Origin: Guyparkeria sp. SCN-R1 | Lineage (GTDB): Bacteria > Pseudomonadota > Gammaproteobacteria > Halothiobacillales > Halothiobacillaceae | Direction: 5' to 3' | Length of the DNA stretch: 64,000 nucleotides | Assembly: GCF_003932495.1 (NCBI RefSeq) | Contig: NZ_QZMT01000004.1 | Span: forward strand, 62,001 to 126,000 | Shown here: positions 1 to 64,000 of the stretch, one piece after another | Position numbering within the stretch: the stretch's first letter is position 1 | Layout of the letters: every line of letters begins with the position of its first letter | Program-made: the position numbers and the translations under genes | The notes under the pieces: generated by a model | Seen by the model: only the letters and a program-made list of their open reading frames with translations | What the model was told of the DNA's origin: nothing | Database searches by the model: none

Positions 1-293
1 ATGCCGGCCTGAGCGTCGAGCAGAAGGAGCGCTTCAAGGCACTTGACCCGAACAGCCTTGTGATCGACACCCTGGCCGGCGAGACGGTCACCGGTATCCG
101 CACGCGGGCCCCCGGTAACGACGCGCCGATCGGTGGGCTCAAGGTGGAGACGGCCAACGGCTGGTTCGCCGCGCGCCCCTCCGGGACCGAACCGATCTAC
201 AAGATTTACGCCGAGAGCTTCCGTGACCCGGGCCACCTCGAGGAAATCTTCGCCCAGGCCGAGCAGGTGGTCGGTGACGCGCTAAACGGGTAA
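1..293 (+). CDS. pgm: Phosphoglucomutase, C-terminal part (5' end outside window)
   Basis: The last ~96 residues of an alpha-D-glucose phosphate-specific phosphoglucomutase, which interconverts glucose-1-phosphate and glucose-6-phosphate in the cytoplasm. The open frame runs in from the window edge. The segment [17 protein letters not shown] is the phosphate-binding loop of the C-terminal domain of the phosphohexomutase family (RPSGTE core), and the surrounding text matches the Pgm branch rather than PMM/PGM or GlmM. The stop is followed by a short spacer and then a tRNA gene on the same strand. Only the C-terminal domain can be judged. Confidence 0.9.
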
Positions 294-374
294 GAACCCG
301 GGTGTCCCATGGACGTGAGGCGGCCAAGCCGCTATCATGCCGCCCTTGCCTGGTGAGGCCTCCTCACCAAGAAC

Positions 375-451
375 GCGCCCGTAGCTCAGCTGGATAGAGT
401 GTCGGCCTCCGAAGCCGAAGGTCACAGGTTCGAATCCTGTCGGGCGCACCA
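375..451 (+). tRNA. tRNA-Arg (anticodon CCG)
   Basis: Full cloverleaf: acceptor GCGCCCG pairs with CGGGCGC, D arm GCTC/GAGT, anticodon loop CTCCGAA giving CCG (reads CGG), T arm around GGTTCGAATCC, and an encoded 3' CCA. It is followed after ~25 nt by a strong terminator hairpin. Confidence 0.97.
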
Positions 452-475
452 GATATGGCGGCTGCCTGTCGCCAA

Positions 476-515
476 GAAAAACGCCCCCGCGAGCGCTGCT
501 CCGGGGGCGTTTTTC
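476..515. terminator. Bidirectional rho-independent terminator
   Basis: Inverted repeat GAAAAACGCCCCCG / CGGGGGCGTTTTTC with a 12-nt loop. It has a T-run on the plus strand and an A-run on the other side, so it can end both tRNA-Arg transcription and the convergent GGDEF/EAL gene. Confidence 0.9.
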
Positions 516-533
516 TTGCGCTCAGGGCAAGTT

Positions 534-3500
534 TTATGACGTGGGCGGGTCGAGGTGATCGGCGATCTGCTGGTCGTTTCGCAGGCAGCGGGTGAGTTCG
601 TCGAGCGGCATCGGCCTGGCGAACAGATAACCCTGCAGGATGTCGCACCCCCAGCCGACCAGGATGTCGCGCTGGGCCTCGGTCTCGATCCCCTCGGCGA
701 CCACCTTGATGCCCAGGTGGTGTGCCATCGAGATTACCCCCTGCACGATCGCCGCGTCGTCGGCACTGTGTTCCACGCCGCTGATGAAACTGCGGTCGAT
801 CTTGATCTTGTCGATCGGCAGGTGCTTCAAGTAGCTCAGGCTGGAGAAACCGGTGCCGAAATCGTCGATCGAGACGCTGATGGTGCTGTCACGCAGCTGG
901 TGCAGGGTCTCGATGGCCGTTTCGGTCTCGTTCATCAGGATGCCCTCGGTCAGTTCGAGTTCCAGCCGGTTGGCCGGCAACCCGCTGAGCTCGAGCATTC
1001 GCCGAATGGTGGCAAGGAAGTTGGGGCGATTGAACTGGATCGGCGAGAGATTGATCGCCATCCGGCCTTCGGCCATGCCGAGATCGGCCAGGGTCTTCAT
1101 GTCACGACAGGCGCGTTCAAGGACCCACTCGCTCAGCGGGATGATCTGGCCGGTTTCCTCGGCGAGCGGAATGAAGGTGGCCGGCGAGATCCAGCCGTGA
1201 GTCGGGTGGTGCCAGCGTAGCAGGGCCTCGAGTCCGGCAATGCGGCGTTCCTCGCCCAGCACCAGCGGTTGGTAGAAGACCTGGAAGTCACCGCGCTCCA
1301 GCGCTTCCTGCATGTCGTTGCGCAGCCCCACCCGCTGACGCACCTGGCTATCGATTTCCTCGTTGAAGATCTGGCAGGTGTTGCGCCCCTGTTGCTTGGC
1401 CCGGTACATGGCCATGTCGGCCTGCTGGATCAGGGTGCCCGGATTCTGTATGTCCGGCTCGCTGATAGCGATGCCGATGCTCGCGCTCAGGTACAGCTCG
1501 TGCTCGTCGATGCGGTAGGGACGACCGATCTCCGGCAGCAGCCGCTCGGCGACCATCAGCGCCTCGTCCTCGCCGTCGATGTCGGCGAGCAGCGTGACGA
1601 ACTCGTCGCCACCGAAACGTGCCAGCGTGTCTTCCGCCCGCATCTGGCCTTCGAGCCGGCGTGCCACTTCGATCAAAATCTTGTCGCCTATGGCGTGGCC
1701 CAGACTGTCGTTGATCGGCTTGAACTCGTCGAGATCGATGAACAGCACCGCCACCCGGGTGGCGCGACGGCGGGTGAGCTCGACGGTGTGCTGCAGGCGA
1801 TCCTCGAACAGGGACCGGTTGCCCAGGCCCGTCAGCGCGTCATGGGTGGCGTTGAAGGCCAGCTGGGCCTCGTAGGACTTGTGTGCCGAGACGTCGTTCT
1901 GCAGCCCGATGAAGTGGGTGACCTCGCCGTGCTCGTCTTCGACCGGGGCGATATGCAGCTCGTTCCAGAACTGGGTGCCGTCCTTGCGGTAGTTGCGCAG
2001 CAACACGCGGACCGGCTGTTTCTTGGCCAGTCCCAGGCGAATCTGGTCGATGGCGGCCGGGTCGGTCTGTTCACCTTGCAGGAAGCGGCAGTTGCGGCCT
2101 AACGCCTCCTCGGCCCGGTAGCCGGTGATCTGGGTAAAGGCGGCGTTGGTGTAGACGATCGGCAGGTCGGGTTTTCTGGCATCGGCGATGATGACGCCAT
2201 GAATGCTTGCCTCGACGCTGCGCTCGAGCGTGCGCAGGCGTCGCTCCTGGCGCTTGCGGATCGTGATGTCCTTGGCAATGCCATAGGCCGCCTCGATGCG
2301 GCCGTTGATCACCATCGGCAGGAAGGTGACGTCGAATTCGTGCCGGCTGGCGTCGTCGTGGGTGACGGTCAACTCGGCGACCTGGGTCCGTCCACGCAGG
2401 GTGCGATCGACCGCCTTTTGGATCGGTTGGCGTTCGCTCGCGTCGATCAACTCGATCAACGACTGCCCCGAAAGCTCGTCGGAGGGGCGGTTGAGCATGG
2501 TCTCGGTGGCGTGATTGAACGTCCGGAGCCGCCCGTTGCTGTCCAGCGAGAACACCGCGTCGGGGTTGTAGGCGAATAGCGAACGGTAGCGTTGCTCGTT
2601 TTCCTCGAGGGCGATGCGATCGCGGTGACGCTCGATCGCCAGCGAGACCAGGTCCGCCGCCCGGGCAATCTGGCGGCGATGGGTCTGCGACGGTATTCCC
2701 GGCACGCTGCGGTAGCTGGCAAAGGTGCCGAGTGCCTGGCCATCGGAGGATAGAAGGGGGTAGGACCAGCAGGAACGCAGGCCATTCTCGGTTGCCAGTT
2801 CGGCGAAACCGGCCCAGCGCTCGTCCTGGGCGATGTCCTCCGTGAACACCGGCTCCCGGCGGTGGGCCGATGCACCACAGGTGCCGATATCGGTGATCGG
2901 GATCATGGTCATGGCCGCCCGGTAGGCCGCATTGAGGCTGGGGGCGGCGGCTAGATGGAGGTTCTCGCCGCTCTCGTCGCTGAGCATGATCGAGCAGCGC
3001 GAGTCGGGATTATGCTCCTCCATCAGTTCGCACACCGATACCAGCGTGTGCTCGAGCGATTCGGAGTGCAGGATCATCTGCTGGATGATCTGCTGGGATT
3101 CGAGTTCGCGGCGGGCGGCCGACAACCGGCGGGTCTGCTCGAGCCGACTGAGCCCCAGCGCCAGCAACAGGACGACCAGGTGCGTGATCGCCAGACCCAC
3201 CAGGGCGACCGCCGACGGCAGCACGGAGGCGATGGCCGGTTGTTGTCCATCCTCGAGATAACTGGTGGCCGTCAGGGAGGGGCCGAAGGGCAGCGTCAAA
3301 TCCCGTTGCGCAAGAACTGTCTGATGGTCGTGCTGCGTCGGATCGGTGTAGAGCTCGATGTGGGCACCGTCGGCGAAATCGAGGTGTACGGCGAGCGGCT
3401 GGGTAGTCGGCCGCATCGCCCTCTTGAGCAAGTGGTTGAAATCGAGCAGGGCGAGAAATTGCTGTTCACGCCGTTGCGGATTGACCATGGGCACGGCAAC

Positions 3501-4568
3501 GAGGCTGGTGCTGTTGCCATGGGACGGGGTGTCGGCCAGCAACAGCAATCGCGGAGAGGGTCGGGGCTCGGATAGCCAGTGTCGGGTGTCCTGCTGTGAA
3601 AGCAATTCGTCGAGCAGATCGCTGCCGCTGGGGCCACGGCTCGAATGCCACACCGCCTGCTGTTGATCGTCCAGCATGGCGATCACCTGCAGGCTTTCCA
3701 TGTCCCGCATGTAGGTGTCTGCCTCGCGCTCGCGGATCGACTCGGCGGTGGGCAGGCGGCCGATCAACTGCCAGCGCTCGGCAAGACGTCCCAGCGTTCT
3801 GACACGGTCGGTGAGTACCTGCTGACCGATACCTTCGACCTGGTCGAGCTGGGCCTCGCCAATGGCCTGCAGGTCGCGATTGTGAACCAAGGACAGCTCG
3901 TACCACGCCAGGGCCGCGAGTAGCGAGCCGACCAGGCCGGCTGTCACCGCGACGGAGCCCAGTTCCTTGAGGTCGGTTTGGCGCAAGCGGCTGGCGAGCA
4001 GCATTGCGCCGCCGAACAGGAGCGTGAACAGCACCGCCACCCAGGCGGTTGTCGACTGGAATTGGAGCCAGGGCGAATTGCCCAGCAGCATCCAGAACGC
4101 CGATATGCCACCCAGGAACAGCATCAGGGTGCCGACCCAGCGCCAGGGACGGCGGACCAGACGCGAACCACCGGGGATCATCAGGCAGATGGCAATGGCG
4201 ATCAGCAGCAGGGCCGCTTCGACGGAGAGGTGATCGTGACCGCTGTGGATTGCATCCATGGCGGCGGGCGCGTGGATGCCATGGACGACAAGGCTGTAGC
4301 CCACCAGCAGCAGGAGCGTCCCGCCGGCCGCGGTGTGCAGCAGGCGCCAGCCTTGCAGGTGAGCCCCCAGACCGATGCCGGCAAGCAAGGCCGCCAGAGC
4401 GCTCTCACGGGGCAGGGGCAGGCCCAGAGGCCCCGGGCTGGTGATCAACAGTGGCGCGAGCAGGCCCACCGTACCTATCGTCAGGCACGCGGCTACCACC
4501 ATCAGCAGGTAGGACTTGGTCAGTAACGGGCTGTCGGCGGCGGGCGTCATCTGGTCCTGGGAGTGCAC
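534..4568 (-). CDS. Membrane GAF-PAS-LOV-GGDEF-EAL cyclic-di-GMP protein
   Basis: A 1344-residue inner-membrane protein predicted to make and/or degrade cyclic-di-GMP. Order: about seven hydrophobic helices (residues ~15-225), a periplasmic-type segment (~235-440) closed by another helix, a GAF domain (~490-640), a PAS (~655-775), a second PAS with full LOV signatures (~780-890), GGDEF (~905-1075; GGDEF intact near 985) and EAL (~1085-1335; EALLRWHHP near 1112). The LOV part carries GRNCRFLQG with the adduct-forming cysteine at ~827, NYRKDGTQFWN and FIGLQNDVS, all expected for flavin binding. Both output motifs look catalytic. It stands alone, convergent with the tRNA and divergent from the next gene. 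Blue-light response is inferred from the motif. The long frame is continuous and ATG-initiated. Confidence 0.93.
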   Translation of the reverse strand: MHSQDQMTPAADSPLLTKSYLLMVVAACLTIGTVGLLAPLLITSPGPLGLPLPRESALAALLAGIGLGAHLQGWRLLHTAAGGTLLLLVGYSLVVHGIHAPAAMDAIHSGHDHLSVEAALLLIAIAICLMIPGGSRLVRRPWRWVGTLMLFLGGISAFWMLLGNSPWLQFQSTTAWVAVLFTLLFGGAMLLASRLRQTDLKELGSVAVTAGLVGSLLAALAWYELSLVHNRDLQAIGEAQLDQVEGIGQQVLTDRVRTLGRLAERWQLIGRLPTAESIREREADTYMRDMESLQVIAMLDDQQQAVWHSSRGPSGSDLLDELLSQQDTRHWLSEPRPSPRLLLLADTPSHGNSTSLVAVPMVNPQRREQQFLALLDFNHLLKRAMRPTTQPLAVHLDFADGAHIELYTDPTQHDHQTVLAQRDLTLPFGPSLTATSYLEDGQQPAIASVLPSAVALVGLAITHLVVLLLALGLSRLEQTRRLSAARRELESQQIIQQMILHSESLEHTLVSVCELMEEHNPDSRCSIMLSDESGENLHLAAAPSLNAAYRAAMTMIPITDIGTCGASAHRREPVFTEDIAQDERWAGFAELATENGLRSCWSYPLLSSDGQALGTFASYRSVPGIPSQTHRRQIARAADLVSLAIERHRDRIALEENEQRYRSLFAYNPDAVFSLDSNGRLRTFNHATETMLNRPSDELSGQSLIELIDASERQPIQKAVDRTLRGRTQVAELTVTHDDASRHEFDVTFLPMVINGRIEAAYGIAKDITIRKRQERRLRTLERSVEASIHGVIIADARKPDLPIVYTNAAFTQITGYRAEEALGRNCRFLQGEQTDPAAIDQIRLGLAKKQPVRVLLRNYRKDGTQFWNELHIAPVEDEHGEVTHFIGLQNDVSAHKSYEAQLAFNATHDALTGLGNRSLFEDRLQHTVELTRRRATRVAVLFIDLDEFKPINDSLGHAIGDKILIEVARRLEGQMRAEDTLARFGGDEFVTLLADIDGEDEALMVAERLLPEIGRPYRIDEHELYLSASIGIAISEPDIQNPGTLIQQADMAMYRAKQQGRNTCQIFNEEIDSQVRQRVGLRNDMQEALERGDFQVFYQPLVLGEERRIAGLEALLRWHHPTHGWISPATFIPLAEETGQIIPLSEWVLERACRDMKTLADLGMAEGRMAINLSPIQFNRPNFLATIRRMLELSGLPANRLELELTEGILMNETETAIETLHQLRDSTISVSIDDFGTGFSSLSYLKHLPIDKIKIDRSFISGVEHSADDAAIVQGVISMAHHLGIKVVAEGIETEAQRDILVGWGCDILQGYLFARPMPLDELTRCLRNDQQIADHLDPPTS

Positions 4569-4755
4569 CGGTGGTTTATTGGATCTTTTCTTGGTGCGTA
4601 CACCTTGGATCGGGGCAACCCTTCCAAGGCAATCGCGCGGTGCTCCGGGGGCACGGCTAAATGTTGAGCCACGCTAATTGTTTGTCGGCCTGGACTCAAA
4701 TCAAAGTTTTTTGATGGGTTATTGGTACCGATGGCCTCAGTGGCGGCTTGGGCGC

Positions 4756-5211
4756 TTAAATCCAGCGGCGGGTACGGACCCGATAGGCGGAATAGCCGGC
4801 ACCGAATCGCTGCGCCAGGGCCCGCTCTTCACCGCGGATCTGGAAACGGTCGATGAACCAGACGAACGCGCCAACCACGACAAGCCCGGCCGGGTGACCG
4901 AACCAGCAGACCACGCCGGCGAGCAGCAGCGCATCGCCGAGGTAGATCGGGTTGCGACTAAAGCGGTAGATGCCGCTGGTGACCAGATGGCGGGTGCGTT
5001 CGGGGTGGATCGGGTTGATGGTGGTGTGCGCCTGCCACAACGAGATCACCGCGGCCAGCATCAGCGCGCCGCCGCCAACGAACAGTACGCCGGCAAGCCA
5101 AGTCAGCCAGGAGCCGTCAAGCGTGGCGGCGGGCCAGGCCTTCGACAGGGCGTAGACGAGGGCGATGCCGATGAGCAGGACGACCGGCGGGGGTATCAGC
5201 TTGGTAAGCAT
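4756..5211 (-). CDS. Isoprenylcysteine methyltransferase-like membrane protein
   Basis: A 151-residue integral membrane protein of the ICMT/phospholipid-methyltransferase-like (PEMT) family. About four hydrophobic helices are visible. The family signature RHLVTSGIYRFSRNPIYLG (SAM-binding region, ~70-90) and the C-terminal EERALAQRFGAGYSAYRVRTRRW (glutamate-rich cofactor end) are both present. The family methylates lipids or prenyl cysteines; the substrate of this bacterial branch is unknown. I chose the ATG at 5211 because upstream extension gives a polar, non-family N terminus. It is transcribed away from ovoA. Confidence 0.8.
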   Translation of the reverse strand: MLTKLIPPPVVLLIGIALVYALSKAWPAATLDGSWLTWLAGVLFVGGGALMLAAVISLWQAHTTINPIHPERTRHLVTSGIYRFSRNPIYLGDALLLAGVVCWFGHPAGLVVVGAFVWFIDRFQIRGEERALAQRFGAGYSAYRVRTRRWI

Positions 5212-5441
5212 GGCAGGTCTTCTACCGCGGATTGAGGAATGTGTCTGTTCGCAGTCTAGTGCGCTCGCGACCGGAATGACATCCTGCGGTGCTTGGCTTG
5301 GTTTATACGTGGCAGGCCATGGCCTAAAGTCGGTAGCAGATTCGTTCAGGACTTCCCTTGACCACGAACACGCCGGTAACGGTGTCGGACCGCGTGTATT
5401 CAAGGAAACCTCATCTAAACGTTCCCGAAGAGAGGATCGCC

Positions 5442-7574
5442 ATGTTGTCCAGACTCAAGAGCCGCTCGGTATTGCTGACCGGTACGGATGTCGAGAGCAA
5501 GCGCGAGGCTGTGCGCGCGTATTTCCATCGCACCATGGATATCTACGAAAACCTGTTCGAGGTGCTTACCGACGATCAGGCCTTCTACGAGCGGCCCGAG
5601 CCGCTGCGCCACCCGCTGATTTTCTACTTCGGCCACACGGCCACCTTCTACATCAACAAGTTGGTCACGGCGAAGGCGACCACGCGCATCGATCCGACGC
5701 TGGAGGGCATGTTTGCCATCGGCGTCGACGAGATGAGTTGGGATGACCTCAACGACGCGCATTACGACTGGCCCTCGGTCGAGCGCGTGCGCGATTATCG
5801 GCGCAAGGTACGCGAACGGGTCGATCAGTTGATCATGGAGCTTGACTGGAGCCCGCCGGTGCGTTGGGACGACCATCCCACCTGGTCGATCTTCATGGGC
5901 ATCGAGCATGAGCGTATTCATCTGGAGACGTCTTCGGTGCTGATTCGCCAGCTCGACCTCGAGTGGGTGCAGCCACACGACGACTGGCCGATTTGCGACA
6001 CCGCCGCGGCGACAGCGGCTGATGCGCCCGTCAACGAGCTCCTCGAGGTGGCCGGTGGCACGGTGGTGCAGGGCAAATCGCACGATGCCCCCTTGTACGG
6101 CTGGGACAACGAGTACGGTCAACTGGCAACGCAGGTCAAGCCATTCCGCGCGAGTCGCATGCAGGTCTCCAACGCGGAGTTCCTCGCCTTCGTCGAGGCC
6201 GGCGGCTACGAGACGCCCGAGTGGTGGACCGAGGAGGGGCGGCGCTGGCTCGACTTCCGCGGCGCGGCCCACCCGGTTTTCTGGGTGCCGCGCGGGGATT
6301 CCTGGGGATACCGGACCATGACCCGGGAGATCGCGATGCCCTGGGACTGGCCGGTGGACGTCAACTACCTCGAGGCCAAGGCCTTCTGCAATTGGCTCGC
6401 CGAGAGCACGGGCAAGTCGATCCGTCTGCCGACCGAGCCCGAGTACGAGCGCCTGCGCCAGGTGGCCGGCGTGCCCGACGAGCCGGAATGGGGTGAACGG
6501 GCGCCGGGCAACATCAACCTGGAGTACTGGGCCTCGGCCTGCTCGGTCAACCGGTTTGGCCAGGGCGACTTTTTCGACGTGATCGGCAATGTCTGGCAAT
6601 GGACCGAAACGCCCATCGACGCCTTCGAGGGCTTCGAGCCGCACCCGATCTACGACGACTTTTCCGTGCCGACCTTCGACAACCAGCACAACCTGATCAA
6701 GGGCGGCTCGTGGATCTCGACTGGCAACGAGGCGACGCGTGATGCGCGTTACGCCTTCCGCCGGCACTTCTTCCAGCACGCCGGTTTCCGCTACGTCGAG
6801 GGCGAGCCGGTACGCCCGCCGGCCTCCAAGGACGAGAGCTACTACGAGACCGACGCGCAGCTGGCGCAGTACTGCGACTTCCACTACGGCCGTTCGTACT
6901 TCGGCGTGGCCAACTTCCCGCGGGCACTGGCCGAGTACGCCCTGCGCCAGATGGAAGGGCGCAACCACGGCGCGGCACTCGATATCGGCTGCGCCACCGG
7001 TCGGGCGACCTTCGAGCTCGCGCCACACTTTGACTCGGTCACGGGGCTGGATTTCTCGGCGCGCTTTATCCAGATCGCCCAGGCGATGCTCGACGAGGGG
7101 CAGGTCGCCTATGCGCTCCCCACCGAGGGCGAGCTGACCGAGGACCGTGCCGCCTCGCTGGCCGGACTGGGCCTCGAGCCGCGCGACAATATCGACTTCT
7201 GGCAGCAGGATGCCTGCAACATGAAGCCGCACTTCACCGGCTACGACTTGGTACTGGCGGGCAACCTGATTGACCGGCTCTACGACCCGGGCAAGTTCCT
7301 CGACGACATCGCCGGGCGAATCAATGCCGGCGGCCTGCTGGTGCTGGCCTCGCCCTACACCTGGCTCGAGGACGTCACGCCGCGCGAGCGCTGGCTCGGT
7401 GGCTATGTCGATGAGGATGGCCGGCCGGTGAGCACCCTCGACACGCTGCTCAAGCGCCTGGAGCCGAACTTCGAGCTGGTGGGCGAGCCCGCGGACATCC
7501 CGTTGGTCATCCGTGACACGGCACGGCGCTACCAGCATACGGTCAGTCAGGTGACGGTTTGGGCACGCCGATGA
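5442..7574 (+). CDS. ovoA: 5-histidylcysteine sulfoxide synthase / mercaptohistidine N-methyltransferase OvoA
   Basis: A 710-residue bifunctional enzyme of ovothiol synthesis. It has an N-terminal DinB-like iron-binding domain with HX3HXE at H156, H160 and E162 (HERIHLE), a formylglycine-enzyme-like (FGE-sulfatase) domain at ~195-430, and a SAM methyltransferase domain at ~480-710 (ALDIGCATGRATFEL). Known chemistry: an iron centre couples cysteine and histidine with O2 to give the sulfoxide; after lyase cleavage the C-terminal domain N-methylates 5-thiohistidine. Fusion of all three domains separates OvoA from EgtB. I prefer the ATG at 5442, preceded by GAGAGGA, over an upstream TTG at 5358. 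It overlaps ovoB by ATGA. Confidence 0.93.
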   Translation: MLSRLKSRSVLLTGTDVESKREAVRAYFHRTMDIYENLFEVLTDDQAFYERPEPLRHPLIFYFGHTATFYINKLVTAKATTRIDPTLEGMFAIGVDEMSWDDLNDAHYDWPSVERVRDYRRKVRERVDQLIMELDWSPPVRWDDHPTWSIFMGIEHERIHLETSSVLIRQLDLEWVQPHDDWPICDTAAATAADAPVNELLEVAGGTVVQGKSHDAPLYGWDNEYGQLATQVKPFRASRMQVSNAEFLAFVEAGGYETPEWWTEEGRRWLDFRGAAHPVFWVPRGDSWGYRTMTREIAMPWDWPVDVNYLEAKAFCNWLAESTGKSIRLPTEPEYERLRQVAGVPDEPEWGERAPGNINLEYWASACSVNRFGQGDFFDVIGNVWQWTETPIDAFEGFEPHPIYDDFSVPTFDNQHNLIKGGSWISTGNEATRDARYAFRRHFFQHAGFRYVEGEPVRPPASKDESYYETDAQLAQYCDFHYGRSYFGVANFPRALAEYALRQMEGRNHGAALDIGCATGRATFELAPHFDSVTGLDFSARFIQIAQAMLDEGQVAYALPTEGELTEDRAASLAGLGLEPRDNIDFWQQDACNMKPHFTGYDLVLAGNLIDRLYDPGKFLDDIAGRINAGGLLVLASPYTWLEDVTPRERWLGGYVDEDGRPVSTLDTLLKRLEPNFELVGEPADIPLVIRDTARRYQHTVSQVTVWARR

Positions 7575-8809
7575 GTGCGCGCCAACCGTCGACCGATTTC
7601 ACCCGCCTGGCCCAGTACCCGGGCTCGGGTTGCGAGAAGTACGATCGCCGCGGCGAGATCTTCAGCCGTGACGACGTCATCCCGCTGTGGGTGGCGGACA
7701 TGGATTTCCCGGCGCCGGACTTTGTCACCGAAGCGCTGGCCGAGCGGCTCGCCGACGGCGCCTTCGGCTACGCCAAGCCCACCTCCGAGCACGTCGAGGC
7801 GATCACCGGCTGGCTGGCCGGTCAGCACGACTGGCCTGTCGGTCCGGAGACGATCGTGCCCGTGCCCGGCGTGGTGCCGGCGATGGCGATGGCGATCCGC
7901 GCCTTCACGAGCCCCGGGGCGCGCGTCATCATTCAGCCACCGGTGTACTTTCCGTTCTTCCAGGTGGTGCGCGACCAAGGGCGTGAACTGGTCGAGAACC
8001 GGCTGGTCGAGCGCGACTCGCCGGACGGCAGTCGGCGTTACCAGATGGATTTCGAGGCGCTGGAACAGCAGGCACGGGACGCCGAGATGCTGTTGCTCTG
8101 CAATCCGCACAATCCGGGCGGACGGGCCTGGAACGAGGCGGAGCTCGGCGAGGTCGCGGCCATCTGCGCCCGCCACGACGTGATGGTGATCAGTGACGAG
8201 ATCCACATGGACCTGACCTACCCGGGCATCCGGCACACGCCCTTCGCCCGGGTGGCCGCGGCGGCCGACTGTCGCTGGTTCACGGTCACCGCGCCGGGCA
8301 AGACCTTCAACACCGCCGGCATCGGCGGTGGCTATGCCGTGATCCCCGATCCCCAGGTCCGCAAGCGCTTCGATCGCGAGTGCCGCGGGATGCACCTGGG
8401 TGAGGGGTCGGTGTTCGGGCTGACGGCGTTGAAAGCCGCCTACACGCAGGGCGCCCATTGGCCGGCCGAATTGATGCGGCACGTCGCCGGCAATCGCGAC
8501 CGGGTGATTGAGGCGGTCCGCGATCTACCGATCGAGCCGATGGCACCCGAGGCCACCTACCTGTTGTGGCTGGATTGCCGCGGCATGGGGCTGTCGGACG
8601 CGGCCTCGGACCCCGAGGATCGGGCACTGCAGCGCTTCTTTATCGACGAGGCGGGGCTTGGGCTGAGCCAGGGCATCATCTTCGGCGAGCCGGGTCGCGG
8701 CTACATGCGCATCAATCTCGCTACGCCGACGCGTGTCATCGATCGGGCCATGGCACAACTGCGCGAGGCCTGGGAAAAGCGGATGGCGAGTCGGCAGAGG
8801 CCCGCCTAA
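7571..8809 (+). CDS. ovoB: PLP-dependent C-S lyase, probable ovothiol sulfoxide lyase OvoB
   Basis: A 412-residue fold-type I PLP enzyme of the MalY/PatB class. The Schiff-base lysine lies in APGKTFNTAGIGG (K244), and the fold also shows NPHNPGG and SDEIHMDLTYPG. Family members beta-eliminate cysteine conjugates. Because the start codon overlaps the ovoA stop by four bases, the likely substrate is the OvoA histidylcysteine sulfoxide, releasing 5-thiohistidine. That assignment rests on operon context; sequence alone would also allow cystathionine beta-lyase or a general aminotransferase. The frame is complete and of usual length. Confidence 0.85.
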   Translation: MSARQPSTDFTRLAQYPGSGCEKYDRRGEIFSRDDVIPLWVADMDFPAPDFVTEALAERLADGAFGYAKPTSEHVEAITGWLAGQHDWPVGPETIVPVPGVVPAMAMAIRAFTSPGARVIIQPPVYFPFFQVVRDQGRELVENRLVERDSPDGSRRYQMDFEALEQQARDAEMLLLCNPHNPGGRAWNEAELGEVAAICARHDVMVISDEIHMDLTYPGIRHTPFARVAAAADCRWFTVTAPGKTFNTAGIGGGYAVIPDPQVRKRFDRECRGMHLGEGSVFGLTALKAAYTQGAHWPAELMRHVAGNRDRVIEAVRDLPIEPMAPEATYLLWLDCRGMGLSDAASDPEDRALQRFFIDEAGLGLSQGIIFGEPGRGYMRINLATPTRVIDRAMAQLREAWEKRMASRQRPA

Positions 8810-8831
8810 CGACTTCTCAGGCCAGAGTGGC

Positions 8832-9065
8832 CTAGTCGCGCAGTCGGGCGTCGAGGTGATCGACGGCCTCGGCCCAGTCGGCGTCATCGGCCAGCGATTC
8901 GCGCAGGAAACGGCGCTGGTTCTCGTTCCAGAACGGCGCCTCGCTCAATACCACCTCGCTCGGCAGGGGAGAGTGGCGATCGATGAATGCCTCGATGTCT
9001 TGCTCGCTGGCATCCAGGCCGAGCTGTTCGAACAGTTCACTCAAGGGGTGAAACGGTGGCTGCAT
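8832..9065 (-). CDS. DUF2789 family protein
   Basis: A small 77-residue acidic cytoplasmic protein. Pattern HPLSELFEQLGL...IEAFIDRH.PL...EAPFWNENQRRFLRESLADDADWAEAVDHLDARL matches the DUF2789 family known from gammaproteobacteria, of unknown function. The start at 9065 has a strong GGAGGAG ribosome site 6-7 nt upstream; a longer frame to 9149 has none. It is convergent with ovoB and divergent from sohB. Confidence 0.8.
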   Translation of the reverse strand: MQPPFHPLSELFEQLGLDASEQDIEAFIDRHSPLPSEVVLSEAPFWNENQRRFLRESLADDADWAEAVDHLDARLRD

Positions 9066-9208
9066 GCGATCTCCTCCGAATGGTCGGTGCCGGTCTCTGA
9101 TTTGGGTTTGCCTCGGGATTTTCCTCGGTCCCGCCCCGATTCTAGTCACTTTTTCCGGGGGTGACCCGGACGTCTATACTTCGCTCCTTTGCCCGGAGTA
9201 AATCGTCC

Positions 9209-10285
9209 ATGTGGCCCGAGTATTTCCTGTTTCTTCTCAAGACGCTGACGCTGGCGGTTGCCGTGATCTTCGTCGTGGCCGCGGTGGTGTCGGTCGTGGC
9301 GCAGGCGCGCAACACGCAGGCCGGCGACAGCCGGCTCAAGCCGCTGAAGATCCGCCGCCTCAACGAGGAGATCGAGTCCCGCAGCAAGCAGTTGCGCGAG
9401 GCGCTGAAAAAAACCGACGACGGCTGGAAGGCCAAGTGGGCCGATTTGCGCCAGCGGTTGCCCGGCGGCAAGAAGAAAGACGAGGGTGAGGCGCGCGCGG
9501 CTACCGAGGACAAACCGGCGAAAGTGGCCGAGGACAAGGGCGAAACGGATGCGTCGTCAAGCACCTTCGTGCTGCGTTTCCACGGTGACATCCGTGCCTC
9601 GGCGGTCGAGGCCCTGCGCGAAGAGGTCAGCGCCGTGCTGCAGGTGGCCGAGCCGGGTCGTGATCGGGTGCTGCTGGTGCTCGACAGTCCCGGTGGCGTG
9701 GTGCCGGGATATGGGCTCGCCGCCGCGCAGCTGGCGCGTCTGCGCAGTGCGGAAATCGAATTGATCGCGGTAGTCGACCGGGTCGCGGCGAGCGGGGGCT
9801 ACATGATGGCCGCCGTGGCCAATCGCATCGTGGCCGCACCGTTCGCGATTGTCGGCTCGATCGGCGTGGTCGCCCAGCTGCCCAATATCCATCGCTTGCT
9901 CAAGCGCAACGACATCGACGTCGAGCTGCACACCGCCGGGCAGTACAAGCGCACACTGACGTTGCTGGGCGAGAACACCGAGGCCGGGCGGGAGAAATTC
10001 CGCGAGGAGCTCGAGCAGACGCACGTGCTGTTCAAGGATTTCCTGAACCGCTATCGGCCGCAGCTGGACCTGGAGAAGCTCGCCACCGGTGAACACTGGT
10101 ACGGCGAGGATGCGCTCGAGCTGGCCCTGATCGACGAGATCGGTACCAGTGACGATCTTGTCCTGGAGGCGGTGAAGCAGGGCGATGCCTTCGAGATTAC
10201 CCAGCCGATAAAAAAACGCGGCCTGCTCAGCCGCCTGAGCGCCTCGGCCCAGGCGGTGCTGAGCGAGTGGCGCCAGCCGCTTTGA
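9209..10285 (+). CDS. sohB: SohB-like inner-membrane S49 signal-peptide peptidase
   Basis: 358 residues. One N-terminal transmembrane helix (~6-28), a charged linker, then a ClpP/crotonase-type S49 peptidase domain. The catalytic pair is visible: Ser195 in AASGGYMMAAVAN and Lys247 in GQYKRTLT. The substrate-groove segment LDSPGGVVPGYG is present. The family degrades cleaved signal peptides and envelope proteins, with the active site on the periplasmic side. ATG at 9209 gives the expected short cytoplasmic tip; the frame is open upstream without a better start. It stands alone. Confidence 0.9.
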   Translation: MWPEYFLFLLKTLTLAVAVIFVVAAVVSVVAQARNTQAGDSRLKPLKIRRLNEEIESRSKQLREALKKTDDGWKAKWADLRQRLPGGKKKDEGEARAATEDKPAKVAEDKGETDASSSTFVLRFHGDIRASAVEALREEVSAVLQVAEPGRDRVLLVLDSPGGVVPGYGLAAAQLARLRSAEIELIAVVDRVAASGGYMMAAVANRIVAAPFAIVGSIGVVAQLPNIHRLLKRNDIDVELHTAGQYKRTLTLLGENTEAGREKFREELEQTHVLFKDFLNRYRPQLDLEKLATGEHWYGEDALELALIDEIGTSDDLVLEAVKQGDAFEITQPIKKRGLLSRLSASAQAVLSEWRQPL

Positions 10286-10319
10286 GGCGGGGGCGAAAGC
10301 CCCGTTGCCGGGTAGGTTT

Positions 10320-12578
10320 TTACTTGCCCGTTGCCTGCCGATTGGCGTGGAACTGGGCGAGGATCTGGGCGTAGGTCTCGCCCACATCGCGGGCGAAATG
10401 GTCGATGGCGTGACGCCTTGCGGTGCTGATGGCCCGGTCGGCCATGGTTGCACGCAGCGCATCGTCCTCGATCAGTCGTTGGGCCGCCGTGGTCCAGCGG
10501 TCGATGTCTTCGGCGGTCTTGAAGCCGTTGCTCTCGTGGTTGACCACGTCGTCGATGCCGCTGGAGCGCACGGCAATCACCGGCATGCCTGCCGCCATCG
10601 CCTCGAGGATGACCATCCCCTGGGTCTCCGACTTCGAGGCGAACACGAACGCCTCACCCAGCTGGTAGTAGCGCGCCACCTCCTCGGGTGAAACGGCCCC
10701 GACCAGGATGACCACCTCGGTCAGGTCGAGCGCATCGATGCGCGCCTGCAGGCGCTCGCGCTCGTCGCCATCACCGATGATCAGGCAACGGAATGGCTGA
10801 TCGCTGCGCCGGCGCAACTCGTCCATCGCCGAGATCAGGAAATCGATGTTCTTTTCCCGCGAAAGCCGCGAGACGCTTACCAGCACGCGCTCGTTCGGGG
10901 CAATGCCTTGCTTGAGGCGCAGGGCCTCGACGGCCGCGGGTTCGTCGGCCTGGAACCGGTCGAAATCGATCCCGGTCGGGTGCACGTAGATCGAGGCGGT
11001 CACCCCGATCACCCGCAGGTATTCCTCTGCCGATTCGGTCGGCACGATCACCCCGTCGCAGCGATTGGCGAATCGCCGGATGGCGGTGTGTGCGATCAGG
11101 TTGCGGAACAGTGGGCCCGGCAACGGCACGAAGTGCGAGTAGTGCTCCAGGCGGGTGTGGTAGGTGAACACCGTCGGCACCTTCAGCCGGCGGGCATGCC
11201 ATTGCGCCGCCCAGCCTAGCCAGAAGGGGTGGTGGATGTGGATCAGGTCCGGGGCGAAGGTCTTCAGCCCCCGCCGGATGCGCGGCGAGACCGGGTTGGC
11301 CAGCCGGAATTCACTATTGCGGCCCATGGTCAGCAGGGTGGGGATGCGGACCACGTCGCTCTCCCGGTCATCCTGGTCGGCGTAGCTGGGCGCGATGATC
11401 CGCACGCGGTGGCTTAAATGTTCCAGCCCACGGCGCAGCCGGTCGATGGAGATGGGCACCCCGCCGATGAAGGGCAGATAGTTGTTGGTCACCATGGCGA
11501 TGGCGAGCGGTCGCCCCGTCCAGGGCGAGGTGTCCAGGTCGTAGTTCCGGTAATAGTCGCGCTCGACGAAGATCGTGCTGTAGAGCTTGATCGCCAGCAG
11601 GATCAGCAGGCCGAGCACCAGCAGGAAGTTGAGGTGGCCGACGTAGAACAGCGAGTGGATGAAGAACCACAGGCTCTCCAGCGTCTTGAAGACCTGGTGT
11701 TGGCCGATGTCGAGCCGCTCGACCGTGATCGCCACCTCACCATCACCGGTCTTCACGTCAACGTAGTGATAGAAGCTGGTCTCGTCGTTGAGCACCAGGC
11801 CGCCGGCCCCGCCGGTGACCACGTAGCGGACCCCGTCGCGTTGCTGTTCGTCGAACAGGTGCAGGTTGCTGGAGAACACCGCGTCGACGTCATGCGCGCG
11901 GAACAGCGAGTGAAGCCGGTCGCGGAAGGCCTCGTCGGTCAGATACTGGTCGTCGAAATCGAGCGGGCTTTTCTGGGTGGTGCGGAACATCGGGTGGCCG
12001 ATGAACACGAAGCGATGCGCGGCCGACGGGTCGCGCAACTGCTCCCTGAGCCAGTGAAGCTGGAAGGGGTAGGTGTCCGGGTCGGTGCTGTCGAGGAACA
12101 GGAACTGGCTGCCGCCGGCGCGAAAGCCGAAGAAGTACGGTCCGAAGTGCTCGTAGTAGTTAAACGAACCGAAGGCGCCGCTTTCCTTCTCGCCCACGGT
12201 GAGCAGGTAGGGCATGTCCAGGTGCGAGAGCGTGCGGTACAGGGCTCGATACTTGTCCTCGCCGCCCCCACTGACGGCGTTTCCGGCCGAGACCACGAAA
12301 TCGAACCCGGCGCGGTTGAGCCGCGGGACCATCTTGCGTTCGAACAGGCCGACCGAGTTGTTGATATTGCCGACGACGGCGAAACGCAGCGCGTCGTCGG
12401 CCGGGGCACCTGCTCGATTCTGGATGCGCTCGATCTGCTCGGCGTGGACTGCGTGGTAGGTGGTCTCGAAGATCGAGAGATACACCCGGTAGCCCACCAG
12501 CAGCAGGATTGCGGCCAGCGTCAGGTAGAAGGCCAGCTTGAGTCGGTGCGGCGTCAGCTTTTCCGACAGCCGGCTCAT
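10320..12578 (-). CDS. Fusion of degenerate metallophosphoesterase and GT4 glycosyltransferase
   Basis: A 752-residue membrane protein. A helix at ~15-33 is followed by a calcineurin-like phosphoesterase fold (~60-285), a hydrophobic pair (~300-340) and a GT-B family-4 glycosyltransferase (~365-745). The GT4 half is intact: GGVPISIDRLRRGL near its start, SRLSREKNIDFLISAM, and the EX7E-type donor site SKSETQGMVILEAMAAGMPVIA. In the phosphoesterase half, usual metal ligands are changed: VVGNINN for GDxH, SAGNAV for GD, VGEKES for GNHE, SNLHLF for GHxH. Only GHPMF keeps its histidine, so that domain may be structural. It overlaps the upstream flippase-like gene by ATGA, suggesting surface glycolipid assembly. 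The acceptor is unknown. Confidence 0.8.
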   Translation of the reverse strand: MSRLSEKLTPHRLKLAFYLTLAAILLLVGYRVYLSIFETTYHAVHAEQIERIQNRAGAPADDALRFAVVGNINNSVGLFERKMVPRLNRAGFDFVVSAGNAVSGGGEDKYRALYRTLSHLDMPYLLTVGEKESGAFGSFNYYEHFGPYFFGFRAGGSQFLFLDSTDPDTYPFQLHWLREQLRDPSAAHRFVFIGHPMFRTTQKSPLDFDDQYLTDEAFRDRLHSLFRAHDVDAVFSSNLHLFDEQQRDGVRYVVTGGAGGLVLNDETSFYHYVDVKTGDGEVAITVERLDIGQHQVFKTLESLWFFIHSLFYVGHLNFLLVLGLLILLAIKLYSTIFVERDYYRNYDLDTSPWTGRPLAIAMVTNNYLPFIGGVPISIDRLRRGLEHLSHRVRIIAPSYADQDDRESDVVRIPTLLTMGRNSEFRLANPVSPRIRRGLKTFAPDLIHIHHPFWLGWAAQWHARRLKVPTVFTYHTRLEHYSHFVPLPGPLFRNLIAHTAIRRFANRCDGVIVPTESAEEYLRVIGVTASIYVHPTGIDFDRFQADEPAAVEALRLKQGIAPNERVLVSVSRLSREKNIDFLISAMDELRRRSDQPFRCLIIGDGDERERLQARIDALDLTEVVILVGAVSPEEVARYYQLGEAFVFASKSETQGMVILEAMAAGMPVIAVRSSGIDDVVNHESNGFKTAEDIDRWTTAAQRLIEDDALRATMADRAISTARRHAIDHFARDVGETYAQILAQFHANRQATGK

Positions 12579-13651
12579 GAGACGCCTCGTCGGGTGGCCG
12601 CAATCTCGCGCTGGGTGACGAACAGCCCGATCAGCATGCCCAGATAGATCGTCAGCGCCCGCCAGGCGACGGTCACCAGCACCAGGTGCGAGGCGGTGAC
12701 GACATCACGGAAGAAGTAGCCGAACACGCCCTCGGCAATGCCCGAGGCCCCGGGCGTGGGCGAGAAGTACATGACGAAGGTGGTCATCACCATCCGACCG
12801 ATCACCAGCCAGTAGTCGAAGCCGTAGCCCAGGGCCCAGAAGAGCAGGGCGGGGAACGAGAACAGCGCCAGCAGGAAGATGGCCGTGAAGAGGAACGAGG
12901 CGGCGATGTCGAGCTTGCGCCCCTGGAAGTAGCGCACGAAGCCGTGGGCGAAGCGCTGCAGCTCGCGCACCAGCCGAAGGCGCCAGCGGTGATGTCGGCG
13001 CGGCCCGATCAGGTGCAGTGCTCGCAGCGCCTTGAGCAGGCCCAGCATCGGTCGCAACAGCCAGTTGCTGCGCATGACCAGGATCGTGAAGAAGCCCAGG
13101 TAAAGCGCGACCGACACGCTCAGGGTGATCACCAGAGAATCGCTCTGTGCCGCGCCCTCGGCGCCGGGGAGCGTGACCAGCAGGATGGGCGTGGCGCCGA
13201 AGATGAACAGCACGGCCAGTGCCGTGCGGATGGTGGTGGCCGTCAGCCCGGTGCCCACCGGTACGCCGCGCCGGCGCATGAACCAAACCTGGGCGACTCC
13301 GCCACCGGTGGCCAGCGGCGTGATGTTGGAGACGAAGATATTGAGAAACACCAGCCGGGCCATCGCCGATACCGGGATAGTGTGGCCCAGTGCGCGCAGG
13401 GTGAACCACAGGCGCAGGCCGTCGGCGGCGAAGTAGACCAGCAGCAGGGCGAGGCTGGCGAGGAGCAGCTGCCAGCCGAGCAGGCGTGCATCCCAGACGA
13501 TCTCGTGGCCGGCGACCTGTGAATAGACCGCCCAGGTGCCGGCGGCACTCAGCCCGACGAACAGCAAGGCGAACCACGCCAGTCGGCGGCCGCGGAAGGC
13601 CGGCTCGTCCTGGATCTCGAAGCGTTCGGGGTGGTGGTGAGGGTCGGTCAT
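12575..13651 (-). CDS. UPF0104 / lysylphosphatidylglycerol synthase-type membrane protein
   Basis: A 358-residue polytopic membrane protein with about eight to nine helices and a short His-rich cytoplasmic N terminus (PHHHPE). It matches the flippase-like integral membrane domain shared with MprF and AglD: LVFLNIFVSNITPLATGGG followed by a helix, and SPTPGASGIAEGVFGYFF near residue 300. It has no catalytic aminoacyl-transferase domain. It is the first gene of a two-gene operon with the GT4 fusion, so lipid or lipid-linked glycan transfer is plausible. Substrate unknown. Confidence 0.8.
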   Translation of the reverse strand: MTDPHHHPERFEIQDEPAFRGRRLAWFALLFVGLSAAGTWAVYSQVAGHEIVWDARLLGWQLLLASLALLLVYFAADGLRLWFTLRALGHTIPVSAMARLVFLNIFVSNITPLATGGGVAQVWFMRRRGVPVGTGLTATTIRTALAVLFIFGATPILLVTLPGAEGAAQSDSLVITLSVSVALYLGFFTILVMRSNWLLRPMLGLLKALRALHLIGPRRHHRWRLRLVRELQRFAHGFVRYFQGRKLDIAASFLFTAIFLLALFSFPALLFWALGYGFDYWLVIGRMVMTTFVMYFSPTPGASGIAEGVFGYFFRDVVTASHLVLVTVAWRALTIYLGMLIGLFVTQREIAATRRGVS

Positions 13652-13721
13652 GTCGCCTGGGGGGCTCGTCGCCGGCGCGGCCGGCTGGCGTCGGCACGGG
13701 CGGCGGGTGGGGCAGACACAG

Positions 13722-13743
13722 AAAAACCCGCGCGAGGCGGGTT
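13722..13743 (-). terminator. Terminator of the tRNA-Gly/tRNA-Cys unit
   Basis: Hairpin AACCCGC / GCGGGTT preceded on the plus strand by an A-run, hence a U-run in the minus-strand transcript, 20 nt past the tRNA-Cys CCA. Confidence 0.75.
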
Positions 13744-13764
13744 ATCCGTGACGTACATCAGTGT

Positions 13765-13838
13765 TGGAGGCTGGACCCGGAGTCGAACCGGGGTAAACGG
13801 ATTTGCAATCCGGTGCATAGCCACTCTGCCATCCAGCC
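13765..13838 (-). tRNA. tRNA-Cys (anticodon GCA)
   Basis: On the minus strand, GGCTGGA acceptor pairs with TCCAGCC, with a GCA anticodon in the loop TTGCAAA, T arm GGTTCGACTCC and encoded CCA. It lies 6 nt downstream of tRNA-Gly and is probably co-transcribed. Confidence 0.97.
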
Positions 13839-13844
13839 GAAATC

Positions 13845-13920
13845 TGGAGCGGGAAACCGGATTCGAACCGGCGACCCCAACCTTGGCAAGGTTGTGCTCT
13901 ACCAGCTGAGCTATTCCCGC
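13845..13920 (-). tRNA. tRNA-Gly (anticodon GCC)
   Basis: On the minus strand, GCGGGAA acceptor pairs with TTCCCGC, anticodon GCC sits in the loop TTGCCAA, T arm GGTTCGAATCC, encoded CCA. It is the first gene of the tRNA pair. Confidence 0.97.
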
Positions 13921-14028
13921 TTGAGGGGGCGCAATTTTCATCAGGAACCGCCCCCGTGTCAAGTCGTGCTTCGACGCGCCGCATGGCGCATCCCGGTCTG
14001 GGTGATCTGCCTCATGGCCGGACCGGGT

Positions 14029-14436
14029 TCAATGCCGCCGCAGTCGAGCCAATAACCAACGCTGCAACATACGGTTGCGCGATTGACGTGCCCGGTTACA
14101 CTCGGTGCGGTCGGCCTGCAGGCAGGAGGCCGGGTGACGCGAGTCGTGCAGTTCCGCCGAGCGGGCATCCAGGTAGATGCGCACGCGCAGGGTCACCGGG
14201 CGCTGGTGCGAATCGAGCACCTCGTGATCGGTGAATGCCATCTCCAGGGTGAAGCGCCCCCGCTCGGTTACCTGCGCGACCACGGAGAATCCCAGGGTGA
14301 ATTCATCACCCGGCGTCAGGCGCCGCAGGTCACCGAGCAGACGGCGAATCAGGATATAGTTCTGCTCGTAGAGATCCATCAGCTGATCGAATGGATCGTG
14401 TTCGATGGAGTGAGGAGTGCCGGTGTTGAGATTCAT
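14029..14436 (-). CDS. DUF1249 (YqiB-like) protein
   Basis: A 135-residue cytoplasmic protein. LMDLYEQNYILIRRLLGDL near the N terminus and the later VRIYLDARSAEL are the conserved blocks of the DUF1249 family, whose role is unknown. In E. coli the homologue lies near cpdA. I start at the ATG at 14436; a longer frame to 14532 has a non-family N terminus and would overlap the divergent transglycosylase more deeply. The C-terminal tail (~115-135) is unusually arginine-rich. Confidence 0.8.
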   Translation of the reverse strand: MNLNTGTPHSIEHDPFDQLMDLYEQNYILIRRLLGDLRRLTPGDEFTLGFSVVAQVTERGRFTLEMAFTDHEVLDSHQRPVTLRVRIYLDARSAELHDSRHPASCLQADRTECNRARQSRNRMLQRWLLARLRRH

Positions 14437-14485
14437 GTCCGCCAGTGTAAGGAAGCTCTGCGTGAATAGGAATGCTGCGGGCCGA

Positions 14486-15118
14486 ATGGTCCGTCGAGGG
14501 TTGCCCGGGGTGATCAGCCCAGTCGCCGCCACCGTGCTGTTCTCCCTGCTGGCAGCCGCGGCTGCCCAGGCGGATGTCTACAAGTATCGCGATGCCCAGG
14601 GCGTCGTGCACCTGACCAACGTGCCGCAGCAGTCGGCCAATGAACCCTACGCCCTGTGGCGCAAGAGCGAGGCGACCAAGCCCAAGGGGTGGCAGGACGG
14701 CTACCGTGTCATGCCGCGGCTGGTGCACGATCGCTATGTCGAGCCGGTTAACCGGTTTGCCGGCCTGTACGGTGTCGACCCGACGCTGATTCGCGCCGTC
14801 ATTCATGCCGAGAGCGCCTTTCGACCGGAAGTGGTCTCTCCCAAGGGGGCCGGTGGGCTGATGCAGCTGATGCCGGCAACCGCGGCGCGCTTTGACGTGG
14901 TCGACCGCTTCGATCCCGAGGACAACATCGCCGGTGGCGTGGCCTACCTCGCGCTGCTGCTCGAGATGTTCCAGGGGGATCGCGAACTGGCCGTGGCGGC
15001 CTACAACGCCGGCGAGGGTGCGGTGCAGCGTTACGGTGGGATTCCGCCCTATGAGGAGACGCGCACCTACGTCAAGCGGGTCATGCAGCTGCAGGCGGCC
15101 TACGCCGGCGCCGGATAA
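14486..15118 (+). CDS. Periplasmic lytic transglycosylase (DUF4124 + SLT domain)
   Basis: About 210 residues: a signal peptide (~1-28, ending AAAQA), a DUF4124 module (DVYKYRDAQGVVHLTNVP), then a Slt-type transglycosylase domain. The catalytic glutamate is in AVIHAESAF, followed by VSPKGAGGLMQLMPATAARF and VAAYNAGEGAVQRYGGIPPYEET. Such enzymes cleave peptidoglycan glycan strands to 1,6-anhydroMurNAc ends. In-frame starts also exist at 14417 (GTG) and 14435 (ATG); I chose 14486 because it gives a normal signal peptide, though its ribosome site is weak. Confidence 0.88.
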   Translation: MVRRGLPGVISPVAATVLFSLLAAAAAQADVYKYRDAQGVVHLTNVPQQSANEPYALWRKSEATKPKGWQDGYRVMPRLVHDRYVEPVNRFAGLYGVDPTLIRAVIHAESAFRPEVVSPKGAGGLMQLMPATAARFDVVDRFDPEDNIAGGVAYLALLLEMFQGDRELAVAAYNAGEGAVQRYGGIPPYEETRTYVKRVMQLQAAYAGAG

Positions 15119-15122
15119 GACC

Positions 15123-15638
15123 ATGTCATCCGACGAGCGACCCACCCGTCCCGAGCCGCCCGACCTGGCCGAAGAGGAGAGGCGGCTGGCGGCGTTTCTG
15201 GCGGGCCAGTCGGCCCTGGTGCTGGCCGTCGTGCCCGACGAGGAGAGCTTGCCGGAGATCGGCAGCTTGCCGTTCGTCCAGCATGACGACGCCTTTTGGG
15301 TACTCGCCAGCGAACTGGCCGCCCATACCCGTCCGCTGCTGCAACGCGGCGTCGCCCGCGTTGCCCTGATGGCCGACCAGTCGGCCACCCGCAATCCCTT
15401 TGCCCGCGAACGCGCCCACTGGGCGGCACGGGTCGAGGTTGTCGACCGCAAGGACGAGCGCTTTGCAGGCATCACCGCCGCCCTGCAAAAGCGCCACGGC
15501 AAGACAGTGGAACTGCTGTGCGGGCTGGGCGATTTCCACCTGCTGGGTCTTCGCCCCGGGGCGGGGCGCTACGTCAACGGTTTTGGCAGCGCGTTCGAGT
15601 TGGACGGGCTCACGGTTTGCCAGCAGCGGCGGCGTTAG
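15123..15638 (+). CDS. HugZ-like / pyridoxamine-phosphate-oxidase-fold protein
   Basis: A 171-residue cytoplasmic protein with the split-barrel flavin- or heme-binding fold. FVQHDDAFWVLASELAAHTRPLL, RVALMADQSATRNPFARERAHW and a C-terminal GLRPGAGRYVNGFGSAFEL are typical of HugZ-type heme-utilisation proteins. Exact ligand is unknown. The start is 4 nt after the transglycosylase stop. Its end overlaps, tail to tail, with a truncated dusA copy. The region from codon ~76 to the stop is duplicated at the far end of the island, where only a fragment remains; this is the intact copy. Confidence 0.8.
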   Translation: MSSDERPTRPEPPDLAEEERRLAAFLAGQSALVLAVVPDEESLPEIGSLPFVQHDDAFWVLASELAAHTRPLLQRGVARVALMADQSATRNPFARERAHWAARVEVVDRKDERFAGITAALQKRHGKTVELLCGLGDFHLLGLRPGAGRYVNGFGSAFELDGLTVCQQRRR

Positions 15639-15946
15639 CGCAGCAACTCGATCGCCTCGTCGATGACGTTCGGGTCGTCCGCGCGCCGGGGGGACTGCTC
15701 GCTCAGGTGGCGGCGGCAGGCACGCGCGCCGGGGCGGCCCTGGAACAGGGTCAGTATCGGCTTGATCAGGGTGGGCAGACGGGTGCCGCGGGCGATCTCG
15801 GCCGCCGCGTAGTCTCGATACGCCAGCAGCGCGGCCAGCTGGTCGGCGGTTTCCCCGTCGTCGAACAGGGCCGCATCGATGTCGGCCAGCAGGCCAACGT
15901 TCTGATAGGCCGCTCGGCCGACCATCACGCCATCGACCTCGGCGAG
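15348..15946. repeat. Left ~599-bp direct repeat of the hugZ-like/dusA junction
   Basis: Aligns with 30178-30776 at a constant offset of 14,830 bp without a visible gap. It covers the 3' half of the HugZ-like gene and the 3' third of dusA. The copies differ at scattered positions (by eye several percent). Homology stops abruptly at GACCTCGGCGAG, after which island sequence starts here and the rest of dusA continues in the right copy. Confidence 0.93.
15635..15946 (-). pseudogene. dusA: Truncated dusA duplicate (C-terminal ~103 codons)
   Basis: Reads in frame as the C terminus of tRNA-dihydrouridine synthase A, from GVMVGRAAYQNVGLLADIDAALF to ELLR and a stop. It is closely similar to the intact gene at the other island edge. 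It lacks the FMN-binding barrel and all catalytic parts, so it is a by-product of the repeat and not a functional gene. Confidence 0.92.
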
Positions 15947-15958
15947 TGAGTCGCGACC

Positions 15959-15973
15959 GTTTCAGTGCGGAAC
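15959..15973. promoter_or_regulatory. Upstream activator site 1 of RND operon
   Basis: GTTTCAGTGCGGAAC, an imperfect inverted repeat of form GTTYC-N5-GRAAC. It lies 97 bp before the sigma-54 -24 element and 43 bp before the second site. The same form recurs before the other two island sigma-54 promoters. Confidence 0.7.
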
Positions 15974-16001
15974 GAGGCGAGGTTCGCCAGTCCGGGATCC
16001 C

Positions 16002-16016
16002 GTTTCACCCTGAAAC
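16002..16016. promoter_or_regulatory. Upstream activator site 2 of RND operon
   Basis: GTTTCACCCTGAAAC with flanking CCC/GGG makes a nearly perfect 21-bp palindrome. It is 54 bp before the -24 element, a normal position for an NtrC-class activator. The activator encoded in the island is the obvious candidate to bind it. Confidence 0.75.
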
Positions 16017-16069
16017 GGGGCCGCGCTGCATCCACGGGCGTTCAACCACTTGGGGGGCTGCACTCTTAC

Positions 16070-16085
16070 TGGCACGCAGGTTGCA
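16070..16085 (+). promoter_or_regulatory. Sigma-54 promoter of the RND operon
   Basis: TGGCACGCAGGTTGCA matches the -24/-12 consensus TGGCACR-N4-TTGCW at every fixed base. It sits ~30 bp upstream of the first adaptor start, leaving a short leader with an AGAGGAGG ribosome site. Confidence 0.85.
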
Positions 16086-16114
16086 AGACCTGTGGTGTGG
16101 AAAGAGGAGGAAGC

Positions 16115-16963
16115 ATGAACAAGCGCGTGGCTCTGATCTTGACAGTGAGCTTGGCGTGGCACGGGTCCGCGCACGCCCACTCCGATACCAGTGGTTTTGC
16201 GGCCGATCACCATCATCATGAGGAGACCGGACCGGCTGCCATGGAGCCTCGGCAACGGCGGTTCCCGGCGACGGTCCGCTTCGACCCGCAGCACATCGAG
16301 AACGTGGTGCTCAAGGTCAACGCGCGGGTCGCCGGACTCGAAAATATCTTCGTCGGCCGGAAGGTGAGCGAGGGCGAGAGGCTGGCCGCGTTCGAGAGCG
16401 CCGAGCTCGAAACCTTACAGCGCACCTATCTCGAAACCTTTCGCAACATACAGCTCATCGCCCAGATCAGCCTGACCTCCGAGGAGAAGCTGATCGAAGG
16501 GCGGATGAACCTGGAGTGGCGCGGCCTTTCCGAGGACGGCGTCCAGCTCATCGAGGATCTGCGCAAACCGCTCACGAGCGTGCCCATCGAGTCGCCGGTG
16601 GACGGCTACATTCTCGACATCCGGGTGGTCGACGGCCAAATCGTCAACGCCGGCGCGGCATCCGGTCTTTTCAGCACTGCCGGTACTACCGTTTTCCGCG
16701 TCGCAAGCAGCGCTTCCATCATCGTAGAGGCCGAAATTCCTGCGGAGCAGAGCCGCGAGATGCAGCCCGGGAGTCCGGCGACGCTCTGGGTGACGAATGG
16801 CGGTGGCCGTGAACCGCTTCGGGCCATGGTCGATCAGGTCTCCGGCATCGTGAACCCGGCCAATCAACGCCGTCTGGTGCGCCTCACGCCGATACCGGGG
16901 CCGGGGATAGCCCTGCTGCGCGACGGGGCGCGGCTGCAGGTCTCCATCGGAGGGCAGTCATGA
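16115..16963 (+). CDS. RND periplasmic adaptor 1 (short CusB/HlyD-like)
   Basis: 282 residues with a signal peptide (~1-22, cleaved after AHA) and a His-rich start (DHHHHEE). It has a barrel-sandwich lipoyl segment split by a helical hairpin (VNARVAGLENIFVGRKVSEGERLAAFESAELETLQRTYLE... and SPVDGYILDIRVVDGQIVNAG) and a beta-barrel part. It is ~120 residues shorter than CusB, lacking a clear C-terminal membrane-proximal domain. It would link an inner-membrane RND pump to an outer-membrane channel. ATG at 16115 follows AGAGGAGG. Its stop overlaps the next adaptor by ATGA. Having two adaptors in tandem is unusual; a mixed adaptor hexamer is possible. Confidence 0.85.
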   Translation: MNKRVALILTVSLAWHGSAHAHSDTSGFAADHHHHEETGPAAMEPRQRRFPATVRFDPQHIENVVLKVNARVAGLENIFVGRKVSEGERLAAFESAELETLQRTYLETFRNIQLIAQISLTSEEKLIEGRMNLEWRGLSEDGVQLIEDLRKPLTSVPIESPVDGYILDIRVVDGQIVNAGAASGLFSTAGTTVFRVASSASIIVEAEIPAEQSREMQPGSPATLWVTNGGGREPLRAMVDQVSGIVNPANQRRLVRLTPIPGPGIALLRDGARLQVSIGGQS

Positions 16964-18180
16964 GTGTGCTCCAGCAGTTGGACGGCAGGAAACTGCTCTG
17001 CGGACTCTTTGTTCTGGCGCTGACGAACCTGCCGCCGGCGGTGCTCGCTCACGGCGACAGCGGGGCCTTCGCCGAGGGCGAGGAGCATCACCACGATGAA
17101 CCCGAGGCGCCCGTCGAGGAGACGGACGTCGGGCAACTCCCGAGTTCAACGGATGACGGCGGGCAGTGGCCCGTCGTCGAGGTGGCGTCATCGCTCATAG
17201 GCACCGTCCTCGTCGAAAACCGTGCCCCGCAAGCGCGGGTCCCCGCCTATGCCCGCGTGGTGCCGCGGCCGGGCGCCGTGCGCGACATCAACGCCTATCT
17301 GAGCGGGCAGGTCTCCGAGGTGCATGTCCGCCCCGGGATGCGGGTCGAAAAGGGCGATCTCATCGCGTCCATCTACAGTCCCGAGTTCATTCTGACCCAG
17401 CGATCCTATCTCGCTCTGTTGGAGAACGAGGAGTTGAAGGAGACATTGCGCGAGGAGGGGCGGCTCCCTAACTACAAGCGCGATGCACGTTCGAATCTGC
17501 GCTGGTGGGGGATGGCCGAGGATGACATTCTCGCCCTGGAAGCACGCAAGGATGCAGTGGAGCATTTGGACGTGCGCGCCGAAGTCTCGGGCGTGATCTC
17601 GGAGGTGTTCGTGGCGCCCGGCGAGATCGTCCGCGCCGGTGATCGCGCCATGGAGAGCTTCGTCGTGGTCGGCTCGCCGCTCGCCCGAATCGTGGTCGAT
17701 GGGGGCGGGCGTCGCCTTCAAGGATCGGTCTACGCCGATACCCTGGCCACGCTTAATGATGAGACGCGTGTCCGAGTCCGCGCGGACGACGGAGAAATGC
17801 ACGACCTGGCGCTTACGCAGAGCGTTCCGGCGGTGGACTCCACCAACCGCCTGGGGCGCTTTCTCGTCGATCTTGAGAACCCAAACGTGCTGGACGTGGG
17901 GCGCCTGGTCGGGCTCGAATTGCTGACCCGCGGTGAGGAGGGGGGCTGGCTGCCCCGCGACGCTGTCATGGGCCAAGGGACGGGGCCGATCGCCTTCGTC
18001 GAGGTCAGCGAAGGCCGGTACGAACGCAGGACGCTGACTATCAGGGACTACTTGGGCGGCTGGTCGCTGGCGGATGCAGTGTCCGCCGGCGAGCGGGTCG
18101 TGACGCGAGGGAAGACGCTGTTGGAAGGGGCCTATCGTCTCGGGGACGGGGCCGGGTTGGACGACCATCACGATCACTGA
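16960..18180 (+). CDS. RND periplasmic adaptor 2 (CusB-like)
   Basis: A 406-residue membrane-fusion protein. Signal peptide ~1-30; His/acid-rich linker EEHHHDEPE (~46-55); lipoyl and hairpin region with YSPEFILTQRSYLALLE and LDVRAEVSGVISEVFVAPGEIVRAGD; beta-barrel and membrane-proximal domains (RDYLGGWSLADAVSAGERVVTRGKTLLEGAY) of normal CusB/CzcB length. The extreme C terminus is again metal-binding-like (DDHHDH). It pairs with the pump 15 nt downstream. The histidine clusters at both ends suggest metal capture; which metal (copper, zinc or other) is not decided by sequence. Confidence 0.88.
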   Translation: MSVLQQLDGRKLLCGLFVLALTNLPPAVLAHGDSGAFAEGEEHHHDEPEAPVEETDVGQLPSSTDDGGQWPVVEVASSLIGTVLVENRAPQARVPAYARVVPRPGAVRDINAYLSGQVSEVHVRPGMRVEKGDLIASIYSPEFILTQRSYLALLENEELKETLREEGRLPNYKRDARSNLRWWGMAEDDILALEARKDAVEHLDVRAEVSGVISEVFVAPGEIVRAGDRAMESFVVVGSPLARIVVDGGGRRLQGSVYADTLATLNDETRVRVRADDGEMHDLALTQSVPAVDSTNRLGRFLVDLENPNVLDVGRLVGLELLTRGEEGGWLPRDAVMGQGTGPIAFVEVSEGRYERRTLTIRDYLGGWSLADAVSAGERVVTRGKTLLEGAYRLGDGAGLDDHHDH

Positions 18181-18195
18181 GTTGAAGGGCATCCT

Positions 18196-21100
18196 ATGTT
18201 CGATCGCATCATCGCCTGGGCCTTGCGTTACCGACTGGCCGTGCTCCTGGTTTACATCGTCGTGGGCGGGGCGGCAGTGGTGGCCGCCACGCAAATGGCT
18301 GTAGATGTCTTCCCCGAATTTGCGCCACCGCAGGTCCAGATCCAGACCGAAGCCCCGGGCTATTCCGCTGCCGACGTGGAATTGCTGGTCACCCGGCCTC
18401 TGGAAGTGGCCCTGAGCGGCATGGAAGGCGTCGAACAGCTACGCTCCGATTCTTCCGGGGGACTCTCCCGAATCGTCATCGTGTTTGGCGGCGACACCGA
18501 CGTCTACAGGGCCCGAATGCTCACCCAGGAGCGCATCCAGCTGGTCCAGGATCAACTCCCGCGCGATATCGACGCCCCACAGATGATGCCGGTCACCTCG
18601 GCGGTTAGCTGGCTGCTGAAGTTCGCGCTCGTCGACTGGTCCGCCGAGCCGGATCCACTGGCGCTGCGCAGCCTGGTGGATTGGGAGTTTCGCAACCGTT
18701 TGCTGGCCGAGCCCGGCGTGGCCTCGGTCGTGGCCGTGGGCGGGGGCGTGAAGCAGTACCAGCTGATGGTCGATCCGCTCAAGCTCAACGCCTTCGATAT
18801 CCCGTTCGCCGATGTGGTCGACGCGGCGACCGAGGCGAACCGCGTTGGCGCGGGAGCGTTCGTCTATCCCAACCGGGAACAAGAGTACTTCGTGCGCGTG
18901 GACGGACGTCTCGGCGGACTTCAGGATCTGGGCGCGAGCACTGTCGCGATGCGTGAGGGCAGTCCGATCACCCTCGGCGATCTCGGTGAGGTGCAGTTCG
19001 GTGAAGAGATCAAGCGCGGCGACGGGCAAATGTTCGGCGCCAATGCCGTCGTCGGGACGGTCTCGAAGCAATGGGGGGCGGACACCCTGGAGACCACCGA
19101 GCGAGTGGAAGCGACGCTGGCCCGCCTGGCGGAGAACCTGCCGCCCGATGTGGAGCTGGTGACGGATGTGTTCCGGCAGGCCTCGTTCATCGATCGCTCC
19201 GTGGAGAACCTACGCGAGGCCTTGTTGCACGCCTCGATCATCGTGGCGTTGGTGCTGTTCCTGTTTCTGGTGCGCTGGCGGCCCACAGTCATCAGCCTGG
19301 TGGCGATTCCCGCCTCGCTCCTCATGGGCGTGCTGGTGCTCTGGGCGATGGGGATCGGCATTAACGCCCTAACCCTGGGTGGCCTGGTGTTCGCCATCGG
19401 CGAGGTGGTCGACGATGCGATCATCGACGTGGAGAACATCCTTCGCCGGTTGCGCGAGAGCCGCACCGCAGACGACGGGGAGCCGCTGCTGCGGGTAATT
19501 TACGAGGGGTCCCGCGAGATCCGAAACTCGGTGGTGTTCGCGACGCTGATCATCGTGGTTGCCTTCATGCCGATCTTCTTTTTGTCAGGGATCGAGGGGC
19601 GCATCTTCATGCCGCTGGCAGTGGCCTACTTGGCGGCCATCGGTAGCTCGTTGCTGGTCGCGCTCACGCTCATTCCGGTGCTCTGCTACTACCTCCTGAA
19701 TCGTCGCGGCGCCGCGCACGAACATCGGGTCAGTCCGCTGACCCGACGGCTGGAAGGTGTTTACCGGCGCGGCCTGCATTGGACGGTGCGGCGGCCCGGT
19801 GCAATGCTGGCGGTGGGCTTGATCGCCCTTGTCGGCGTGCTGGTGCTCTTGCTCGGACTGGGCCGCTCCTTCCTGCCCGGCTTCCACGAAGGAAACATCG
19901 TCATCGCCACCACAATGATGCCGGGCACGTCGCTGGACGAGAACCTCCGCATGGGGCGCGAGGTCGAGGCGCGGGTCAGTGCCGTGCCGGGCGTGGTCAG
20001 CGTGGTGCAACGCGCCGGTCGCTCGCGGCTCGATGAAGACGCCCAGCCGGTCAACTTCAGCGAATTCGACGTGACGGTCGATCCGGAGGTGCGTGATGTG
20101 GCCGGGGTGATGCAAGAACTTCGTGAGTCGCTCGCCGACTTGCCCGGAGTTCAGGTGAACGTCTCACAGTTCATCACCCATCGCATGCAGGAATTGCTCT
20201 CCGGCGTGCGGGCGCAGGTCGCGGTCAAGATCTACGGACCGGAGCTGGAGGTCCTCCAAGGCAAGCAGGCGGAGGTGCTGGATGCCGTGCGCAATATGCC
20301 GGGCGTGGTCGACCTCATGGCCGAGCCGATGATTACCGCTCCGGGGCTGGATATTCGGGTGAATCGGGAGGCTGCCTCGGCCTACGGCCTTACACCCGGG
20401 GAGATCGCTCGTCAGGCGGGGCAGGCCTTCAATGGTGTCGCGGTGTCCACCGTACTGGAAGCCGACCGCTCCTACGACCTCGTGGTACGCGTGAATGCGG
20501 AAAGCCGCGACAGCATTGATGCACTGGGCGCCTTTCCGCTTCGCGGGCCGGATGGCGACATCGTTCCCTTGCGCGAGGTCGCCGAGCTGAACCCCGTGCG
20601 CGAGCCCTACGTCATCAAACGTGAGGACGGCGCGCGCCGGGCCGTGGTGCAGTGGAACGTGGAAGGTCGCGATTTGAACAGTGTCGTGAGCGAAGCGCGG
20701 GAACGCCTGGCGGAGGCAGTGGAACTCGACGCCGGCTACTCGCTCGTATTCGGCGGCGACTACGTAGGCCAGCAGCGTGCGACCCGCGACCTGATGCTGT
20801 CGGGCGCGGCGGCCGTGCTGCTGATCTTCGCCCTGATGCTTTATGCCTTCAAGCAGGTGCGTCTTGCACTGCTGGTCATGACCAATCTGCCGTTCGCGCT
20901 TTTGGGTGGCCTCGCCGCTCTGGCGCTCGCCGGCGAGACGCTCAACGTACCCTCGATCATCGGGCTAATCGCGCTGTTCGGGATCGCTACCCGCAACAGC
21001 GTCCTGCTGTTGGCGCGTTATACGCGCCTCAGCGTCGAGCAGCCCGGGGTCGGGCCGCGTGCGCTGGCGATCCGTGGCGCGCGTCAGCGCATGCTGCCCA

Positions 21101-21315
21101 TACTCATGACCGCATTGACGACCGCACTCGCCGTGCTTCCTTTTCTGATTGGTGATCCGGCGGGCAAGGAGCTGGAGCGCCCGCTCGCCATCGTGCTTCT
21201 CGGCGGGATGATCAGTTCCACGGCGCTCAACCTGTTCATACTGCCTGCGGGCTACGCTTGGCTGGTGGCCCGTCGACCCGAGCTGTGTGAGCGTGATGCA
21301 GCTCCGCAAGCATGA
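18196..21315 (+). CDS. Heavy-metal RND efflux pump (CusA/CzcA family)
   Basis: A 1039-residue proton-driven inner-membrane transporter of the HME-RND class, twelve helices with two large periplasmic loops. The TM4 charged motif reads FAIGEVVDDAIIDVENILRRLRE, with the acidic cluster expected for proton relay. FGGDTDVYRARMLTQERI and RMQELLSGVRAQVAVKIYGPELE are typical HME porter-domain blocks. Methionines recur in the porter region (MPGVVDLMAEPMI), compatible with Cu(I)/Ag(I), but CusA-specific positions cannot be assigned without alignment. It follows the two adaptors in one operon. No outer-membrane TolC/CusC partner is encoded nearby, so one must be borrowed from elsewhere. Confidence 0.9.
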   Translation: MFDRIIAWALRYRLAVLLVYIVVGGAAVVAATQMAVDVFPEFAPPQVQIQTEAPGYSAADVELLVTRPLEVALSGMEGVEQLRSDSSGGLSRIVIVFGGDTDVYRARMLTQERIQLVQDQLPRDIDAPQMMPVTSAVSWLLKFALVDWSAEPDPLALRSLVDWEFRNRLLAEPGVASVVAVGGGVKQYQLMVDPLKLNAFDIPFADVVDAATEANRVGAGAFVYPNREQEYFVRVDGRLGGLQDLGASTVAMREGSPITLGDLGEVQFGEEIKRGDGQMFGANAVVGTVSKQWGADTLETTERVEATLARLAENLPPDVELVTDVFRQASFIDRSVENLREALLHASIIVALVLFLFLVRWRPTVISLVAIPASLLMGVLVLWAMGIGINALTLGGLVFAIGEVVDDAIIDVENILRRLRESRTADDGEPLLRVIYEGSREIRNSVVFATLIIVVAFMPIFFLSGIEGRIFMPLAVAYLAAIGSSLLVALTLIPVLCYYLLNRRGAAHEHRVSPLTRRLEGVYRRGLHWTVRRPGAMLAVGLIALVGVLVLLLGLGRSFLPGFHEGNIVIATTMMPGTSLDENLRMGREVEARVSAVPGVVSVVQRAGRSRLDEDAQPVNFSEFDVTVDPEVRDVAGVMQELRESLADLPGVQVNVSQFITHRMQELLSGVRAQVAVKIYGPELEVLQGKQAEVLDAVRNMPGVVDLMAEPMITAPGLDIRVNREAASAYGLTPGEIARQAGQAFNGVAVSTVLEADRSYDLVVRVNAESRDSIDALGAFPLRGPDGDIVPLREVAELNPVREPYVIKREDGARRAVVQWNVEGRDLNSVVSEARERLAEAVELDAGYSLVFGGDYVGQQRATRDLMLSGAAAVLLIFALMLYAFKQVRLALLVMTNLPFALLGGLAALALAGETLNVPSIIGLIALFGIATRNSVLLLARYTRLSVEQPGVGPRALAIRGARQRMLPILMTALTTALAVLPFLIGDPAGKELERPLAIVLLGGMISSTALNLFILPAGYAWLVARRPELCERDAAPQA

Positions 21316-21395
21316 GCGGCAGTGTTAGCGCCAGTGGCGCCCTGGGGTAAGGTAACCTGTGACGCTTGGAGGATAGAGCCGATGCGCCGCCCGGT

Positions 21396-23996
21396 ATGCT
21401 GAACCTTATCGACACCAAAGACGCAAACTGGCTGCGGCCGATTAGGCTGGGACTCAAGCCGGAGTTGTGGTTTCTGCTCTGGGTCGGGATTCTCCTGCTC
21501 GGCCCGGCGCTGTTCGTGAGCTGGTACGGAGACGGGCATAGCCTGCGCTACGTCGACTCCATTGCACACACCAGTCTCGAGGCCTTCTGCGGGCTAACGG
21601 CGCTGCTGATCGCCGGGCTGTTGTTTTCCCTCTCCCACCAGTACCGGCAGCTTTCGCTGGCCGTGTTCGGGTTCGCCTTTGCGGCGATGGGCGGGTTGGA
21701 TATCTGGCATGCGGCGACGTCTCCGCGCGAACAGACCGAGCTGTTCATCAAGCTGCATACGCTCTCGGCGGTGATCGGTGGAGGCTTGATGTTGGCCGGC
21801 GTGGTTGTGCACTTCACCCGGGAGCCATCGGGGCGACGCAATACCATGACGGCGCAGTGGCTTTTCCTCTCGACGGTGGTGGTCGTGGGCGGAGCGCTGT
21901 TCATCGGCACCCTGACCGGAAGCGCAACCGGGGTCGAGGAGAGTTTCCCAATCGGCGCCCTGCGCCTGCACGAACTGGCGGGCGCCTTGTTTGCCGTGAC
22001 CGCGACGGCCTGTCTCGTCTATTACCGTGCGACGCACCATTTGGTGGCGATGCTCGCCTCGGGGCTGATGTTGCTGTTCGCTGAGAGTGTCTACTTATTC
22101 CGCTTTTCGTTCTTGTGGGACATGGCATGGTGGAGCTGGCACCTGGTCAAGGCGGTCTTCTATCTCGGCATCCTGGTCGTCATCGCGGTGGGGCTCGTCA
22201 TGGCGCTGCGTGCCGTGGAACGTTCGAGAAGCGAGCTGACCCGGGCGCACACCGATTTGCGCGACTCCAACGTCGAAAAGGAGGTCATCAACCGCGAACT
22301 CGCCATCCGCAACCGCATGGTGAGCGAAGCCATCAATTGTCTCGACCTGCGCGATGCCACGGAAGTCATTGGGCGGGCTCTGTCCAACTTCATCGATGCG
22401 GACGCTTACGAACTGATTCTGAGCGTCCCGGACGATGAAGTCCCCGAGTTGCAGCGTGGACTCGATCGCCAGCGATTGGCCTGGACGGTACGTGCCGTGA
22501 GCGAAAAACAGCTGCAGCAAACGGTCTCGGACGTGTGTCGCCCAGGGAGCGGCCCGTTCACGCTCAGCCTGCGGGCCAACGACAGGGTGTTCGGCATGCT
22601 CACGGTCCACATGCGCGAAGGTGCGACCTGTGGTGTGCCGTCGAGCCTGTTCTCTGACTTGGCGGCAGAGATCGGTCCGATCATCTACACCGCCATTCTC
22701 GACGAGAATCGCGTCGAGGCGATCGGTTTTCGCACCTCGCTGCTCAAGGTCACTTCCATGCTCGGTTCGACGCTGGAGCTGGACAATGTGCTCGAGCGCG
22801 TGTGCCGTGAGAGCACGCAATTGCTGGGCAGTGATGCCGCCATTGTATTCCTGCGCGGCGGGCAGAACCTGTCCATCGCGAGCCAGTGCATTCTCGCCAG
22901 CGGTCAGGCCGCGGAAGGAGCTGCCGACTTGCACTGGGCCGACAGCGATGGCGGACGGACGTTGCTCAAACAGCTTCTGCGTACGGGGCAGCCGGTGGCG
23001 CTCCTGCACAAGGGTGAAGGGCCGCCGCCACTGCGATTTGCCAGCGCGACCTGCGACTGGGGGGCGGCGGCCGCCTTCCCGCTGCGCCGTGACGATGACT
23101 TGGCGGGCGTGATGGTGCTGCTTCGCAAAGAGCCGGTCGCCTACAGCCGGCCGACCCTGGACAAGGGCATGTTGCTCGCCGAGAGCGTGCGCATCGCTGT
23201 CAACAATAGCCGCGCCTACAAGGACCTGAGAGATGCGAACTGCCAACTGCGCGAGGCCGAGGCACAGAAGCTGCGCGCCGAGCGTCTGGCCGTATTGGGG
23301 CAAATGGCCGCCAGCGTGGCGCACGAGGTGCGAAACCCGCTGGGAGCAATCGAGAACTGCCTCGCCGTGCTGCGAAGCAGTGTGGCGGGGCAAGCCAAGG
23401 GCCGCGATGCCCTGGAGATCGTGGAGGGAGAGGTACAACGGCTGGAGCGCCTGACAGGAAATTTCCTCAGCTTCGGAAAACCCCGTGAACGGGCATCGCA
23501 AGCCGCCTATCCAGTCCGGATTGCGGAACAGGCGATTGCGCGTATACGTCATCATATTGCGCAGGAACAGCTCCCGATCCGGATCGCACTCGATGTGCGC
23601 GGGCAGTCCGGTCCGGTTCTGCTCGACAGCGATGGTTTTCACGAGGTGCTTTCGAATTTGCTGCTAAACGCTACACAGGCTATCGAGGGCGAAGGCCGAG
23701 TGGAGATCTCGGTGCGGGTACGGTCCGAGCGGGCGTACGTCATGGTCAAGGACGATGGGCCTGGTATTCCTGCGGACCGACGCGAGGAGATCTTTGAGCC
23801 CTTCGTCTCGCAGCGTTCCCACGGCGCGGGACTCGGCCTGGCAATCGTCCGCCAGCTGGTGGGGACGTGCTCCGGTCGGCTGCGCATTTTCGGTGGACCG
23901 GGCCGAGGTACCTGCTTCGCGCTCAGCATTCCGCGCACCCGTCCGCGGGAGAGTCCGGCGAACCGAGTCAAGTCGGAGGTGCGGTGGCATGATTAG
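21396..23996 (+). CDS. Membrane sensor histidine kinase with GAF domains
   Basis: About 866 residues. Eight hydrophobic helices (~17-265) form a membrane sensor domain, followed by a coiled coil, two GAF-like domains (~300-430 and ~445-625), HisKA with H643 in ASVAHEVRNPLGAIEN, and HATPase_c with NLLLNATQA, DDGPGIP and GAGLGLAIV. It phosphorylates the response regulator encoded by the overlapping next gene. The start is uncertain: this ATG has no ribosome site, a TTG at 21366 is in frame, and a six-codon open frame with a good GGAGGA site overlaps this ATG. It lies 80 nt after the pump gene with no terminator between, so it may be part of the RND transcript and thereby autoregulated. Confidence 0.88.
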   Translation: MLNLIDTKDANWLRPIRLGLKPELWFLLWVGILLLGPALFVSWYGDGHSLRYVDSIAHTSLEAFCGLTALLIAGLLFSLSHQYRQLSLAVFGFAFAAMGGLDIWHAATSPREQTELFIKLHTLSAVIGGGLMLAGVVVHFTREPSGRRNTMTAQWLFLSTVVVVGGALFIGTLTGSATGVEESFPIGALRLHELAGALFAVTATACLVYYRATHHLVAMLASGLMLLFAESVYLFRFSFLWDMAWWSWHLVKAVFYLGILVVIAVGLVMALRAVERSRSELTRAHTDLRDSNVEKEVINRELAIRNRMVSEAINCLDLRDATEVIGRALSNFIDADAYELILSVPDDEVPELQRGLDRQRLAWTVRAVSEKQLQQTVSDVCRPGSGPFTLSLRANDRVFGMLTVHMREGATCGVPSSLFSDLAAEIGPIIYTAILDENRVEAIGFRTSLLKVTSMLGSTLELDNVLERVCRESTQLLGSDAAIVFLRGGQNLSIASQCILASGQAAEGAADLHWADSDGGRTLLKQLLRTGQPVALLHKGEGPPPLRFASATCDWGAAAAFPLRRDDDLAGVMVLLRKEPVAYSRPTLDKGMLLAESVRIAVNNSRAYKDLRDANCQLREAEAQKLRAERLAVLGQMAASVAHEVRNPLGAIENCLAVLRSSVAGQAKGRDALEIVEGEVQRLERLTGNFLSFGKPRERASQAAYPVRIAEQAIARIRHHIAQEQLPIRIALDVRGQSGPVLLDSDGFHEVLSNLLLNATQAIEGEGRVEISVRVRSERAYVMVKDDGPGIPADRREEIFEPFVSQRSHGAGLGLAIVRQLVGTCSGRLRIFGGPGRGTCFALSIPRTRPRESPANRVKSEVRWHD

Positions 23997-25350
23997 GGTA
24001 TTGATCGTCGACGATCAGCGCAGTCTGCGTCGCAGCCTGGGCCTGCTCCTGGAGAACGCCGGGATGGAAGCCAGCCAGGCTGTGAGTGGGAAAGAGGCCC
24101 TCGCAGTTCTGGAGAGCGGGCACCATGATGTGGTGATCACCGATTTGCGCATGGACGGCATGTCCGGTACGGAATTGTTGCACGAGGTGCGCGCTCGCCA
24201 TCCCGAGATCCCCGTGATCCTGATCACCGCCTACGGCTCGATCGAGTCCGCCGTCGAAGCAATGCGCGGTGGGGCCTTCGATTATCTCAAGAAGCCATTC
24301 AAGGAGCATGAGATTCTGGAGAAGATCCGCGAGGCATGCGCGTTGCGGGACCAGCGTCCAGGTGCCGGCGAGCGGACACAGGATGAGAAGGACGCAGGCA
24401 TGGTAGCCGAGAGCCCCGAGATGAAGGCGCTACTGATCCGTGTCGATCGCCTGGCCGCCACTGATATCAACGTTCTGATCAGCGGTGAGACGGGCACGGG
24501 CAAGAGCCATTTGGCCCGGCTGGTTCATGATCGGAGTTCGCGCCGGGACGGGCCGTTCGTCAGTCTCAACTGTGCAAGCGTGCCGGAGCAACTCATCGAG
24601 AGCGAGCTGTTCGGTCATGTCAAGGGCAGCTTCACCGGAGCGACACAGTCGAGGGCCGGGCTGTTCGAGGAAGCGGACGGCGGCACTATCTTTCTCGACG
24701 AGATCGACACCCTTTCCCCTGAAATGCAGGCGAAACTGCTTTCGGTCCTGCAGGACAAGGAGGTGCGCCGCGTCGGCTGCAACCGCCACACCCGTGTGAA
24801 TGTGCGCGTCATCTCCGCGGCAAACCGGGACCTGCGCCAGTTGATCGAGAATGGCGAGTTCCGTCCTGACGTGTTCTATCGGATCAACGGCGTCCGTTTG
24901 CACCTGCCGCCGCTTCGCGAGCGACCGGATGATCTCCACAGGCTGGTCGACCGCTTCGCCCGCGAATTTTGCGAGAAGCACGGTCGGCCGCGGGTGCGGC
25001 TGGACGATGAGGTGCGGGCGCGTCTGTTCTCCTATCACTATCCAGGCAACGTCCGCGAGCTGGCCAGCCTCATCGAGCAAATGACCGTGTTCGCGGATGA
25101 AAGCGGCCGAGTCGGCATCGATGACCTTCCCGAAGAGTTGGCGGATGCGGACACTGCGTCTGTACCCGGCGCTGCCGCGTTGCTCGCCGATGAGGGCTAC
25201 AATCTCGCCGATTCCGAGCGCATGATCATTGAGGCTGCGCTGCAGCGCTTCGGGAACCTGTCCGAAGCCGCCCGGGAGCTCGGCATCGGCCGCACTACGC
25301 TGTGGCGTAAGATCCGTCATTACGGCCTCAACGACAACCCGGCCAGATAG
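23989..25350 (+). CDS. NtrC-class sigma-54 response regulator
   Basis: 453 residues. A receiver domain with acceptor D52 (VITDLRMDG) and K102, then an AAA+ sigma-54 activator domain with Walker A GETGTGKS (166-173), the sigma-54 contact loop GSFTGA (213-218), Walker B GGTIFLDEID and arginine fingers near EFRPDVFYRINGVRLHLPPLRERPDD. It ends in a Fis-type helix-turn-helix (LSEAARELGIGRTTLWRKIRHYGL). GSFTGA in place of GAFTGA is a tolerated variant. The ATG overlaps the kinase stop by 8 nt and follows GGAGGT. The natural targets are the three island promoters with GTTYC-N5-GRAAC pairs. Confidence 0.93.
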   Translation: MIRVLIVDDQRSLRRSLGLLLENAGMEASQAVSGKEALAVLESGHHDVVITDLRMDGMSGTELLHEVRARHPEIPVILITAYGSIESAVEAMRGGAFDYLKKPFKEHEILEKIREACALRDQRPGAGERTQDEKDAGMVAESPEMKALLIRVDRLAATDINVLISGETGTGKSHLARLVHDRSSRRDGPFVSLNCASVPEQLIESELFGHVKGSFTGATQSRAGLFEEADGGTIFLDEIDTLSPEMQAKLLSVLQDKEVRRVGCNRHTRVNVRVISAANRDLRQLIENGEFRPDVFYRINGVRLHLPPLRERPDDLHRLVDRFAREFCEKHGRPRVRLDDEVRARLFSYHYPGNVRELASLIEQMTVFADESGRVGIDDLPEELADADTASVPGAAALLADEGYNLADSERMIIEAALQRFGNLSEAARELGIGRTTLWRKIRHYGLNDNPAR

Positions 25351-25374
25351 GACAAGTAGTAACGCTTTTCGTCT

Positions 25375-25389
25375 GTTTCAACCCGGAAC
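25375..25389. promoter_or_regulatory. Upstream activator site 1 of thioredoxin/TcDH operon
   Basis: GTTTCAACCCGGAAC, same form as the sites before the RND operon; 44 bp from its partner and 130 bp before the -24 element. Confidence 0.7.
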
Positions 25390-25418
25390 GTCTGTTTCGC
25401 CCCCGCCTCGACTTCCTC

Positions 25419-25433
25419 GTTCCACCCCGGAAC
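25419..25433. promoter_or_regulatory. Upstream activator site 2 of thioredoxin/TcDH operon
   Basis: GTTCCACCCCGGAAC, a perfect five-base inverted repeat around a 5-bp spacer, 86 bp before the -24 element. Confidence 0.72.
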
Positions 25434-25518
25434 ACCTGCTGAAACCGGTTCACGGTTCCTGGCCTCCATACCCGCCGATACGCGCTTGTACCGGGCCTTT
25501 CAGGGCCTTTCCGGGCGC

Positions 25519-25534
25519 TGGCACAGCTATTGCT
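25519..25534 (+). promoter_or_regulatory. Sigma-54 promoter of thioredoxin/TcDH operon
   Basis: TGGCACAGCTATTGCT matches TGGCACR-N4-TTGCW at all fixed positions. It leaves a ~80-nt leader before the first gene, which has a GGAGGAA ribosome site. Confidence 0.85.
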
Positions 25535-25625
25535 TCAAAGATCAGTGCGCGGCCTCGGACCGTTGCATACGACGCGGCAGAACGGGCCACGCATCAACAA
25601 GATCGATCCATTGGAGGAATGCGAT

Positions 25626-26264
25626 ATGACAGAAAACACTGAGAAGCGTGCACGCACGCTCATTGGTGCGGCCAAGAGGCGCTCCGGCGTCTTCGGCGCC
25701 GCCACGTTCGCGGGGCTGCTCGCCTTTTCCCTGTCCCAGCCGGCACTGTCGGCACAGGAGGAGGGGGCCTTCCCCACTGCAGATGAAGTGGGCGGCGATG
25801 TATTCCCCGACGGACTCAAAGCAGGCGACCCGTTCCCCACCGATATCGAACTCTACGATGCCAACGGCAAGCCGGTGGAGCTTGCTGAGCAGCTAGACGG
25901 CAAGCGTTCCGTCCTGGCGCTCTTCATCAGCGCCGTTCCGGCCTCGGTGGGGGAACTTAAGGCGCTCGAGAAGGCGGTGGATACCAATTCCGCGCAGCTT
26001 TTGTTCCTGAACACCGATCAGGTCGGCACCGCTTTGCTAGGCGGTGACAAGATCAAGGAAACGGCTCGCACGCTGCGGGTGATTAAGCACGAGGAGGGCT
26101 TGAAGAGCCCCATGTTCGTTGCGCCCAATAACGTTTTCGCACCGAACGGCCTTTCCAATCGGCTGGGCATCCGCGGTCTGCCGACCGTGGTGGTGGTCAA
26201 GGCGGACGGCACAGTGGAGAACGTGTTCGTCGGCAGCCAGGACTGGAACAAGCGAAAGATCTGA
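25626..26264 (+). CDS. Exported thioredoxin-fold protein lacking CXXC
   Basis: 212 residues. Basic N region and hydrophobic core form an export signal (~1-42, ending LSA). The mature part has a thioredoxin/TlpA-like fold: GDPFPTDIELYDANGKPVELAEQLDGKRSVLALFISAVP, then LGIRGLPTVVVVKADGTVENVF with the cis-proline. Where TlpA-type proteins have CXXC it reads AVPASVGE, and no cysteine exists in the whole protein, so it cannot do thiol-disulfide exchange. It is probably a chaperone or structural partner of the enzyme encoded 34 nt downstream; that role is inferred from operon position only. Confidence 0.75.
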   Translation: MTENTEKRARTLIGAAKRRSGVFGAATFAGLLAFSLSQPALSAQEEGAFPTADEVGGDVFPDGLKAGDPFPTDIELYDANGKPVELAEQLDGKRSVLALFISAVPASVGELKALEKAVDTNSAQLLFLNTDQVGTALLGGDKIKETARTLRVIKHEEGLKSPMFVAPNNVFAPNGLSNRLGIRGLPTVVVVKADGTVENVFVGSQDWNKRKI

Positions 26265-26298
26265 ATTTGCACCTGTATATAAGAACGGAGTAATCATT

Positions 26299-27777
26299 AT
26301 GAGCATGAACAGAAGGCAGTTTCTGCGAGGGACATTGGCCACCGGCGCTGCCGGCGTGGCGGGACATATGGGGCTCGGCCTGGGGGCCTCTCCGGCATTC
26401 GGGGCGGTCCACGATGCCCGGGGCGAGGGCACTCACGAGCTGTTTAAAAAGTTCAAGGGCAATGTCGTGCTCCTTCCCGGCAAGTACAGCGGCACGGTGT
26501 CGGCCCTCGACCTGTCGGCGCCCGAGACCCTGGCCTGGTACAACTACGGGCTAGACGGCATGGATATGCCGATCCCTCACCATATCGCCGCCATGCCGTC
26601 GGCGGATCCGTACAAGAGCTTCGATTTCTACCAGACCATGCAGCCCCCGGGTGCGCCCTACGTCAACGAGAACTCTCCGGAGTGGCGTGATCGGGGCGAT
26701 TTCAAGATGTACAAGATGCGCTATGACGGCAGCGGCCAGCAGAACCGCATCAGCGTCGTCTCTGACGTGTCCGAAGCCACCGGCATGGGCCTGGGTGTGC
26801 ACGTTTCCATCGGTGTCGGTCAGAATGCCAACAAGTATGTCGCCTACGCCGACGGCCAGAAGGACATGGTCCTGATCACCGACCTGGGTGACGATCCGAA
26901 GATCGTCAAGGCCTTCAAATGTGACTACGACCCGGTGTCCCGTCAGCTCCACGTCTCGCACATCTTCCCGGACAGCTCCACCGGCAAGTTCGATCTGCTC
27001 GGACGCAAGGGCATGAAGACCTCGCACGAGGCCATGTTGGGCGAAGAACTCATGCCGGCAGATCCCACGGCGGTGTTCGTCGACGCCTGGACCTGGCATC
27101 CGGAGCTGCCGCTGGGGGCGATCCTCATCCGCCGTCTGGGCTGCTGTGTCATCGTGAATACCGAGACTTGGGAGCCGGTGGCGCTGTTGTCCACGGCCAA
27201 GGGCTCTCCCGACACCTTCCCGGAGGTCAAGCAAAAGGGCTCCACCTGGACCTACTCGGTGCCGTCGGTGCTGACGCCCCTGCACGAAGCCGGATTCACG
27301 CCGAGCGGCGAGTACTTCCTGGCGTGCAACAACGTGCTGCAGAACAACATTGCGGTGTTCCGCTCGACGGATCCGGATCCGCTCAAATGGAAGAAAGAGG
27401 CCTTTGTCGAGGGCTTTGGGCGCAAGTATCTGCCCCTGCACATGGGGAACGTGCCCGATTCTCGCTGGGTGTTCTTCACCATCTGGGCCCGCAAGCCCAA
27501 CAACGGTTATATCTGCAAGGTTGATCCGAAGACCTGGAAGGTGGTGGCCCAGTGGGATACCGGCCCGGACCCGCACACCTGCGACTGCACGGTGGACGGT
27601 AAGTACATCACCACGGTGTACAGCGGCCACCAGGCCGGACAGTCGGGGCTGGTGGTGATCAACGCGGATACGGACGAAATCGTCGCGCGTCTGCCGAGTC
27701 CTGCCGGTCACCACGACCACGTGGTGGTTCCCGAGAGCTGGGAGGGCCTCAAGTCCTCGCGCAGCACCTCGGTGTAG
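26299..27777 (+). CDS. tcDH: Probable thiocyanate dehydrogenase (Tat-exported copper beta-propeller)
   Basis: 492 residues. Twin-arginine signal MNRRQFLRG (residues 3-11) and hydrophobic stretch to ~36, then a propeller-type periplasmic domain. Histidines at 94/95 (IPHHIAAMP), 168 (GVHVSIG), 329, 381 (LPLHMGN), 426 (DPHTCDC) and 471/472/474 (GHHDHVVVPESW) are spread over the blades as expected for a multicopper site. Known thiocyanate dehydrogenases of haloalkaliphilic and halophilic sulfur oxidisers oxidise SCN- to cyanate and sulfur at a trinuclear copper centre. The assignment rests on my recall of that family, length, Tat signal and metal context. A divergent SELENBP1/methanethiol oxidase is the main alternative, but its CSS motif is not evident. 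A hairpin follows the stop. Confidence 0.68.
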   Translation: MSMNRRQFLRGTLATGAAGVAGHMGLGLGASPAFGAVHDARGEGTHELFKKFKGNVVLLPGKYSGTVSALDLSAPETLAWYNYGLDGMDMPIPHHIAAMPSADPYKSFDFYQTMQPPGAPYVNENSPEWRDRGDFKMYKMRYDGSGQQNRISVVSDVSEATGMGLGVHVSIGVGQNANKYVAYADGQKDMVLITDLGDDPKIVKAFKCDYDPVSRQLHVSHIFPDSSTGKFDLLGRKGMKTSHEAMLGEELMPADPTAVFVDAWTWHPELPLGAILIRRLGCCVIVNTETWEPVALLSTAKGSPDTFPEVKQKGSTWTYSVPSVLTPLHEAGFTPSGEYFLACNNVLQNNIAVFRSTDPDPLKWKKEAFVEGFGRKYLPLHMGNVPDSRWVFFTIWARKPNNGYICKVDPKTWKVVAQWDTGPDPHTCDCTVDGKYITTVYSGHQAGQSGLVVINADTDEIVARLPSPAGHHDHVVVPESWEGLKSSRSTSV

Positions 27778-27781
27778 TGCT

Positions 27782-27811
27782 AACGGAGGCGGCGTTCTCG
27801 CCGCCTCCGTT
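27782..27811 (+). terminator. Hairpin after TcDH (terminator or mRNA-stabilising)
   Basis: Perfect 12-bp stem AACGGAGGCGGC / GCCGCCTCCGTT with loop GTTCTC, 4 nt after the stop. There is no clean U-run (TCTCGTTC), so it may protect or attenuate rather than fully terminate. An identical stem-loop occurs after the TcDH remnant at 28914. Confidence 0.7.
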
Positions 27812-27833
27812 CTCGTTCAATAGAAGGGCAGAC

Positions 27834-27870
27834 ATGCGCAAACCGGCCAGCCCCTAGCAGGTGGCGATGG
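27834..27870 (+). pseudogene. Broken 5' end of a duplicate of the 28966 gene
   Basis: After the hairpin and a ribosome site comes ATGCGCAAACCGGCCAGC..., reading MRKPASP then TAG. The intact gene at 28966 follows an identical hairpin and starts MRKLISPWQG. Similarity fades after ~37 nt. From there to 28031 I see only a short stretch reading VNVNFNERWGFAIKVPFECRG in one frame, not recognisable as a gene. Confidence 0.7.
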
Positions 27871-28031
27871 CGAGGTGCTTCGCCATCATGACGAGTAGCA
27901 CACGCTTAACCGCAACCTGCTGGGCATCGTGAATGTGAACTTCAACGAGCGTTGGGGGTTTGCCATCAAGGTCCCCTTCGAATGCCGTGGCAGAACCGCG
28001 GCACTCTCGCAACAACGAGTAGGAGACGAAT

Positions 28032-28568
28032 ATGAACAAGCGTGTATTGGCAATGACGGCTGCGGCCCTGAGTTTGGCGGCCGCACAGGTTTGTGCCGGT
28101 GAGGTAACCGTCACCCTGCATGAAGTCGATGCCGAGGGGGTGGGCGGAGAGGTCGGGCACATCACCCTGCGCGACGGCGATCACGGCCTGCTGATGATGC
28201 CTGACCTCGATGGACTGGCCCCTGGGCCTTACGCAGTGCATGTGCACGAGAACCCGGACTGCGGGCCGCAGCGCAAGCACGGGCACATGGTCGCGGCCGG
28301 AGCCGCGGGAGGCCATTACGACCCTGAGAGCACGGGTCAGCACGCCGGTCCGTACGGAGCCGGGCACTTGGGTGACCTGCCCGTGCTGGTCGTCGAGAGC
28401 AACGGGCAAGCCCGGGTTCCGACGTTGGCGCCGCGGCCCAAGGTGGCGCAGTTTCAGGGGCGCTCCTTGTTGATCCATCACGGAGCGGATCGCTACGCCG
28501 AGCATGCCGCTCATCAGCACGGCAAGGGCGGTGCTCGCATGTACTGCGGCGTAATCGAGGACGACTGA
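28032..28568 (+). CDS. sodC: Periplasmic Cu,Zn superoxide dismutase
   Basis: 178 residues with a signal peptide (~1-22). Metal-site residues are in place: HVHENPDC (H70, H72, C77), GGHYDPESTGQH (H95, H104), YGAGHLGDLP (H112, D115), LLIHHGADRY (H149/150) and the disulfide partner in MYCGVI (C172). The usual PLGGGG segment is replaced by a His-rich stretch AEHAAHQHGKGGAR, an oddity near the active-site rim that could store metal. It dismutates superoxide in the periplasm. It sits between the TcDH gene and the duplicated promoter, fitting oxidant defence around a copper enzyme. Confidence 0.9.
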   Translation: MNKRVLAMTAAALSLAAAQVCAGEVTVTLHEVDAEGVGGEVGHITLRDGDHGLLMMPDLDGLAPGPYAVHVHENPDCGPQRKHGHMVAAGAAGGHYDPESTGQHAGPYGAGHLGDLPVLVVESNGQARVPTLAPRPKVAQFQGRSLLIHHGADRYAEHAAHQHGKGGARMYCGVIEDD

Positions 28569-28582
28569 CCTTGCGCGATCGG

Positions 28583-28733
28583 TCGCGACCGTTTCAGTGC
28601 GGAACGAGGCGAGGCTCGCCAGTTCGGGATCCCGTTTCCCCGTGAAACCGGTCCGCGTTGCGTTCACAGGCGGTCAATCACTTGGAACTGCACTCGCACT
28701 GGCACGCAAGTTGCGAAACCTGTGGTGTGGAAA
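28583..28733 (+). promoter_or_regulatory. Duplicate of the RND-operon control region
   Basis: About 150 bp aligning with 15951-16103 (roughly 85-88% by eye). It keeps both activator sites, GTTTCAGTGCGGAAC at 28591 and GTTTCCCCGTGAAAC at 28634 (43 bp apart), and a sigma-54 element. It is fused at its 3' end to the end of a TcDH copy rather than to an adaptor gene, and could now drive the 28966-29978 genes. Confidence 0.85.
28700..28715 (+). promoter_or_regulatory. Third sigma-54 promoter
   Basis: TGGCACGCAAGTTGCG; -24 perfect, -12 with only the last base off consensus. It lies 52 bp after the nearer activator site, as in the RND promoter. Confidence 0.75.
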
Positions 28734-28736
28734 CAA

Positions 28737-28908
28737 GTGCATCACCACGGTGTATGTCGGTCACCAGGCTGGACAGTCGGGGCTGGTGATCGACAGAGAT
28801 ACGGGCGATATCGTCGCGCGTCTGTCGAGTCCCGGCAGTCACCACCAGCGCGTAGTGTTTCCCGAGAGTTGGGAGGACCTCAAGTCGTCGCTCAGCACTT
28901 CGGTGTAG
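28737..28908 (+). pseudogene. tcDH: 3' remnant of a second TcDH gene
   Basis: About 56 codons matching the C terminus of the TcDH at 26299: ITTVYVGHQAGQSGLV..DRDTGDIVARLSSPGSHHQRVVFPESWEDLKSSLSTSV and a stop. One codon is missing relative to the intact gene, and HHDH is changed to HHQR. There is no start codon, signal peptide or propeller core. It is joined directly to the duplicated promoter. Confidence 0.9.
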
Positions 28909-28913
28909 TGGGT

Positions 28914-28943
28914 AACGGAGGCGGCGTTCTCGCCGCCTCCGTT
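28914..28943 (+). terminator. Second copy of the post-TcDH hairpin
   Basis: Stem AACGGAGGCGGC / GCCGCCTCCGTT and loop GTTCTC, base-for-base identical to 27782-27811. The intact downstream gene starts 22 nt later, so it acts as an intercistronic hairpin. Confidence 0.75.
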
Positions 28944-28965
28944 CTCTTTCAAGAGGAGGGTAGAG

Positions 28966-29385
28966 ATGCGCAAACTGATCAGCCCCTGGCAGGGGGCGAT
29001 ACTCGTTCTAGGGATGAGCATTGCAATGGTTTCGCTGACGTGGGCCCATGGCAACGAGCACCAGCCGAAACTCGAGGGCACGCACGGCGGGATGCTACGG
29101 GCCACGGAGCAGTATCACCTCGAACTGCTGGTGGAACAGGAGCGGGTACGCATATGGGTGACCGACCATGCCGACAATCCGCAGCCCACGAGCGGGGCTC
29201 AAGGCCGGGCCATGATCGCGTCGGGCGATCGCAGGCTGTCGGTGACACTCGCGCCGGAAGGGGACAATGAGCTGTCAGGTCGCCACCCTGACCTGCGCGA
29301 TGCTGATGACCTTCGTGTTGCCGTGACGGTGAGCATGCAGGGAGAAGGGCCGGTTCAGGCCCGTTTCACCAAGGTGACACAATGA
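28966..29385 (+). CDS. Small exported protein of metal-resistance type
   Basis: 139 residues. Signal peptide (~1-27, ending TWA|HGNEH). The mature N terminus is His-bearing (HGNEHQPKLEGTHGG), then YHLELLVEQERVRIWVTDHADNPQPTSGAQGRAMIASGDRRLSVTLAPEGDNELSG. This layout (HGG, ELL/V, VTDH..PxxxxGA) resembles small periplasmic proteins often coded beside CusABC/CzcABC pumps; I infer metal binding but no family is certain. The ribosome site is AAGAGGAGGG. It follows the hairpin, and overlaps the next gene by ATGA. A broken duplicate of its start lies after the intact TcDH. Confidence 0.6.
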   Translation: MRKLISPWQGAILVLGMSIAMVSLTWAHGNEHQPKLEGTHGGMLRATEQYHLELLVEQERVRIWVTDHADNPQPTSGAQGRAMIASGDRRLSVTLAPEGDNELSGRHPDLRDADDLRVAVTVSMQGEGPVQARFTKVTQ

Positions 29386-29978
29386 TCAGGCGTGCTGCAA
29401 CGGCAGTCATGATTCTTGGGGCGGCAAGCACGGCCTGTCTCGCGGAGCCGCAAGACCAGCTGACGAACACCAATGCCTGCGTGGAATGCGACCTCTCCGG
29501 TGTCCACTTCGAGGGCGCCAACCTGTTGGGCGCGGACTTGCGAGGCGCGAACCTGGACGATGCCGACCTCAGAAAGGTCACCCTTACCGCATCCGATCTG
29601 CGTGGCGCCAGCCTAGTGGATGCCGATCTTCGCGGTGCGATTCTAGGCGGCGTCAACTTTGCCGAAGCAGACATGCGCCGGGCGCGGTTTGATGGCGCCT
29701 ATCTGACTCGCGCCGATTTCACCCGGGCTGTCATGCATGAGGTGAGCATGATCGACGCGCGCCTCGATAGCGCCGTTCTGGAAGGCGCGGACCTCAGCGG
29801 CGCCAATCTTCAGGGCGTGGACTTGTACGATGCACGGTTGTTCTTCTCGGTGCTGTCTGGGGTCCGCCTGGAAGGTGCCGACCTGAGCTTTGCCGACGTG
29901 GTCGAGGCGGAACTCGAGGAAGTGCGCACCGACGAGACCACCGTCTGCCCGGACTCGGAGCCAGGGCCGTGCTGGTAA
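29382..29978 (+). CDS. Exported pentapeptide-repeat protein
   Basis: 198 residues. Signal peptide (~1-21, LA|EPQ), then NACVECDLSGVHFEGANLLGADLRGANLDDADL and about 24 further A(D/N)LXX repeats up to ~180, forecasting a right-handed quadrilateral beta-helix. Cysteines at CVEC and near the C terminus (VCPDSEPGPCW) could form disulfides or bind metal. The NTNACVECDLSG start is typical of exported pentapeptide proteins in sulfur bacteria and cyanobacteria; function unknown. It is translationally coupled to the preceding gene and is the last intact island gene. Confidence 0.82.
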   Translation: MIRRAATAVMILGAASTACLAEPQDQLTNTNACVECDLSGVHFEGANLLGADLRGANLDDADLRKVTLTASDLRGASLVDADLRGAILGGVNFAEADMRRARFDGAYLTRADFTRAVMHEVSMIDARLDSAVLEGADLSGANLQGVDLYDARLFFSVLSGVRLEGADLSFADVVEAELEEVRTDETTVCPDSEPGPCW

Positions 29979-30177
29979 CCTAGCTCGCGGCGAGCGAAGA
30001 GGGCCCCCAGGGGCGCGCAAGGGTCTCGATGTTTATGACCGCGTAGGTCGTGTGTCGCCGCACAGCCGGGGCCGGCGCCCGCGAATCGCAGTTGCGCGTC
30101 ACTGCTCGAGAAAGTCGCTGAAGGTTTGTCTGAACAGCCGGATGCCGTGGTGAGTCCGAATCCGGGCACCTGTGACC

Positions 30178-30468
30178 GGTGTAGCGAGTGTGGCCCTGAT
30201 GGCCGACCAGTCGGCCACCCGCAATCCCTTCGCCCGCGAACGCGCCCACTGGGCGGTGCGGGTCGAGGCTGTCGACCGCAAGGACGAGCGCTTTGCGGTC
30301 ATCACCGCCGCCCTGCAAAAGCGCCACGGCAAGACAGTGGAACTGCTGTGCGGGCTGGGCGATTTCTATCTGTTGGGTCTTCACCCCGGGGTGGGCATTT
30401 ACGTGAACGGTTTCGGCAACGCGTTCGAGTTGGATGGGCTTTCCGTCCGAGGTCACCGACGCAATTAG
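30178..30468 (+). pseudogene. 3' fragment of the HugZ-like gene
   Basis: About 96 codons in frame (GVASVALMADQSATRNPFARERAHW to RGHRRN and a stop), highly similar to the C-terminal half of the intact gene at 15123. It lacks the N-terminal half of the split barrel. An in-frame ATG a few bases upstream could express a stub, but there is no ribosome site. Confidence 0.9.
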
Positions 30469-30776
30469 CTGAGCAACTCAATCGCCTCGTCGATCACGCT
30501 CGGATCATCGACGCGTCGCGGTGACTGTTCGCTCAGGTGGCGGCGGTAGGCACGCGCGCCGGGGCGGCCCTGGAACAGGGTCAGTATCGGCTTGATCAGG
30601 GTGGGCAGACGGGTGCCGCGGGCGATCTCGGCTGCCACGTAGTCTCGATACGCCAGCAGCGCAGCCAGCCGGTCGGCGGTTTTCCCGTCGTCGAACAGGG
30701 CCGCATCGATGTCGGCCAGCAGGCCGACGTTCTGATAGGCCGCCCGGCCGACCATCACGCCATCGACCTCGGCGAG
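30178..30776. repeat. Right ~599-bp direct repeat of the hugZ-like/dusA junction
   Basis: Counterpart of 15348-15946. Here the dusA side continues into the complete gene and the HugZ-like side is cut. The 199 bp before it (29979-30177) hold no gene that I can recognise. Confidence 0.93.
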
Positions 30777-31472
30777 CGCGGCGCGCATCGCCTCGATCTC
30801 CGTCAGCCCGCCGTTGAGCACCACGGTCAGGTCCGGACGTTCCCGCTTTAATCGCGTGGCGAACTCGGGTCGAAGGGGTGGCACGTCGCGATTCTGTTTG
30901 GGTGAAAGCCCCTTCAGCCAGGCCTTGCGGCTGTGGACGATGAATACCTCCGCACCACCCTGGTCGGCGACGATGTCGACGAATTCACGGAATTCATCAT
31001 AGGTTTCCTGGTGATCGATGCCGATGCGGCTCTTGATCGTCACCGGCACGTCGACCGCCCCGCGCATGGCGGCAACGCACTCGGCCACCAGGTTGGGTTC
31101 TGCCATGAGGCAGGCACCGAACGCCCCGTTCTGTACCCGGTCGCTGGGGCAACCCACGTTGAGATTGATCTCGTCATAGCCCCACTCGGCGCCGATCCGC
31201 GCCGCCTCGGCCAGCGCCTGCGGGTCGGAACCGCCCAGTTGCAGGGCGACCGGGTGCTCGCTTTCATCGAAGCGCAGGTGCCGTTCGACATCCCCGTGCA
31301 ACAGCGCGCCGGTGGTCACCATCTCCGTGTACAGCCGTGCGTGCCGGCTCAGCTGGCGGGCGAGAAACCGGTAATGCCGATCCGTCCATGCAAGCATCGG
31401 GGCAATGCAGAAGCGCCAGGGGCTGGGCGATGGCGTCGGGGCAGGGGCGGTTGATGGGATCGGATCGGTCAT
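30465..31472 (-). CDS. dusA: tRNA-dihydrouridine synthase A
   Basis: 335 residues. FMN-dependent TIM-barrel enzyme reducing U20/U20a in the D loop of tRNA. Visible motifs: APMLAWTDRHYRFLARQLSRHARLYTEM, INLNVGCPSDRVQNGAFGACLM with the catalytic cysteine of the NxGCPS..V..G.FG type, VTIKSRIGID, FIVHSRKAWLKGLSPKQNR and LNGGLTEIEA. The N terminus is Pro/Ser-rich. Length is normal. The 3' end overlaps the HugZ fragment stop tail to tail by 4 nt, exactly as the truncated copy does with the intact HugZ-like gene on the other side. This is the functional copy. Confidence 0.95.
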   Translation of the reverse strand: MTDPIPSTAPAPTPSPSPWRFCIAPMLAWTDRHYRFLARQLSRHARLYTEMVTTGALLHGDVERHLRFDESEHPVALQLGGSDPQALAEAARIGAEWGYDEINLNVGCPSDRVQNGAFGACLMAEPNLVAECVAAMRGAVDVPVTIKSRIGIDHQETYDEFREFVDIVADQGGAEVFIVHSRKAWLKGLSPKQNRDVPPLRPEFATRLKRERPDLTVVLNGGLTEIEAMRAALAEVDGVMVGRAAYQNVGLLADIDAALFDDGKTADRLAALLAYRDYVAAEIARGTRLPTLIKPILTLFQGRPGARAYRRHLSEQSPRRVDDPSVIDEAIELLS

Positions 31473-31526
31473 GACGGCGGTTTGCTCTCTCAGGGAGCGG
31501 CATTGTAGCGGGGGTAATGCCGAACG

Positions 31527-32255
31527 TCAGGGCAGTAAGGCCTTGATGATGGCGCTCAACCCGGCGATCGCCGCGATGCCGAGGATGATCGGGCGCAAGG
31601 CGCCGAAGGGGATGCGGTTGACCAGGCGCCCCGAGGCCAGGAAGCCGGCCAGTGTGCCGGGCAGGAGGGTGGCGAACAGCCACCACTCTCGGGTACCGAT
31701 GAAACCACTGAAAAACAGGGCCACGGCACTCGCCAGGCTCGCGAACAGGAAGAAGGCGGAGAGATTGGCCCGCACCAACGGGCCCTGCTCGTTCTGGTAG
31801 ATCAGGGCGATTGGCGGCCCACCCACGGCGGTGATGGTGCCCATGTAGCCCGAGGCGGCCCCGGCGATCACGCTGTTGCGCGGATTGAGGGCCGGATGGA
31901 TGCCGACCACGCTCAAGACAACGGCGAGCAGGATGAGGATGCCGAAGGCGAGTTCGAAGCCCCGCGCGGTGAGCAGCGCCAGGGTCACGACGGCGAACAG
32001 TGTGCCAACGATGTCGCCACCAATGGCGAATCGCACCGGGCGGAAACTCAGACTCGAGCGGCTGCGCCACAGGATCAGGACGGTCAGCAGCACGGCGTTG
32101 AGGATCAACGGGCCGGGCAGGAACAGCGGGCTGATCAGAAACAGCAACGGCGCCGATAGGGTGCCGATGCCGTAACCGGCCAGCCCCTGCAGAAAGGCGC
32201 CGGCGAAGATGGCGAGGTTGGCCAGCAGCAATTGAAGAAGGGTGATGTCGTCCAC
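31527..32255 (-). CDS. TauE/SafE family sulfite exporter-like permease
   Basis: About 242 residues, seven to eight helices in two repeats. Family blocks LQGLAGYGIGTLSAPLL and ASGYMGTITAVGGPPIALIYQNE (the GGPP repeat motif) are clear. Members export sulfite, sulfoacetate or related organosulfur anions. I chose the GTG at 32255 (VDDITLLQLLLANLAIFAGAFLQG) because upstream residues are polar and cross a terminator. It is co-directional with dusA after ~55 nt and may share its transcript. Substrate is not fixed by sequence. Confidence 0.85.
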   Translation of the reverse strand: MDDITLLQLLLANLAIFAGAFLQGLAGYGIGTLSAPLLFLISPLFLPGPLILNAVLLTVLILWRSRSSLSFRPVRFAIGGDIVGTLFAVVTLALLTARGFELAFGILILLAVVLSVVGIHPALNPRNSVIAGAASGYMGTITAVGGPPIALIYQNEQGPLVRANLSAFFLFASLASAVALFFSGFIGTREWWLFATLLPGTLAGFLASGRLVNRIPFGALRPIILGIAAIAGLSAIIKALLP

Positions 32256-32280
32256 AGGGCCTCGCGAGGGGCTGGCAACG

Positions 32281-32305
32281 AAAAATCCCCGGCGGGGCCG
32301 GGGAT
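32281..32305 (-). terminator. Minus-strand terminator
   Basis: Stem ATCCCCGGC / GCCGGGGAT with a three-base loop and an A-run on the plus side (U-run in minus transcripts). It would end transcription from the small motility-type gene at 32841, with a MITE-like element lying in between. Confidence 0.8.
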
Positions 32306-32322
32306 GACGGAACCGTTGGTTA

Positions 32323-32590
32323 AGGAAACTCTGCGCGGATGCCATGCCGCACTGCGTGCCGTGAGCCGGGCAGATGCAAGGCGCTCGTCCGCCGCGGAAG
32401 AGTCATTCTCTTTCCAAGGACGACAACGCAGCAGATGCCCGGCTCAAGGCACGCCCTACGGGGCTTGGCGAGTCGCCCGTGCTCCGCGTTGCGATGTCTT
32501 GACGTGGCCACCGGCACGTCCGCGACATCGGGCCTTGATCACGAACGGCTCGCCAGGCCAGAGTGGCATGGCGTTCGCGCAGAGTTTCCT
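32323..32590. mobile_element. MITE-like element, copy 1 (268 bp)
   Basis: Terminal inverted repeats AGGAAACTCTGCGCG...GCCATGCC and its complement ending CGCGCAGAGTTTCCT. The interior contains a second inverted repeat GAGCCGGGCAG / TGCCCGGCTC enclosing a ~70-bp core. The core is shared, in the opposite orientation, with copy 2. No transposase. Confidence 0.8.
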
Positions 32591-32625
32591 AGACCGCTAG
32601 CGCGGTGGGCCAATGGCCGGTTGGA

Positions 32626-32841
32626 TCAGGCGTAGGTGTTGATTTGGCCGCCGATCGGACCATCGCTGGCCGCGGTGCTGGTCTGGCCACCACTCTGGCC
32701 GATCGACTCGATCAGCGGCGCCATTGCCTGCTCCTGCGTGTCCATCGCCTGTTTCTGTACGCGCACACCCACTTCCTGTGCCAGTTGTGCGTTCGCCATG
32801 GCAGTTTGCATGCTGCCGGCGGCGGATACCGAGTCGGCCAT
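32626..32841 (-). CDS. Small YjfB-like putative motility protein
   Basis: 71 residues: [44 protein letters not shown] then a Gly/Ser/Thr-rich tail ending GGQINTYA. It matches the short YjfB_motility family, found near flagellar and chemotaxis genes, function unknown. A strong GGAGGAGG ribosome site precedes the ATG. It is divergent from the MCP gene; the 234-bp spacer holds a sigma-28 promoter for the MCP side. A MITE lies 36 bp after its stop. Confidence 0.75.
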
Positions 32842-33001
32842 GATGCCTCCTCCGTCGAAACGTGTGTTTATGGGCATATCACTAGCCGTGAATATGCTCG
32901 GCGCACGATCAGTGTACGCTGCTCCGCCTTTGAATTCACCTTCGCCAAAACGGCTTTCTGGCGCCCTTTGCATAAGGGTTCGCTAATTTGCGTGGGCAGG
33001 C

Positions 33002-33028
33002 TAAAGGTTTGCCTGCTTCGGCCGAAAA
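33002..33028 (+). promoter_or_regulatory. Sigma-28 (FliA) promoter of the MCP gene
   Basis: TAAAGGTT-N11-GCCGAAAA, against consensus TAAAGTTT-N11-GCCGATAA; ~48 bp before the MCP start. Confidence 0.8.
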
Positions 33029-33075
33029 ATCGATCGAAAGAAATTATCGCAAGTCATCGGTCTCAAGGAGTCGTA

Positions 33076-34698
33076 ATGAACCGGCTGAATAACACCACCA
33101 AGATCCTTCTGGCGTTTGCCGTGTCCGCCGTGCTGTTTATCGGCGCACTCGGCTACGCGCTGATCCAGATGGACTCCGTCTCGGCGGAATACAAGCGCGT
33201 ACAACTGGAGGACAACGCCCGTGTCGAGGCGTTGCAGGACATCATGAGCAACGGCCTGCTGGGTGGTGTGGCGACCCGAAACAAGGTCTTCCGTCCCAAT
33301 CTCGAGGCGGCGATCAAGGTCGCCGGCAAGACCGACGAAGTGGTGCGTGCCGCCTTGGTCGAGGCCCGTTCGCTCACATCGGCGGACAACGCCGAGGCCC
33401 AGGGCCTGCTCGATGACATCGAGACCCGCTGGGAACGCGTCATGGCGGCCCGCTTGGCGGTCTTCGACCAGGTCGATGCCGGCAATATCGAGCGCGCCCA
33501 GCAGATCCTGGTGCAGGACGAGCATCCGGACTGGCAGCAGATCCGCAAGAACATCCAGTCGCTGATCGCCACGGCCAAGGAGCGCGAGGATGCACGTACA
33601 GAGGCGGCCGAGGACCACATGCTCGAGGCGCGCGCGGCCACCTTGTTCATCGGTGCCGTGGCACTGGGCGTGGGTATCTTCCTGCTGGTGCTGGTAATGG
33701 CGACCTTTACCCGCCGCATCCATCGCGTGATTCGCGCCATGGAGGACATTGCCGAAGGCGAGGGTGACCTGACCCGCCGACTGCCGGTGACCGGCAACGA
33801 CGAGTTCGCCAAGCTCTCCCGCGCCTTCAACCGCTTCGTCGAGCGCATCCACAACCTCGTCCACGAGATCACCGATTCGACTGGCCAGCTCGCCGCCTCG
33901 GCCGAGGAAATGTCGATGATCACGCGCCAGTCGCGCGAGAGCACCCACGAGCAGAACGAGCAGACTCAGATGGTGGCCTCGGCGATCGAGGAGCTGACCG
34001 CTACCACCCGCGAGATCGCCGAGAACACCAACCAGACCGCGAGTGCCTCCAACGAGACCGAGGAGGTCACGCACAACGGTCAGCAGGCCCTCAAGCGCTC
34101 GATGGATACCGTGCATGAGCTGATGGGCTCGATGCGCAACACCGCCGAGTCGATCGGCGAGCTCGAGTCGCAGACCAAGGACATCGGCAAGGTGCTCGAC
34201 GTGATCCAGGGCGTGGCCGAGCAGACCAACCTGCTGGCCCTGAACGCGGCTATCGAGGCGGCCCGAGCCGGCGAACAGGGCCGGGGCTTTGCGGTGGTGG
34301 CCGAAGAGGTGCGCAACCTCGCCAGCCGCACGCAACAGTCCACCGAGGAGATCAAGGGCATCATCGACGGCCTGCGCGAGCGGGCGCATCGGACGGTCGA
34401 GGCAATGGAAGTCAGCCAGTCACAGGGCGAGGCGACGCTGGAGGCGGTCAACGAGACCGACGAGTCGCTGGATGCGGTGGTGCGCCACGTCAATCACATC
34501 AACGAGATGACCATGCAGATTGCCACCGCCGCCGAGGAGCAGTCGGCCACGGTCGAAGAGGTCAATCGCAACCTCGAGCGCATCCGCGCCAAGAGCGAGG
34601 AGCTCGACGATGCCTCGCAGCAGGTATCCACCGCGGGTGGTGACCTCACGCGGTTGTCGGCCAACCTCGACGGGCTGGTCAATCGCTTCAAGACCTGA
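33076..34698 (+). CDS. Methyl-accepting chemotaxis protein
   Basis: 540 residues. TM1 (~8-30), a four-helix-bundle periplasmic sensor (~33-190, with [27 protein letters not shown]), TM2 (~192-213), HAMP ([45 protein letters not shown]) and a signalling coiled coil whose hairpin tip is [43 protein letters not shown]. It relays ligand state to CheA/CheW. There is no C-terminal NWETF-type CheR tether. ATG at 33076 follows AAGGAG; the frame is open much farther upstream but without family sequence. A sigma-28 promoter precedes and a strong terminator follows. Confidence 0.95.
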
Positions 34699-34723
34699 GG
34701 CGATATCGACGTCATGAACGTAC

Positions 34724-34757
34724 GAAGGCCGGCAATTCAAATATGCCGGCCTTTTTC
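34724..34757 (+). terminator. Terminator of the MCP gene
   Basis: GAAGGCCGGCA / TGCCGGCCTTTTT stem-loop with a 9-nt AT-rich loop and U-run, ~26 nt after the stop. Confidence 0.88.
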
Positions 34758-34806
34758 GTTGCTGTTGTGATGAGGGCGCTGGTTACCGCGGTGCGGGGTC
34801 TTCCCG

Positions 34807-35835
34807 TCAGAGGGGACTGCGGCCCAGACGTCGCACGAATGGCAGGCGTCGCCAGAGGCTGGGGCGGGTATCGGTCAGATCCCGACAGGTCTCGCACTGG
34901 CCGGCGCGCGGGCGCCGGGCGGTGAGCGGTTCGACCCGCATTGGTGATGGTCCGCAACCCGGCTCCCAGGCTGAGAGCGGTTCCTCGTGGATCATCACGT
35001 CGGCACCGGGGAAGGTGCGTAGCAGCTTGGCCTCGATCTCGTCACCGATCTGGTGCGCGCGGTTGAGATCGATGTGATTGTCGAGATACAGGTATAGCTG
35101 GATGATCATCGTCTGCCCGGCCAGGCGGGTGCGGATCTGGTTGACGGCATGCACCGACGGGTGAGCCGTGGCGATCTGCGCGATGCGCATCTCGGTGCCG
35201 TCGAGCACCTCCCGGTCCATCAGGTGATCGAGTGCCTCCCGACCGACCTTCCACGCGCTGTAGAGCACGAAGATGCCCACCAGGGCGCCGAAGATCGGGT
35301 CGATCCAGTTCAGGCCATAGCCGGCGAGGATCAGCACGGCGATGGTCGAGGCATTGACCAGAAAGTCCATGCTGTAGTGCGAAGCGTCGGCCTTGATCGC
35401 CGGCGAGCGCGTCTTGACGATCACGTAGCGTTGGAAGGTGATCAGGGCGAGCGTTGCCACCATCGAGAAGATCATCACCGCCACGCCCCACTCGACCGCG
35501 TCGATCTCTTGAGGACGAATCAGGCGCTGCAGGGCCTCGATCAGCAGAAACACGCCGGAGCCGGCGATGAAGGTTGCCTGGGCCAGGGCGGCCAGTGGCT
35601 CGGCCTTGCCATGCCCGTAGCGATGGTCCTCGTCGGGCGGCTGCAGCGCGATGCGCACCGCCACCAGCGTGACCAGCGAGGCGAGCAGGTCCATGGTCGA
35701 ATCGATCAGCGAGGCGAGCATGCTCACCGAGTTGGTGGTGATGCTCGCCGCGAGCTTGAGCGCGATCAGCGTCAGGGCAAGCGTCACCGAAGCGGTGGTG
35801 ACCATGCGCAGCAGCTTGGCGTGTGGATTGTGCAT
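34807..35835 (-). CDS. Cation diffusion facilitator (FieF-like) metal exporter
   Basis: 342 residues, six helices. Metal site residues of the FieF type: SLIDSTMDLLAS in TM2 (two Asp) and ASHYSMDFLVN in TM5 (His/Asp). HRYGHGKAEPLAALAQ lies in the loop after TM2. A cytoplasmic CTD (~210-290) carries AHPSVHAVNQIRTRLAG and HIDLNRAHQIGDEIEAKLL. Exports divalent cations (Zn, Fe, Cd, Mn class) against protons. A C-terminal extension of ~50 residues has three cysteines (GCGPSP, QCETC) not usual in FieF, possibly a metal-sensing tail. It stands alone. Confidence 0.92.
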   Translation of the reverse strand: MHNPHAKLLRMVTTASVTLALTLIALKLAASITTNSVSMLASLIDSTMDLLASLVTLVAVRIALQPPDEDHRYGHGKAEPLAALAQATFIAGSGVFLLIEALQRLIRPQEIDAVEWGVAVMIFSMVATLALITFQRYVIVKTRSPAIKADASHYSMDFLVNASTIAVLILAGYGLNWIDPIFGALVGIFVLYSAWKVGREALDHLMDREVLDGTEMRIAQIATAHPSVHAVNQIRTRLAGQTMIIQLYLYLDNHIDLNRAHQIGDEIEAKLLRTFPGADVMIHEEPLSAWEPGCGPSPMRVEPLTARRPRAGQCETCRDLTDTRPSLWRRLPFVRRLGRSPL

Positions 35836-36145
35836 CGGGTGATCGTCGCCTTGTCGGGGTCGCGGTCAAGCCTCGCTACCGGCGAGTTGCCCCGCCCGCG
35901 CGAAAGTTAGTCAAGACTAATACCGAACTGAATTGGTACCATTTTAATGCAGCCCGGCGACGACCGCCAGTCCTTCCATTCAGGGCGTCGATGCGAGCTT
36001 GTCGGCTGTGTCTGCAAATTGCGTCGAAACCGCCTCCCGATGCGCCGTACTTGGGCGCTCCGGCCGGCTCGTCTACCATCGTGACACTGCCTCACTCGCC
36101 GGGCGGCCCCCGGCGGTGGCCCCAAAATGAAAGGCCCCAACAGTT
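35836..36145. other. 310-bp intergenic region
   Basis: Lies between the divergent CDF gene and ycjX. It contains one AT-richer stretch (~35905-35950, AGTTAGTCAAGACTAATACC) that could carry promoters for either side and a GC-rich inverted repeat near 36095-36115. I see no gene, repeat family or recognisable operator in it. Confidence 0.5.
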
Positions 36146-37546
36146 ATGGCCAACGACTCCCAGGCTGATCGCTCCATGGCTGATCCATCCAAGGCCGATT
36201 CATCGACGGCCCACGAGAAATCGACCACCCCGTCACTCGCGGGCTGCCCGGTTACACGCATCGGCATTACCGGCCTGTCCGGTGCCGGCAAGTCGACCCT
36301 GATCACGGCCATCATCAATCACCTGGAGAATGCCCGGCGCGGCGCGCTGTCGGAGCAGTCCGGCCTGGCAGCGATTCGCCACGGTCGCTGGCACCGCGAG
36401 ATCGAGCGCGCCTTCGATTACGACCACGCCCTGACCGCATTGACCGGTCAGCCACCGAGCTGGCCCGAATCCACCCGTGACTGGTCGATCGCCCGCCTGA
36501 CATTGGATTACGATCGGCGTTGGTATTCGCTGCGGCCACGGCGACGCTGCCTGGAGTTGTTCGACTACCCGGGAGAATGGCTGCTGGATCTCTCCCTACT
36601 CGATTGGACGTTTGCCGAGTACAGCGCCCACTGGCACGACTGGCTGGCACGTAGCCCGCGCCGGGAGATCGCGCCCGGGCTGCTCGAGGAATTGCAGGCA
36701 ATCGATCCCGCCGCGCCGCTCGATCCCGAGCGATTGGAGGCGTTGGCCGGTCGCTGGTCGATGATGTTGGCCGACAGTCGTCTGCCGCCGCATCGCCTGT
36801 CGCGCAACCTGCCGGGTCGCTGGCTGATGCCGGGCGAGGGCTTCGATCCGGATGCCATGCCATTCCTGCCCCTGCCCGGCGTCGGGGCCGATGCGTCGGT
36901 GGACTACCCCGAGGGCTCCTGGGGCGAGGTCTGCCAGCGTCACTTCACCTACTACCGTGACCGGATCGCGCGGCCGTTCTTCGAATCCCATTTCGGTCGA
37001 CTGGATGCGCAGGTAATCCTGGTCGACCTGCTCGGGGCGCTGCGCAGCGGTCGGTCGGCACTCGCGGACATGCGCGCGGCGCTCGAATCGATCCTCGAAC
37101 CGTTCCGCTACCGCGACGGGCACTGGCTGGGCAACCTGTTCGGGCGCCGCATTCGCCGGGTGGCGATCGTCGCCACCCAGATCGATCACCTGCTGCCCGC
37201 CGACCAGGCGCGCCTGACCCGGCTGCTCGACAGCTACCTGTTCGAGCTGACCCAGCGGCTGGCCGGCAAGGACATCGAGCTGCGCCTGTTCGCCGTGTCG
37301 GCGGTCACCGCCGCGCAGCCGCGCGAGGATGCGCGCGGTCGCCCCATGCTGGTCGGTACCGAGAAGAGCTCGCGGCAGAAGATAGCCTTCACCCCGCCGG
37401 CCATCCCCGAGCAGATGCCGCATGATCTGGACTTGGCCATCGACGACCTGCCCACGCTGGCGCCGCCGACCGGCCTGGATCGGGCCCGGTCGTTCCCCGG
37501 CCGGCGAGTCGATGCCCTGCTCGATTTCCTGATCGGCGAGTCCTGA
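36146..37546 (+). CDS. ycjX: YcjX-family GTP-binding protein
   Basis: 466 residues. A P-loop GLSGAGKST follows a 30-residue polar N terminus; FDYPGEWLLDLSLLD is the conserved family block corresponding to switch/G3; later VAIVATQIDHLLPAD matches a G4-like segment. YcjX is a stress-linked ATP/GTPase of unknown cellular role, paired with the YcjF membrane protein as here 51 nt downstream. The start ATG gives a Ser/Asp-rich leader (SQADRSMADPSKADSSTAHEKS) that is not conserved, so a later start is possible but none has a better ribosome site. Confidence 0.92.
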   Translation: MANDSQADRSMADPSKADSSTAHEKSTTPSLAGCPVTRIGITGLSGAGKSTLITAIINHLENARRGALSEQSGLAAIRHGRWHREIERAFDYDHALTALTGQPPSWPESTRDWSIARLTLDYDRRWYSLRPRRRCLELFDYPGEWLLDLSLLDWTFAEYSAHWHDWLARSPRREIAPGLLEELQAIDPAAPLDPERLEALAGRWSMMLADSRLPPHRLSRNLPGRWLMPGEGFDPDAMPFLPLPGVGADASVDYPEGSWGEVCQRHFTYYRDRIARPFFESHFGRLDAQVILVDLLGALRSGRSALADMRAALESILEPFRYRDGHWLGNLFGRRIRRVAIVATQIDHLLPADQARLTRLLDSYLFELTQRLAGKDIELRLFAVSAVTAAQPREDARGRPMLVGTEKSSRQKIAFTPPAIPEQMPHDLDLAIDDLPTLAPPTGLDRARSFPGRRVDALLDFLIGES

Positions 37547-37597
37547 GCGCCGATCAATGAACCCACGTATTCACACAGACAGTCTCCGGAGCTTTCA

Positions 37598-38587
37598 ATG
37601 AGCGATGAGCAACCACCCCGAGGTGGTCATCTGACCACTCGTATCCACGCCCAGGGGAATTCGGTGCCGGATATCGATACCGAGGCCCTCTATGACGAGG
37701 AGTCGGCCGAGGAGATGGCCGACCTGCTCGAACCCCGACGGGGTTTTCCCTGGGTAGCGACCCTGTTGGGTGTGGTGGCGGTCACCTGGGTCACCATCAA
37801 CTGGCTGCAGGCAATCTGGTGGGCGCACGCCGCTCATCCGGCGCTGGGCTGGGTGATCTTCGCGATCGGGGTGGTCGTGGGCGGGATTGTTCTGGCGCTT
37901 GTCTGGCGGGCCTGGCGCCAGCGGCATCAGATCGATGCCATCACCCGACTGAATCGTCGACTGGCGCAGGCCGAACGCGAGGGCGAGATGGGCGAGTCGG
38001 TGGTCGAACTGCGTGAAGCGGCCGAGCACCTGCTCGCCGACAACCCGCAACGACGGACCTTCGAGGGGGCCCTGCTCGGTATCGATGCCGGCAGCCACGC
38101 CACCGAACTGGTGGTGGCGCTCGAGCGTGCTTACGCCGACCAGGATGCCCGTGCACGAGCCCTGATCCATCGCGAAGTGGTGCGTACTGGCCTGTTCATT
38201 GCTGCCAGTCCCTATCCCGCGCTCGACTTGTTGTTGGTGGCTTGGCGCAATGCGCGGATGGTCAATGCCATCGCCCGCATCTACGGGCTGACGCTCTCGT
38301 TCCCGGCCCGCTTGCGCCTCTATCGCATGATCCTGCAGAACATGGCCTTTGCCTCGGCCACCGAGACCGTGCTCGATTCGGCCAGTGAAGGTTGGGCCTC
38401 CAACCTGATGGTCAACCTTGGCGCCCGGGCCGGGCAGGGCGTGGCTGTGGCGCTGTATTCGCTGCGCATCGGTCGGCAGGCCATGCGTGCTTCCCGCATC
38501 GCCCCGGAGCACAAGCCGCTGGTCGACCGCAATCTGGCGAAACTGATCCTGGGCGCAATCCGCGAGCGCTCGTCGTCGGCACGATAG
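37598..38587 (+). CDS. ycjF: YcjF-family (DUF697) membrane protein
   Basis: 329 residues. A ~50-residue polar N terminus, two helices (~52-75 and ~85-107), a charged coiled segment, and a C-terminal DUF697 module (~195-325: ASPYPALDLLLVAWRNARMVNAIARIYG...GEGWASN-like, RAGQGVAVALYSLRIGRQAM). It pairs with YcjX in one operon; the pair is a phage-shock/stress-associated locus in enterics. Function at the inner membrane is unknown. Confidence 0.9.
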   Translation: MSDEQPPRGGHLTTRIHAQGNSVPDIDTEALYDEESAEEMADLLEPRRGFPWVATLLGVVAVTWVTINWLQAIWWAHAAHPALGWVIFAIGVVVGGIVLALVWRAWRQRHQIDAITRLNRRLAQAEREGEMGESVVELREAAEHLLADNPQRRTFEGALLGIDAGSHATELVVALERAYADQDARARALIHREVVRTGLFIAASPYPALDLLLVAWRNARMVNAIARIYGLTLSFPARLRLYRMILQNMAFASATETVLDSASEGWASNLMVNLGARAGQGVAVALYSLRIGRQAMRASRIAPEHKPLVDRNLAKLILGAIRERSSSAR

Positions 38588-38612
38588 CCGGCAATCGTCG
38601 GGAGGGCGGGGG

Positions 38613-39052
38613 ATGGAGCAACGTTTGAGCGTGATCACCCTGGGCGTGGCCGATCTGACCCGCTCGCGGGCCTTCTACGAGCAGGGGCTTGGCTGGACGG
38701 TCGGCAGTGCCGCAGAGCAGGTCGTGTTCTTCCAGCTCAACGGCATCGTCCTCGCCCTCTATCCCCGCGAGGCGCTTGCCGCCGATGCCGGGGTGCCGTC
38801 GTCGCAGGGCAGCGGCTTTGCCGGGATTGCCCTGGCGCACAACGTGCGCCGGCGGGAGGAGGTCGACACGGTGCTGGCCACGGCCGAGCGGGCCGGCGGG
38901 CGGATAGCCAAGCCGGCGCAGGCGACGTTCTGGGGCGGCTACTCGGGCTACTTCGCCGACCCGGACGGGCACCTCTGGGAGGTGGCCCAGAACCCTTTCT
39001 GGGAGCTGGATGCGGCGGGTAACGTGTCGCTGGCACCGGGGCAGGGTGCGTG

Positions 39053-39053
<1 letters not shown>
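38613..39053 (+). CDS. VOC/glyoxalase-family protein
   Basis: 146 residues. A vicinal-oxygen-chelate paired beta-alpha-beta-beta-beta fold: VITLGVADLTRSRAFYEQGLGWTV at the start and GGYSGYFADPDGHLWEVAQNPFW at the end, the latter with the conserved FxDPDGxxWE that supplies the metal glutamate. The substrate is unknown; it is too short and divergent for GloA. GGAGGGCGGGGG ribosome region. It overlaps the next gene by one base (TGATG). Confidence 0.85.
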
Positions 39054-40727
<1,674 letters not shown>

Positions 40728-40787
40728 TTAGGATAGCAAAAGGGTCTCGTCGCTCGTGGCGAGGCCTGCGACAAGCAGGAGGGAGGC

Positions 40788-41207
40788 ATGTACGAGTTCA
40801 CGTTTCTGACGCCGGATCGCGGCGCTGGGTTCGTCAAGCGGCTCGAGGCCGAGGGGTTGTCGGTTTCCGTCTCGCGCGATCCGATGGCCGAGGAGGCCAC
40901 GACCATCGCGATTCCCGATGACATCAGCGACGAGCTGGCCGAGCGGATCGAGGGCTGGTACGAGGAAGAAACGCAGGCGGCCGAGGCCGAGCTGTTCAGC
41001 GAGGGCCGGGCGGAAGCCGCTATCTCGGCCGGCGTCTGGGTGAGCCTGGCCGATGGTCGCTCGAGCTTCGCCCCGATCGAGCCCTCGATCATGAGCCGGA
41101 TGCTGTCGGTTCTGAGCCCGGATGAAGTGGGCGAATTCGTCGACCGGGTGGCCAAAGCGGTCGAGCATCCCGACGACACCCCGGCCTGCGCGCGCCGCGA
41201 GGACTGA
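40788..41207 (+). CDS. Hypothetical acidic protein
   Basis: 139 residues, cytoplasmic, acidic, with no signal or helix. It begins MYEFTFLTPDRGAGFVKRLEAEGLSVSVSRDP and has a strongly alpha-helical middle (ELAERIEGWYEEETQAAEAELF) and a final helix with DEVGEFVDRVAKAVEHP. I do not recognise a family. Alpha/beta folding and third-codon GC agree with a real gene. Ribosome site AGGAGGGAGG. Divergent from hemB. Confidence 0.7.
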   Translation: MYEFTFLTPDRGAGFVKRLEAEGLSVSVSRDPMAEEATTIAIPDDISDELAERIEGWYEEETQAAEAELFSEGRAEAAISAGVWVSLADGRSSFAPIEPSIMSRMLSVLSPDEVGEFVDRVAKAVEHPDDTPACARRED

Positions 41208-41376
41208 AAGCCCACGAACAAATCGCAAGGCGTTGTTTTCCCGACAACGGGCTGCGAAAGATGGCCTACTCTTGAGTTGAGGGATATCCGGACCTTCCCT
41301 GGCCGACGTGGCCAGGGCTCGATGGCGCCAGCCGGCACATCGACCGCGTGGTCCGGCACGACGAGAGGTGGCCGTC

Positions 41377-41928
41377 ATGAAACGCACGATCCTCCCCGCC
41401 TGGCATCTCGCGATGCCGGCACTCCTGATGTGGTTGGCCCTCGCTCTTGCGGCGCTGGGGTCATCGGCCGTCTGGGCGCAGGCGAAGGTCATCACGCCCG
41501 ACTACGAGCCGCCACGGGTAGTCTACGACTTCTACCTAGACGATCCGGGCAAGATGAACGCGGCGCTGTTCTGGGTGCGGTCGCTGATCAACCCGTTGCA
41601 GGCCAGTCCGTACAACATGGACCCCATGCTGGACATGGATATCGTGGTCATCATTCACGGCACCGAGATCGTCACCGTGGCGAAGAAGAACGAGGAAAAG
41701 TACCAGGAGGTCGTCGACCGCATGCGGTACTACGCCGATCTGGGGGTGGACTTCCACGTCTGCGGCCTGGCGGCCGAGGACTACGACTACGACCGCGAGG
41801 ACTTCCAGGATTTCATTACCCTGGTGCCGTCGGCCTTTACCGACCTAGTCCATTACCAGCAGCAGGGCTACGCGGTGATCAAGCCCGAGGTGTTCCTGCG
41901 CACCCAATCGATCGAGTCGATGCGTTGA
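41377..41928 (+). CDS. Exported DsrE-family protein
   Basis: 183 residues. Signal peptide (~1-35, ending VWA|QA), then a DsrE/DsrF-like fold: PRVVYDFYLDDPGKMNAALFWVRSLINPL, DIVVIIHGTEIVTVAKKNEEKYQEVVDRMRYYADLGVDFHVCGLAAEDY and FQDFITLVPSAFTDLVHYQQQGYAVIKP. The cysteine in VCGLAAEDY is at the position used for sulfur binding in DsrE. Periplasmic DsrE homologues are common in sulfur oxidisers and may bind sulfane sulfur; this is inferred. The gene is alone, with a MITE 30 bp after its stop. Confidence 0.85.
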   Translation: MKRTILPAWHLAMPALLMWLALALAALGSSAVWAQAKVITPDYEPPRVVYDFYLDDPGKMNAALFWVRSLINPLQASPYNMDPMLDMDIVVIIHGTEIVTVAKKNEEKYQEVVDRMRYYADLGVDFHVCGLAAEDYDYDREDFQDFITLVPSAFTDLVHYQQQGYAVIKPEVFLRTQSIESMR

Positions 41929-41958
41929 CCGTCTGAGTCGGGTGTTATGCCGTATCCT

Positions 41959-42125
41959 AGGGAGCCTCTGCACGAATGCCAAGCCCCGCAGGGCGCGCCT
42001 TGAGCCGGGCATCTGCTGCGTTGCCGTCCTTGGAAAGGGAATCACCCTTCCGCGGCGGACGGACGCCTTGCAGCTGCCCGGCTCAAGGCGCGCAGAGCGG
42101 TAAGGCATTCGTGCAGAGGTTCCCT
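41959..42125. mobile_element. MITE-like element, copy 2 (167 bp)
   Basis: Terminal inverted repeats AGGGARCCTCTGCACGAATGCC, nearly perfect. The interior is the same core as copy 1 in inverted orientation, flanked by GAGCCGGGCA / TGCCCGGCTC. It ends 13 bp before the next gene start. Confidence 0.8.
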
Positions 42126-42138
42126 ATGGACACCAGTC

Positions 42139-42777
42139 ATGTTTCCCGAGGACAGCCATTTGGACCCGCACCAGATCCAGTCGATCGACGAACTCGAGTC
42201 CCTGTTCGACACGCCCGGCGAGGCGGCGATCAAGAAGGAGGTCGACCGCCTCGTGCCGGTCTACCGCCGGCTGATCGAGGCCTCGCCGTTCTACGTGATG
42301 GCGACCGAGGGGCCGGGCGGCCTGGATTGCTCGCCGCGCGGTGATCCCGCGGGTTTCGTGCAGGTGCTCGATGATCGGCACATTGCGCTGCCCGAGCGCC
42401 GGGGCAACAACCGCATCGACAGCCTGCGCAACCTGATCGAGGACCCGCGCGTCGGGTTGCTTTTCCTCGTGCCCGGCAAGAACGAGACGCTGCGGGTCAA
42501 CGGCCGGGCCCGGATAACCACCGATCGGTCGCTGATGGAGCGGACCGCCATGAAGGGCAAGCCGCCGCAGTGCGTGATCGTGGTCGAGATCGAGACGGTG
42601 TATTTCCAGTGCGCCCGGGCGTTGCTGCGTGCCAGTCTGTGGGATCCGGACAGCCGGCAACTGGCCGAACAGACGCCGACGGCCGGCGAGATGCTTGCCG
42701 GTGTGCCCGAGTCGAGCATCGATGGCGCGGCTTACGACGACGGGCTCGACGAACGCCAGGCCCGCACGCTCTACTGA
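42139..42777 (+). CDS. Pyridoxamine-phosphate-oxidase-family flavoprotein
   Basis: 212 residues. FMN split-barrel: ASPFYVMATEGPGGLDCSPRGDPAGFVQVLDDRHIALPERRGNNRIDSLRNLIEDPRVGLLFLVPGKNETLRVNGRARI, then QCVIVVEIETVYFQCARALLRASLW. This matches the MSMEG_1061-like PNPOx subfamily; substrate unknown (not PdxH, which has a different C-terminal domain). Its start region directly abuts a MITE, so its promoter may lie inside or beyond that element. Confidence 0.85.
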   Translation: MFPEDSHLDPHQIQSIDELESLFDTPGEAAIKKEVDRLVPVYRRLIEASPFYVMATEGPGGLDCSPRGDPAGFVQVLDDRHIALPERRGNNRIDSLRNLIEDPRVGLLFLVPGKNETLRVNGRARITTDRSLMERTAMKGKPPQCVIVVEIETVYFQCARALLRASLWDPDSRQLAEQTPTAGEMLAGVPESSIDGAAYDDGLDERQARTLY

Positions 42778-42901
42778 ACAACTCGCCATGTGCCGGGTCT
42801 GATCGGTCGCCTCGTGTCGCGGCAATGGACAAGGGCCTTGTCCGTCAACCTGTTAGAATCGCGCGCCAAACACGCACCCCAGAATTATTCGGAGCTCATC
42901 C

Positions 42902-44341
<1,440 letters not shown>

Positions 44342-44345
44342 CGGC

Positions 44346-45437
44346 GTGCGGCTCGGCGGTTACCTGCGTCGCGAGGCGCTCATCTCCATCGGCGCGGTGA
44401 CCACCGTGCTGATGCTGATCATGGCCACCAACCTGCTGGCCCGCGCGCTGTCGCTGGCCGCCGAGGGCACCCTGCCGGCGGCGCTGGTGCCGAACTTGCT
44501 GGGGTTCAACCTGGTCAAGATGCTGATGTACGTCATTCCGGTGGCGATGTTCATCGGCCTGATGTTCGCGCTCGGGCGGCTCAATCGCGACAGCGAACAG
44601 ACCATCATGCGCTCGAGCGGCTTCGGCCTGTGGCGGATCACGGGGGCGCTGTTGCCCGTCGGCATCCCGCTGGCGTTGTTGACCGGCTGGATCGCGTTGT
44701 TCGGCTGGCCGATGGCCGAGCAGGCGCGTGATCGCATGGTCGAGGGCGCGCAAACGGACTATATCGGTCAGCAGGTGCCGGTCGGACGGTTCATCGAGGC
44801 CAATGAGGGGCGGCTGGTCGCCTACGTGGGTGCCTCCGAGAACGGCGGCTACCAGCGCATCTTCCTCTTTGACCGGGCCGAGGATGGCTCGATCGCGGTC
44901 GAGAGCGCGCCGACGGGGGTGATGGTCGAGGAGGACGGTCAGCGCTATGTCGCCCTTGAGGACGGTAGGCGCATCGGCGGGACCGTCGGCATGGCCGACT
45001 GGAACCGGCTCGACTACGATCGCCACCTGATGCGCCTACCGGGGCAACCCGAGATGGAGGGCGGCGAGGTGAGCGTGCGCTCCTCCGGCTCGTTATGGTC
45101 CTCCGGCAACCCGAACGATCATGCCGAGCTGTTCGAACGTCTCTCGCAGGGCATCATCGCCCTGGTGCTGGTGCTGATCGCGGTCCCGCTGGCGCAGGCG
45201 CCGCCGCGCAGCGGGCGTTACGGGCGCCTGTTCTGGGCATTCCTGCTCTACGCCCTGTACTTCAACGTCGTGCCGCTGGTCTCCGATGGCATCGAGGCCA
45301 ACCATTACGGCCTGGCCGGGGCCGTTGCCCTGGCGCACGGTGGGTTCCTGTTGCTGTGGGGCGCGCTGTTCTGGTCGGCGCGTGGCGGCTGGGGACGATT
45401 GCGCAGCTTGTGGAAGGGACGCCGTGAATACGCTTGA
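44346..45437 (+). CDS. lptF: LPS export permease LptF
   Basis: 363 residues. Inner-membrane permease of the LptB2FG ABC transporter that extracts LPS. Six helices: three N-terminal (GYLRREALISIGAVTTVLMLI, LVKMLMYVIPVAMFIGLMFALG, and after IMRSSGFGLWRI), a periplasmic jellyroll (~125-260) and three C-terminal. The coupling-helix region RLNRDSEQTIMRSSGFG is typical. A GTG start is used, 4 nt after the trhP stop. It overlaps lptG by 14 nt. Confidence 0.93.
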   Translation: MRLGGYLRREALISIGAVTTVLMLIMATNLLARALSLAAEGTLPAALVPNLLGFNLVKMLMYVIPVAMFIGLMFALGRLNRDSEQTIMRSSGFGLWRITGALLPVGIPLALLTGWIALFGWPMAEQARDRMVEGAQTDYIGQQVPVGRFIEANEGRLVAYVGASENGGYQRIFLFDRAEDGSIAVESAPTGVMVEEDGQRYVALEDGRRIGGTVGMADWNRLDYDRHLMRLPGQPEMEGGEVSVRSSGSLWSSGNPNDHAELFERLSQGIIALVLVLIAVPLAQAPPRSGRYGRLFWAFLLYALYFNVVPLVSDGIEANHYGLAGAVALAHGGFLLLWGALFWSARGGWGRLRSLWKGRREYA

Positions 45438-46521
45438 CCGCTACCTGATTCGCAGTGTCGTCCTCGGTGGGCTTGGGGCCTCGGCGGCCTTCGGCGTGCT
45501 GATCCTCGTCTTCGGCATGATCGACGAGTTCAGCAAGATCGGCCCGGGCTACACCACCTTCCAGGCGTTGCGGTTCGTGGTGATGAGCACGCCGGGATAT
45601 CTCTACGAGCTCTTTCCGGTGACGGTGCTGGTCGGCGGGCTGCTGAGCCTCGGCGCGTTGGCGGCCCATTCCGAGTTGACGGTCATGCGGGCGACCGGCA
45701 TGTCGCTGCTGCGCCTGGCCCGCCCGGTGCTGATCGCGGGGATCATCCTCGCTGCCCTGGGCACGGTCATGGGCGAGACCATCGGCGCCTGGGGTCAGGC
45801 GGCGGCCAACGAAATGCGTGCGTCTGCCACGGAAAAGCAGGTGAGCACCGATCTTGCCAGCGGGTTCTGGTTGCGTGAGGGCGATCGGATCGTGAACGTC
45901 GAACGGGCGCTGGTCGACGGCCAATTGCTGGGCCTGCGGGTGTTCGAGCTGGGGGCGGACGGTCGACCGCAACGGGTGCTCGAGGCCACGCGGGCGGCAA
46001 GCCTGGGTGGTGATCGCTGGCGCCTCGAGAACGTGGTGGATACGCAGCTGTCGATCGAGGAGCCGGCCGAGCCGGTGAGTGTCGAGCAACGTGGCGAGGA
46101 CGAGATGCGCCTGTTCGACCGCGAGGTGCTCGAGATCGCAGCGCTCAACCCGCGCTACATGAACGTCGCGCAATTGTCCGATTACGTCGAATACCTCGAG
46201 CGCAACCAGCTGGATGCCTCGGTGTATGCCACGGCGATGTGGTCACGCGTGGTCCAGCCGATCTCGGTGCTGGCGATGCTGCTGGTCACGCTGCCGTTCG
46301 TGTTCGTCGCCCAGCGGGGTGGCTCAGCGGGGCGCTGGCTGTTCATTGCCATCCTGCTGGGCGTGGCCTACATGACGCTCACCCAGATCGTCTCGGCACT
46401 GGCACCGGCCTACGATATTTCACCGATTCTCAGTACGATTCTGCCGCCGGCCCTGTTCTCGATCGCCGGGGTGGTGGCATTGTATCGAGCGACCCCTCGC
46501 GTCCGCCGGGCGACCGGCTGA
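45424..46521 (+). CDS. lptG: LPS export permease LptG
   Basis: 365 residues. Partner of LptF: TLDRYLIRSVVLGGLGASAAFGVLILVFGMIDE at the start, ELTVMRATGMSLLRLARPVLIAGI as coupling helix, a periplasmic jellyroll (~100-265: FWLREGDRIVNVERAL) and three C-terminal helices. A GTG start at 45424 fits the family N terminus (MNTLDRYLIR); a longer frame does not. Organised trhP-lptF-lptG, away from the pepA neighbour seen in enterics. Confidence 0.93.
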   Translation: MNTLDRYLIRSVVLGGLGASAAFGVLILVFGMIDEFSKIGPGYTTFQALRFVVMSTPGYLYELFPVTVLVGGLLSLGALAAHSELTVMRATGMSLLRLARPVLIAGIILAALGTVMGETIGAWGQAAANEMRASATEKQVSTDLASGFWLREGDRIVNVERALVDGQLLGLRVFELGADGRPQRVLEATRAASLGGDRWRLENVVDTQLSIEEPAEPVSVEQRGEDEMRLFDREVLEIAALNPRYMNVAQLSDYVEYLERNQLDASVYATAMWSRVVQPISVLAMLLVTLPFVFVAQRGGSAGRWLFIAILLGVAYMTLTQIVSALAPAYDISPILSTILPPALFSIAGVVALYRATPRVRRATG

Positions 46522-46596
46522 CCGGCGGGACCCCGCCGAGACGTCCACGCGGCGCGGTCGGATACCGGGGCACGACGACTTCAACAAGGGACTCGC

Positions 46597-48831
46597 ATGT
46601 TCGAAGACCAGAGCAGCAACGAATTCGAGCGCCAGTCGATCGGCGCCTTCACGGAAAAGGCGTATCTCAACTACGCCATGTACGTCATCCTCGACCGGGC
46701 CCTGCCGCACGTCGCCGATGGCTTGAAGCCGGTACAGCGGCGCATCGTCTACGCCATGAGCGAGCTGGGGCTCTCGGCGCTGGCCAAGCACAAGAAGTCC
46801 GCGCGCACCGTGGGCGACGTGCTCGGCAAGTACCACCCGCACGGGGATTCGGCCTGCTACGAGGCCATGGTGCTGATGGCCCAGCCGTTCTCGTATCGCT
46901 ACCCGCTGATCGACGGGCAGGGCAATTTCGGCTCGCCGGATGATCCCAAGTCGTTCGCGGCGATGCGCTACACCGAGTCGCGCCTGACCCGCTACGCCCA
47001 GACCCTGCTGGCCGAGGCCGACCAGGGCACGGTCGACTGGGTCGACAACTTCGACGGCACGCTCACCGAACCGTCGCTGCTGCCCGCGCGCCTGCCCAAC
47101 GTGCTGCTGAACGGCTCAACCGGCATCGCGGTGGGGCTGTCCACCGACATCCCGCCGCACAATCTCAAGGAAGTGGTCAATGCCTGCGTGGCGCTGATCG
47201 AGAACCCCGAGGCCGACGTCGCGGTGTTGTGCAAGCACGTCAAGGGACCGGACTTCCCCACCGAGGGCGAGATCATTACGCCGCCCGAGGACATCCGCCG
47301 GATGTACGAGACGGGTGCCGGCAACGTGCGCCAGCGCGCCCGCTACGAGATGGAATCCGGACAGATCGTGGTCACTGCGCTGCCGTTCCAGGTCTCGGGT
47401 AGCAAGATCCTCGAGCAGATCGCCGGGCAGATGCACGCCAAGAAACTGCCGCTGGTGACCGACCTGCGCGACGAGTCGGATCACGAGTCGCCCACGCGGT
47501 TGGTGATCGTGCCGCGCAGCCGCCAGGTCGATGTCGAGGCATTGATGGCGCACCTGTTCGCGACCACCGACCTGGAGAAGAGCTACCGGATCAACATGAA
47601 CGTGATCACGGCCGACGGTCGGCCGCGGGTGCTCAATCTCCGCGAGATGCTGACCGAGTGGCTGGCCTTCCGTCAGACGACGCTGCGTCGCCGGCTCGAG
47701 TGGCGGCTGGCCAAGATCGAGCGCCGCCTCGAGATCCTCGCCGGCCTGTTGATCGCCTTCCTCAATATCGACGAGGTGATCGCGATCATCCGCGAGGCCG
47801 AGGACCCCAAGGCCGAGCTGATCGCCCGCTTCGAGCTCACCGAGCTGCAGGCCGACTCGATCCTCGAGATCCGACTGCGCCAACTGGCCAAGATCGAGGA
47901 AATCGCGGTCAAGAAGGAGCAGGCGGAGCTCGCCGAGGAGGCCGAGGGAATCCGCACCCTGCTGGCCGACGAGCAGGCCCTGCGTGGCCTTATGCGCGAC
48001 GAACTGACCCACGATGCGAAGGAATACGGCGATGTGCGCCGCTCGCGGCTGGTCACGCGCGAATCGGCCCAGCCGCTCGACGAGACCCGCCTGATGACTG
48101 CCGAGCCGGTGACCGTGGTGCTGAGCCACAACGGCTGGATCCGGGCGGCCAAGGGCCATGATGTGGATCCCGAATCGCTGTCCTACAAGTCGGGAGACGG
48201 CTACCAGGCGCATATCGCCGGGCGGTCCACCCAACCGACGGTGGTCTTCGACGACACCGGGCGCGCCTACACGCTGGCCACCCATACCCTGCCCTCGGCG
48301 CGGGGGCAGGGCGAACCGGTGAGTGGCCGGGTCACGCCGCCCTCCGGGGCTCGCTTTACCGCGCTGGCGATGGGCGAGCCCGAGCAGCGCGTGGTCCTGT
48401 GGTCACCCGCCGGGTTCGGTTTCGTCACCTCGGTCGGTGATCTGGTGGGGCGCCAGCGAGCCGGCAAGAAGGTCTTCTCCCTGCCCAAGGGCGCCGTCCC
48501 CGGGCAGCCGGCCCTGCCGGGCAAGGGGTTTGCCTACCTGGCCGTGGCCACCAGCGATGGTCATGTGCTGGTCGTGGATGCCGACGAGCTGCCGGTGCTG
48601 GCCAAGGGCAAGGGCAACAAGCTGGTGGCGCTGAAAGCCGGGGCGGAGATCGTCGCCGTGGCCGCGCTGGGCGAGGACGACGGCCTGCGCGTCACCGCCG
48701 GGGCGCGCACGATGACCATCAAGCCGGCCGATCTGGCCCTGTATCGTGGCAAGCGGGCCGCGCGTGGGCGCAGCCTGCCGCGGGGGCTGACCCGCGTCGA
48801 TGCCCTGGCGGCAGCCTCGGCCAACGGTTAG
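46597..48831 (+). CDS. parC: DNA topoisomerase IV subunit A
   Basis: 744 residues. N-terminal breakage-reunion domain with catalytic Tyr125 ([11 protein letters not shown]); winged helix; coiled-coil tower and gate; C-terminal pinwheel with blades visible from ~500 ([61 protein letters not shown]). The quinolone-determining region [16 protein letters not shown] has Ser85 and Glu89, the susceptible residues. Shorter than GyrA and with ParC-type [16 protein letters not shown]. Decatenates daughter chromosomes with ParE, which is not in the window. Confidence 0.96.
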
Positions 48832-48910
48832 TAATCGAGCGGCAGTCGTCGGCCGACCTGGCGATGGCTGCAGAGATTGGCTAACCAGTAGCCCGGCGTT
48901 GCGAAAGCGG

Positions 48911-48940
48911 CTTGAAAAACCCACCACCGCACCCCAGATT
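48911..48940 (+). promoter_or_regulatory. Sigma-32 heat-shock promoter of htpX
   Basis: CTTGAAA-N14-CCCCAGAT matches the RpoH consensus CTTGAAA-N13/14-CCCCATNT. It leaves a ~95-nt leader before htpX. Confidence 0.8.
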
Positions 48941-49037
48941 GGGGTAGGCTTCACCGGGCGTCACGATGGCGTTCGGCCCCGGCGCGTGGGCGCTGAGTCC
49001 ACCGCTTGACGACCAACCACTCATACCTGAGGTAGAG

Positions 49038-49952
49038 ATGAAACGCATCGGCTTGTTCCTGCTGACCAACCTGGCCGTGATCGTCGTGCTGATGATCGTC
49101 TGGTTCGTGATTTCCAGCGTCTTCGGTCTCGGTCGGACGATGGATTACCAGGCGGGTACCATCAACCTGACGTCCACGCTGGTGCTGGCCGCGGTCTTCG
49201 GCTTCGGCGGCTCACTGATCTCGCTGTTGATGTCCAAGTGGATCGCCAAGAGGAGTGTCGGCGCGCAGGTGATCGAACAGCCGAGCTCCGAGGGTGAGCG
49301 TTGGCTGGTCGAGACCGTCCAGCGCCAGGCCCGCGAGGCCGGCATCGGTATGCCCGAGGTGGCCATCTACGACTCACCCGAGATCAACGCCTTTGCGACC
49401 GGCGCGAGCCGCAACAAGGCGCTGGTGGCCGTCTCCACGGGGCTGCTCTCCAACATGACCCGTGACGAGGCCGAGGCCGTGCTGGGCCACGAGGTCGGTC
49501 ACATCGCCAACGGTGACATGATCACCTTGACGCTGATTCAGGGCGTGGTGAACACCTTCGTGATCTTCTTTGCCCGCATCGTCGGTTTCTTCGTCGATCG
49601 CATGATCCTCAAGAACGAAGAGGGGCCGGGCATCGGCTTTTTCGTCACCACGATCGTCGCCGAGATCGTCTTCGGCATCCTCGCGAGCACCATCGTGATG
49701 TGGTTCTCGCGTCAGCGTGAGTTCCGTGCCGATGACGCCGGGGCCCGTCTGGCCGGTCGCGAGAAGATGATCGCGGCGCTCGAGCGCCTGAAGCTCAACT
49801 ACGATCGCCCGTCGGACATGCCCGCGCAGATGCAGGCCTTCGGCATCTTCGGTCGCGGTGGCAACTTCGGTCGGCTGTTCATGTCGCACCCGCCGCTGGA
49901 CGAGCGGATCGCGGCGCTGCGTGCGGCCAGTGGCCAGGCGCAGGTCGCCTGA
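49038..49952 (+). CDS. htpX: Heat-shock membrane zinc protease HtpX
   Basis: 304 residues. Two N-terminal helices (~5-28, ~38-60), zinc-protease motif HEVGH (H151, E152, H155) in [16 protein letters not shown], two further helices (~165-215), then a downstream glutamate ligand in [15 protein letters not shown]48 family quality-control protease of the inner membrane, cytoplasmic active site. The C-terminal [14 protein letters not shown] is typical. Start ATG at 49038 has a GAGGTAGAG ribosome region. A sigma-32 promoter is visible upstream. Confidence 0.96.
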
Positions 49953-50026
49953 TCAGTTGCGCGAGATCGCGATTTGAAACCCCGCTGACGGCGGGTGACA
50001 ATTGCCGGCCCCGCGGGGCCGAAACC

Positions 50027-50055
50027 GAAGGCCCGCCACGTGCGGGCCTTCTTGT
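50027..50055 (+). terminator. Terminator after htpX
   Basis: GAAGGCCCGC / GCGGGCCTTC hairpin with a five-base loop followed by TTGT, ~75 nt past the htpX stop. Confidence 0.7.
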
Positions 50056-50109
50056 CGTTCGGCAGTCGAGATCGGCGCAATCGCAACGACACCCTGATGG
50101 AGCAACGTG

Positions 50110-50364
50110 ATGGAAGTCCTGTTTCTGTTCGTGCCGTTGAGCATGCTGGTGGTCGCGGGCCTGGTCTGGGCCGCGTTCTGGGCCATCCGGAACAATCAGT
50201 ACGAGGATCTGGAAGGTCCGGCGCATCGCATTCTCATGGACGATGACGACCCGAAGATTCCGACCAACCAGTCGACGGACGAACCGGATGCGCCCGAAGC
50301 CGGGACCGATGGCCGGACGCGTCACGAGGCGGCGGTGAAGTCATCCCATTCGGGCAGGGAATAA
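50110..50364 (+). CDS. ccoS: cbb3 oxidase assembly protein CcoS
   Basis: 84 residues. MEVLFLFVPLSMLVVAGLVWAAFWAIRNNQYEDLEGPAHRILMDDD is the CcoS pattern: one transmembrane helix, then the conserved NNQYEDLEGPAxRILxD. Needed for copper/heme cofactor insertion into cbb3 oxidase in other bacteria. The C-terminal tail is polar and longer than usual. A GTG one codon earlier is an alternative start. No other cco gene is present nearby. Confidence 0.9.
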   Translation: MEVLFLFVPLSMLVVAGLVWAAFWAIRNNQYEDLEGPAHRILMDDDDPKIPTNQSTDEPDAPEAGTDGRTRHEAAVKSSHSGRE

Positions 50365-50433
50365 CCCTGATCTGACTAGTGACATCGCCGTACGGCTGGT
50401 TTACGATACGTCCATCAACGGGAGGAACCAGAC

Positions 50434-50535
50434 ATGAAAGACTTCTTCAACTTCGACAACTTCGCGTTCACGTTCATCGTCGGCCTGATCGTGTTTTCCT
50501 GGCTGAGCTTCCTGAGCGTCGTCTTCTTCGGCTGA
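50434..50535 (+). CDS. 33-residue single-helix membrane protein
   Basis: Reads MKDFFNFDNFAFTFIVGLIV... to FFG and stop; one transmembrane helix fills most of the protein. A strong GGGAGGA ribosome site lies 8 nt before the ATG. It is 69 nt after ccoS and just before a strong terminator, so it is probably the last gene of the ccoS unit. Aromatic-rich short N terminus and size resemble small oxidase-accessory subunits, but no family is assigned. Confidence 0.65.
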   Translation: MKDFFNFDNFAFTFIVGLIVFSWLSFLSVVFFG

Positions 50536-50569
50536 TCGCCCGCGCGGTCAACGCGCCTGATCAGCAACG

Positions 50570-50601
50570 AAAAAAGCCACCGTTTAAACGGTGGCTTTTT
50601 T
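50570..50601. terminator. Bidirectional terminator
   Basis: Perfect palindrome AAAAAAGCCACCGTTT / AAACGGTGGCTTTTTT, serving the ccoS unit and convergent rpoH. Confidence 0.93.
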
Positions 50602-50626
50602 GTTTTCCCGTCTGGCCAGATCGAGA

Positions 50627-51547
50627 TCAGGCCGGCTGGGGCAGGGCGGTGCGCAGTTTCTTGAGCGCCGCCGTTTCGATCTGGCGGATCCGTTCGGCCG
50701 AGACGCCATACTCGTCGGCCAGCGTCTGCAGGGTGGCCTTGGGCTCGTCCAGCCAGCGACGGGACAGGATGTCCCGGCTGCGGTCATCGAGCGTCGAGAG
50801 TGCGGCGGTCATCGCCTCGACCCGATCATCGTCGTCGCGCTGCGAGGCGATGTCCTCGACCGAGAGCGCGTCCTGATCGACCATGATCTGCTCGTAGGAC
50901 GGGCCGTCACCATCTTCCGAGCCATCGTACGCCGGGGTGTCGAGACCCATGTCGCGGCCGTAGAGACGGGCTTCCATGGTCATGACTTCGCGCTCGGGCA
51001 CGTCGAGCTCTTCGGCCATCGCCTCGGCCTCCGCCTTGCTCAGCCAGCCGATTGAGTTTTTCATCTGGCGCATCTTGAAGAACAGCTTGCGCTGCGCCTT
51101 GGTGGTCGCGACCTTGACGATCCGCCAGTTCTTGAGGATGTACTCGTGGATCTCGGCGCGAATCCAGTGCACCGCGAAGGTCACCAGGCGGACCTTCTGG
51201 TCCGGGTCGAAGCGCTTGACCGCCTTCATCAGGCCGATGTTGCCTTCCTGGATCAGGTCGGCCAGCGGCAGGCCATAGCCCCGGTAGCCCCGGGCGACGT
51301 GCACGACGAACCGCAGGTGACCGAGCACGAGCTTCTGCGCCGCCTCGATGTCACCGGTCTCTTTCAGCCGCCGGCCCAGCACCTGTTCTTCCTCGACGGA
51401 GATGACGGGCAGACGACGCACCTCGTTGAGGTATTGCGACAACGAATCGCCGATCACCGGCATGGTCATGCCGGCTGACGGGGTCTGAGCCGACAGAGTC
51501 GGGCCCCGCGATTTGCTGTCTGTCATCTGGTTGCCTGCTGTGTGCAT
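50627..51547 (-). CDS. rpoH: Heat-shock sigma factor RpoH (sigma-32)
   Basis: About 306 residues. Region 2 with LVLGHLRFVVHVARGYRGYGLPLADLIQEGNIGLMKAVKRFDP and VRLVTFAVHWIRAEIHEYILKNWRIVKVATTKAQRKLFF (the QRKLFF RpoH box), and region 4 with LDDRSRDILSRRWLDEPKATLQTLADEYGVSAERIRQIETAALKKLR. Start choice: ATG at 51547 has GAGGCGAGAG upstream; 51526 is an alternative. A perfect CIRCE operator lies 48 bp before the start, indicating HrcA repression. It is convergent with the ccoS unit. Confidence 0.95.
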   Translation of the reverse strand: MHTAGNQMTDSKSRGPTLSAQTPSAGMTMPVIGDSLSQYLNEVRRLPVISVEEEQVLGRRLKETGDIEAAQKLVLGHLRFVVHVARGYRGYGLPLADLIQEGNIGLMKAVKRFDPDQKVRLVTFAVHWIRAEIHEYILKNWRIVKVATTKAQRKLFFKMRQMKNSIGWLSKAEAEAMAEELDVPEREVMTMEARLYGRDMGLDTPAYDGSEDGDGPSYEQIMVDQDALSVEDIASQRDDDDRVEAMTAALSTLDDRSRDILSRRWLDEPKATLQTLADEYGVSAERIRQIETAALKKLRTALPQPA

Positions 51548-51594
51548 TCTCTCGCCTCGCTGCAAGTATCCCAATCGTGTCGTAGCCTCGTATT

Positions 51595-51621
51595 TTAGCA
51601 CTCGCGAGATGAGAGTGCTAA
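51595..51621 (-). promoter_or_regulatory. CIRCE operator (HrcA site) upstream of rpoH
   Basis: TTAGCACTC-N9-GAGTGCTAA, identical to the CIRCE consensus in both half-sites, in the 138-bp spacer between ftsX and rpoH. The N9 is GCGAGATGA. Confidence 0.95.
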
Positions 51622-51685
51622 ACGCGGGGCAAGTTCCACCGATCGCGGGTCAGACTGGGAAGACTAATGCACCAATCGAAAAAAA

Positions 51686-52648
51686 TCATGGCGTGCTCAG
51701 TCGACCGATGTAGAACCGGCCGATGACCTGGGCCGACAGCCAGCCGAGCAGGGCGCCGGCGGTCATCAGTAGCAGGACCAGCGCGGGGTCGATCTGGGGC
51801 GAGATGGCCGCGCCGTAGGATGCGGCGAAGCGTTCGATCGGGCCCGAGGTGACCGAAAGGGCCAGGCCGACCAGCCCGCTGGCCACGACCCCGCCGAGCA
51901 GGCCGCTGAGCGTGCCGTCATAGAGCAGAGGGCGCAGCATGTAGCGTTCCGTGCCACCGATCAGCGCGATTAGCGCGATCTCGCGGCGCCGCTCGTGCAG
52001 TTCGAGCCGCAGGGTGTTGCCGACGACGAACACCACGGTCATGCCCAGCAGGATCAGGAGCCACCAGCCCAGTTCGTCGAAGAAGGCCCGGATCTGCTCG
52101 AGGCGCTGAATCCAGTCGTCGCCGGAGGAAAATTCGGCCACCGCCGACTGCTCGCGTAGCCCCTCGGCCAGGGCCAGACGGGTGTCGGCGCGCGCGTCGC
52201 TCAGGGTTAGTTCGATCACCCAGGGCAGCGGATTGGATTCGAGCGTCTCAAGGCCATCGATGTGCAGTCGTTCGGTCAGTGCCTCCAGGCCTTCCTCGGG
52301 CGGGATGACGCGTTGCTCGGCCACCGTTGCCTGTCGGTCGAGCCAGTCGCGCAAGGTCTGGCGGGCGGCCTCGTCGGCATCGGTGGCGAGATAGATGTCC
52401 ATGCGGGCGGCGTCACTCATCCAGATGGCGCCCAGTCGCTCGACCTGGTGGCCGAGGGTCATCACCAGGGCGGGCAGGCTGAGCACCACGCCTAACACCA
52501 GGATGGTGGCCCAGGCGCCGACCGGGCGGCGAATCAGTCGCGAAAAGGCCCCGCGCAGGCACTGGCGATGATGGCGCCGCCAGGCCGCGAGCGGGCGGCG
52601 GCTTTTCTCGCTGTTGGCGCGAGCTTCGTTGATTGTTGGCCCGCTCAT
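51686..52648 (-). CDS. ftsX: Cell-division permease FtsX
   Basis: 320 residues. Polar N terminus, TM1 (~47-70), a periplasmic domain (~75-195), then three helices (~205-228, ~255-278, ~293-316). VGNTLRLELHERRREIALIALIGGTERYMLRPLLYDGTLSGLLGG is the conserved FtsX segment. With FtsE it controls amidase activators at the septum. It starts inside the ftsE stop (ATGA). Confidence 0.93.
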   Translation of the reverse strand: MSGPTINEARANSEKSRRPLAAWRRHHRQCLRGAFSRLIRRPVGAWATILVLGVVLSLPALVMTLGHQVERLGAIWMSDAARMDIYLATDADEAARQTLRDWLDRQATVAEQRVIPPEEGLEALTERLHIDGLETLESNPLPWVIELTLSDARADTRLALAEGLREQSAVAEFSSGDDWIQRLEQIRAFFDELGWWLLILLGMTVVFVVGNTLRLELHERRREIALIALIGGTERYMLRPLLYDGTLSGLLGGVVASGLVGLALSVTSGPIERFAASYGAAISPQIDPALVLLLMTAGALLGWLSAQVIGRFYIGRLSTP

Positions 52649-53316
52649 GATTCGGCCTCCTCGAAGGCGCTGATGCGTCCTTCGTTGAGTGCGATGCGCG
52701 GCACCGGGTATTGCTTGAGCAACTCGACGTCGTGACTGGCGATCAGCACGGTCACACCGACGGCATGGAACTCGAAGAAGCGGTCGAAGATGTCGCGCGA
52801 CAGGTCGGGGTCGAGGTTGCCCGTGGGTTCGTCGGCCAACAGGATGCGTGGCCGGTTGACCAGGGCGCGGGCGATATTGACCCGCTGCTGTTCGCCGCCG
52901 GAGAGTTCCTCGATGCGGGCGCGCTGCCGACCCAGTAGCCCGACCTTGTCGAGCGCGGCATCCACGCGACGTCGGACATCACCGGGCAGATAGCCGGAGA
53001 CCTGTAAGGGCAGGGCGACGTTGTCGAACACGAGCCGGTCGGTCAGCAGGTGGTGGTCCTGGAACACCACCCCGATCTGCCGGCGCAGCTTGGGGTACTG
53101 GTGGCGCCCCATCTTGTTGAGATCGTAGCCGCCGATCAGCACCTTGCCCGAGGTCGGACGGTCGAGCGCCGGGATCAGGCGGAGCAGCGTCGACTTGCCG
53201 GCCCCGGAATGGCCCGTAAGGAATGCCATGCGCCCGGTGGGCAGGCGGAAGTTGATGTCCTGCAGCCCGAATTGCCCGTTGGCGTAGCGGCGGGACACGT
53301 TGGCGAACTCAATCAT
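52645..53316 (-). CDS. ftsE: Cell-division ATPase FtsE
   Basis: 223 residues. ABC ATPase: Walker [11 protein letters not shown]-loop VVFQDHHLL, signature LSGGEQQR, Walker [14 protein letters not shown]-loop ASHD. The ATG at 53316 begins [11 protein letters not shown], the family N terminus, with GAGGTG upstream; a GTG four codons earlier is an alternative. It is the first gene of ftsEX. The 238 bp between it and ftsY hold no recognisable gene; they contain short GC-rich inverted repeats such as CAGGCCATGGAGGGCCTG near 53430. Confidence 0.95.
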
Positions 53317-53554
53317 TGCAGCGGGCACCTCGAAAACCTATTGCGCCGTTCGATTGCGGCGTCGCGTGCTCGTTCGCTCCTACCGCTTTGCGTGGAGCAA
53401 AAGCGGGGCGTGCGGAGCGCGTGCGAAGCAGGCAGGCCATGGAGGGCCTGCATCCGCCTATCAATTTGATATGTCTCGTCGCTCACTCCGCGGCTCCTTG
53501 CACTCTGAACTGGCACTCGAACTTGCTCATGACGGTTTCGGAGGCGCCCGTGGC

Positions 53555-54796
53555 TCAGTCCGGTTGACGGTCGAGCAGGGCGTCGACGAAGGCGCGCGGC
53601 TCGAAGGGGCGCAGGTCCTCGGCCTTCTCGCCCACACCGATGAAATGAATCGGTAGGCCGAGTTCGTCGGCGATGGCGAATACGATGCCACCCTTGGCCG
53701 TGCCGTCGAGTTTGGTGACGATCAGGCCGGTGAGCTTCACCGCCTGGTTGAACTGTCGGGCCTGAACGAGCGCGTTCTGGCCGATGCTCGCATCGATCAC
53801 CAGCAGCACCTCGTCGGGGGCCTCGGGTTCGGCCTTGGAGATCACGCGGATCAGCTTGCCGAGTTCGTCCATCAGACCCGATTGCGTGTGCAGGCGCCCG
53901 GCAGTGTCGACGATCAGCAGGTCGCTGTTGCGGGCCTTGGCCGAGCTCACGGCGTCGAAGGCGACCGAGGCGGGATCGCCACGGCCCGGTTCGCCGATCA
54001 CGCGCACGTCATTGCGTTCGCCCCAGCTGATCAGTTGCTCGACGGCAGCGGCGCGGAAGGTGTCCGCCGCCGCCAGCGTGACGTCGCGGCCCTCGGCCTT
54101 GAAGCGATGCGCGAGCTTGCCGATGCTGGTGGTCTTGCCGCCGCCGTTGATGCCGCAGACGACCATCACGTGCGGTCGCCCCAATTGCCGGCGTGCCGGC
54201 GGCTCGGCTGGCTGCACCGCCTCGAGCCGTTCGACCATCAGACGGTAGAGGGTTTCGAACAGGTGTTCGGGATCGTTGACGTGCTTTCGGCTGACCTCGT
54301 CGGTCAACTCGTCGATCAGGGCAGCGGTCGTGGCCTGACCGACATCGGCCATGATCAGGCGCGTTTCCAGTTCCTCGATCAGCTCGTCGTCGATCTGTTT
54401 CTTGCCCAGAAACAGGTCGCCCAGCCCCTCGGTCAGTCCCGACCGGGTCTTGGCCAGTCGACTGAACAGCGAGCCGGACTGCTCCGGCTTGGGCGTCGCC
54501 ACGGCGGGCGCTTTGCCGACGGAAGGCGACTCGACGACGGATTCCTGACGCCCGCCGCTCTCTTCCGGTACCGGCGTGGCGGTCGGTTCCTCGGCGACGG
54601 CGGGCTCGGCCGGTCGGGCGGTTTCCGGTGCTGGCTCAGGTGCTGGCTGGATTGGTTGATCGTTTTCGGTTGCTGGTTCGCCCGGGGCAGTGTTGTCGGC
54701 CCCGGCCGAATCGGCCGCGGGGAGGTCCTGAGGGATGTCGTCATGGACCTCGGCGGCTTCGTTCTTGCGCTTTTTGCGTCTGAGAAATCCGAACAT
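53555..54796 (-). CDS. ftsY: Signal recognition particle receptor FtsY
   Basis: 413 residues. A basic start (MFGFLRRKKRKNEAAE) and a long acidic Pro/Ala/Glu-rich A domain (~17-125), then NG domain: four-helix N bundle (~130-215) and SRP-type GTPase with G1 GINGGGKTTSIGKLA, insertion-box ADTFRAAAVEQL, G3 DTAGRL, G4 TKLDGTAKGG and closing loop GVGEKAEDLRPF. Targets nascent membrane proteins to the translocon. I start at 54796 because the longer frame lacks family sequence. Away from ftsEX by a gap, divergent from rsmD. Confidence 0.95.
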   Translation of the reverse strand: MFGFLRRKKRKNEAAEVHDDIPQDLPAADSAGADNTAPGEPATENDQPIQPAPEPAPETARPAEPAVAEEPTATPVPEESGGRQESVVESPSVGKAPAVATPKPEQSGSLFSRLAKTRSGLTEGLGDLFLGKKQIDDELIEELETRLIMADVGQATTAALIDELTDEVSRKHVNDPEHLFETLYRLMVERLEAVQPAEPPARRQLGRPHVMVVCGINGGGKTTSIGKLAHRFKAEGRDVTLAAADTFRAAAVEQLISWGERNDVRVIGEPGRGDPASVAFDAVSSAKARNSDLLIVDTAGRLHTQSGLMDELGKLIRVISKAEPEAPDEVLLVIDASIGQNALVQARQFNQAVKLTGLIVTKLDGTAKGGIVFAIADELGLPIHFIGVGEKAEDLRPFEPRAFVDALLDRQPD

Positions 54797-54971
54797 GAAA
54801 TCGATGGTACCTGGGTTCGCGGCCGATGTTTGGCAGGGCGCAGCGGTGCCCCGCATGGCGCCGACGGAGTTTATCATGCAGGCCATGCCCGGCGGCTTCG
54901 GTCACCGGCCAACGGCGGCAGCCACCCGGCGTCGCCCCATCATCTATCAGTGATCGGCAAGGAGAGTCTTC

Positions 54972-55577
54972 ATGCCCAGCACCCCCAAGGGGCGAGGCCC
55001 GGCACGCGGCGAGCAGGTGCGCATTATCGGTGGGGAGTGGCGCTCGCGGCGTCTGCGCTTCCCGTCGGCGCGTGATCTGCGCCCGACACCGGACCGCGTG
55101 CGCGAGACGTTGTTCAACTGGCTGGGGCAGAGCCTGCCGGGATGGCGGGTGCTCGATCTGTTTGCCGGCAGCGGCGTGCTGGGCATCGAGGCGCTTTCAC
55201 GCGGAGCCGCGTGGGTGGGATTCGTCGAACGATCGGCGCGGGTGGCGAAAGCGCTGGAGGAGAACCTGGCTGGGCTGGATGCCTCTTCGGAGCGATTCTC
55301 GGTGTGGGCCATGAATGCCCGCCACTGGTTGTCGGCGGTGCCCGAGGCGCTGGACGGGCCGATCGACCTGGTCTTTCTCGACCCGCCGTTCCGTCAGCCC
55401 GAGTTGTTGCAGGGGGCGCTGGATGCCCTGGCACAGGCGCCCTGGCTGGCCGAGGACGCGCGGGTGTTTGTCGAGGGGGCGGCGCTCGAGTCGCTCAGGC
55501 TTCCGGATGGTTTCATCGTGAGCCGTGAGACGCGAGCCGGGGAGAGCCGTTCGCTATTGCTCGAACGGCGGGCCTGA
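54972..55577 (+). CDS. rsmD: 16S rRNA (guanine-966-N2)-methyltransferase
   Basis: 201 residues. Class I SAM methyltransferase: RIIGGEWRSRRLRFPSARDLRPTPDRVRETLFNWL (conserved N-terminal block), VLDLFAGSGVLGIEALSRGA (SAM motif I), and IDLVFLDPPFRQP (motif IV DPPF). Methylates G966 in 16S rRNA. The ftsY-rsmD divergent arrangement is frequent in gammaproteobacteria. A MITE begins 8 bp after its stop. Confidence 0.94.
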   Translation: MPSTPKGRGPARGEQVRIIGGEWRSRRLRFPSARDLRPTPDRVRETLFNWLGQSLPGWRVLDLFAGSGVLGIEALSRGAAWVGFVERSARVAKALEENLAGLDASSERFSVWAMNARHWLSAVPEALDGPIDLVFLDPPFRQPELLQGALDALAQAPWLAEDARVFVEGAALESLRLPDGFIVSRETRAGESRSLLLERRA

Positions 55578-55585
55578 TGTCTCTG

Positions 55586-55851
55586 AGGAAACTCTGCACG
55601 CATACCCATGCCTCTGGCTTACCGGCTTGTTCGCCATCAAGGCGGCGATTCGAAGTCGGGCTCATTGCCCGTCGAGAATCGGCAACAGCGAGGGCGGTCA
55701 AGCCGGCAAGCCCCTTCGGGCGGGCCGCCAGGCGCCCATCTGCGGTGTTGCAGCGCTTGCCAATGGCGACGGCCATTGGGCGGCACACTGCGCCTAGCAT
55801 ATGGACGCTTGGCGACCCGCAGAGGCGTTGCGTATGCGTGCAGAGTTTCCT
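55586..55851. mobile_element. MITE-like element, copy 3 (266 bp)
   Basis: Terminal inverted repeats AGGAAACTCTGCACGCATAC and complement. The outer 12-15 bases match copy 1 and copy 2 ends; the interior is different from the other two. It fills the space between rsmD and flgN, and its last base overlaps the flgN stop codon. Confidence 0.75.
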
Positions 55852-56351
55852 TAGGCGTCGCCTAGCGTCCGGCCGCGATTGCCGGCGTTGTGTTCGGTGC
55901 CGCCGGCGGTGTAAAGCGAGCCGGCCGGCTCGTCCCGCTGGGTCAGGAAATCGATCCGCTCACCGAGGAAATGATCGATGCGCCGCAGGGCCATCAGGTT
56001 GGTTTCCGAGAGGTCACGAAAGTGGCGGGCGGTGCTCTTGAGTTCGTCCCAGGTGGCGTTCGCGGATGCGTTCTCGCGTTCCAGTGCCGTTTGGGTGTCG
56101 GTCTCGCCCACGGCCGCCAACCACTCCAGCCGAGCCTGTTCGGCCTCGGCCAGTGCCTGATTGTGTTCGCGGATCTGGCGGAAGACCTCGTCGAACTCGT
56201 CGAGTGACGGGGTTTCCTGGCGTCGAAGCAGGGCGGCGAGTGCCTGGTGGTCGTCGAGCAGCGCCCGTGCCGGCTCGAGCATGTCGGCCAGCCAGCCGGT
56301 GGGCGAGGGGTTGTTATTGGCGGGGGCGCTGGTGGTATCGAACTGGGTCAT
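55851..56351 (-). CDS. flgN: Flagellar FlgN-type export chaperone
   Basis: 166 residues, largely alpha-helical: MLEPARALLDDHQALAALLRRQETPSLDEFDEVFRQIREHNQALAEAEQARLEWLAAVG, then SETNLMALRRIDHFLGERIDFL. It matches the FlgN fold (chaperone for hook-junction proteins FlgK and FlgL) and lies directly after flgM as in most species. The Asn/Pro start and Gly-rich tail vary between species. Its stop codon is formed at the edge of a MITE. Confidence 0.82.
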   Translation of the reverse strand: MTQFDTTSAPANNNPSPTGWLADMLEPARALLDDHQALAALLRRQETPSLDEFDEVFRQIREHNQALAEAEQARLEWLAAVGETDTQTALERENASANATWDELKSTARHFRDLSETNLMALRRIDHFLGERIDFLTQRDEPAGSLYTAGGTEHNAGNRGRTLGDA

Positions 56352-56497
56352 TTTTGGGTGCCTGCTTGGCGTTCCTGCTTGATGTTCACGAATGCCGGGA
56401 AGTCAGCGTGAGCATACGAATTGTCTGCGCCCAATCGAAGCACCCCGGTCGGGTCATCCCGCCGGGGTGTCTTGTGCCGGACCTGGTCATCCAGGGA

Positions 56498-56815
56498 TTA
56501 GAGCGTCTCGAACTGGCGCAGCTTCTCGGCGATCCGGCCGGAATCGATCTGGTATTCGCCCTGGCTGATCAAATCCTTGATGCGATCGACCTTGGCTTGA
56601 TCGAAGGGGGCAGATTCGGCCAGCGCCTGGCCCATTTCCTGGAGCTGGGAAGCCCCGCTGGAAAGCGTCACGGCGTCATCCTCCTTGATGCCCGTCGTCG
56701 CGCTGCCGGCTGCTTGTTGGCTCTCGCCCTTGGCCTCGGCCCGATTACGGGACGAGTCCAGCGAGGAATTCGGGCCCAGATTGCGCGGGCCGAAGCCGTT
56801 GATTTCGTTTGCCAT
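56498..56815 (-). CDS. flgM: Anti-sigma-28 factor FlgM
   Basis: 105 residues: MANEINGF start, an unstructured polar middle, and the conserved C-terminal sigma-binding part DAVTLSSGASQLQEMGQALAESAPFDQAKVDRIKDLISQGEYQIDSGRIAEKLRQFE. Holds FliA inactive until exported through the hook-basal body. A near-perfect sigma-28 promoter precedes it, giving the usual feedback. It is 146 nt upstream of flgN. Confidence 0.93.
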   Translation of the reverse strand: MANEINGFGPRNLGPNSSLDSSRNRAEAKGESQQAAGSATTGIKEDDAVTLSSGASQLQEMGQALAESAPFDQAKVDRIKDLISQGEYQIDSGRIAEKLRQFETL

Positions 56816-56915
56816 GGTGCTTGATCCTTCCTGTCTCGGACAACGTGTCCGCGCCGTGGGCACGGGCCCGGCTGGCAGGCGTCTAGGTTAACTCAAAATG
56901 TCCCGTCGCCCTTGA

Positions 56916-56942
56916 GCATCGGCCGGTCGGCGCAAAACTTTA
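56916..56942 (-). promoter_or_regulatory. Sigma-28 promoter of flgM
   Basis: On the minus strand TAAAGTTT-N11-GCCGATGC; the -35 is perfect and the -10 has six of eight consensus bases. It starts ~100 bp before flgM. Confidence 0.88.
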
Positions 56943-56999
56943 GCGCCAACTGAAATACTTTTGAAAATTGACGATCATCGTCGGTTTCCTGTCGCCCGT

Positions 57000-57764
57000 T
57001 TAGCGGCCGATCGCCTCGACGGTGCGACTGTCGATCACGACGGTCTCGATCACGTTGCCGGAGCCGGTGTTCTTCACCTTGACTCGCTGCCCCACGCCGG
57101 CGCGGCCCTGTGCCTCGCCGGTCGAGCCGACCACGAACCCGCCATGGCCGACCTGGATGGAGACGATGTCGCCACGCTCGACCACCGCGTTGATGCCCAG
57201 GTTGTGCGCGGTCACCAATTGCCCCGACTGTAGAGGTTGAGTCGCCATCATGCCGACAAGTTCCGCCGGGTCGGTGTAGTACTGACGGCGGGCGCGGTTG
57301 GCATCGACGGTGGCCAGATCGAGATCCTCGATGCCCAGCACGTCACCGGCTGCCAGTGGCCGGGCGGCAACCACCGCCTGCTGGCGGCGGGTGAGTTCGA
57401 CCGGGACGTAGATGCGCCAGGGCGAGTTGCCGTGACAACTGACCTTCACCGTCTGGCGGCCGCGATTGAGGTTGAGGGGGCGGCTCTCGTTGATTTCCAG
57501 TGCCTGGTCGCACACACCCAGGCGTAGCCGCGGGTCGAGTCGCCCGGCTCGTAGGGTGAGCTGATCGCTGCCGCCACCCTGCGCGTCGAGGAACGCCTCC
57601 ATGGCCTGACTGACCTGCATCTGAACGGTCTCGGGGGCGTCACCCGGCTCGGCCTGCGCCAAGGCCGGTGCCAGTAACCAGCCGGCCAGCATCAGCATCG
57701 AACACAGCAAGGCCTTGCTGGCTGTCGTGCCTTTCGGTCGGGCGATAACGCGGGAATTACTCAT
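57000..57764 (-). CDS. flgA: P-ring assembly chaperone FlgA
   Basis: 254 residues. Signal peptide (~16-38 hydrophobic, ending AQA|EP), then SAF-domain protein: VPVELTRRQQAVVAARPLAAGDVLGIEDLDLATVDANRARRQYYTDPAELVGMMATQPLQSGQLVTAHNL and a C-terminal VERGDIVSIQVGHGGFVVGSTGEAQGRAGVGQRVKVKNTGSGNVIETVV. Helps FlgI polymerise into the P ring in the periplasm. ATG at 57764 is preferred over one 16 codons upstream because the shorter form gives a conventional signal peptide. It has its own probable sigma-54 promoter and is separated from flgM by ~185 bp. Confidence 0.92.
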   Translation of the reverse strand: MSNSRVIARPKGTTASKALLCSMLMLAGWLLAPALAQAEPGDAPETVQMQVSQAMEAFLDAQGGGSDQLTLRAGRLDPRLRLGVCDQALEINESRPLNLNRGRQTVKVSCHGNSPWRIYVPVELTRRQQAVVAARPLAAGDVLGIEDLDLATVDANRARRQYYTDPAELVGMMATQPLQSGQLVTAHNLGINAVVERGDIVSIQVGHGGFVVGSTGEAQGRAGVGQRVKVKNTGSGNVIETVVIDSRTVEAIGR

Positions 57765-57807
57765 CGGGATGCAATCATGACCTCGGGTTGCTTGCACCGC
57801 GTTGTTA

Positions 57808-57823
57808 AGCACTTACCATGCCA
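57808..57823 (-). promoter_or_regulatory. Probable sigma-54 promoter of flgA
   Basis: On the minus strand TGGCATGGTAAGTGCT; the invariant GG and GC are correctly spaced, with two consensus mismatches. ~45 bp before the flgA start. Confidence 0.55.
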
Positions 57824-57978
57824 CTCCCTGCGCCGAGCGTTCGTCTCTCCGACGCTGCGGCGGGGTGGGCGCAACCCTCGGACGACTGCGCTACCATGCC
57901 GGTACGACGTCGTTGCCGGTTCGTTGAACCGGATCGGTCAGAGCAGCCCGGTCGATGGGGCGGGGTTGAGCGCGATGC

Positions 57979-58005
57979 TAAAGATTGCGTCGACGGGGCC
58001 GATAC
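57979..58005 (+). promoter_or_regulatory. Sigma-28 promoter of cheV
   Basis: TAAAGATT-N11-GCCGATAC, close to consensus in both boxes; ~60 bp before cheV. Confidence 0.82.
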
Positions 58006-58063
58006 CACGTCTGATTAACGAAGACTCCCCGCCACTTTCTGCGTCACCAGTACAGGACTAGCC

Positions 58064-59023
58064 GTGAAAAGCAACGTGATGTCATCAGTCGATTCCCGTA
58101 CCCAGCTGGCCGGTCGCAACCGACTGGAGTTGCTGGTGTTCGGTCTGGGCACCGATCAGCGTTTCGGGATCAATGTCTTCAAGGTCCGTGAGGTGATTCG
58201 TTGTCCCAAGCTGACTGACGTACCGCACTCGGATAGCTCGATCCGGGGTATCGCTGACGTGCGTGGGCACACGATCACCGTCATCGATCTGTCGGAGGCG
58301 ATCGGCAAGGGGCGCATGACCGACGAGCAGGTGCAGAACGCCTTCGTCATCATCACCGAGTACAACCGCGCCGTGCAGGGGTTCCTGGTGCATTCGGTCG
58401 ACCGGATCGTCAACCTGTCCTGGAAGGAAGTGCTGACCCCGCCGAGCGGGACCAACAACTCCAACTTCCTGACGGCCGTGGCGCGGATCGACAAGCAGCT
58501 GGTCGAGATCATCGACGTCGAGCAGATCTTCGCGCGCGTCGTCGGCGTGGCCGATACAGTCTCCGACGACGTGATCGGCGAGTACGGCGAGATCGCCAAG
58601 GGGTCGGATCTGGTGCTGGTGGTCGACGACTCGGTGGTCGCGCGCAAGCAGGTGGAAAGCACGCTCGAGCAGATGCACTTGAAGTCGGTGGTCACCAAGA
58701 ACGGTCAGGAGGCGATCGACACGCTCCGGCGCTGGAAGGAGAAGCAGCCCGAGCAACTCGAGCGACTGGCCATGGTGGTCTCGGACATCGAGATGCCCAC
58801 GATGGACGGCTACACGCTGACCTCGCTGATCCGCCAGGACTCGCAGCTCAAGGGCATCTACGTGATCCTGCACTCCTCGCTCAGTGGTGTGTTCAACGAG
58901 AAGATGGTCAAGCAGGTCGGTGCCGACCGCTTTATCCCGAAGTTCCATCCGGATGACCTGGCCCGGGTCGTGGGTGAAGCGCTTCGCCGCCACGAGGTGC
59001 ACCACGCCGTGGACGAGGCTTGA
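58064..59023 (+). CDS. cheV: Chemotaxis coupling protein CheV
   Basis: 319 residues. CheW-like domain (~15-165: FGLGTDQRFGINVFKVREVIRCPKLTDVPHSDSSIRGIADVRGHTITVIDLSEAIG) followed by a receiver domain (~180-310) with phosphoacceptor aspartate in VVSDIEMPTMDGYTL and switch lysine in DRFIPKFHPDDL. Couples receptors to CheA and buffers phosphate. A GTG start is used after AGGA; an ATG five codons later is possible. Immediately followed by cheR, as in Pseudomonas and Vibrio flgA-cheV-cheR loci. Confidence 0.94.
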   Translation: MKSNVMSSVDSRTQLAGRNRLELLVFGLGTDQRFGINVFKVREVIRCPKLTDVPHSDSSIRGIADVRGHTITVIDLSEAIGKGRMTDEQVQNAFVIITEYNRAVQGFLVHSVDRIVNLSWKEVLTPPSGTNNSNFLTAVARIDKQLVEIIDVEQIFARVVGVADTVSDDVIGEYGEIAKGSDLVLVVDDSVVARKQVESTLEQMHLKSVVTKNGQEAIDTLRRWKEKQPEQLERLAMVVSDIEMPTMDGYTLTSLIRQDSQLKGIYVILHSSLSGVFNEKMVKQVGADRFIPKFHPDDLARVVGEALRRHEVHHAVDEA

Positions 59024-59031
59024 CCCGCGGC

Positions 59032-59835
59032 ATGAAGGCCGAAACCTTCGACCGGTTCTGCGCGTTCCTGGAGCAGCACAGCGGTATCCTGCTGAGCCGT
59101 GACAAGCAGTACCTGGTGGAAACCCGGCTCTCGCGCGTGGCCCGTTCCAAGGGTCACGCGTCGGTGGAGTCGCTGATCGAGACATTGCTCTCGCGCCGAG
59201 ATCGCATGCTCGCGCGCGACGTGGTCGACGCCATGACCACCAACGAGACGCTCTGGTTTCGTGACGGCTATCCCTTTGCCGCACTCGAAAAGAAATTCTT
59301 CCCCGAGGCGGTCGCCGCGAAAAAAGCCACCTACCGGATCTGGTCGGCGGCCTGTTCCACCGGTCAGGAGGCGTTTTCGATCAGCATCACGGCCGAAGAG
59401 CAGCGGGTGCCCTTCAATCTCGAGATTGTCGGCACCGACATCTCCGAGGCGGTGGTCGAGAAGGCCCGCCAAGGCGTTTTCGATGACCTCTCCCTGGGGC
59501 GTGGGCTGTCTCCGGAACGGAAGCGTCAATATTTCGTCAAGGCAAATGACGGCTGGAAGATCTCGCCCCAGATCAGCCGCCGGACGCAGTTTCGCGTCGG
59601 CAATCTGCTTGAGCTGCGTCCCGAGTCCCGTCGCTACGACCTGGTCTTCTGCCGCAATGTCCTGATCTACTTTTCCCGCGAAACCAAGGCCAAGATCATC
59701 GACCGCATCGCCGACACACTGGTGCCCGGCGGTTATCTGATACTCGGCGCCTCGGAGTCGCTTACCCAACTCTCCGACCGTTTCACCCCCGAGCGGTTGC
59801 CCACCGGTGGCACGGCCTACCGACTCAAGAGTTGA
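59032..59835 (+). CDS. cheR: Chemoreceptor methyltransferase CheR
   Basis: 267 residues. An N-terminal helical receptor-binding domain (~1-75: FDRFCAFLEQHSGILLSRDKQYLVETRLSRVARSKG) and a SAM domain (TTNETLWFRDGYPF, IWSAACSTGQEAFSISI, IVGTDISEAVVEKARQG, YDLVFCRNVLIYFSRETKAKIIDRI). Methylates receptor glutamates. ATG at 59032 lies 8 nt after the cheV stop; an in-frame TTG overlapping that stop is an alternative start. Confidence 0.95.
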   Translation: MKAETFDRFCAFLEQHSGILLSRDKQYLVETRLSRVARSKGHASVESLIETLLSRRDRMLARDVVDAMTTNETLWFRDGYPFAALEKKFFPEAVAAKKATYRIWSAACSTGQEAFSISITAEEQRVPFNLEIVGTDISEAVVEKARQGVFDDLSLGRGLSPERKRQYFVKANDGWKISPQISRRTQFRVGNLLELRPESRRYDLVFCRNVLIYFSRETKAKIIDRIADTLVPGGYLILGASESLTQLSDRFTPERLPTGGTAYRLKS

Positions 59836-59872
59836 CACCAACGGCCGATCTCCCCGTCGGCTATCCAAAAAC

Positions 59873-59888
59873 TGGCACGCTTATCGCA
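59873..59888 (+). promoter_or_regulatory. Sigma-54 promoter of flgBCDE
   Basis: TGGCACGCTTATCGCA; -24 perfect, one mismatch in the -12 (TCGC for TTGC). ~39 bp before flgB. Confidence 0.8.
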
Positions 59889-59926
59889 TAAGCCCTCGGC
59901 ACTGACATCGTGTCGAGGGTTTTTTC

Positions 59927-60340
59927 ATGTCGATCATCAATGACCGCTTGCTTGGCATTCACGACGATGCCCTGATTCTCCAGGAGCGCAGTCTCAAGAT
60001 GCGCGCCGAGAACATCGCCAACGCCGATACCCCGGGCTACAAGGCGCGGGTGATGTCGTTCGACCAGGCGATGGAAACCGCCTTGCAGACGAAGTCCTCC
60101 TCTCAATCCGGGAATGCCGGGCGCCTGATGACCGAGGATCCGCGCCAGATAGGTGGTGGCACCTCCTCGTCGATCCGCGAAGGCTTTTCCGTGCCCGATG
60201 CGCCGGCGCTGGACGGCAACACCGTCGATGTCGACAAGGAGCGGGTGGGCTTTACCCAGGAAGCGGTGGGCTACCAGACGACGCTGTCGTTTCTCAACAG
60301 TCGCGTTTCCGGCATCAAGAAAGCCCTGAGTGGTCAGTGA
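59927..60340 (+). CDS. flgB: Flagellar proximal rod protein FlgB
   Basis: 137 residues. MSIINDRLLGIHDDALILQERSLKMRAENIANADTPGYKARVMSFDQAM carries the flagellar rod signature (NIANADTPGYKA), and the C terminus ends in the helical VGYQTTLSFLNSRVSGIKKALSGQ. First gene of the flgBCDE rod-hook operon, behind a sigma-54 promoter, ~90 nt after cheR. Confidence 0.95.
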   Translation: MSIINDRLLGIHDDALILQERSLKMRAENIANADTPGYKARVMSFDQAMETALQTKSSSQSGNAGRLMTEDPRQIGGGTSSSIREGFSVPDAPALDGNTVDVDKERVGFTQEAVGYQTTLSFLNSRVSGIKKALSGQ

Positions 60341-60392
60341 TGACCGGGCAGTCTTCCCGCCAACTAAACTTTTCAGTCAAGGCAGGTGAATC

Positions 60393-60800
60393 ATGAGCTT
60401 GTACGACGTATTCAATATCTCGTCCTCCGCGATGGCGGCGCAATCGACCCGGTTGAACACCACGGCGTCGAACCTCGCGAACGCCAATGTCGATGCCTCC
60501 TCACCGGAAGAGGCCTATAAGGCGCGCAACCCGGTGTTCCAGACGGTGCTCGAGGCCAATGGCGGTCGTGGGGTGAAGGTGGCCGGGATTACCGAGTCCC
60601 AGGCGCAGCCAGCACCGAAGCATGATCCCGGCAACCCATTGGCGGACGAAAACGGCTACGTCTACAGCTCGAACGTCAACCCGGTGGAGGAGATGGTCAA
60701 CATGCTGTCGGCCTCGCGCACCTACCAAACCAACGTCCAGGTAATGGACACGACCAAGCAGCTGGCCATGCGCACGCTGCAGCTTGGTCAGAGCCAGTAA
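60393..60800 (+). CDS. flgC: Flagellar proximal rod protein FlgC
   Basis: 135 residues. SLYDVFNISSSAMAAQSTRLNTTASNLANANVDASSPEEAYKARNPVFQ at the N terminus, and YVYSSNVNPVEEMVNMLSASRTYQTNVQVMDTTKQLAMRTLQLGQ at the C terminus; both are strict FlgC signatures. Rod subunit between FlgB/F and FlgG. Ribosome site AGGCAGGTG. Confidence 0.96.
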   Translation: MSLYDVFNISSSAMAAQSTRLNTTASNLANANVDASSPEEAYKARNPVFQTVLEANGGRGVKVAGITESQAQPAPKHDPGNPLADENGYVYSSNVNPVEEMVNMLSASRTYQTNVQVMDTTKQLAMRTLQLGQSQ

Positions 60801-60840
60801 GGCCTGTTAGTGAAGGCCGAAAATAGGCAAGGGGCATGAC

Positions 60841-61548
60841 ATGACCAGTTCCGTTAGCAACGACATCTATGCCGATCTGGGGCTTGCCGCCTCGAAGGGC
60901 AGCAAGGATGAGAACAAGGCCCAACAAAACCTCGGGCAGGACGATTTTCTCAAGCTGCTGACCACGCAGATGGAGAACCAGGATCCGTTCGAACCCATGG
61001 ATAACACCCAGTTCGTCGCACAGATGGCCCAGTTCTCCTCGTTGCAGGGGATACAGGATCTGAATGCGACGGTCTCCGGTTTCGAGGATTCGGTGCAGTC
61101 CAACCAGGTGATACAGGCATCGGGACTGGTGGGCAAGGCCGCCATGGTCAAGGGGGATACCGCCCAGATGTATCACATGCAACAGGCGGACGGGAGCGTG
61201 GCCCCGTCTGGAATCTTGGGGTCGGTGGATGTGCCGGATGGCGCTTCGAAGATGAACGTCGAGATCACCAATGCCTACGGGCAAGTGGTCAAGACCATCG
61301 ACGTGCCAGTGGATGGATCGGATAGGCCATCCTTCTCCTGGGACGGACGGTTGAAAGATGGGCGCATGGGGCCCGAGGGCAACTACAAGGTGAACGCGAC
61401 GGCCACGGTGGACGGCAAGGGGCAGGCGCCTCAGACCTACGTCGGGGCGGTGATCGAGAGCGTGGGTGTCACCAAGAATGGTCCGGAGCTGAATCTCGAC
61501 GGTTTGTCGTCGGTCAAGCTCGCGGATATCGTTGAAATCATTAACTAA
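60841..61548 (+). CDS. flgD: Flagellar hook cap / scaffold protein FlgD
   Basis: 235 residues. LGQDDFLKLLTTQMENQDPFEPMDNTQFVAQMAQFSSLQGIQDLN is the conserved FlgD N-terminal block; the C-terminal half has the FlgD Ig/Tudor-like fold with VVKTIDVPVDGSDRPSFSWDGRLKDGRMGPEGNYKVNATA. Caps the growing hook. It sits 15 nt before flgE. Confidence 0.95.
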   Translation: MTSSVSNDIYADLGLAASKGSKDENKAQQNLGQDDFLKLLTTQMENQDPFEPMDNTQFVAQMAQFSSLQGIQDLNATVSGFEDSVQSNQVIQASGLVGKAAMVKGDTAQMYHMQQADGSVAPSGILGSVDVPDGASKMNVEITNAYGQVVKTIDVPVDGSDRPSFSWDGRLKDGRMGPEGNYKVNATATVDGKGQAPQTYVGAVIESVGVTKNGPELNLDGLSSVKLADIVEIIN

Positions 61549-61563
61549 ACCGGAGGACGCAGC

Positions 61564-62958
61564 ATGTCGTTCAATACCTCCATCAGCGGCCTGAACGCCG
61601 CACAGAAAGACCTGAACGTGACCGGCAACAACATTGCCAATGCCAAGTCCACCGGCTTCAAGAAGTCGCGGGCGGAATTCGGCGATATCTACGCGGTCAG
61701 CGCGTTTGGCAACAGCAAGACGGCCGTCGGACAGGGTGTGATCAACCAGGCAGTAAGTCAGCAGTTCACGCAGGGTAACCTCGACTTCACAGATCGCTCG
61801 CTGGATCTGGCGATTTCCGGCGAGGGGTTCTTCGCCTTCCAGCCGTCACTGGATTCGGCCGAGTCGGTGTTTAGCCGTGCTGGTGCATTGACGGTCGACA
61901 AGGATGGCTACCTTGTTAATCAGGCCGGAGAATTTCTCAAGGCGTTGCCGACGGATGCTGACGGTAATTCCCAGTCAACTTCACTTGCGACAGCAGACCC
62001 AGTTCGTCTGCCGGCCGAGGCAGGCGAGCCTCGTGCTACCACCGAGGCGGATCAATTGTTCAACTTGCCCGCAGGGGCAGACGGGTTGGATCCGAGCAAT
62101 TTCCAGTGGGACGACCCAAATACCTACACTCAAGCCAATTCTCAGCGGGTATTCGATTCGTTGGGCAACCCTCATACCTTGACAAGCTACTTTGTCAAAG
62201 AAGAGCCGGTGGATGCTAGCGGTGATCCAATCACGGATCCTGATGATTATGATCAGGCGGTGAACAAAAACACCTGGCGAGTCTTCTACCAGTTTGACGA
62301 CCAAGAGCCGGTGACCAACATTTATCCGGGATCTGTTCCGTCGCAGGATTATCAGCGACTTCAGTTTGATGGCAACGGAGGTTTGGTTGTTAAAAACGGG
62401 GCCGGGGATCCGGCTGCCCCGACGAGTAACATCGATGCCGTTGTTGACGGAAGTGGAAACCCCATCACGGCACCCGCGCTAACCTTGGCTAATCCAGGAA
62501 CTGGTGCTGATGATCTGACACTCACGATGGATATCAATGATTCCTCAACCCAGTATTCCTCGGAATTCAACATTGGTGACCAAGGTCAAGACGGTTACAC
62601 CACGGGTCAGTTGACTGGGGTTTCCGTGGGCAGTGACGGGCTGATCCGCGCTAGCTATAGCAATGGTCAGAACGTCGCCCTCGGCAAGGTTGCGTTGGTG
62701 GACTTCCGCAACCCGCAGGCGTTGAAGCAGGTCGGCGACAACCAGTGGATCGAGACGGTCGACTCGGGCGAGCCGCTAGCAGGGGAGGCCGGTAGCGGTA
62801 CCTTTGGCGCCATTCAGGGTGGCGCATTGGAAGCGTCCAACGTCGATCTCACCCAGGAGCTGGTCAACCTGATCACCGCGCAGCGGAACTTCCAGGCCAA
62901 CTCGCGGGCGATCGAGGCCAACAAGACCTTGAGCGACACCATCATCGGTATCCGCTGA
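61564..62958 (+). CDS. flgE: Flagellar hook protein FlgE
   Basis: 464 residues. N-terminal SFNTSISGLNAAQKDLNVTGNNIANAKSTGFKKSRAEFGDIYA and C-terminal GALEASNVDLTQELVNLITAQRNFQANSRAIEANKTLSDTIIGIR are standard axial-protein ends. The middle (~130-360) is long, Asp/Asn/Gly-rich and variable, and its codon use is visibly lower in GC than the ends and neighbours, suggesting rapid change or recombination of the surface domain. Ribosome site GGAGGA. A terminator follows. Confidence 0.95.
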   Translation: MSFNTSISGLNAAQKDLNVTGNNIANAKSTGFKKSRAEFGDIYAVSAFGNSKTAVGQGVINQAVSQQFTQGNLDFTDRSLDLAISGEGFFAFQPSLDSAESVFSRAGALTVDKDGYLVNQAGEFLKALPTDADGNSQSTSLATADPVRLPAEAGEPRATTEADQLFNLPAGADGLDPSNFQWDDPNTYTQANSQRVFDSLGNPHTLTSYFVKEEPVDASGDPITDPDDYDQAVNKNTWRVFYQFDDQEPVTNIYPGSVPSQDYQRLQFDGNGGLVVKNGAGDPAAPTSNIDAVVDGSGNPITAPALTLANPGTGADDLTLTMDINDSSTQYSSEFNIGDQGQDGYTTGQLTGVSVGSDGLIRASYSNGQNVALGKVALVDFRNPQALKQVGDNQWIETVDSGEPLAGEAGSGTFGAIQGGALEASNVDLTQELVNLITAQRNFQANSRAIEANKTLSDTIIGIR

Positions 62959-62983
62959 TCCCCTCGGCGAGTGACCGATTGAC

Positions 62984-63008
62984 AAGGCGGCCCGCGGGCC
63001 GCCTTTTT
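62984..63008 (+). terminator. Terminator after flgE
   Basis: AAGGCGGCCCGCGGGCCGCC palindrome followed by a T-run, 25 nt after the flgE stop; separates flgBCDE from flgF onward. Confidence 0.88.
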
Positions 63009-63058
63009 CGTGCCCGCAAGTATTTCAATCGGCGCGTCTTTCGCTAGTTTTCTTCTCT

Positions 63059-63074
63059 TGGCACACCTCCTGCA
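63059..63074 (+). promoter_or_regulatory. Sigma-54 promoter of flgF
   Basis: TGGCACACCTCCTGCA; -24 perfect, -12 with one mismatch (CTGC). ~60 bp before flgF. Confidence 0.78.
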
Positions 63075-63134
63075 TTACCCATGGCAACGGGGCATTTTCC
63101 CCGGTTGTGATTTGTTAATCGTGGAGGTGTTGTG

Positions 63135-63878
63135 ATGGATCGTCTGGCTTATATCGCCATGAGCGGTGCCTCGCAGACATTACGGTCCCAGGCCACCAAC
63201 GCCAATAATTTGGCGAACGTGAACACCCAGGGTTTCAAGGCAGACATCGATGCCTTTGCCGCGCTGCCGGTCTACGGCCCGGGGCAGGCATCGCGGGCCT
63301 ATACCGAGGCGCAGGGCAAGGGCGCGGATTTATCTGCCGGCCCCCTGATGACCACCGGTCGGGATCTAGACATCGCCGTCAAGGGTGAGGGGTTCATGGC
63401 CGTGGAGGCGCCGGATGGCCGGGTGGCTTACACCCGCCGCGGTGATCTTCACCTGACGGCCAATGGCCAGTTGCAGACCGGGCAGGGCGATCCGGTCATG
63501 GGCAATGAGGGTCCGATCGCCATACCCCCGGCCGAGAAGATCGATATTCACGCCGACGGCAGCATCAGCATCATCCCGGTGGGTGGCCAGGCCAATGCCC
63601 CGGCGATGGTCGATCGCATCCGGCTGGTCAATCCGGACCAGGCCGACCTGACCAAGGGGCAGGACGGGCGCTTCTCGCTGCGTGAAGGCGCCGAGGAGCC
63701 GCAGGCCGATGCCGCCGTGCAGGTTGCCAGCGGCGTGCTCGAGGGCAGCAACGTCAATGCCGTCGAGGCGATGGTCAACATGATCGAGTACGGCCGGATG
63801 TTCGAGACACAGAGCCGAATGATTCGCACGGCGGACGAGAACGGCGAAGCCGCCGACCGCCTGATGCGTCTCGGTTAA
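63135..63878 (+). CDS. flgF: Flagellar proximal rod protein FlgF
   Basis: 247 residues. [48 protein letters not shown] start; AVKGEGFMAVEAPDGRVAYTRRGDLHLTANGQLQT central block; and C-terminal LEGSNVNAVEAMVNMIEYGRMFETQSRMIRTADENGEAADRLMRLG. Rod protein, first gene of a second rod-ring operon behind its own sigma-54 promoter. GTG one codon earlier is possible; GGAGGTG ribosome site. Confidence 0.96.
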   Translation: MDRLAYIAMSGASQTLRSQATNANNLANVNTQGFKADIDAFAALPVYGPGQASRAYTEAQGKGADLSAGPLMTTGRDLDIAVKGEGFMAVEAPDGRVAYTRRGDLHLTANGQLQTGQGDPVMGNEGPIAIPPAEKIDIHADGSISIIPVGGQANAPAMVDRIRLVNPDQADLTKGQDGRFSLREGAEEPQADAAVQVASGVLEGSNVNAVEAMVNMIEYGRMFETQSRMIRTADENGEAADRLMRLG

Positions 63879-63900
63879 ATCAGTTAGGGGAGAGACACCA

Positions 63901-64000
63901 TGACCACACCCGCACTTTGGACCGCCAAGACCGGCCTGGATGCGCAGCAGACGCGCATGTCGGTGATTTCCAACAACCTTGCCAACGTCAACACCACCGG
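63901..64000 (+). CDS. flgG: Flagellar distal rod protein FlgG, N-terminal part
   Basis: The first 33 codons: [20 protein letters not shown] then [13 protein letters not shown], the FlgG N terminus. Ribosome site AGGGGAGAG, 22 nt after flgF. It continues past the window edge. Confidence 0.95.

Follow-up and report, generated by a model that had tools for sequence, protein, structure and literature searches.

The window analysed here is a stretch of 64,000 nucleotides from the draft genome of Guyparkeria sp. SCN-R1 (2,418,072 bp in 68 scaffolds according to Table 1 of Tsallagov et al. 2019, PMC6504805). On its forward strand, at 26299..27777, it carries an intact open reading frame of 492 codons with a GGAG shortly 5' of the ATG. 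Upstream lie genes for two HlyD-type adaptors, an RND permease, a histidine kinase, a sigma-54 response regulator and a thioredoxin-fold protein. Downstream lie sodC, the gene of a small protein that we call X139, and the gene of a pentapeptide-repeat protein.

The sections of PMC6504805 available to us already name the gene at 26299..27777 thiocyanate dehydrogenase (TcDH), list 13 active-site residues as present, describe six genes upstream of it and call the pump Cus. The locus is identical to ours: the six upstream genes, their order and the active-site residues are all the same. The idea of a new kind of enzyme is rejected because the locus has already been published from SCN-R1, so the identification itself has been known since 2019 and from this very strain. 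TcDH is an already reported enzyme, and its branch is known but biochemically unproven. What we add is mainly detail on the likely on-switches, the partner proteins and the entry of the gene block into the genome; it is testable and it is modest. Thiocyanate is a toxic pollutant in the wastewater of coke ovens and gold mines, and the added details, if they hold, offer ready ways to test why no in-vitro activity of the neutrophilic TcDH has been observed. In the literature checked, as far as its accessible text goes, we found neither the paired palindromes, nor the copper-protein-like fold of X139, nor a pump without the methionine triad, nor the cysteine-free partner, nor the 14.8-kb insertion. 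The main text of PMC6504805 does not contain the words promoter, enhancer, pentapeptide, horizontal, insertion or dusA.

The enzyme and its active site

The protein begins with MSMNRRQFLRG and matches the Pfam TAT_signal family (PF10518) at 24.1 bits against a cut-off of 22.7, which bears out the Tat signal claimed in a first-pass annotation of this DNA. Two adjacent arginines fall within the first 14 residues in 33/33 alignment rows of the branch described below. When phmmer is run against the PDB sequences, the best matches are all nine distinct TcDH sequences (E 5.7e-88 to 2.4e-78). Residues 38-491 match the wild-type enzymes of Pelomicrobium methylotrophicum (E 5.7e-88) and Thioalkalivibrio paradoxus (7.3e-80), and their variants too. 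The sequence similarity is far above chance.

The 13 active-site residues are those listed in the Fig. 4 legend of PMC6504805, one of the parts of that paper used here, and they were mapped through a 52-row alignment with tpTcDH numbering. All 13 are kept in the window protein (K62, H94, H95, Q115, H168, E244, D262, H329, H381, H426, H472, D473 and R488) and in 33/33 branch rows. The first-pass annotation had pointed to nine histidines that could build a copper centre. Its positions are correct and seven of the nine belong to the active site: H94 (His135 in tpTcDH), H95 (His136), H168 (His206), H329 (His381), H381 (His437), H426 (His482) and H472 (His528), each invariant in 33/33 branch rows. 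Neither of the remaining two is a known ligand. H471 occurs in just 15/33 branch rows; H474 is invariant in the branch and is N, C or S in other TcDH-like rows.

A model of the protein built from 35 sequences has a mean pLDDT of 84 and a pTM of 0.85, with weak spots at residues 119-128 (pLDDT below 50) and in the block 241-250, which holds the active-site residue E244 and averages 61. Foldseek fills ranks 1-20 with TcDH chains (TM 0.84-0.86 by query length) and reaches NirN at rank 21 with a TM of 0.45. With VIA, a second aligner, the twelve TcDH entries score Z 54.7-56.1, and the entry that follows them, a lactonase, scores 33.5. Superposed on 5F75 and 8Q9X, the TcDHs of T. paradoxus and P. 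methylotrophicum, the model is a seven-bladed propeller that gives Z 55.4 and 56.1 with rmsd 1.8 and 1.9 over 443 residues. The superposition on a known TcDH that had been proposed as a check therefore fits at the level of the fold (Z 56 against 33.5 for the next kind of protein).

Could the product instead be a methanethiol oxidase of the SBP56 family? That enzyme, MtoX, is likewise a periplasmic copper protein with a beta-propeller that acts on a small sulfur compound, and its genes are laid out as mtoX-SCO1/senC-mauG, according to the portions of PMC5739008 consulted. The family match is absent. PF05694 finds nothing in the SCN-R1 genome, where the same search is positive in a Sulfolobus control, nothing in the TcDH protein at E 0.001 and nothing in any of 35 relatives at E 0.1. 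The gene neighbours differ as well: the island genes that were scanned include neither a SCO1/SenC nor a MauG family member, so the contrast with the published mtoX layout drawn in the first-pass annotation was right. There is also no SBP56 entry among the 50 matches listed by the structure search with VIA, an absence that is no evidence on its own. We reject this reading on the missing PF05694 match in the genome, the protein and the 35 relatives, and regard it as exceedingly improbable. The earlier call of a thiocyanate dehydrogenase rather than a methanethiol oxidase is supported by phmmer, the alignment, Foldseek and VIA. The fear that generic annotation would label the protein as selenium-binding did not come true in Pfam or NCBIfam. 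The choice offered at the time, TcDH or a new branch, is no real alternative: the protein is homologous to TcDH and at the same time belongs to a deep, separate branch, which the 2019 paper had already described from the SCN-R1 genome itself (PMC6504805, in the sections available).

Neighbouring genes and their likely switches

All the genes discussed here lie on the forward strand. The first HlyD-type adaptor (16115..16963, taken from the ATG of its signal peptide; 'cusB1' of the 2019 paper) and the second (16960..18180; 'cusB2') match Pfam HlyD_D23 at 82 and 74 bits, and they are followed by the RND permease (18196..21315; 'cusA' of the same paper). The permease passes the cut-off of the CusA/CzcA heavy-metal RND family (TIGR00914, 769 bits against 701.45). 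As a copper pump by the methionine triad it fails: at the three-methionine site of CusA, which we take to be M573/M623/M672, it has A571/F621/E666. The same A/F/E is found in 11/11 nearly full-length TcDH-linked orthologues (57-66% identity; matches shorter than 700 residues or with stops were left out). The M/M/M triad is kept in the pumps of three more distant neighbours (loci L029, L030 and L037 of our set). The pump of the block may still move another metal or ligand.

Next come a membrane histidine kinase with a GAF domain (21366..23996; Pfam HATPase_c, HisKA and GAF; start codon uncertain) and a sigma-54 response regulator (23989..25350), whose motif is GSFTGA, not GAFTGA, and whose ATG overlaps the kinase stop. 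The kinase is proposed as a CusC-like transporter in the text of PMC6504805 at hand. A normal two-component pair would seem the simpler reading, because the kinase, phospho-acceptor and GAF domains are there and the stop overlaps the ATG of the regulator. The two were also tried as a PrsK-type sensor and a PrsR-type regulator, and both assignments are rejected (TIGR02916 at 87.6 against a cut-off of 300, in the kinase domain only; TIGR02915 at 319 against 503).

The exported thioredoxin-fold protein directly before TcDH (25626..26264) is cysteine-free and matches Pfam Redoxin at E 2e-5 and 24.9 bits, below the cut-off of 26.6. PMC6504805, in its accessible part, proposes it as an acceptor of zero-valent sulfur, and its authors themselves note the missing motif. 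Cysteine-borne sulfur on this protein appears unlikely, because no cysteine is found beyond window residue 43 in 31/31 aligned homologues linked to TcDH (the partial homologues of L013, L024 and L027 were left out). In L006, L012 and L032 one cysteine may survive where the mature protein begins. The protein could still bind glutathione persulfide in a cysteine-independent way, as the same authors suggest for glutathione. We would expect it to assist TcDH in some way other than as a cysteine-based sulfur carrier. If they hold, our results argue against two printed labels, the Cus copper pump and the sulfur-accepting thioredoxin-like protein.

Behind TcDH lie the Cu/Zn superoxide dismutase gene sodC (28032..28568; Pfam Sod_Cu, 92 bits), the X139 gene (28966..29385) and the gene of an exported pentapeptide-repeat protein (29382..29978; Pfam Pentapeptide, E 1.5e-39). 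X139 is an exported protein of 139 residues with no Pfam match, and its model (pLDDT 86) and the structure searches point to a beta-sandwich. H28, the GG of HGG, H51, E53, W64 and D67 are invariant across 23 homologues. VIA finds CrdA as the best match at Z 11.4 (94 residues, 2.4 A, 7% identity) and copper proteins of the P19/FetP/FtrA type at Z 8.8-10.5, and 21 of its top 22 rows are CrdA or P19/FetP/FtrA/Tp34/HftA entries. Foldseek is weak here: its best hit is an unrelated protease at E 2.7e-3, CrdA stands at 4.0e-3, and none reaches E 0.001 or better. On the strength of the model, X139 is a candidate copper carrier for TcDH, and would handle copper as its partner. The pentapeptide-repeat protein starts with C-x-x-C-[DN]-L in the window and, by eye, in 22/22 relatives, which is possibly just a common cap motif.

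How constant is this neighbourhood? Neighbours were counted in the 34 branch loci whose flanks are long enough (28 'core', 6 'deep'), with denominators that vary by gene. The thioredoxin-fold gene stands directly upstream of TcDH in 22/23 core and 6/6 deep loci, and the kinase and regulator stand upstream in 10/17 core loci. X139 lies downstream in 23/25 core and 0/5 deep loci, the pentapeptide gene in 21/24 core and 0/3 deep loci, and a sodC (32-36% identity) is near TcDH in 9/17 loci. L035 is scored as a miss for the thioredoxin-fold, X139 and pentapeptide genes, wholly or in part because the TcDH match there is a partial one; X139 and the thioredoxin-fold gene are nonetheless present there, the latter slightly further off.

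The sigma-54 -24/-12 pattern TGGCAY-N5-TTGCW has two perfect matches in the window against 0.04 expected, and both stand in front of operons of the block. One is TGGCACGCAGGTTGCA (16070..16085), 30 nt before the ATG of the first adaptor gene, hlyD1, at 16115; the other is TGGCACAGCTATTGCT (25519..25534), 107 nt before the thioredoxin-fold gene. A third such site, at 28700, has one mismatch and precedes X139. It lies in a copy of the hlyD1 promoter block (28567..28733). Taken together, sites with one mismatch exceed the chance level modestly (8 against 3.1 expected). Over the whole genome the perfect pattern shows no enrichment, with 5 occurrences and 6 of the reversed control. Each of the three sites is preceded by a pair of GTTYC-N5-GRAAC palindromes whose starts lie 43-44 bp apart. 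In front of hlyD1 these are GTTTCAGTGCGGAAC (15959) and GTTTCACCCTGAAAC (16002), candidate activator sites spanning 15959..16016; before the thioredoxin-fold gene they are GTTTCAACCCGGAAC (25375) and GTTCCACCCCGGAAC (25419), spanning 25375..25433; in the copied block they start at 28591 and 28634. The three pairs are not three independent events because 15935-16103 and 28567-28733 are copies that are 84.7% identical. The genome holds 17 of these palindromes against 2 for the reversed control, six of them forming the three pairs and the other 11 single, and the matches in the window are not independent because the palindrome was defined after inspecting it.

In the relatives the controls were first-order Markov resamples. 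The palindrome stands before the thioredoxin-fold gene in 16/33 loci including the window (control 2.4%), and the 400 nt before that gene hold a sigma-54-like site with no more than one mismatch in 17/30 loci (control 1.1%). Four Thiobacillus-type loci that have the regulator lack the palindrome (L026, L028, L034 and L036). With sites and palindromes at about half of the loci and these four regulator-bearing exceptions, a universal promoter circuit is unsupported. For SCN-R1 itself we propose that the kinase and sigma-54 regulator would act through the paired palindromes, the regulator binding them and switching on three sigma-54-like promoters, those of the pump operon, the thioredoxin-fold/TcDH operon and the X139/pentapeptide operon. 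A sigma-54 regulator near TcDH, and its thiocyanate induction in Thioalkalivibrio, are described in the portions of PMC5744179 available; the word promoter is absent from the text of that paper.

Entry of the block into the genome

Two direct repeats bound the block, 15360..15946 on the left (the 3' end of dusA and adjoining DNA) and 30190..30776 on the right (also with the dusA 3' end), and they are 90.7% identical over 589 columns. The 14.8-kb insertion is missing from 9/9 congeners examined, where the repeat stretch is single and uninterrupted. In all nine both flanks meet within 3.0-3.9 kb, which leaves no room for the block; a tenth congener, 64% complete, was left out. No integrase-type family was found among the genes scanned in the block. 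We infer that a molecule with a diverged copy of the junction recombined into the genome and so brought in the block.

The block also carries signs of its own history. The 3' end of TcDH and the start of a broken X139 copy (27834, with a stop after seven codons) occupy 27601..27868 and come back at 28735-29000 (269 columns, 84.8% identical); sodC lies between the two. Directly behind the copy of the hlyD1 promoter block lies the relic of a second TcDH gene (28732..28908, forward strand), the last 58 residues only, with 74% identity to residues 434-492. PMC6504805 reports a TcDH fragment too, but the passage in question places it upstream of TcDH whereas in the sequence it is downstream. Since the TcDH 3' end and X139 start are repeated with sodC between them, the block is probably a fusion of two versions that had diverged. 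Further along, at 32320-32590, the window holds a dispersed repeat of about 270 bp that has dozens of copies, at roughly 76-93% identity, in SCN-R1 and its congeners.

The branch and the case for thiocyanate oxidation

A single scan of GTDB contigs turned up 46 loci. Five further family members came from sampled whole genomes, in 4/369 genomes of the class (E 1e-10) and 1/398 of the phylum, the window's own excluded. In a tree of 52 rows, 33 rows including the window form one side of a branch with support 100/100. On the other side stand both TcDHs of known structure, the four rows from Nitrospirota and a clade of 13 rows, mainly methanotrophs. The tree is midpoint-rooted and its two main sides meet by long branches, so we do not use relations outside the 33-row branch. 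L035 and L038, with TcDHs shorter than 300 residues, were left out of the residue table and the tree. Counts within the branch are not independent, because many Thiobacillus rows are near-copies and L004-L008 may overlap other genomes in the set. Branch members are 57-85% identical to the window TcDH, and 33-39% identical to 5F75 and 8Q9X. The named hosts include Thiohalobacter thiocyanaticus, Paracoccus thiocyanatus, Thiobacillus thioparus and several reactor MAGs.

The window protein shares with 5F75 and 8Q9X the propeller fold, the 13/13 active-site residues and Tat export, but it is only 38-39% identical to them and has N123 where tpTcDH has Tyr164. The branch has N there in 32/33 rows and D in 1/33; the tyrosine is kept in tp, pm, 4/4 Nitrospirota rows and 13/13 rows of the methanotroph clade. 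According to the parts of PMC9456337 consulted, the best electron path modelled for tpTcDH runs through Tyr164, the proposed electron exit. Beside this site the branch has residues of its own, P120, Y121, E124 and W129 in 33/33 rows along with the N/D at 123, and its H474 adjoins the copper-ligand pair H472-D473. These six positions replace other residues in 32-33/33 branch rows. Y121, two residues from the Tyr164 site, could take the place of the tyrosine in a loop modelled at pLDDT below 50.

At the level of the cluster, a sigma-54 regulator is also present in Thioalkalivibrio and Pelomicrobium, while the other neighbours in Thioalkalivibrio differ from those of SCN-R1 (copCD, an ABC transporter and fccAB). 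Thiohalobacter (T. thiocyanaticus HRh1 and strain FOKN1) is much closer. Its TcDH is 82% identical, its upstream order is the same HlyD-HlyD-RND-kinase-regulator-thioredoxin-fold, and it has the X139 and pentapeptide genes downstream. It differs in having no sodC within the 10-kb flanks (E 1e-5), and no TcDH relic was noted there.

Two other groups deserve a remark. In L008 and L043-L054 (Methylocystis, Methylocapsa and relatives) the active-site His482 of tpTcDH is naturally Gln in 13/13 rows, the same substitution that was introduced on purpose in structures 6sji, 8yu5 and 8yu6; we found no paper in the open-licence literature that links Methylocystis with thiocyanate dehydrogenase. L029, the Nitrospira defluvii MAG NOB1, has a 73%-identical TcDH with 13/13 residues on a contig of a nitrite oxidiser, perhaps by a binning error, about 9 kb from its RND pump with the CusA methionine triad.

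We believe that the product of 26299..27777 is very probably a TcDH in function as well, a copper enzyme that breaks down thiocyanate. Its copper content, reaction and electron acceptor would be those of the Thioalkalivibrio enzyme. The gene content favours a thiocyanate role. This is the only full TcDH found in the SCN-R1 genome and the gene is absent from 10/10 congeners; a cyanase gene is present (E 3.5e-37); and NHase_alpha, the family of nitrile-hydratase-type thiocyanate hydrolases, was not found in the genome by a search that was positive in 3/10 other genomes. Oshiki et al. 2019 (PMC6934394, in the sections available) report that TcDH is abundant in the proteome of thiocyanate-grown Thiohalobacter FOKN1 and that cyanate accumulates.

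The same sections of PMC6934394 contain an objection: neither the purified FOKN1 enzyme nor cell-free extracts oxidised thiocyanate. In the accessible text of PMC6504805, gels of SCN-R1 show no clear difference between thiocyanate- and thiosulfate-grown cells, and in the open-licence literature, as far as its text was accessible, we found no report of an active purified branch member. The missing Tyr164, the poorly modelled stretches 119-128 and 241-250, the weak enrichment of the sigma-54 pattern and the GSFTGA motif of the regulator also count against our overall reading. One could argue that branch members, though TcDH-like propellers, do not oxidise thiocyanate alone and function only in a complex or on another small sulfur compound. 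The branch-wide changes near the channel mouth (P120, Y121, N/D123, E124, W129 and H474) and the thioredoxin-fold gene directly upstream in nearly every core and deep locus speak for this as well. Against it, all 13 active-site residues are kept, the hosts include organisms named for thiocyanate degradation or recovered from it, and the inactivity of the extracts may reflect nothing but assay conditions. We think it improbable. A different doubt comes from the history of the block, which could be a recent foreign arrival with an unused TcDH: it is missing from every one of the nine congeners examined, and its rearranged second TcDH copy is broken. But the main gene is intact, with a perfect sigma-54 site in front, and it is the sole TcDH found in an isolate that is reported to grow on thiocyanate. 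The available part of the pangenome paper (PMC9032823) states this and calls thiocyanate oxidation so far exclusive to SCN-R1 within Guyparkeria. An idle TcDH is therefore very hard to believe in.

A broader version of the thiocyanate reading can be put forward, tentatively. The neutrophilic TcDH branch may be a distinct system with a rebuilt electron exit, required partners, one dedicated regulator and transfer as one block, a possibility that we hold to be somewhat doubtful. Its details call for the same reserve: Y121, N123, E124, W129 and H474 might together replace Tyr164, and activity might need both the cysteine-free thioredoxin-fold partner and the P19/CrdA-like carrier X139. Nor would we put more than limited trust in a single switch, in which one kinase/sigma-54 regulator would turn everything on together through the paired GTTYC-N5-GRAAC sites. 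If the distinct system is real, it would explain why the Thiohalobacter enzyme was dead when purified alone. One branch member has a second candidate for thiocyanate in its genome: Thiobacillus thioparus DSM 505 (L026) carries, besides its branch TcDH, a gene of the nitrile-hydratase-alpha family (E 1.2e-69), a family that includes thiocyanate hydrolase, and this gene is a candidate scnC only.
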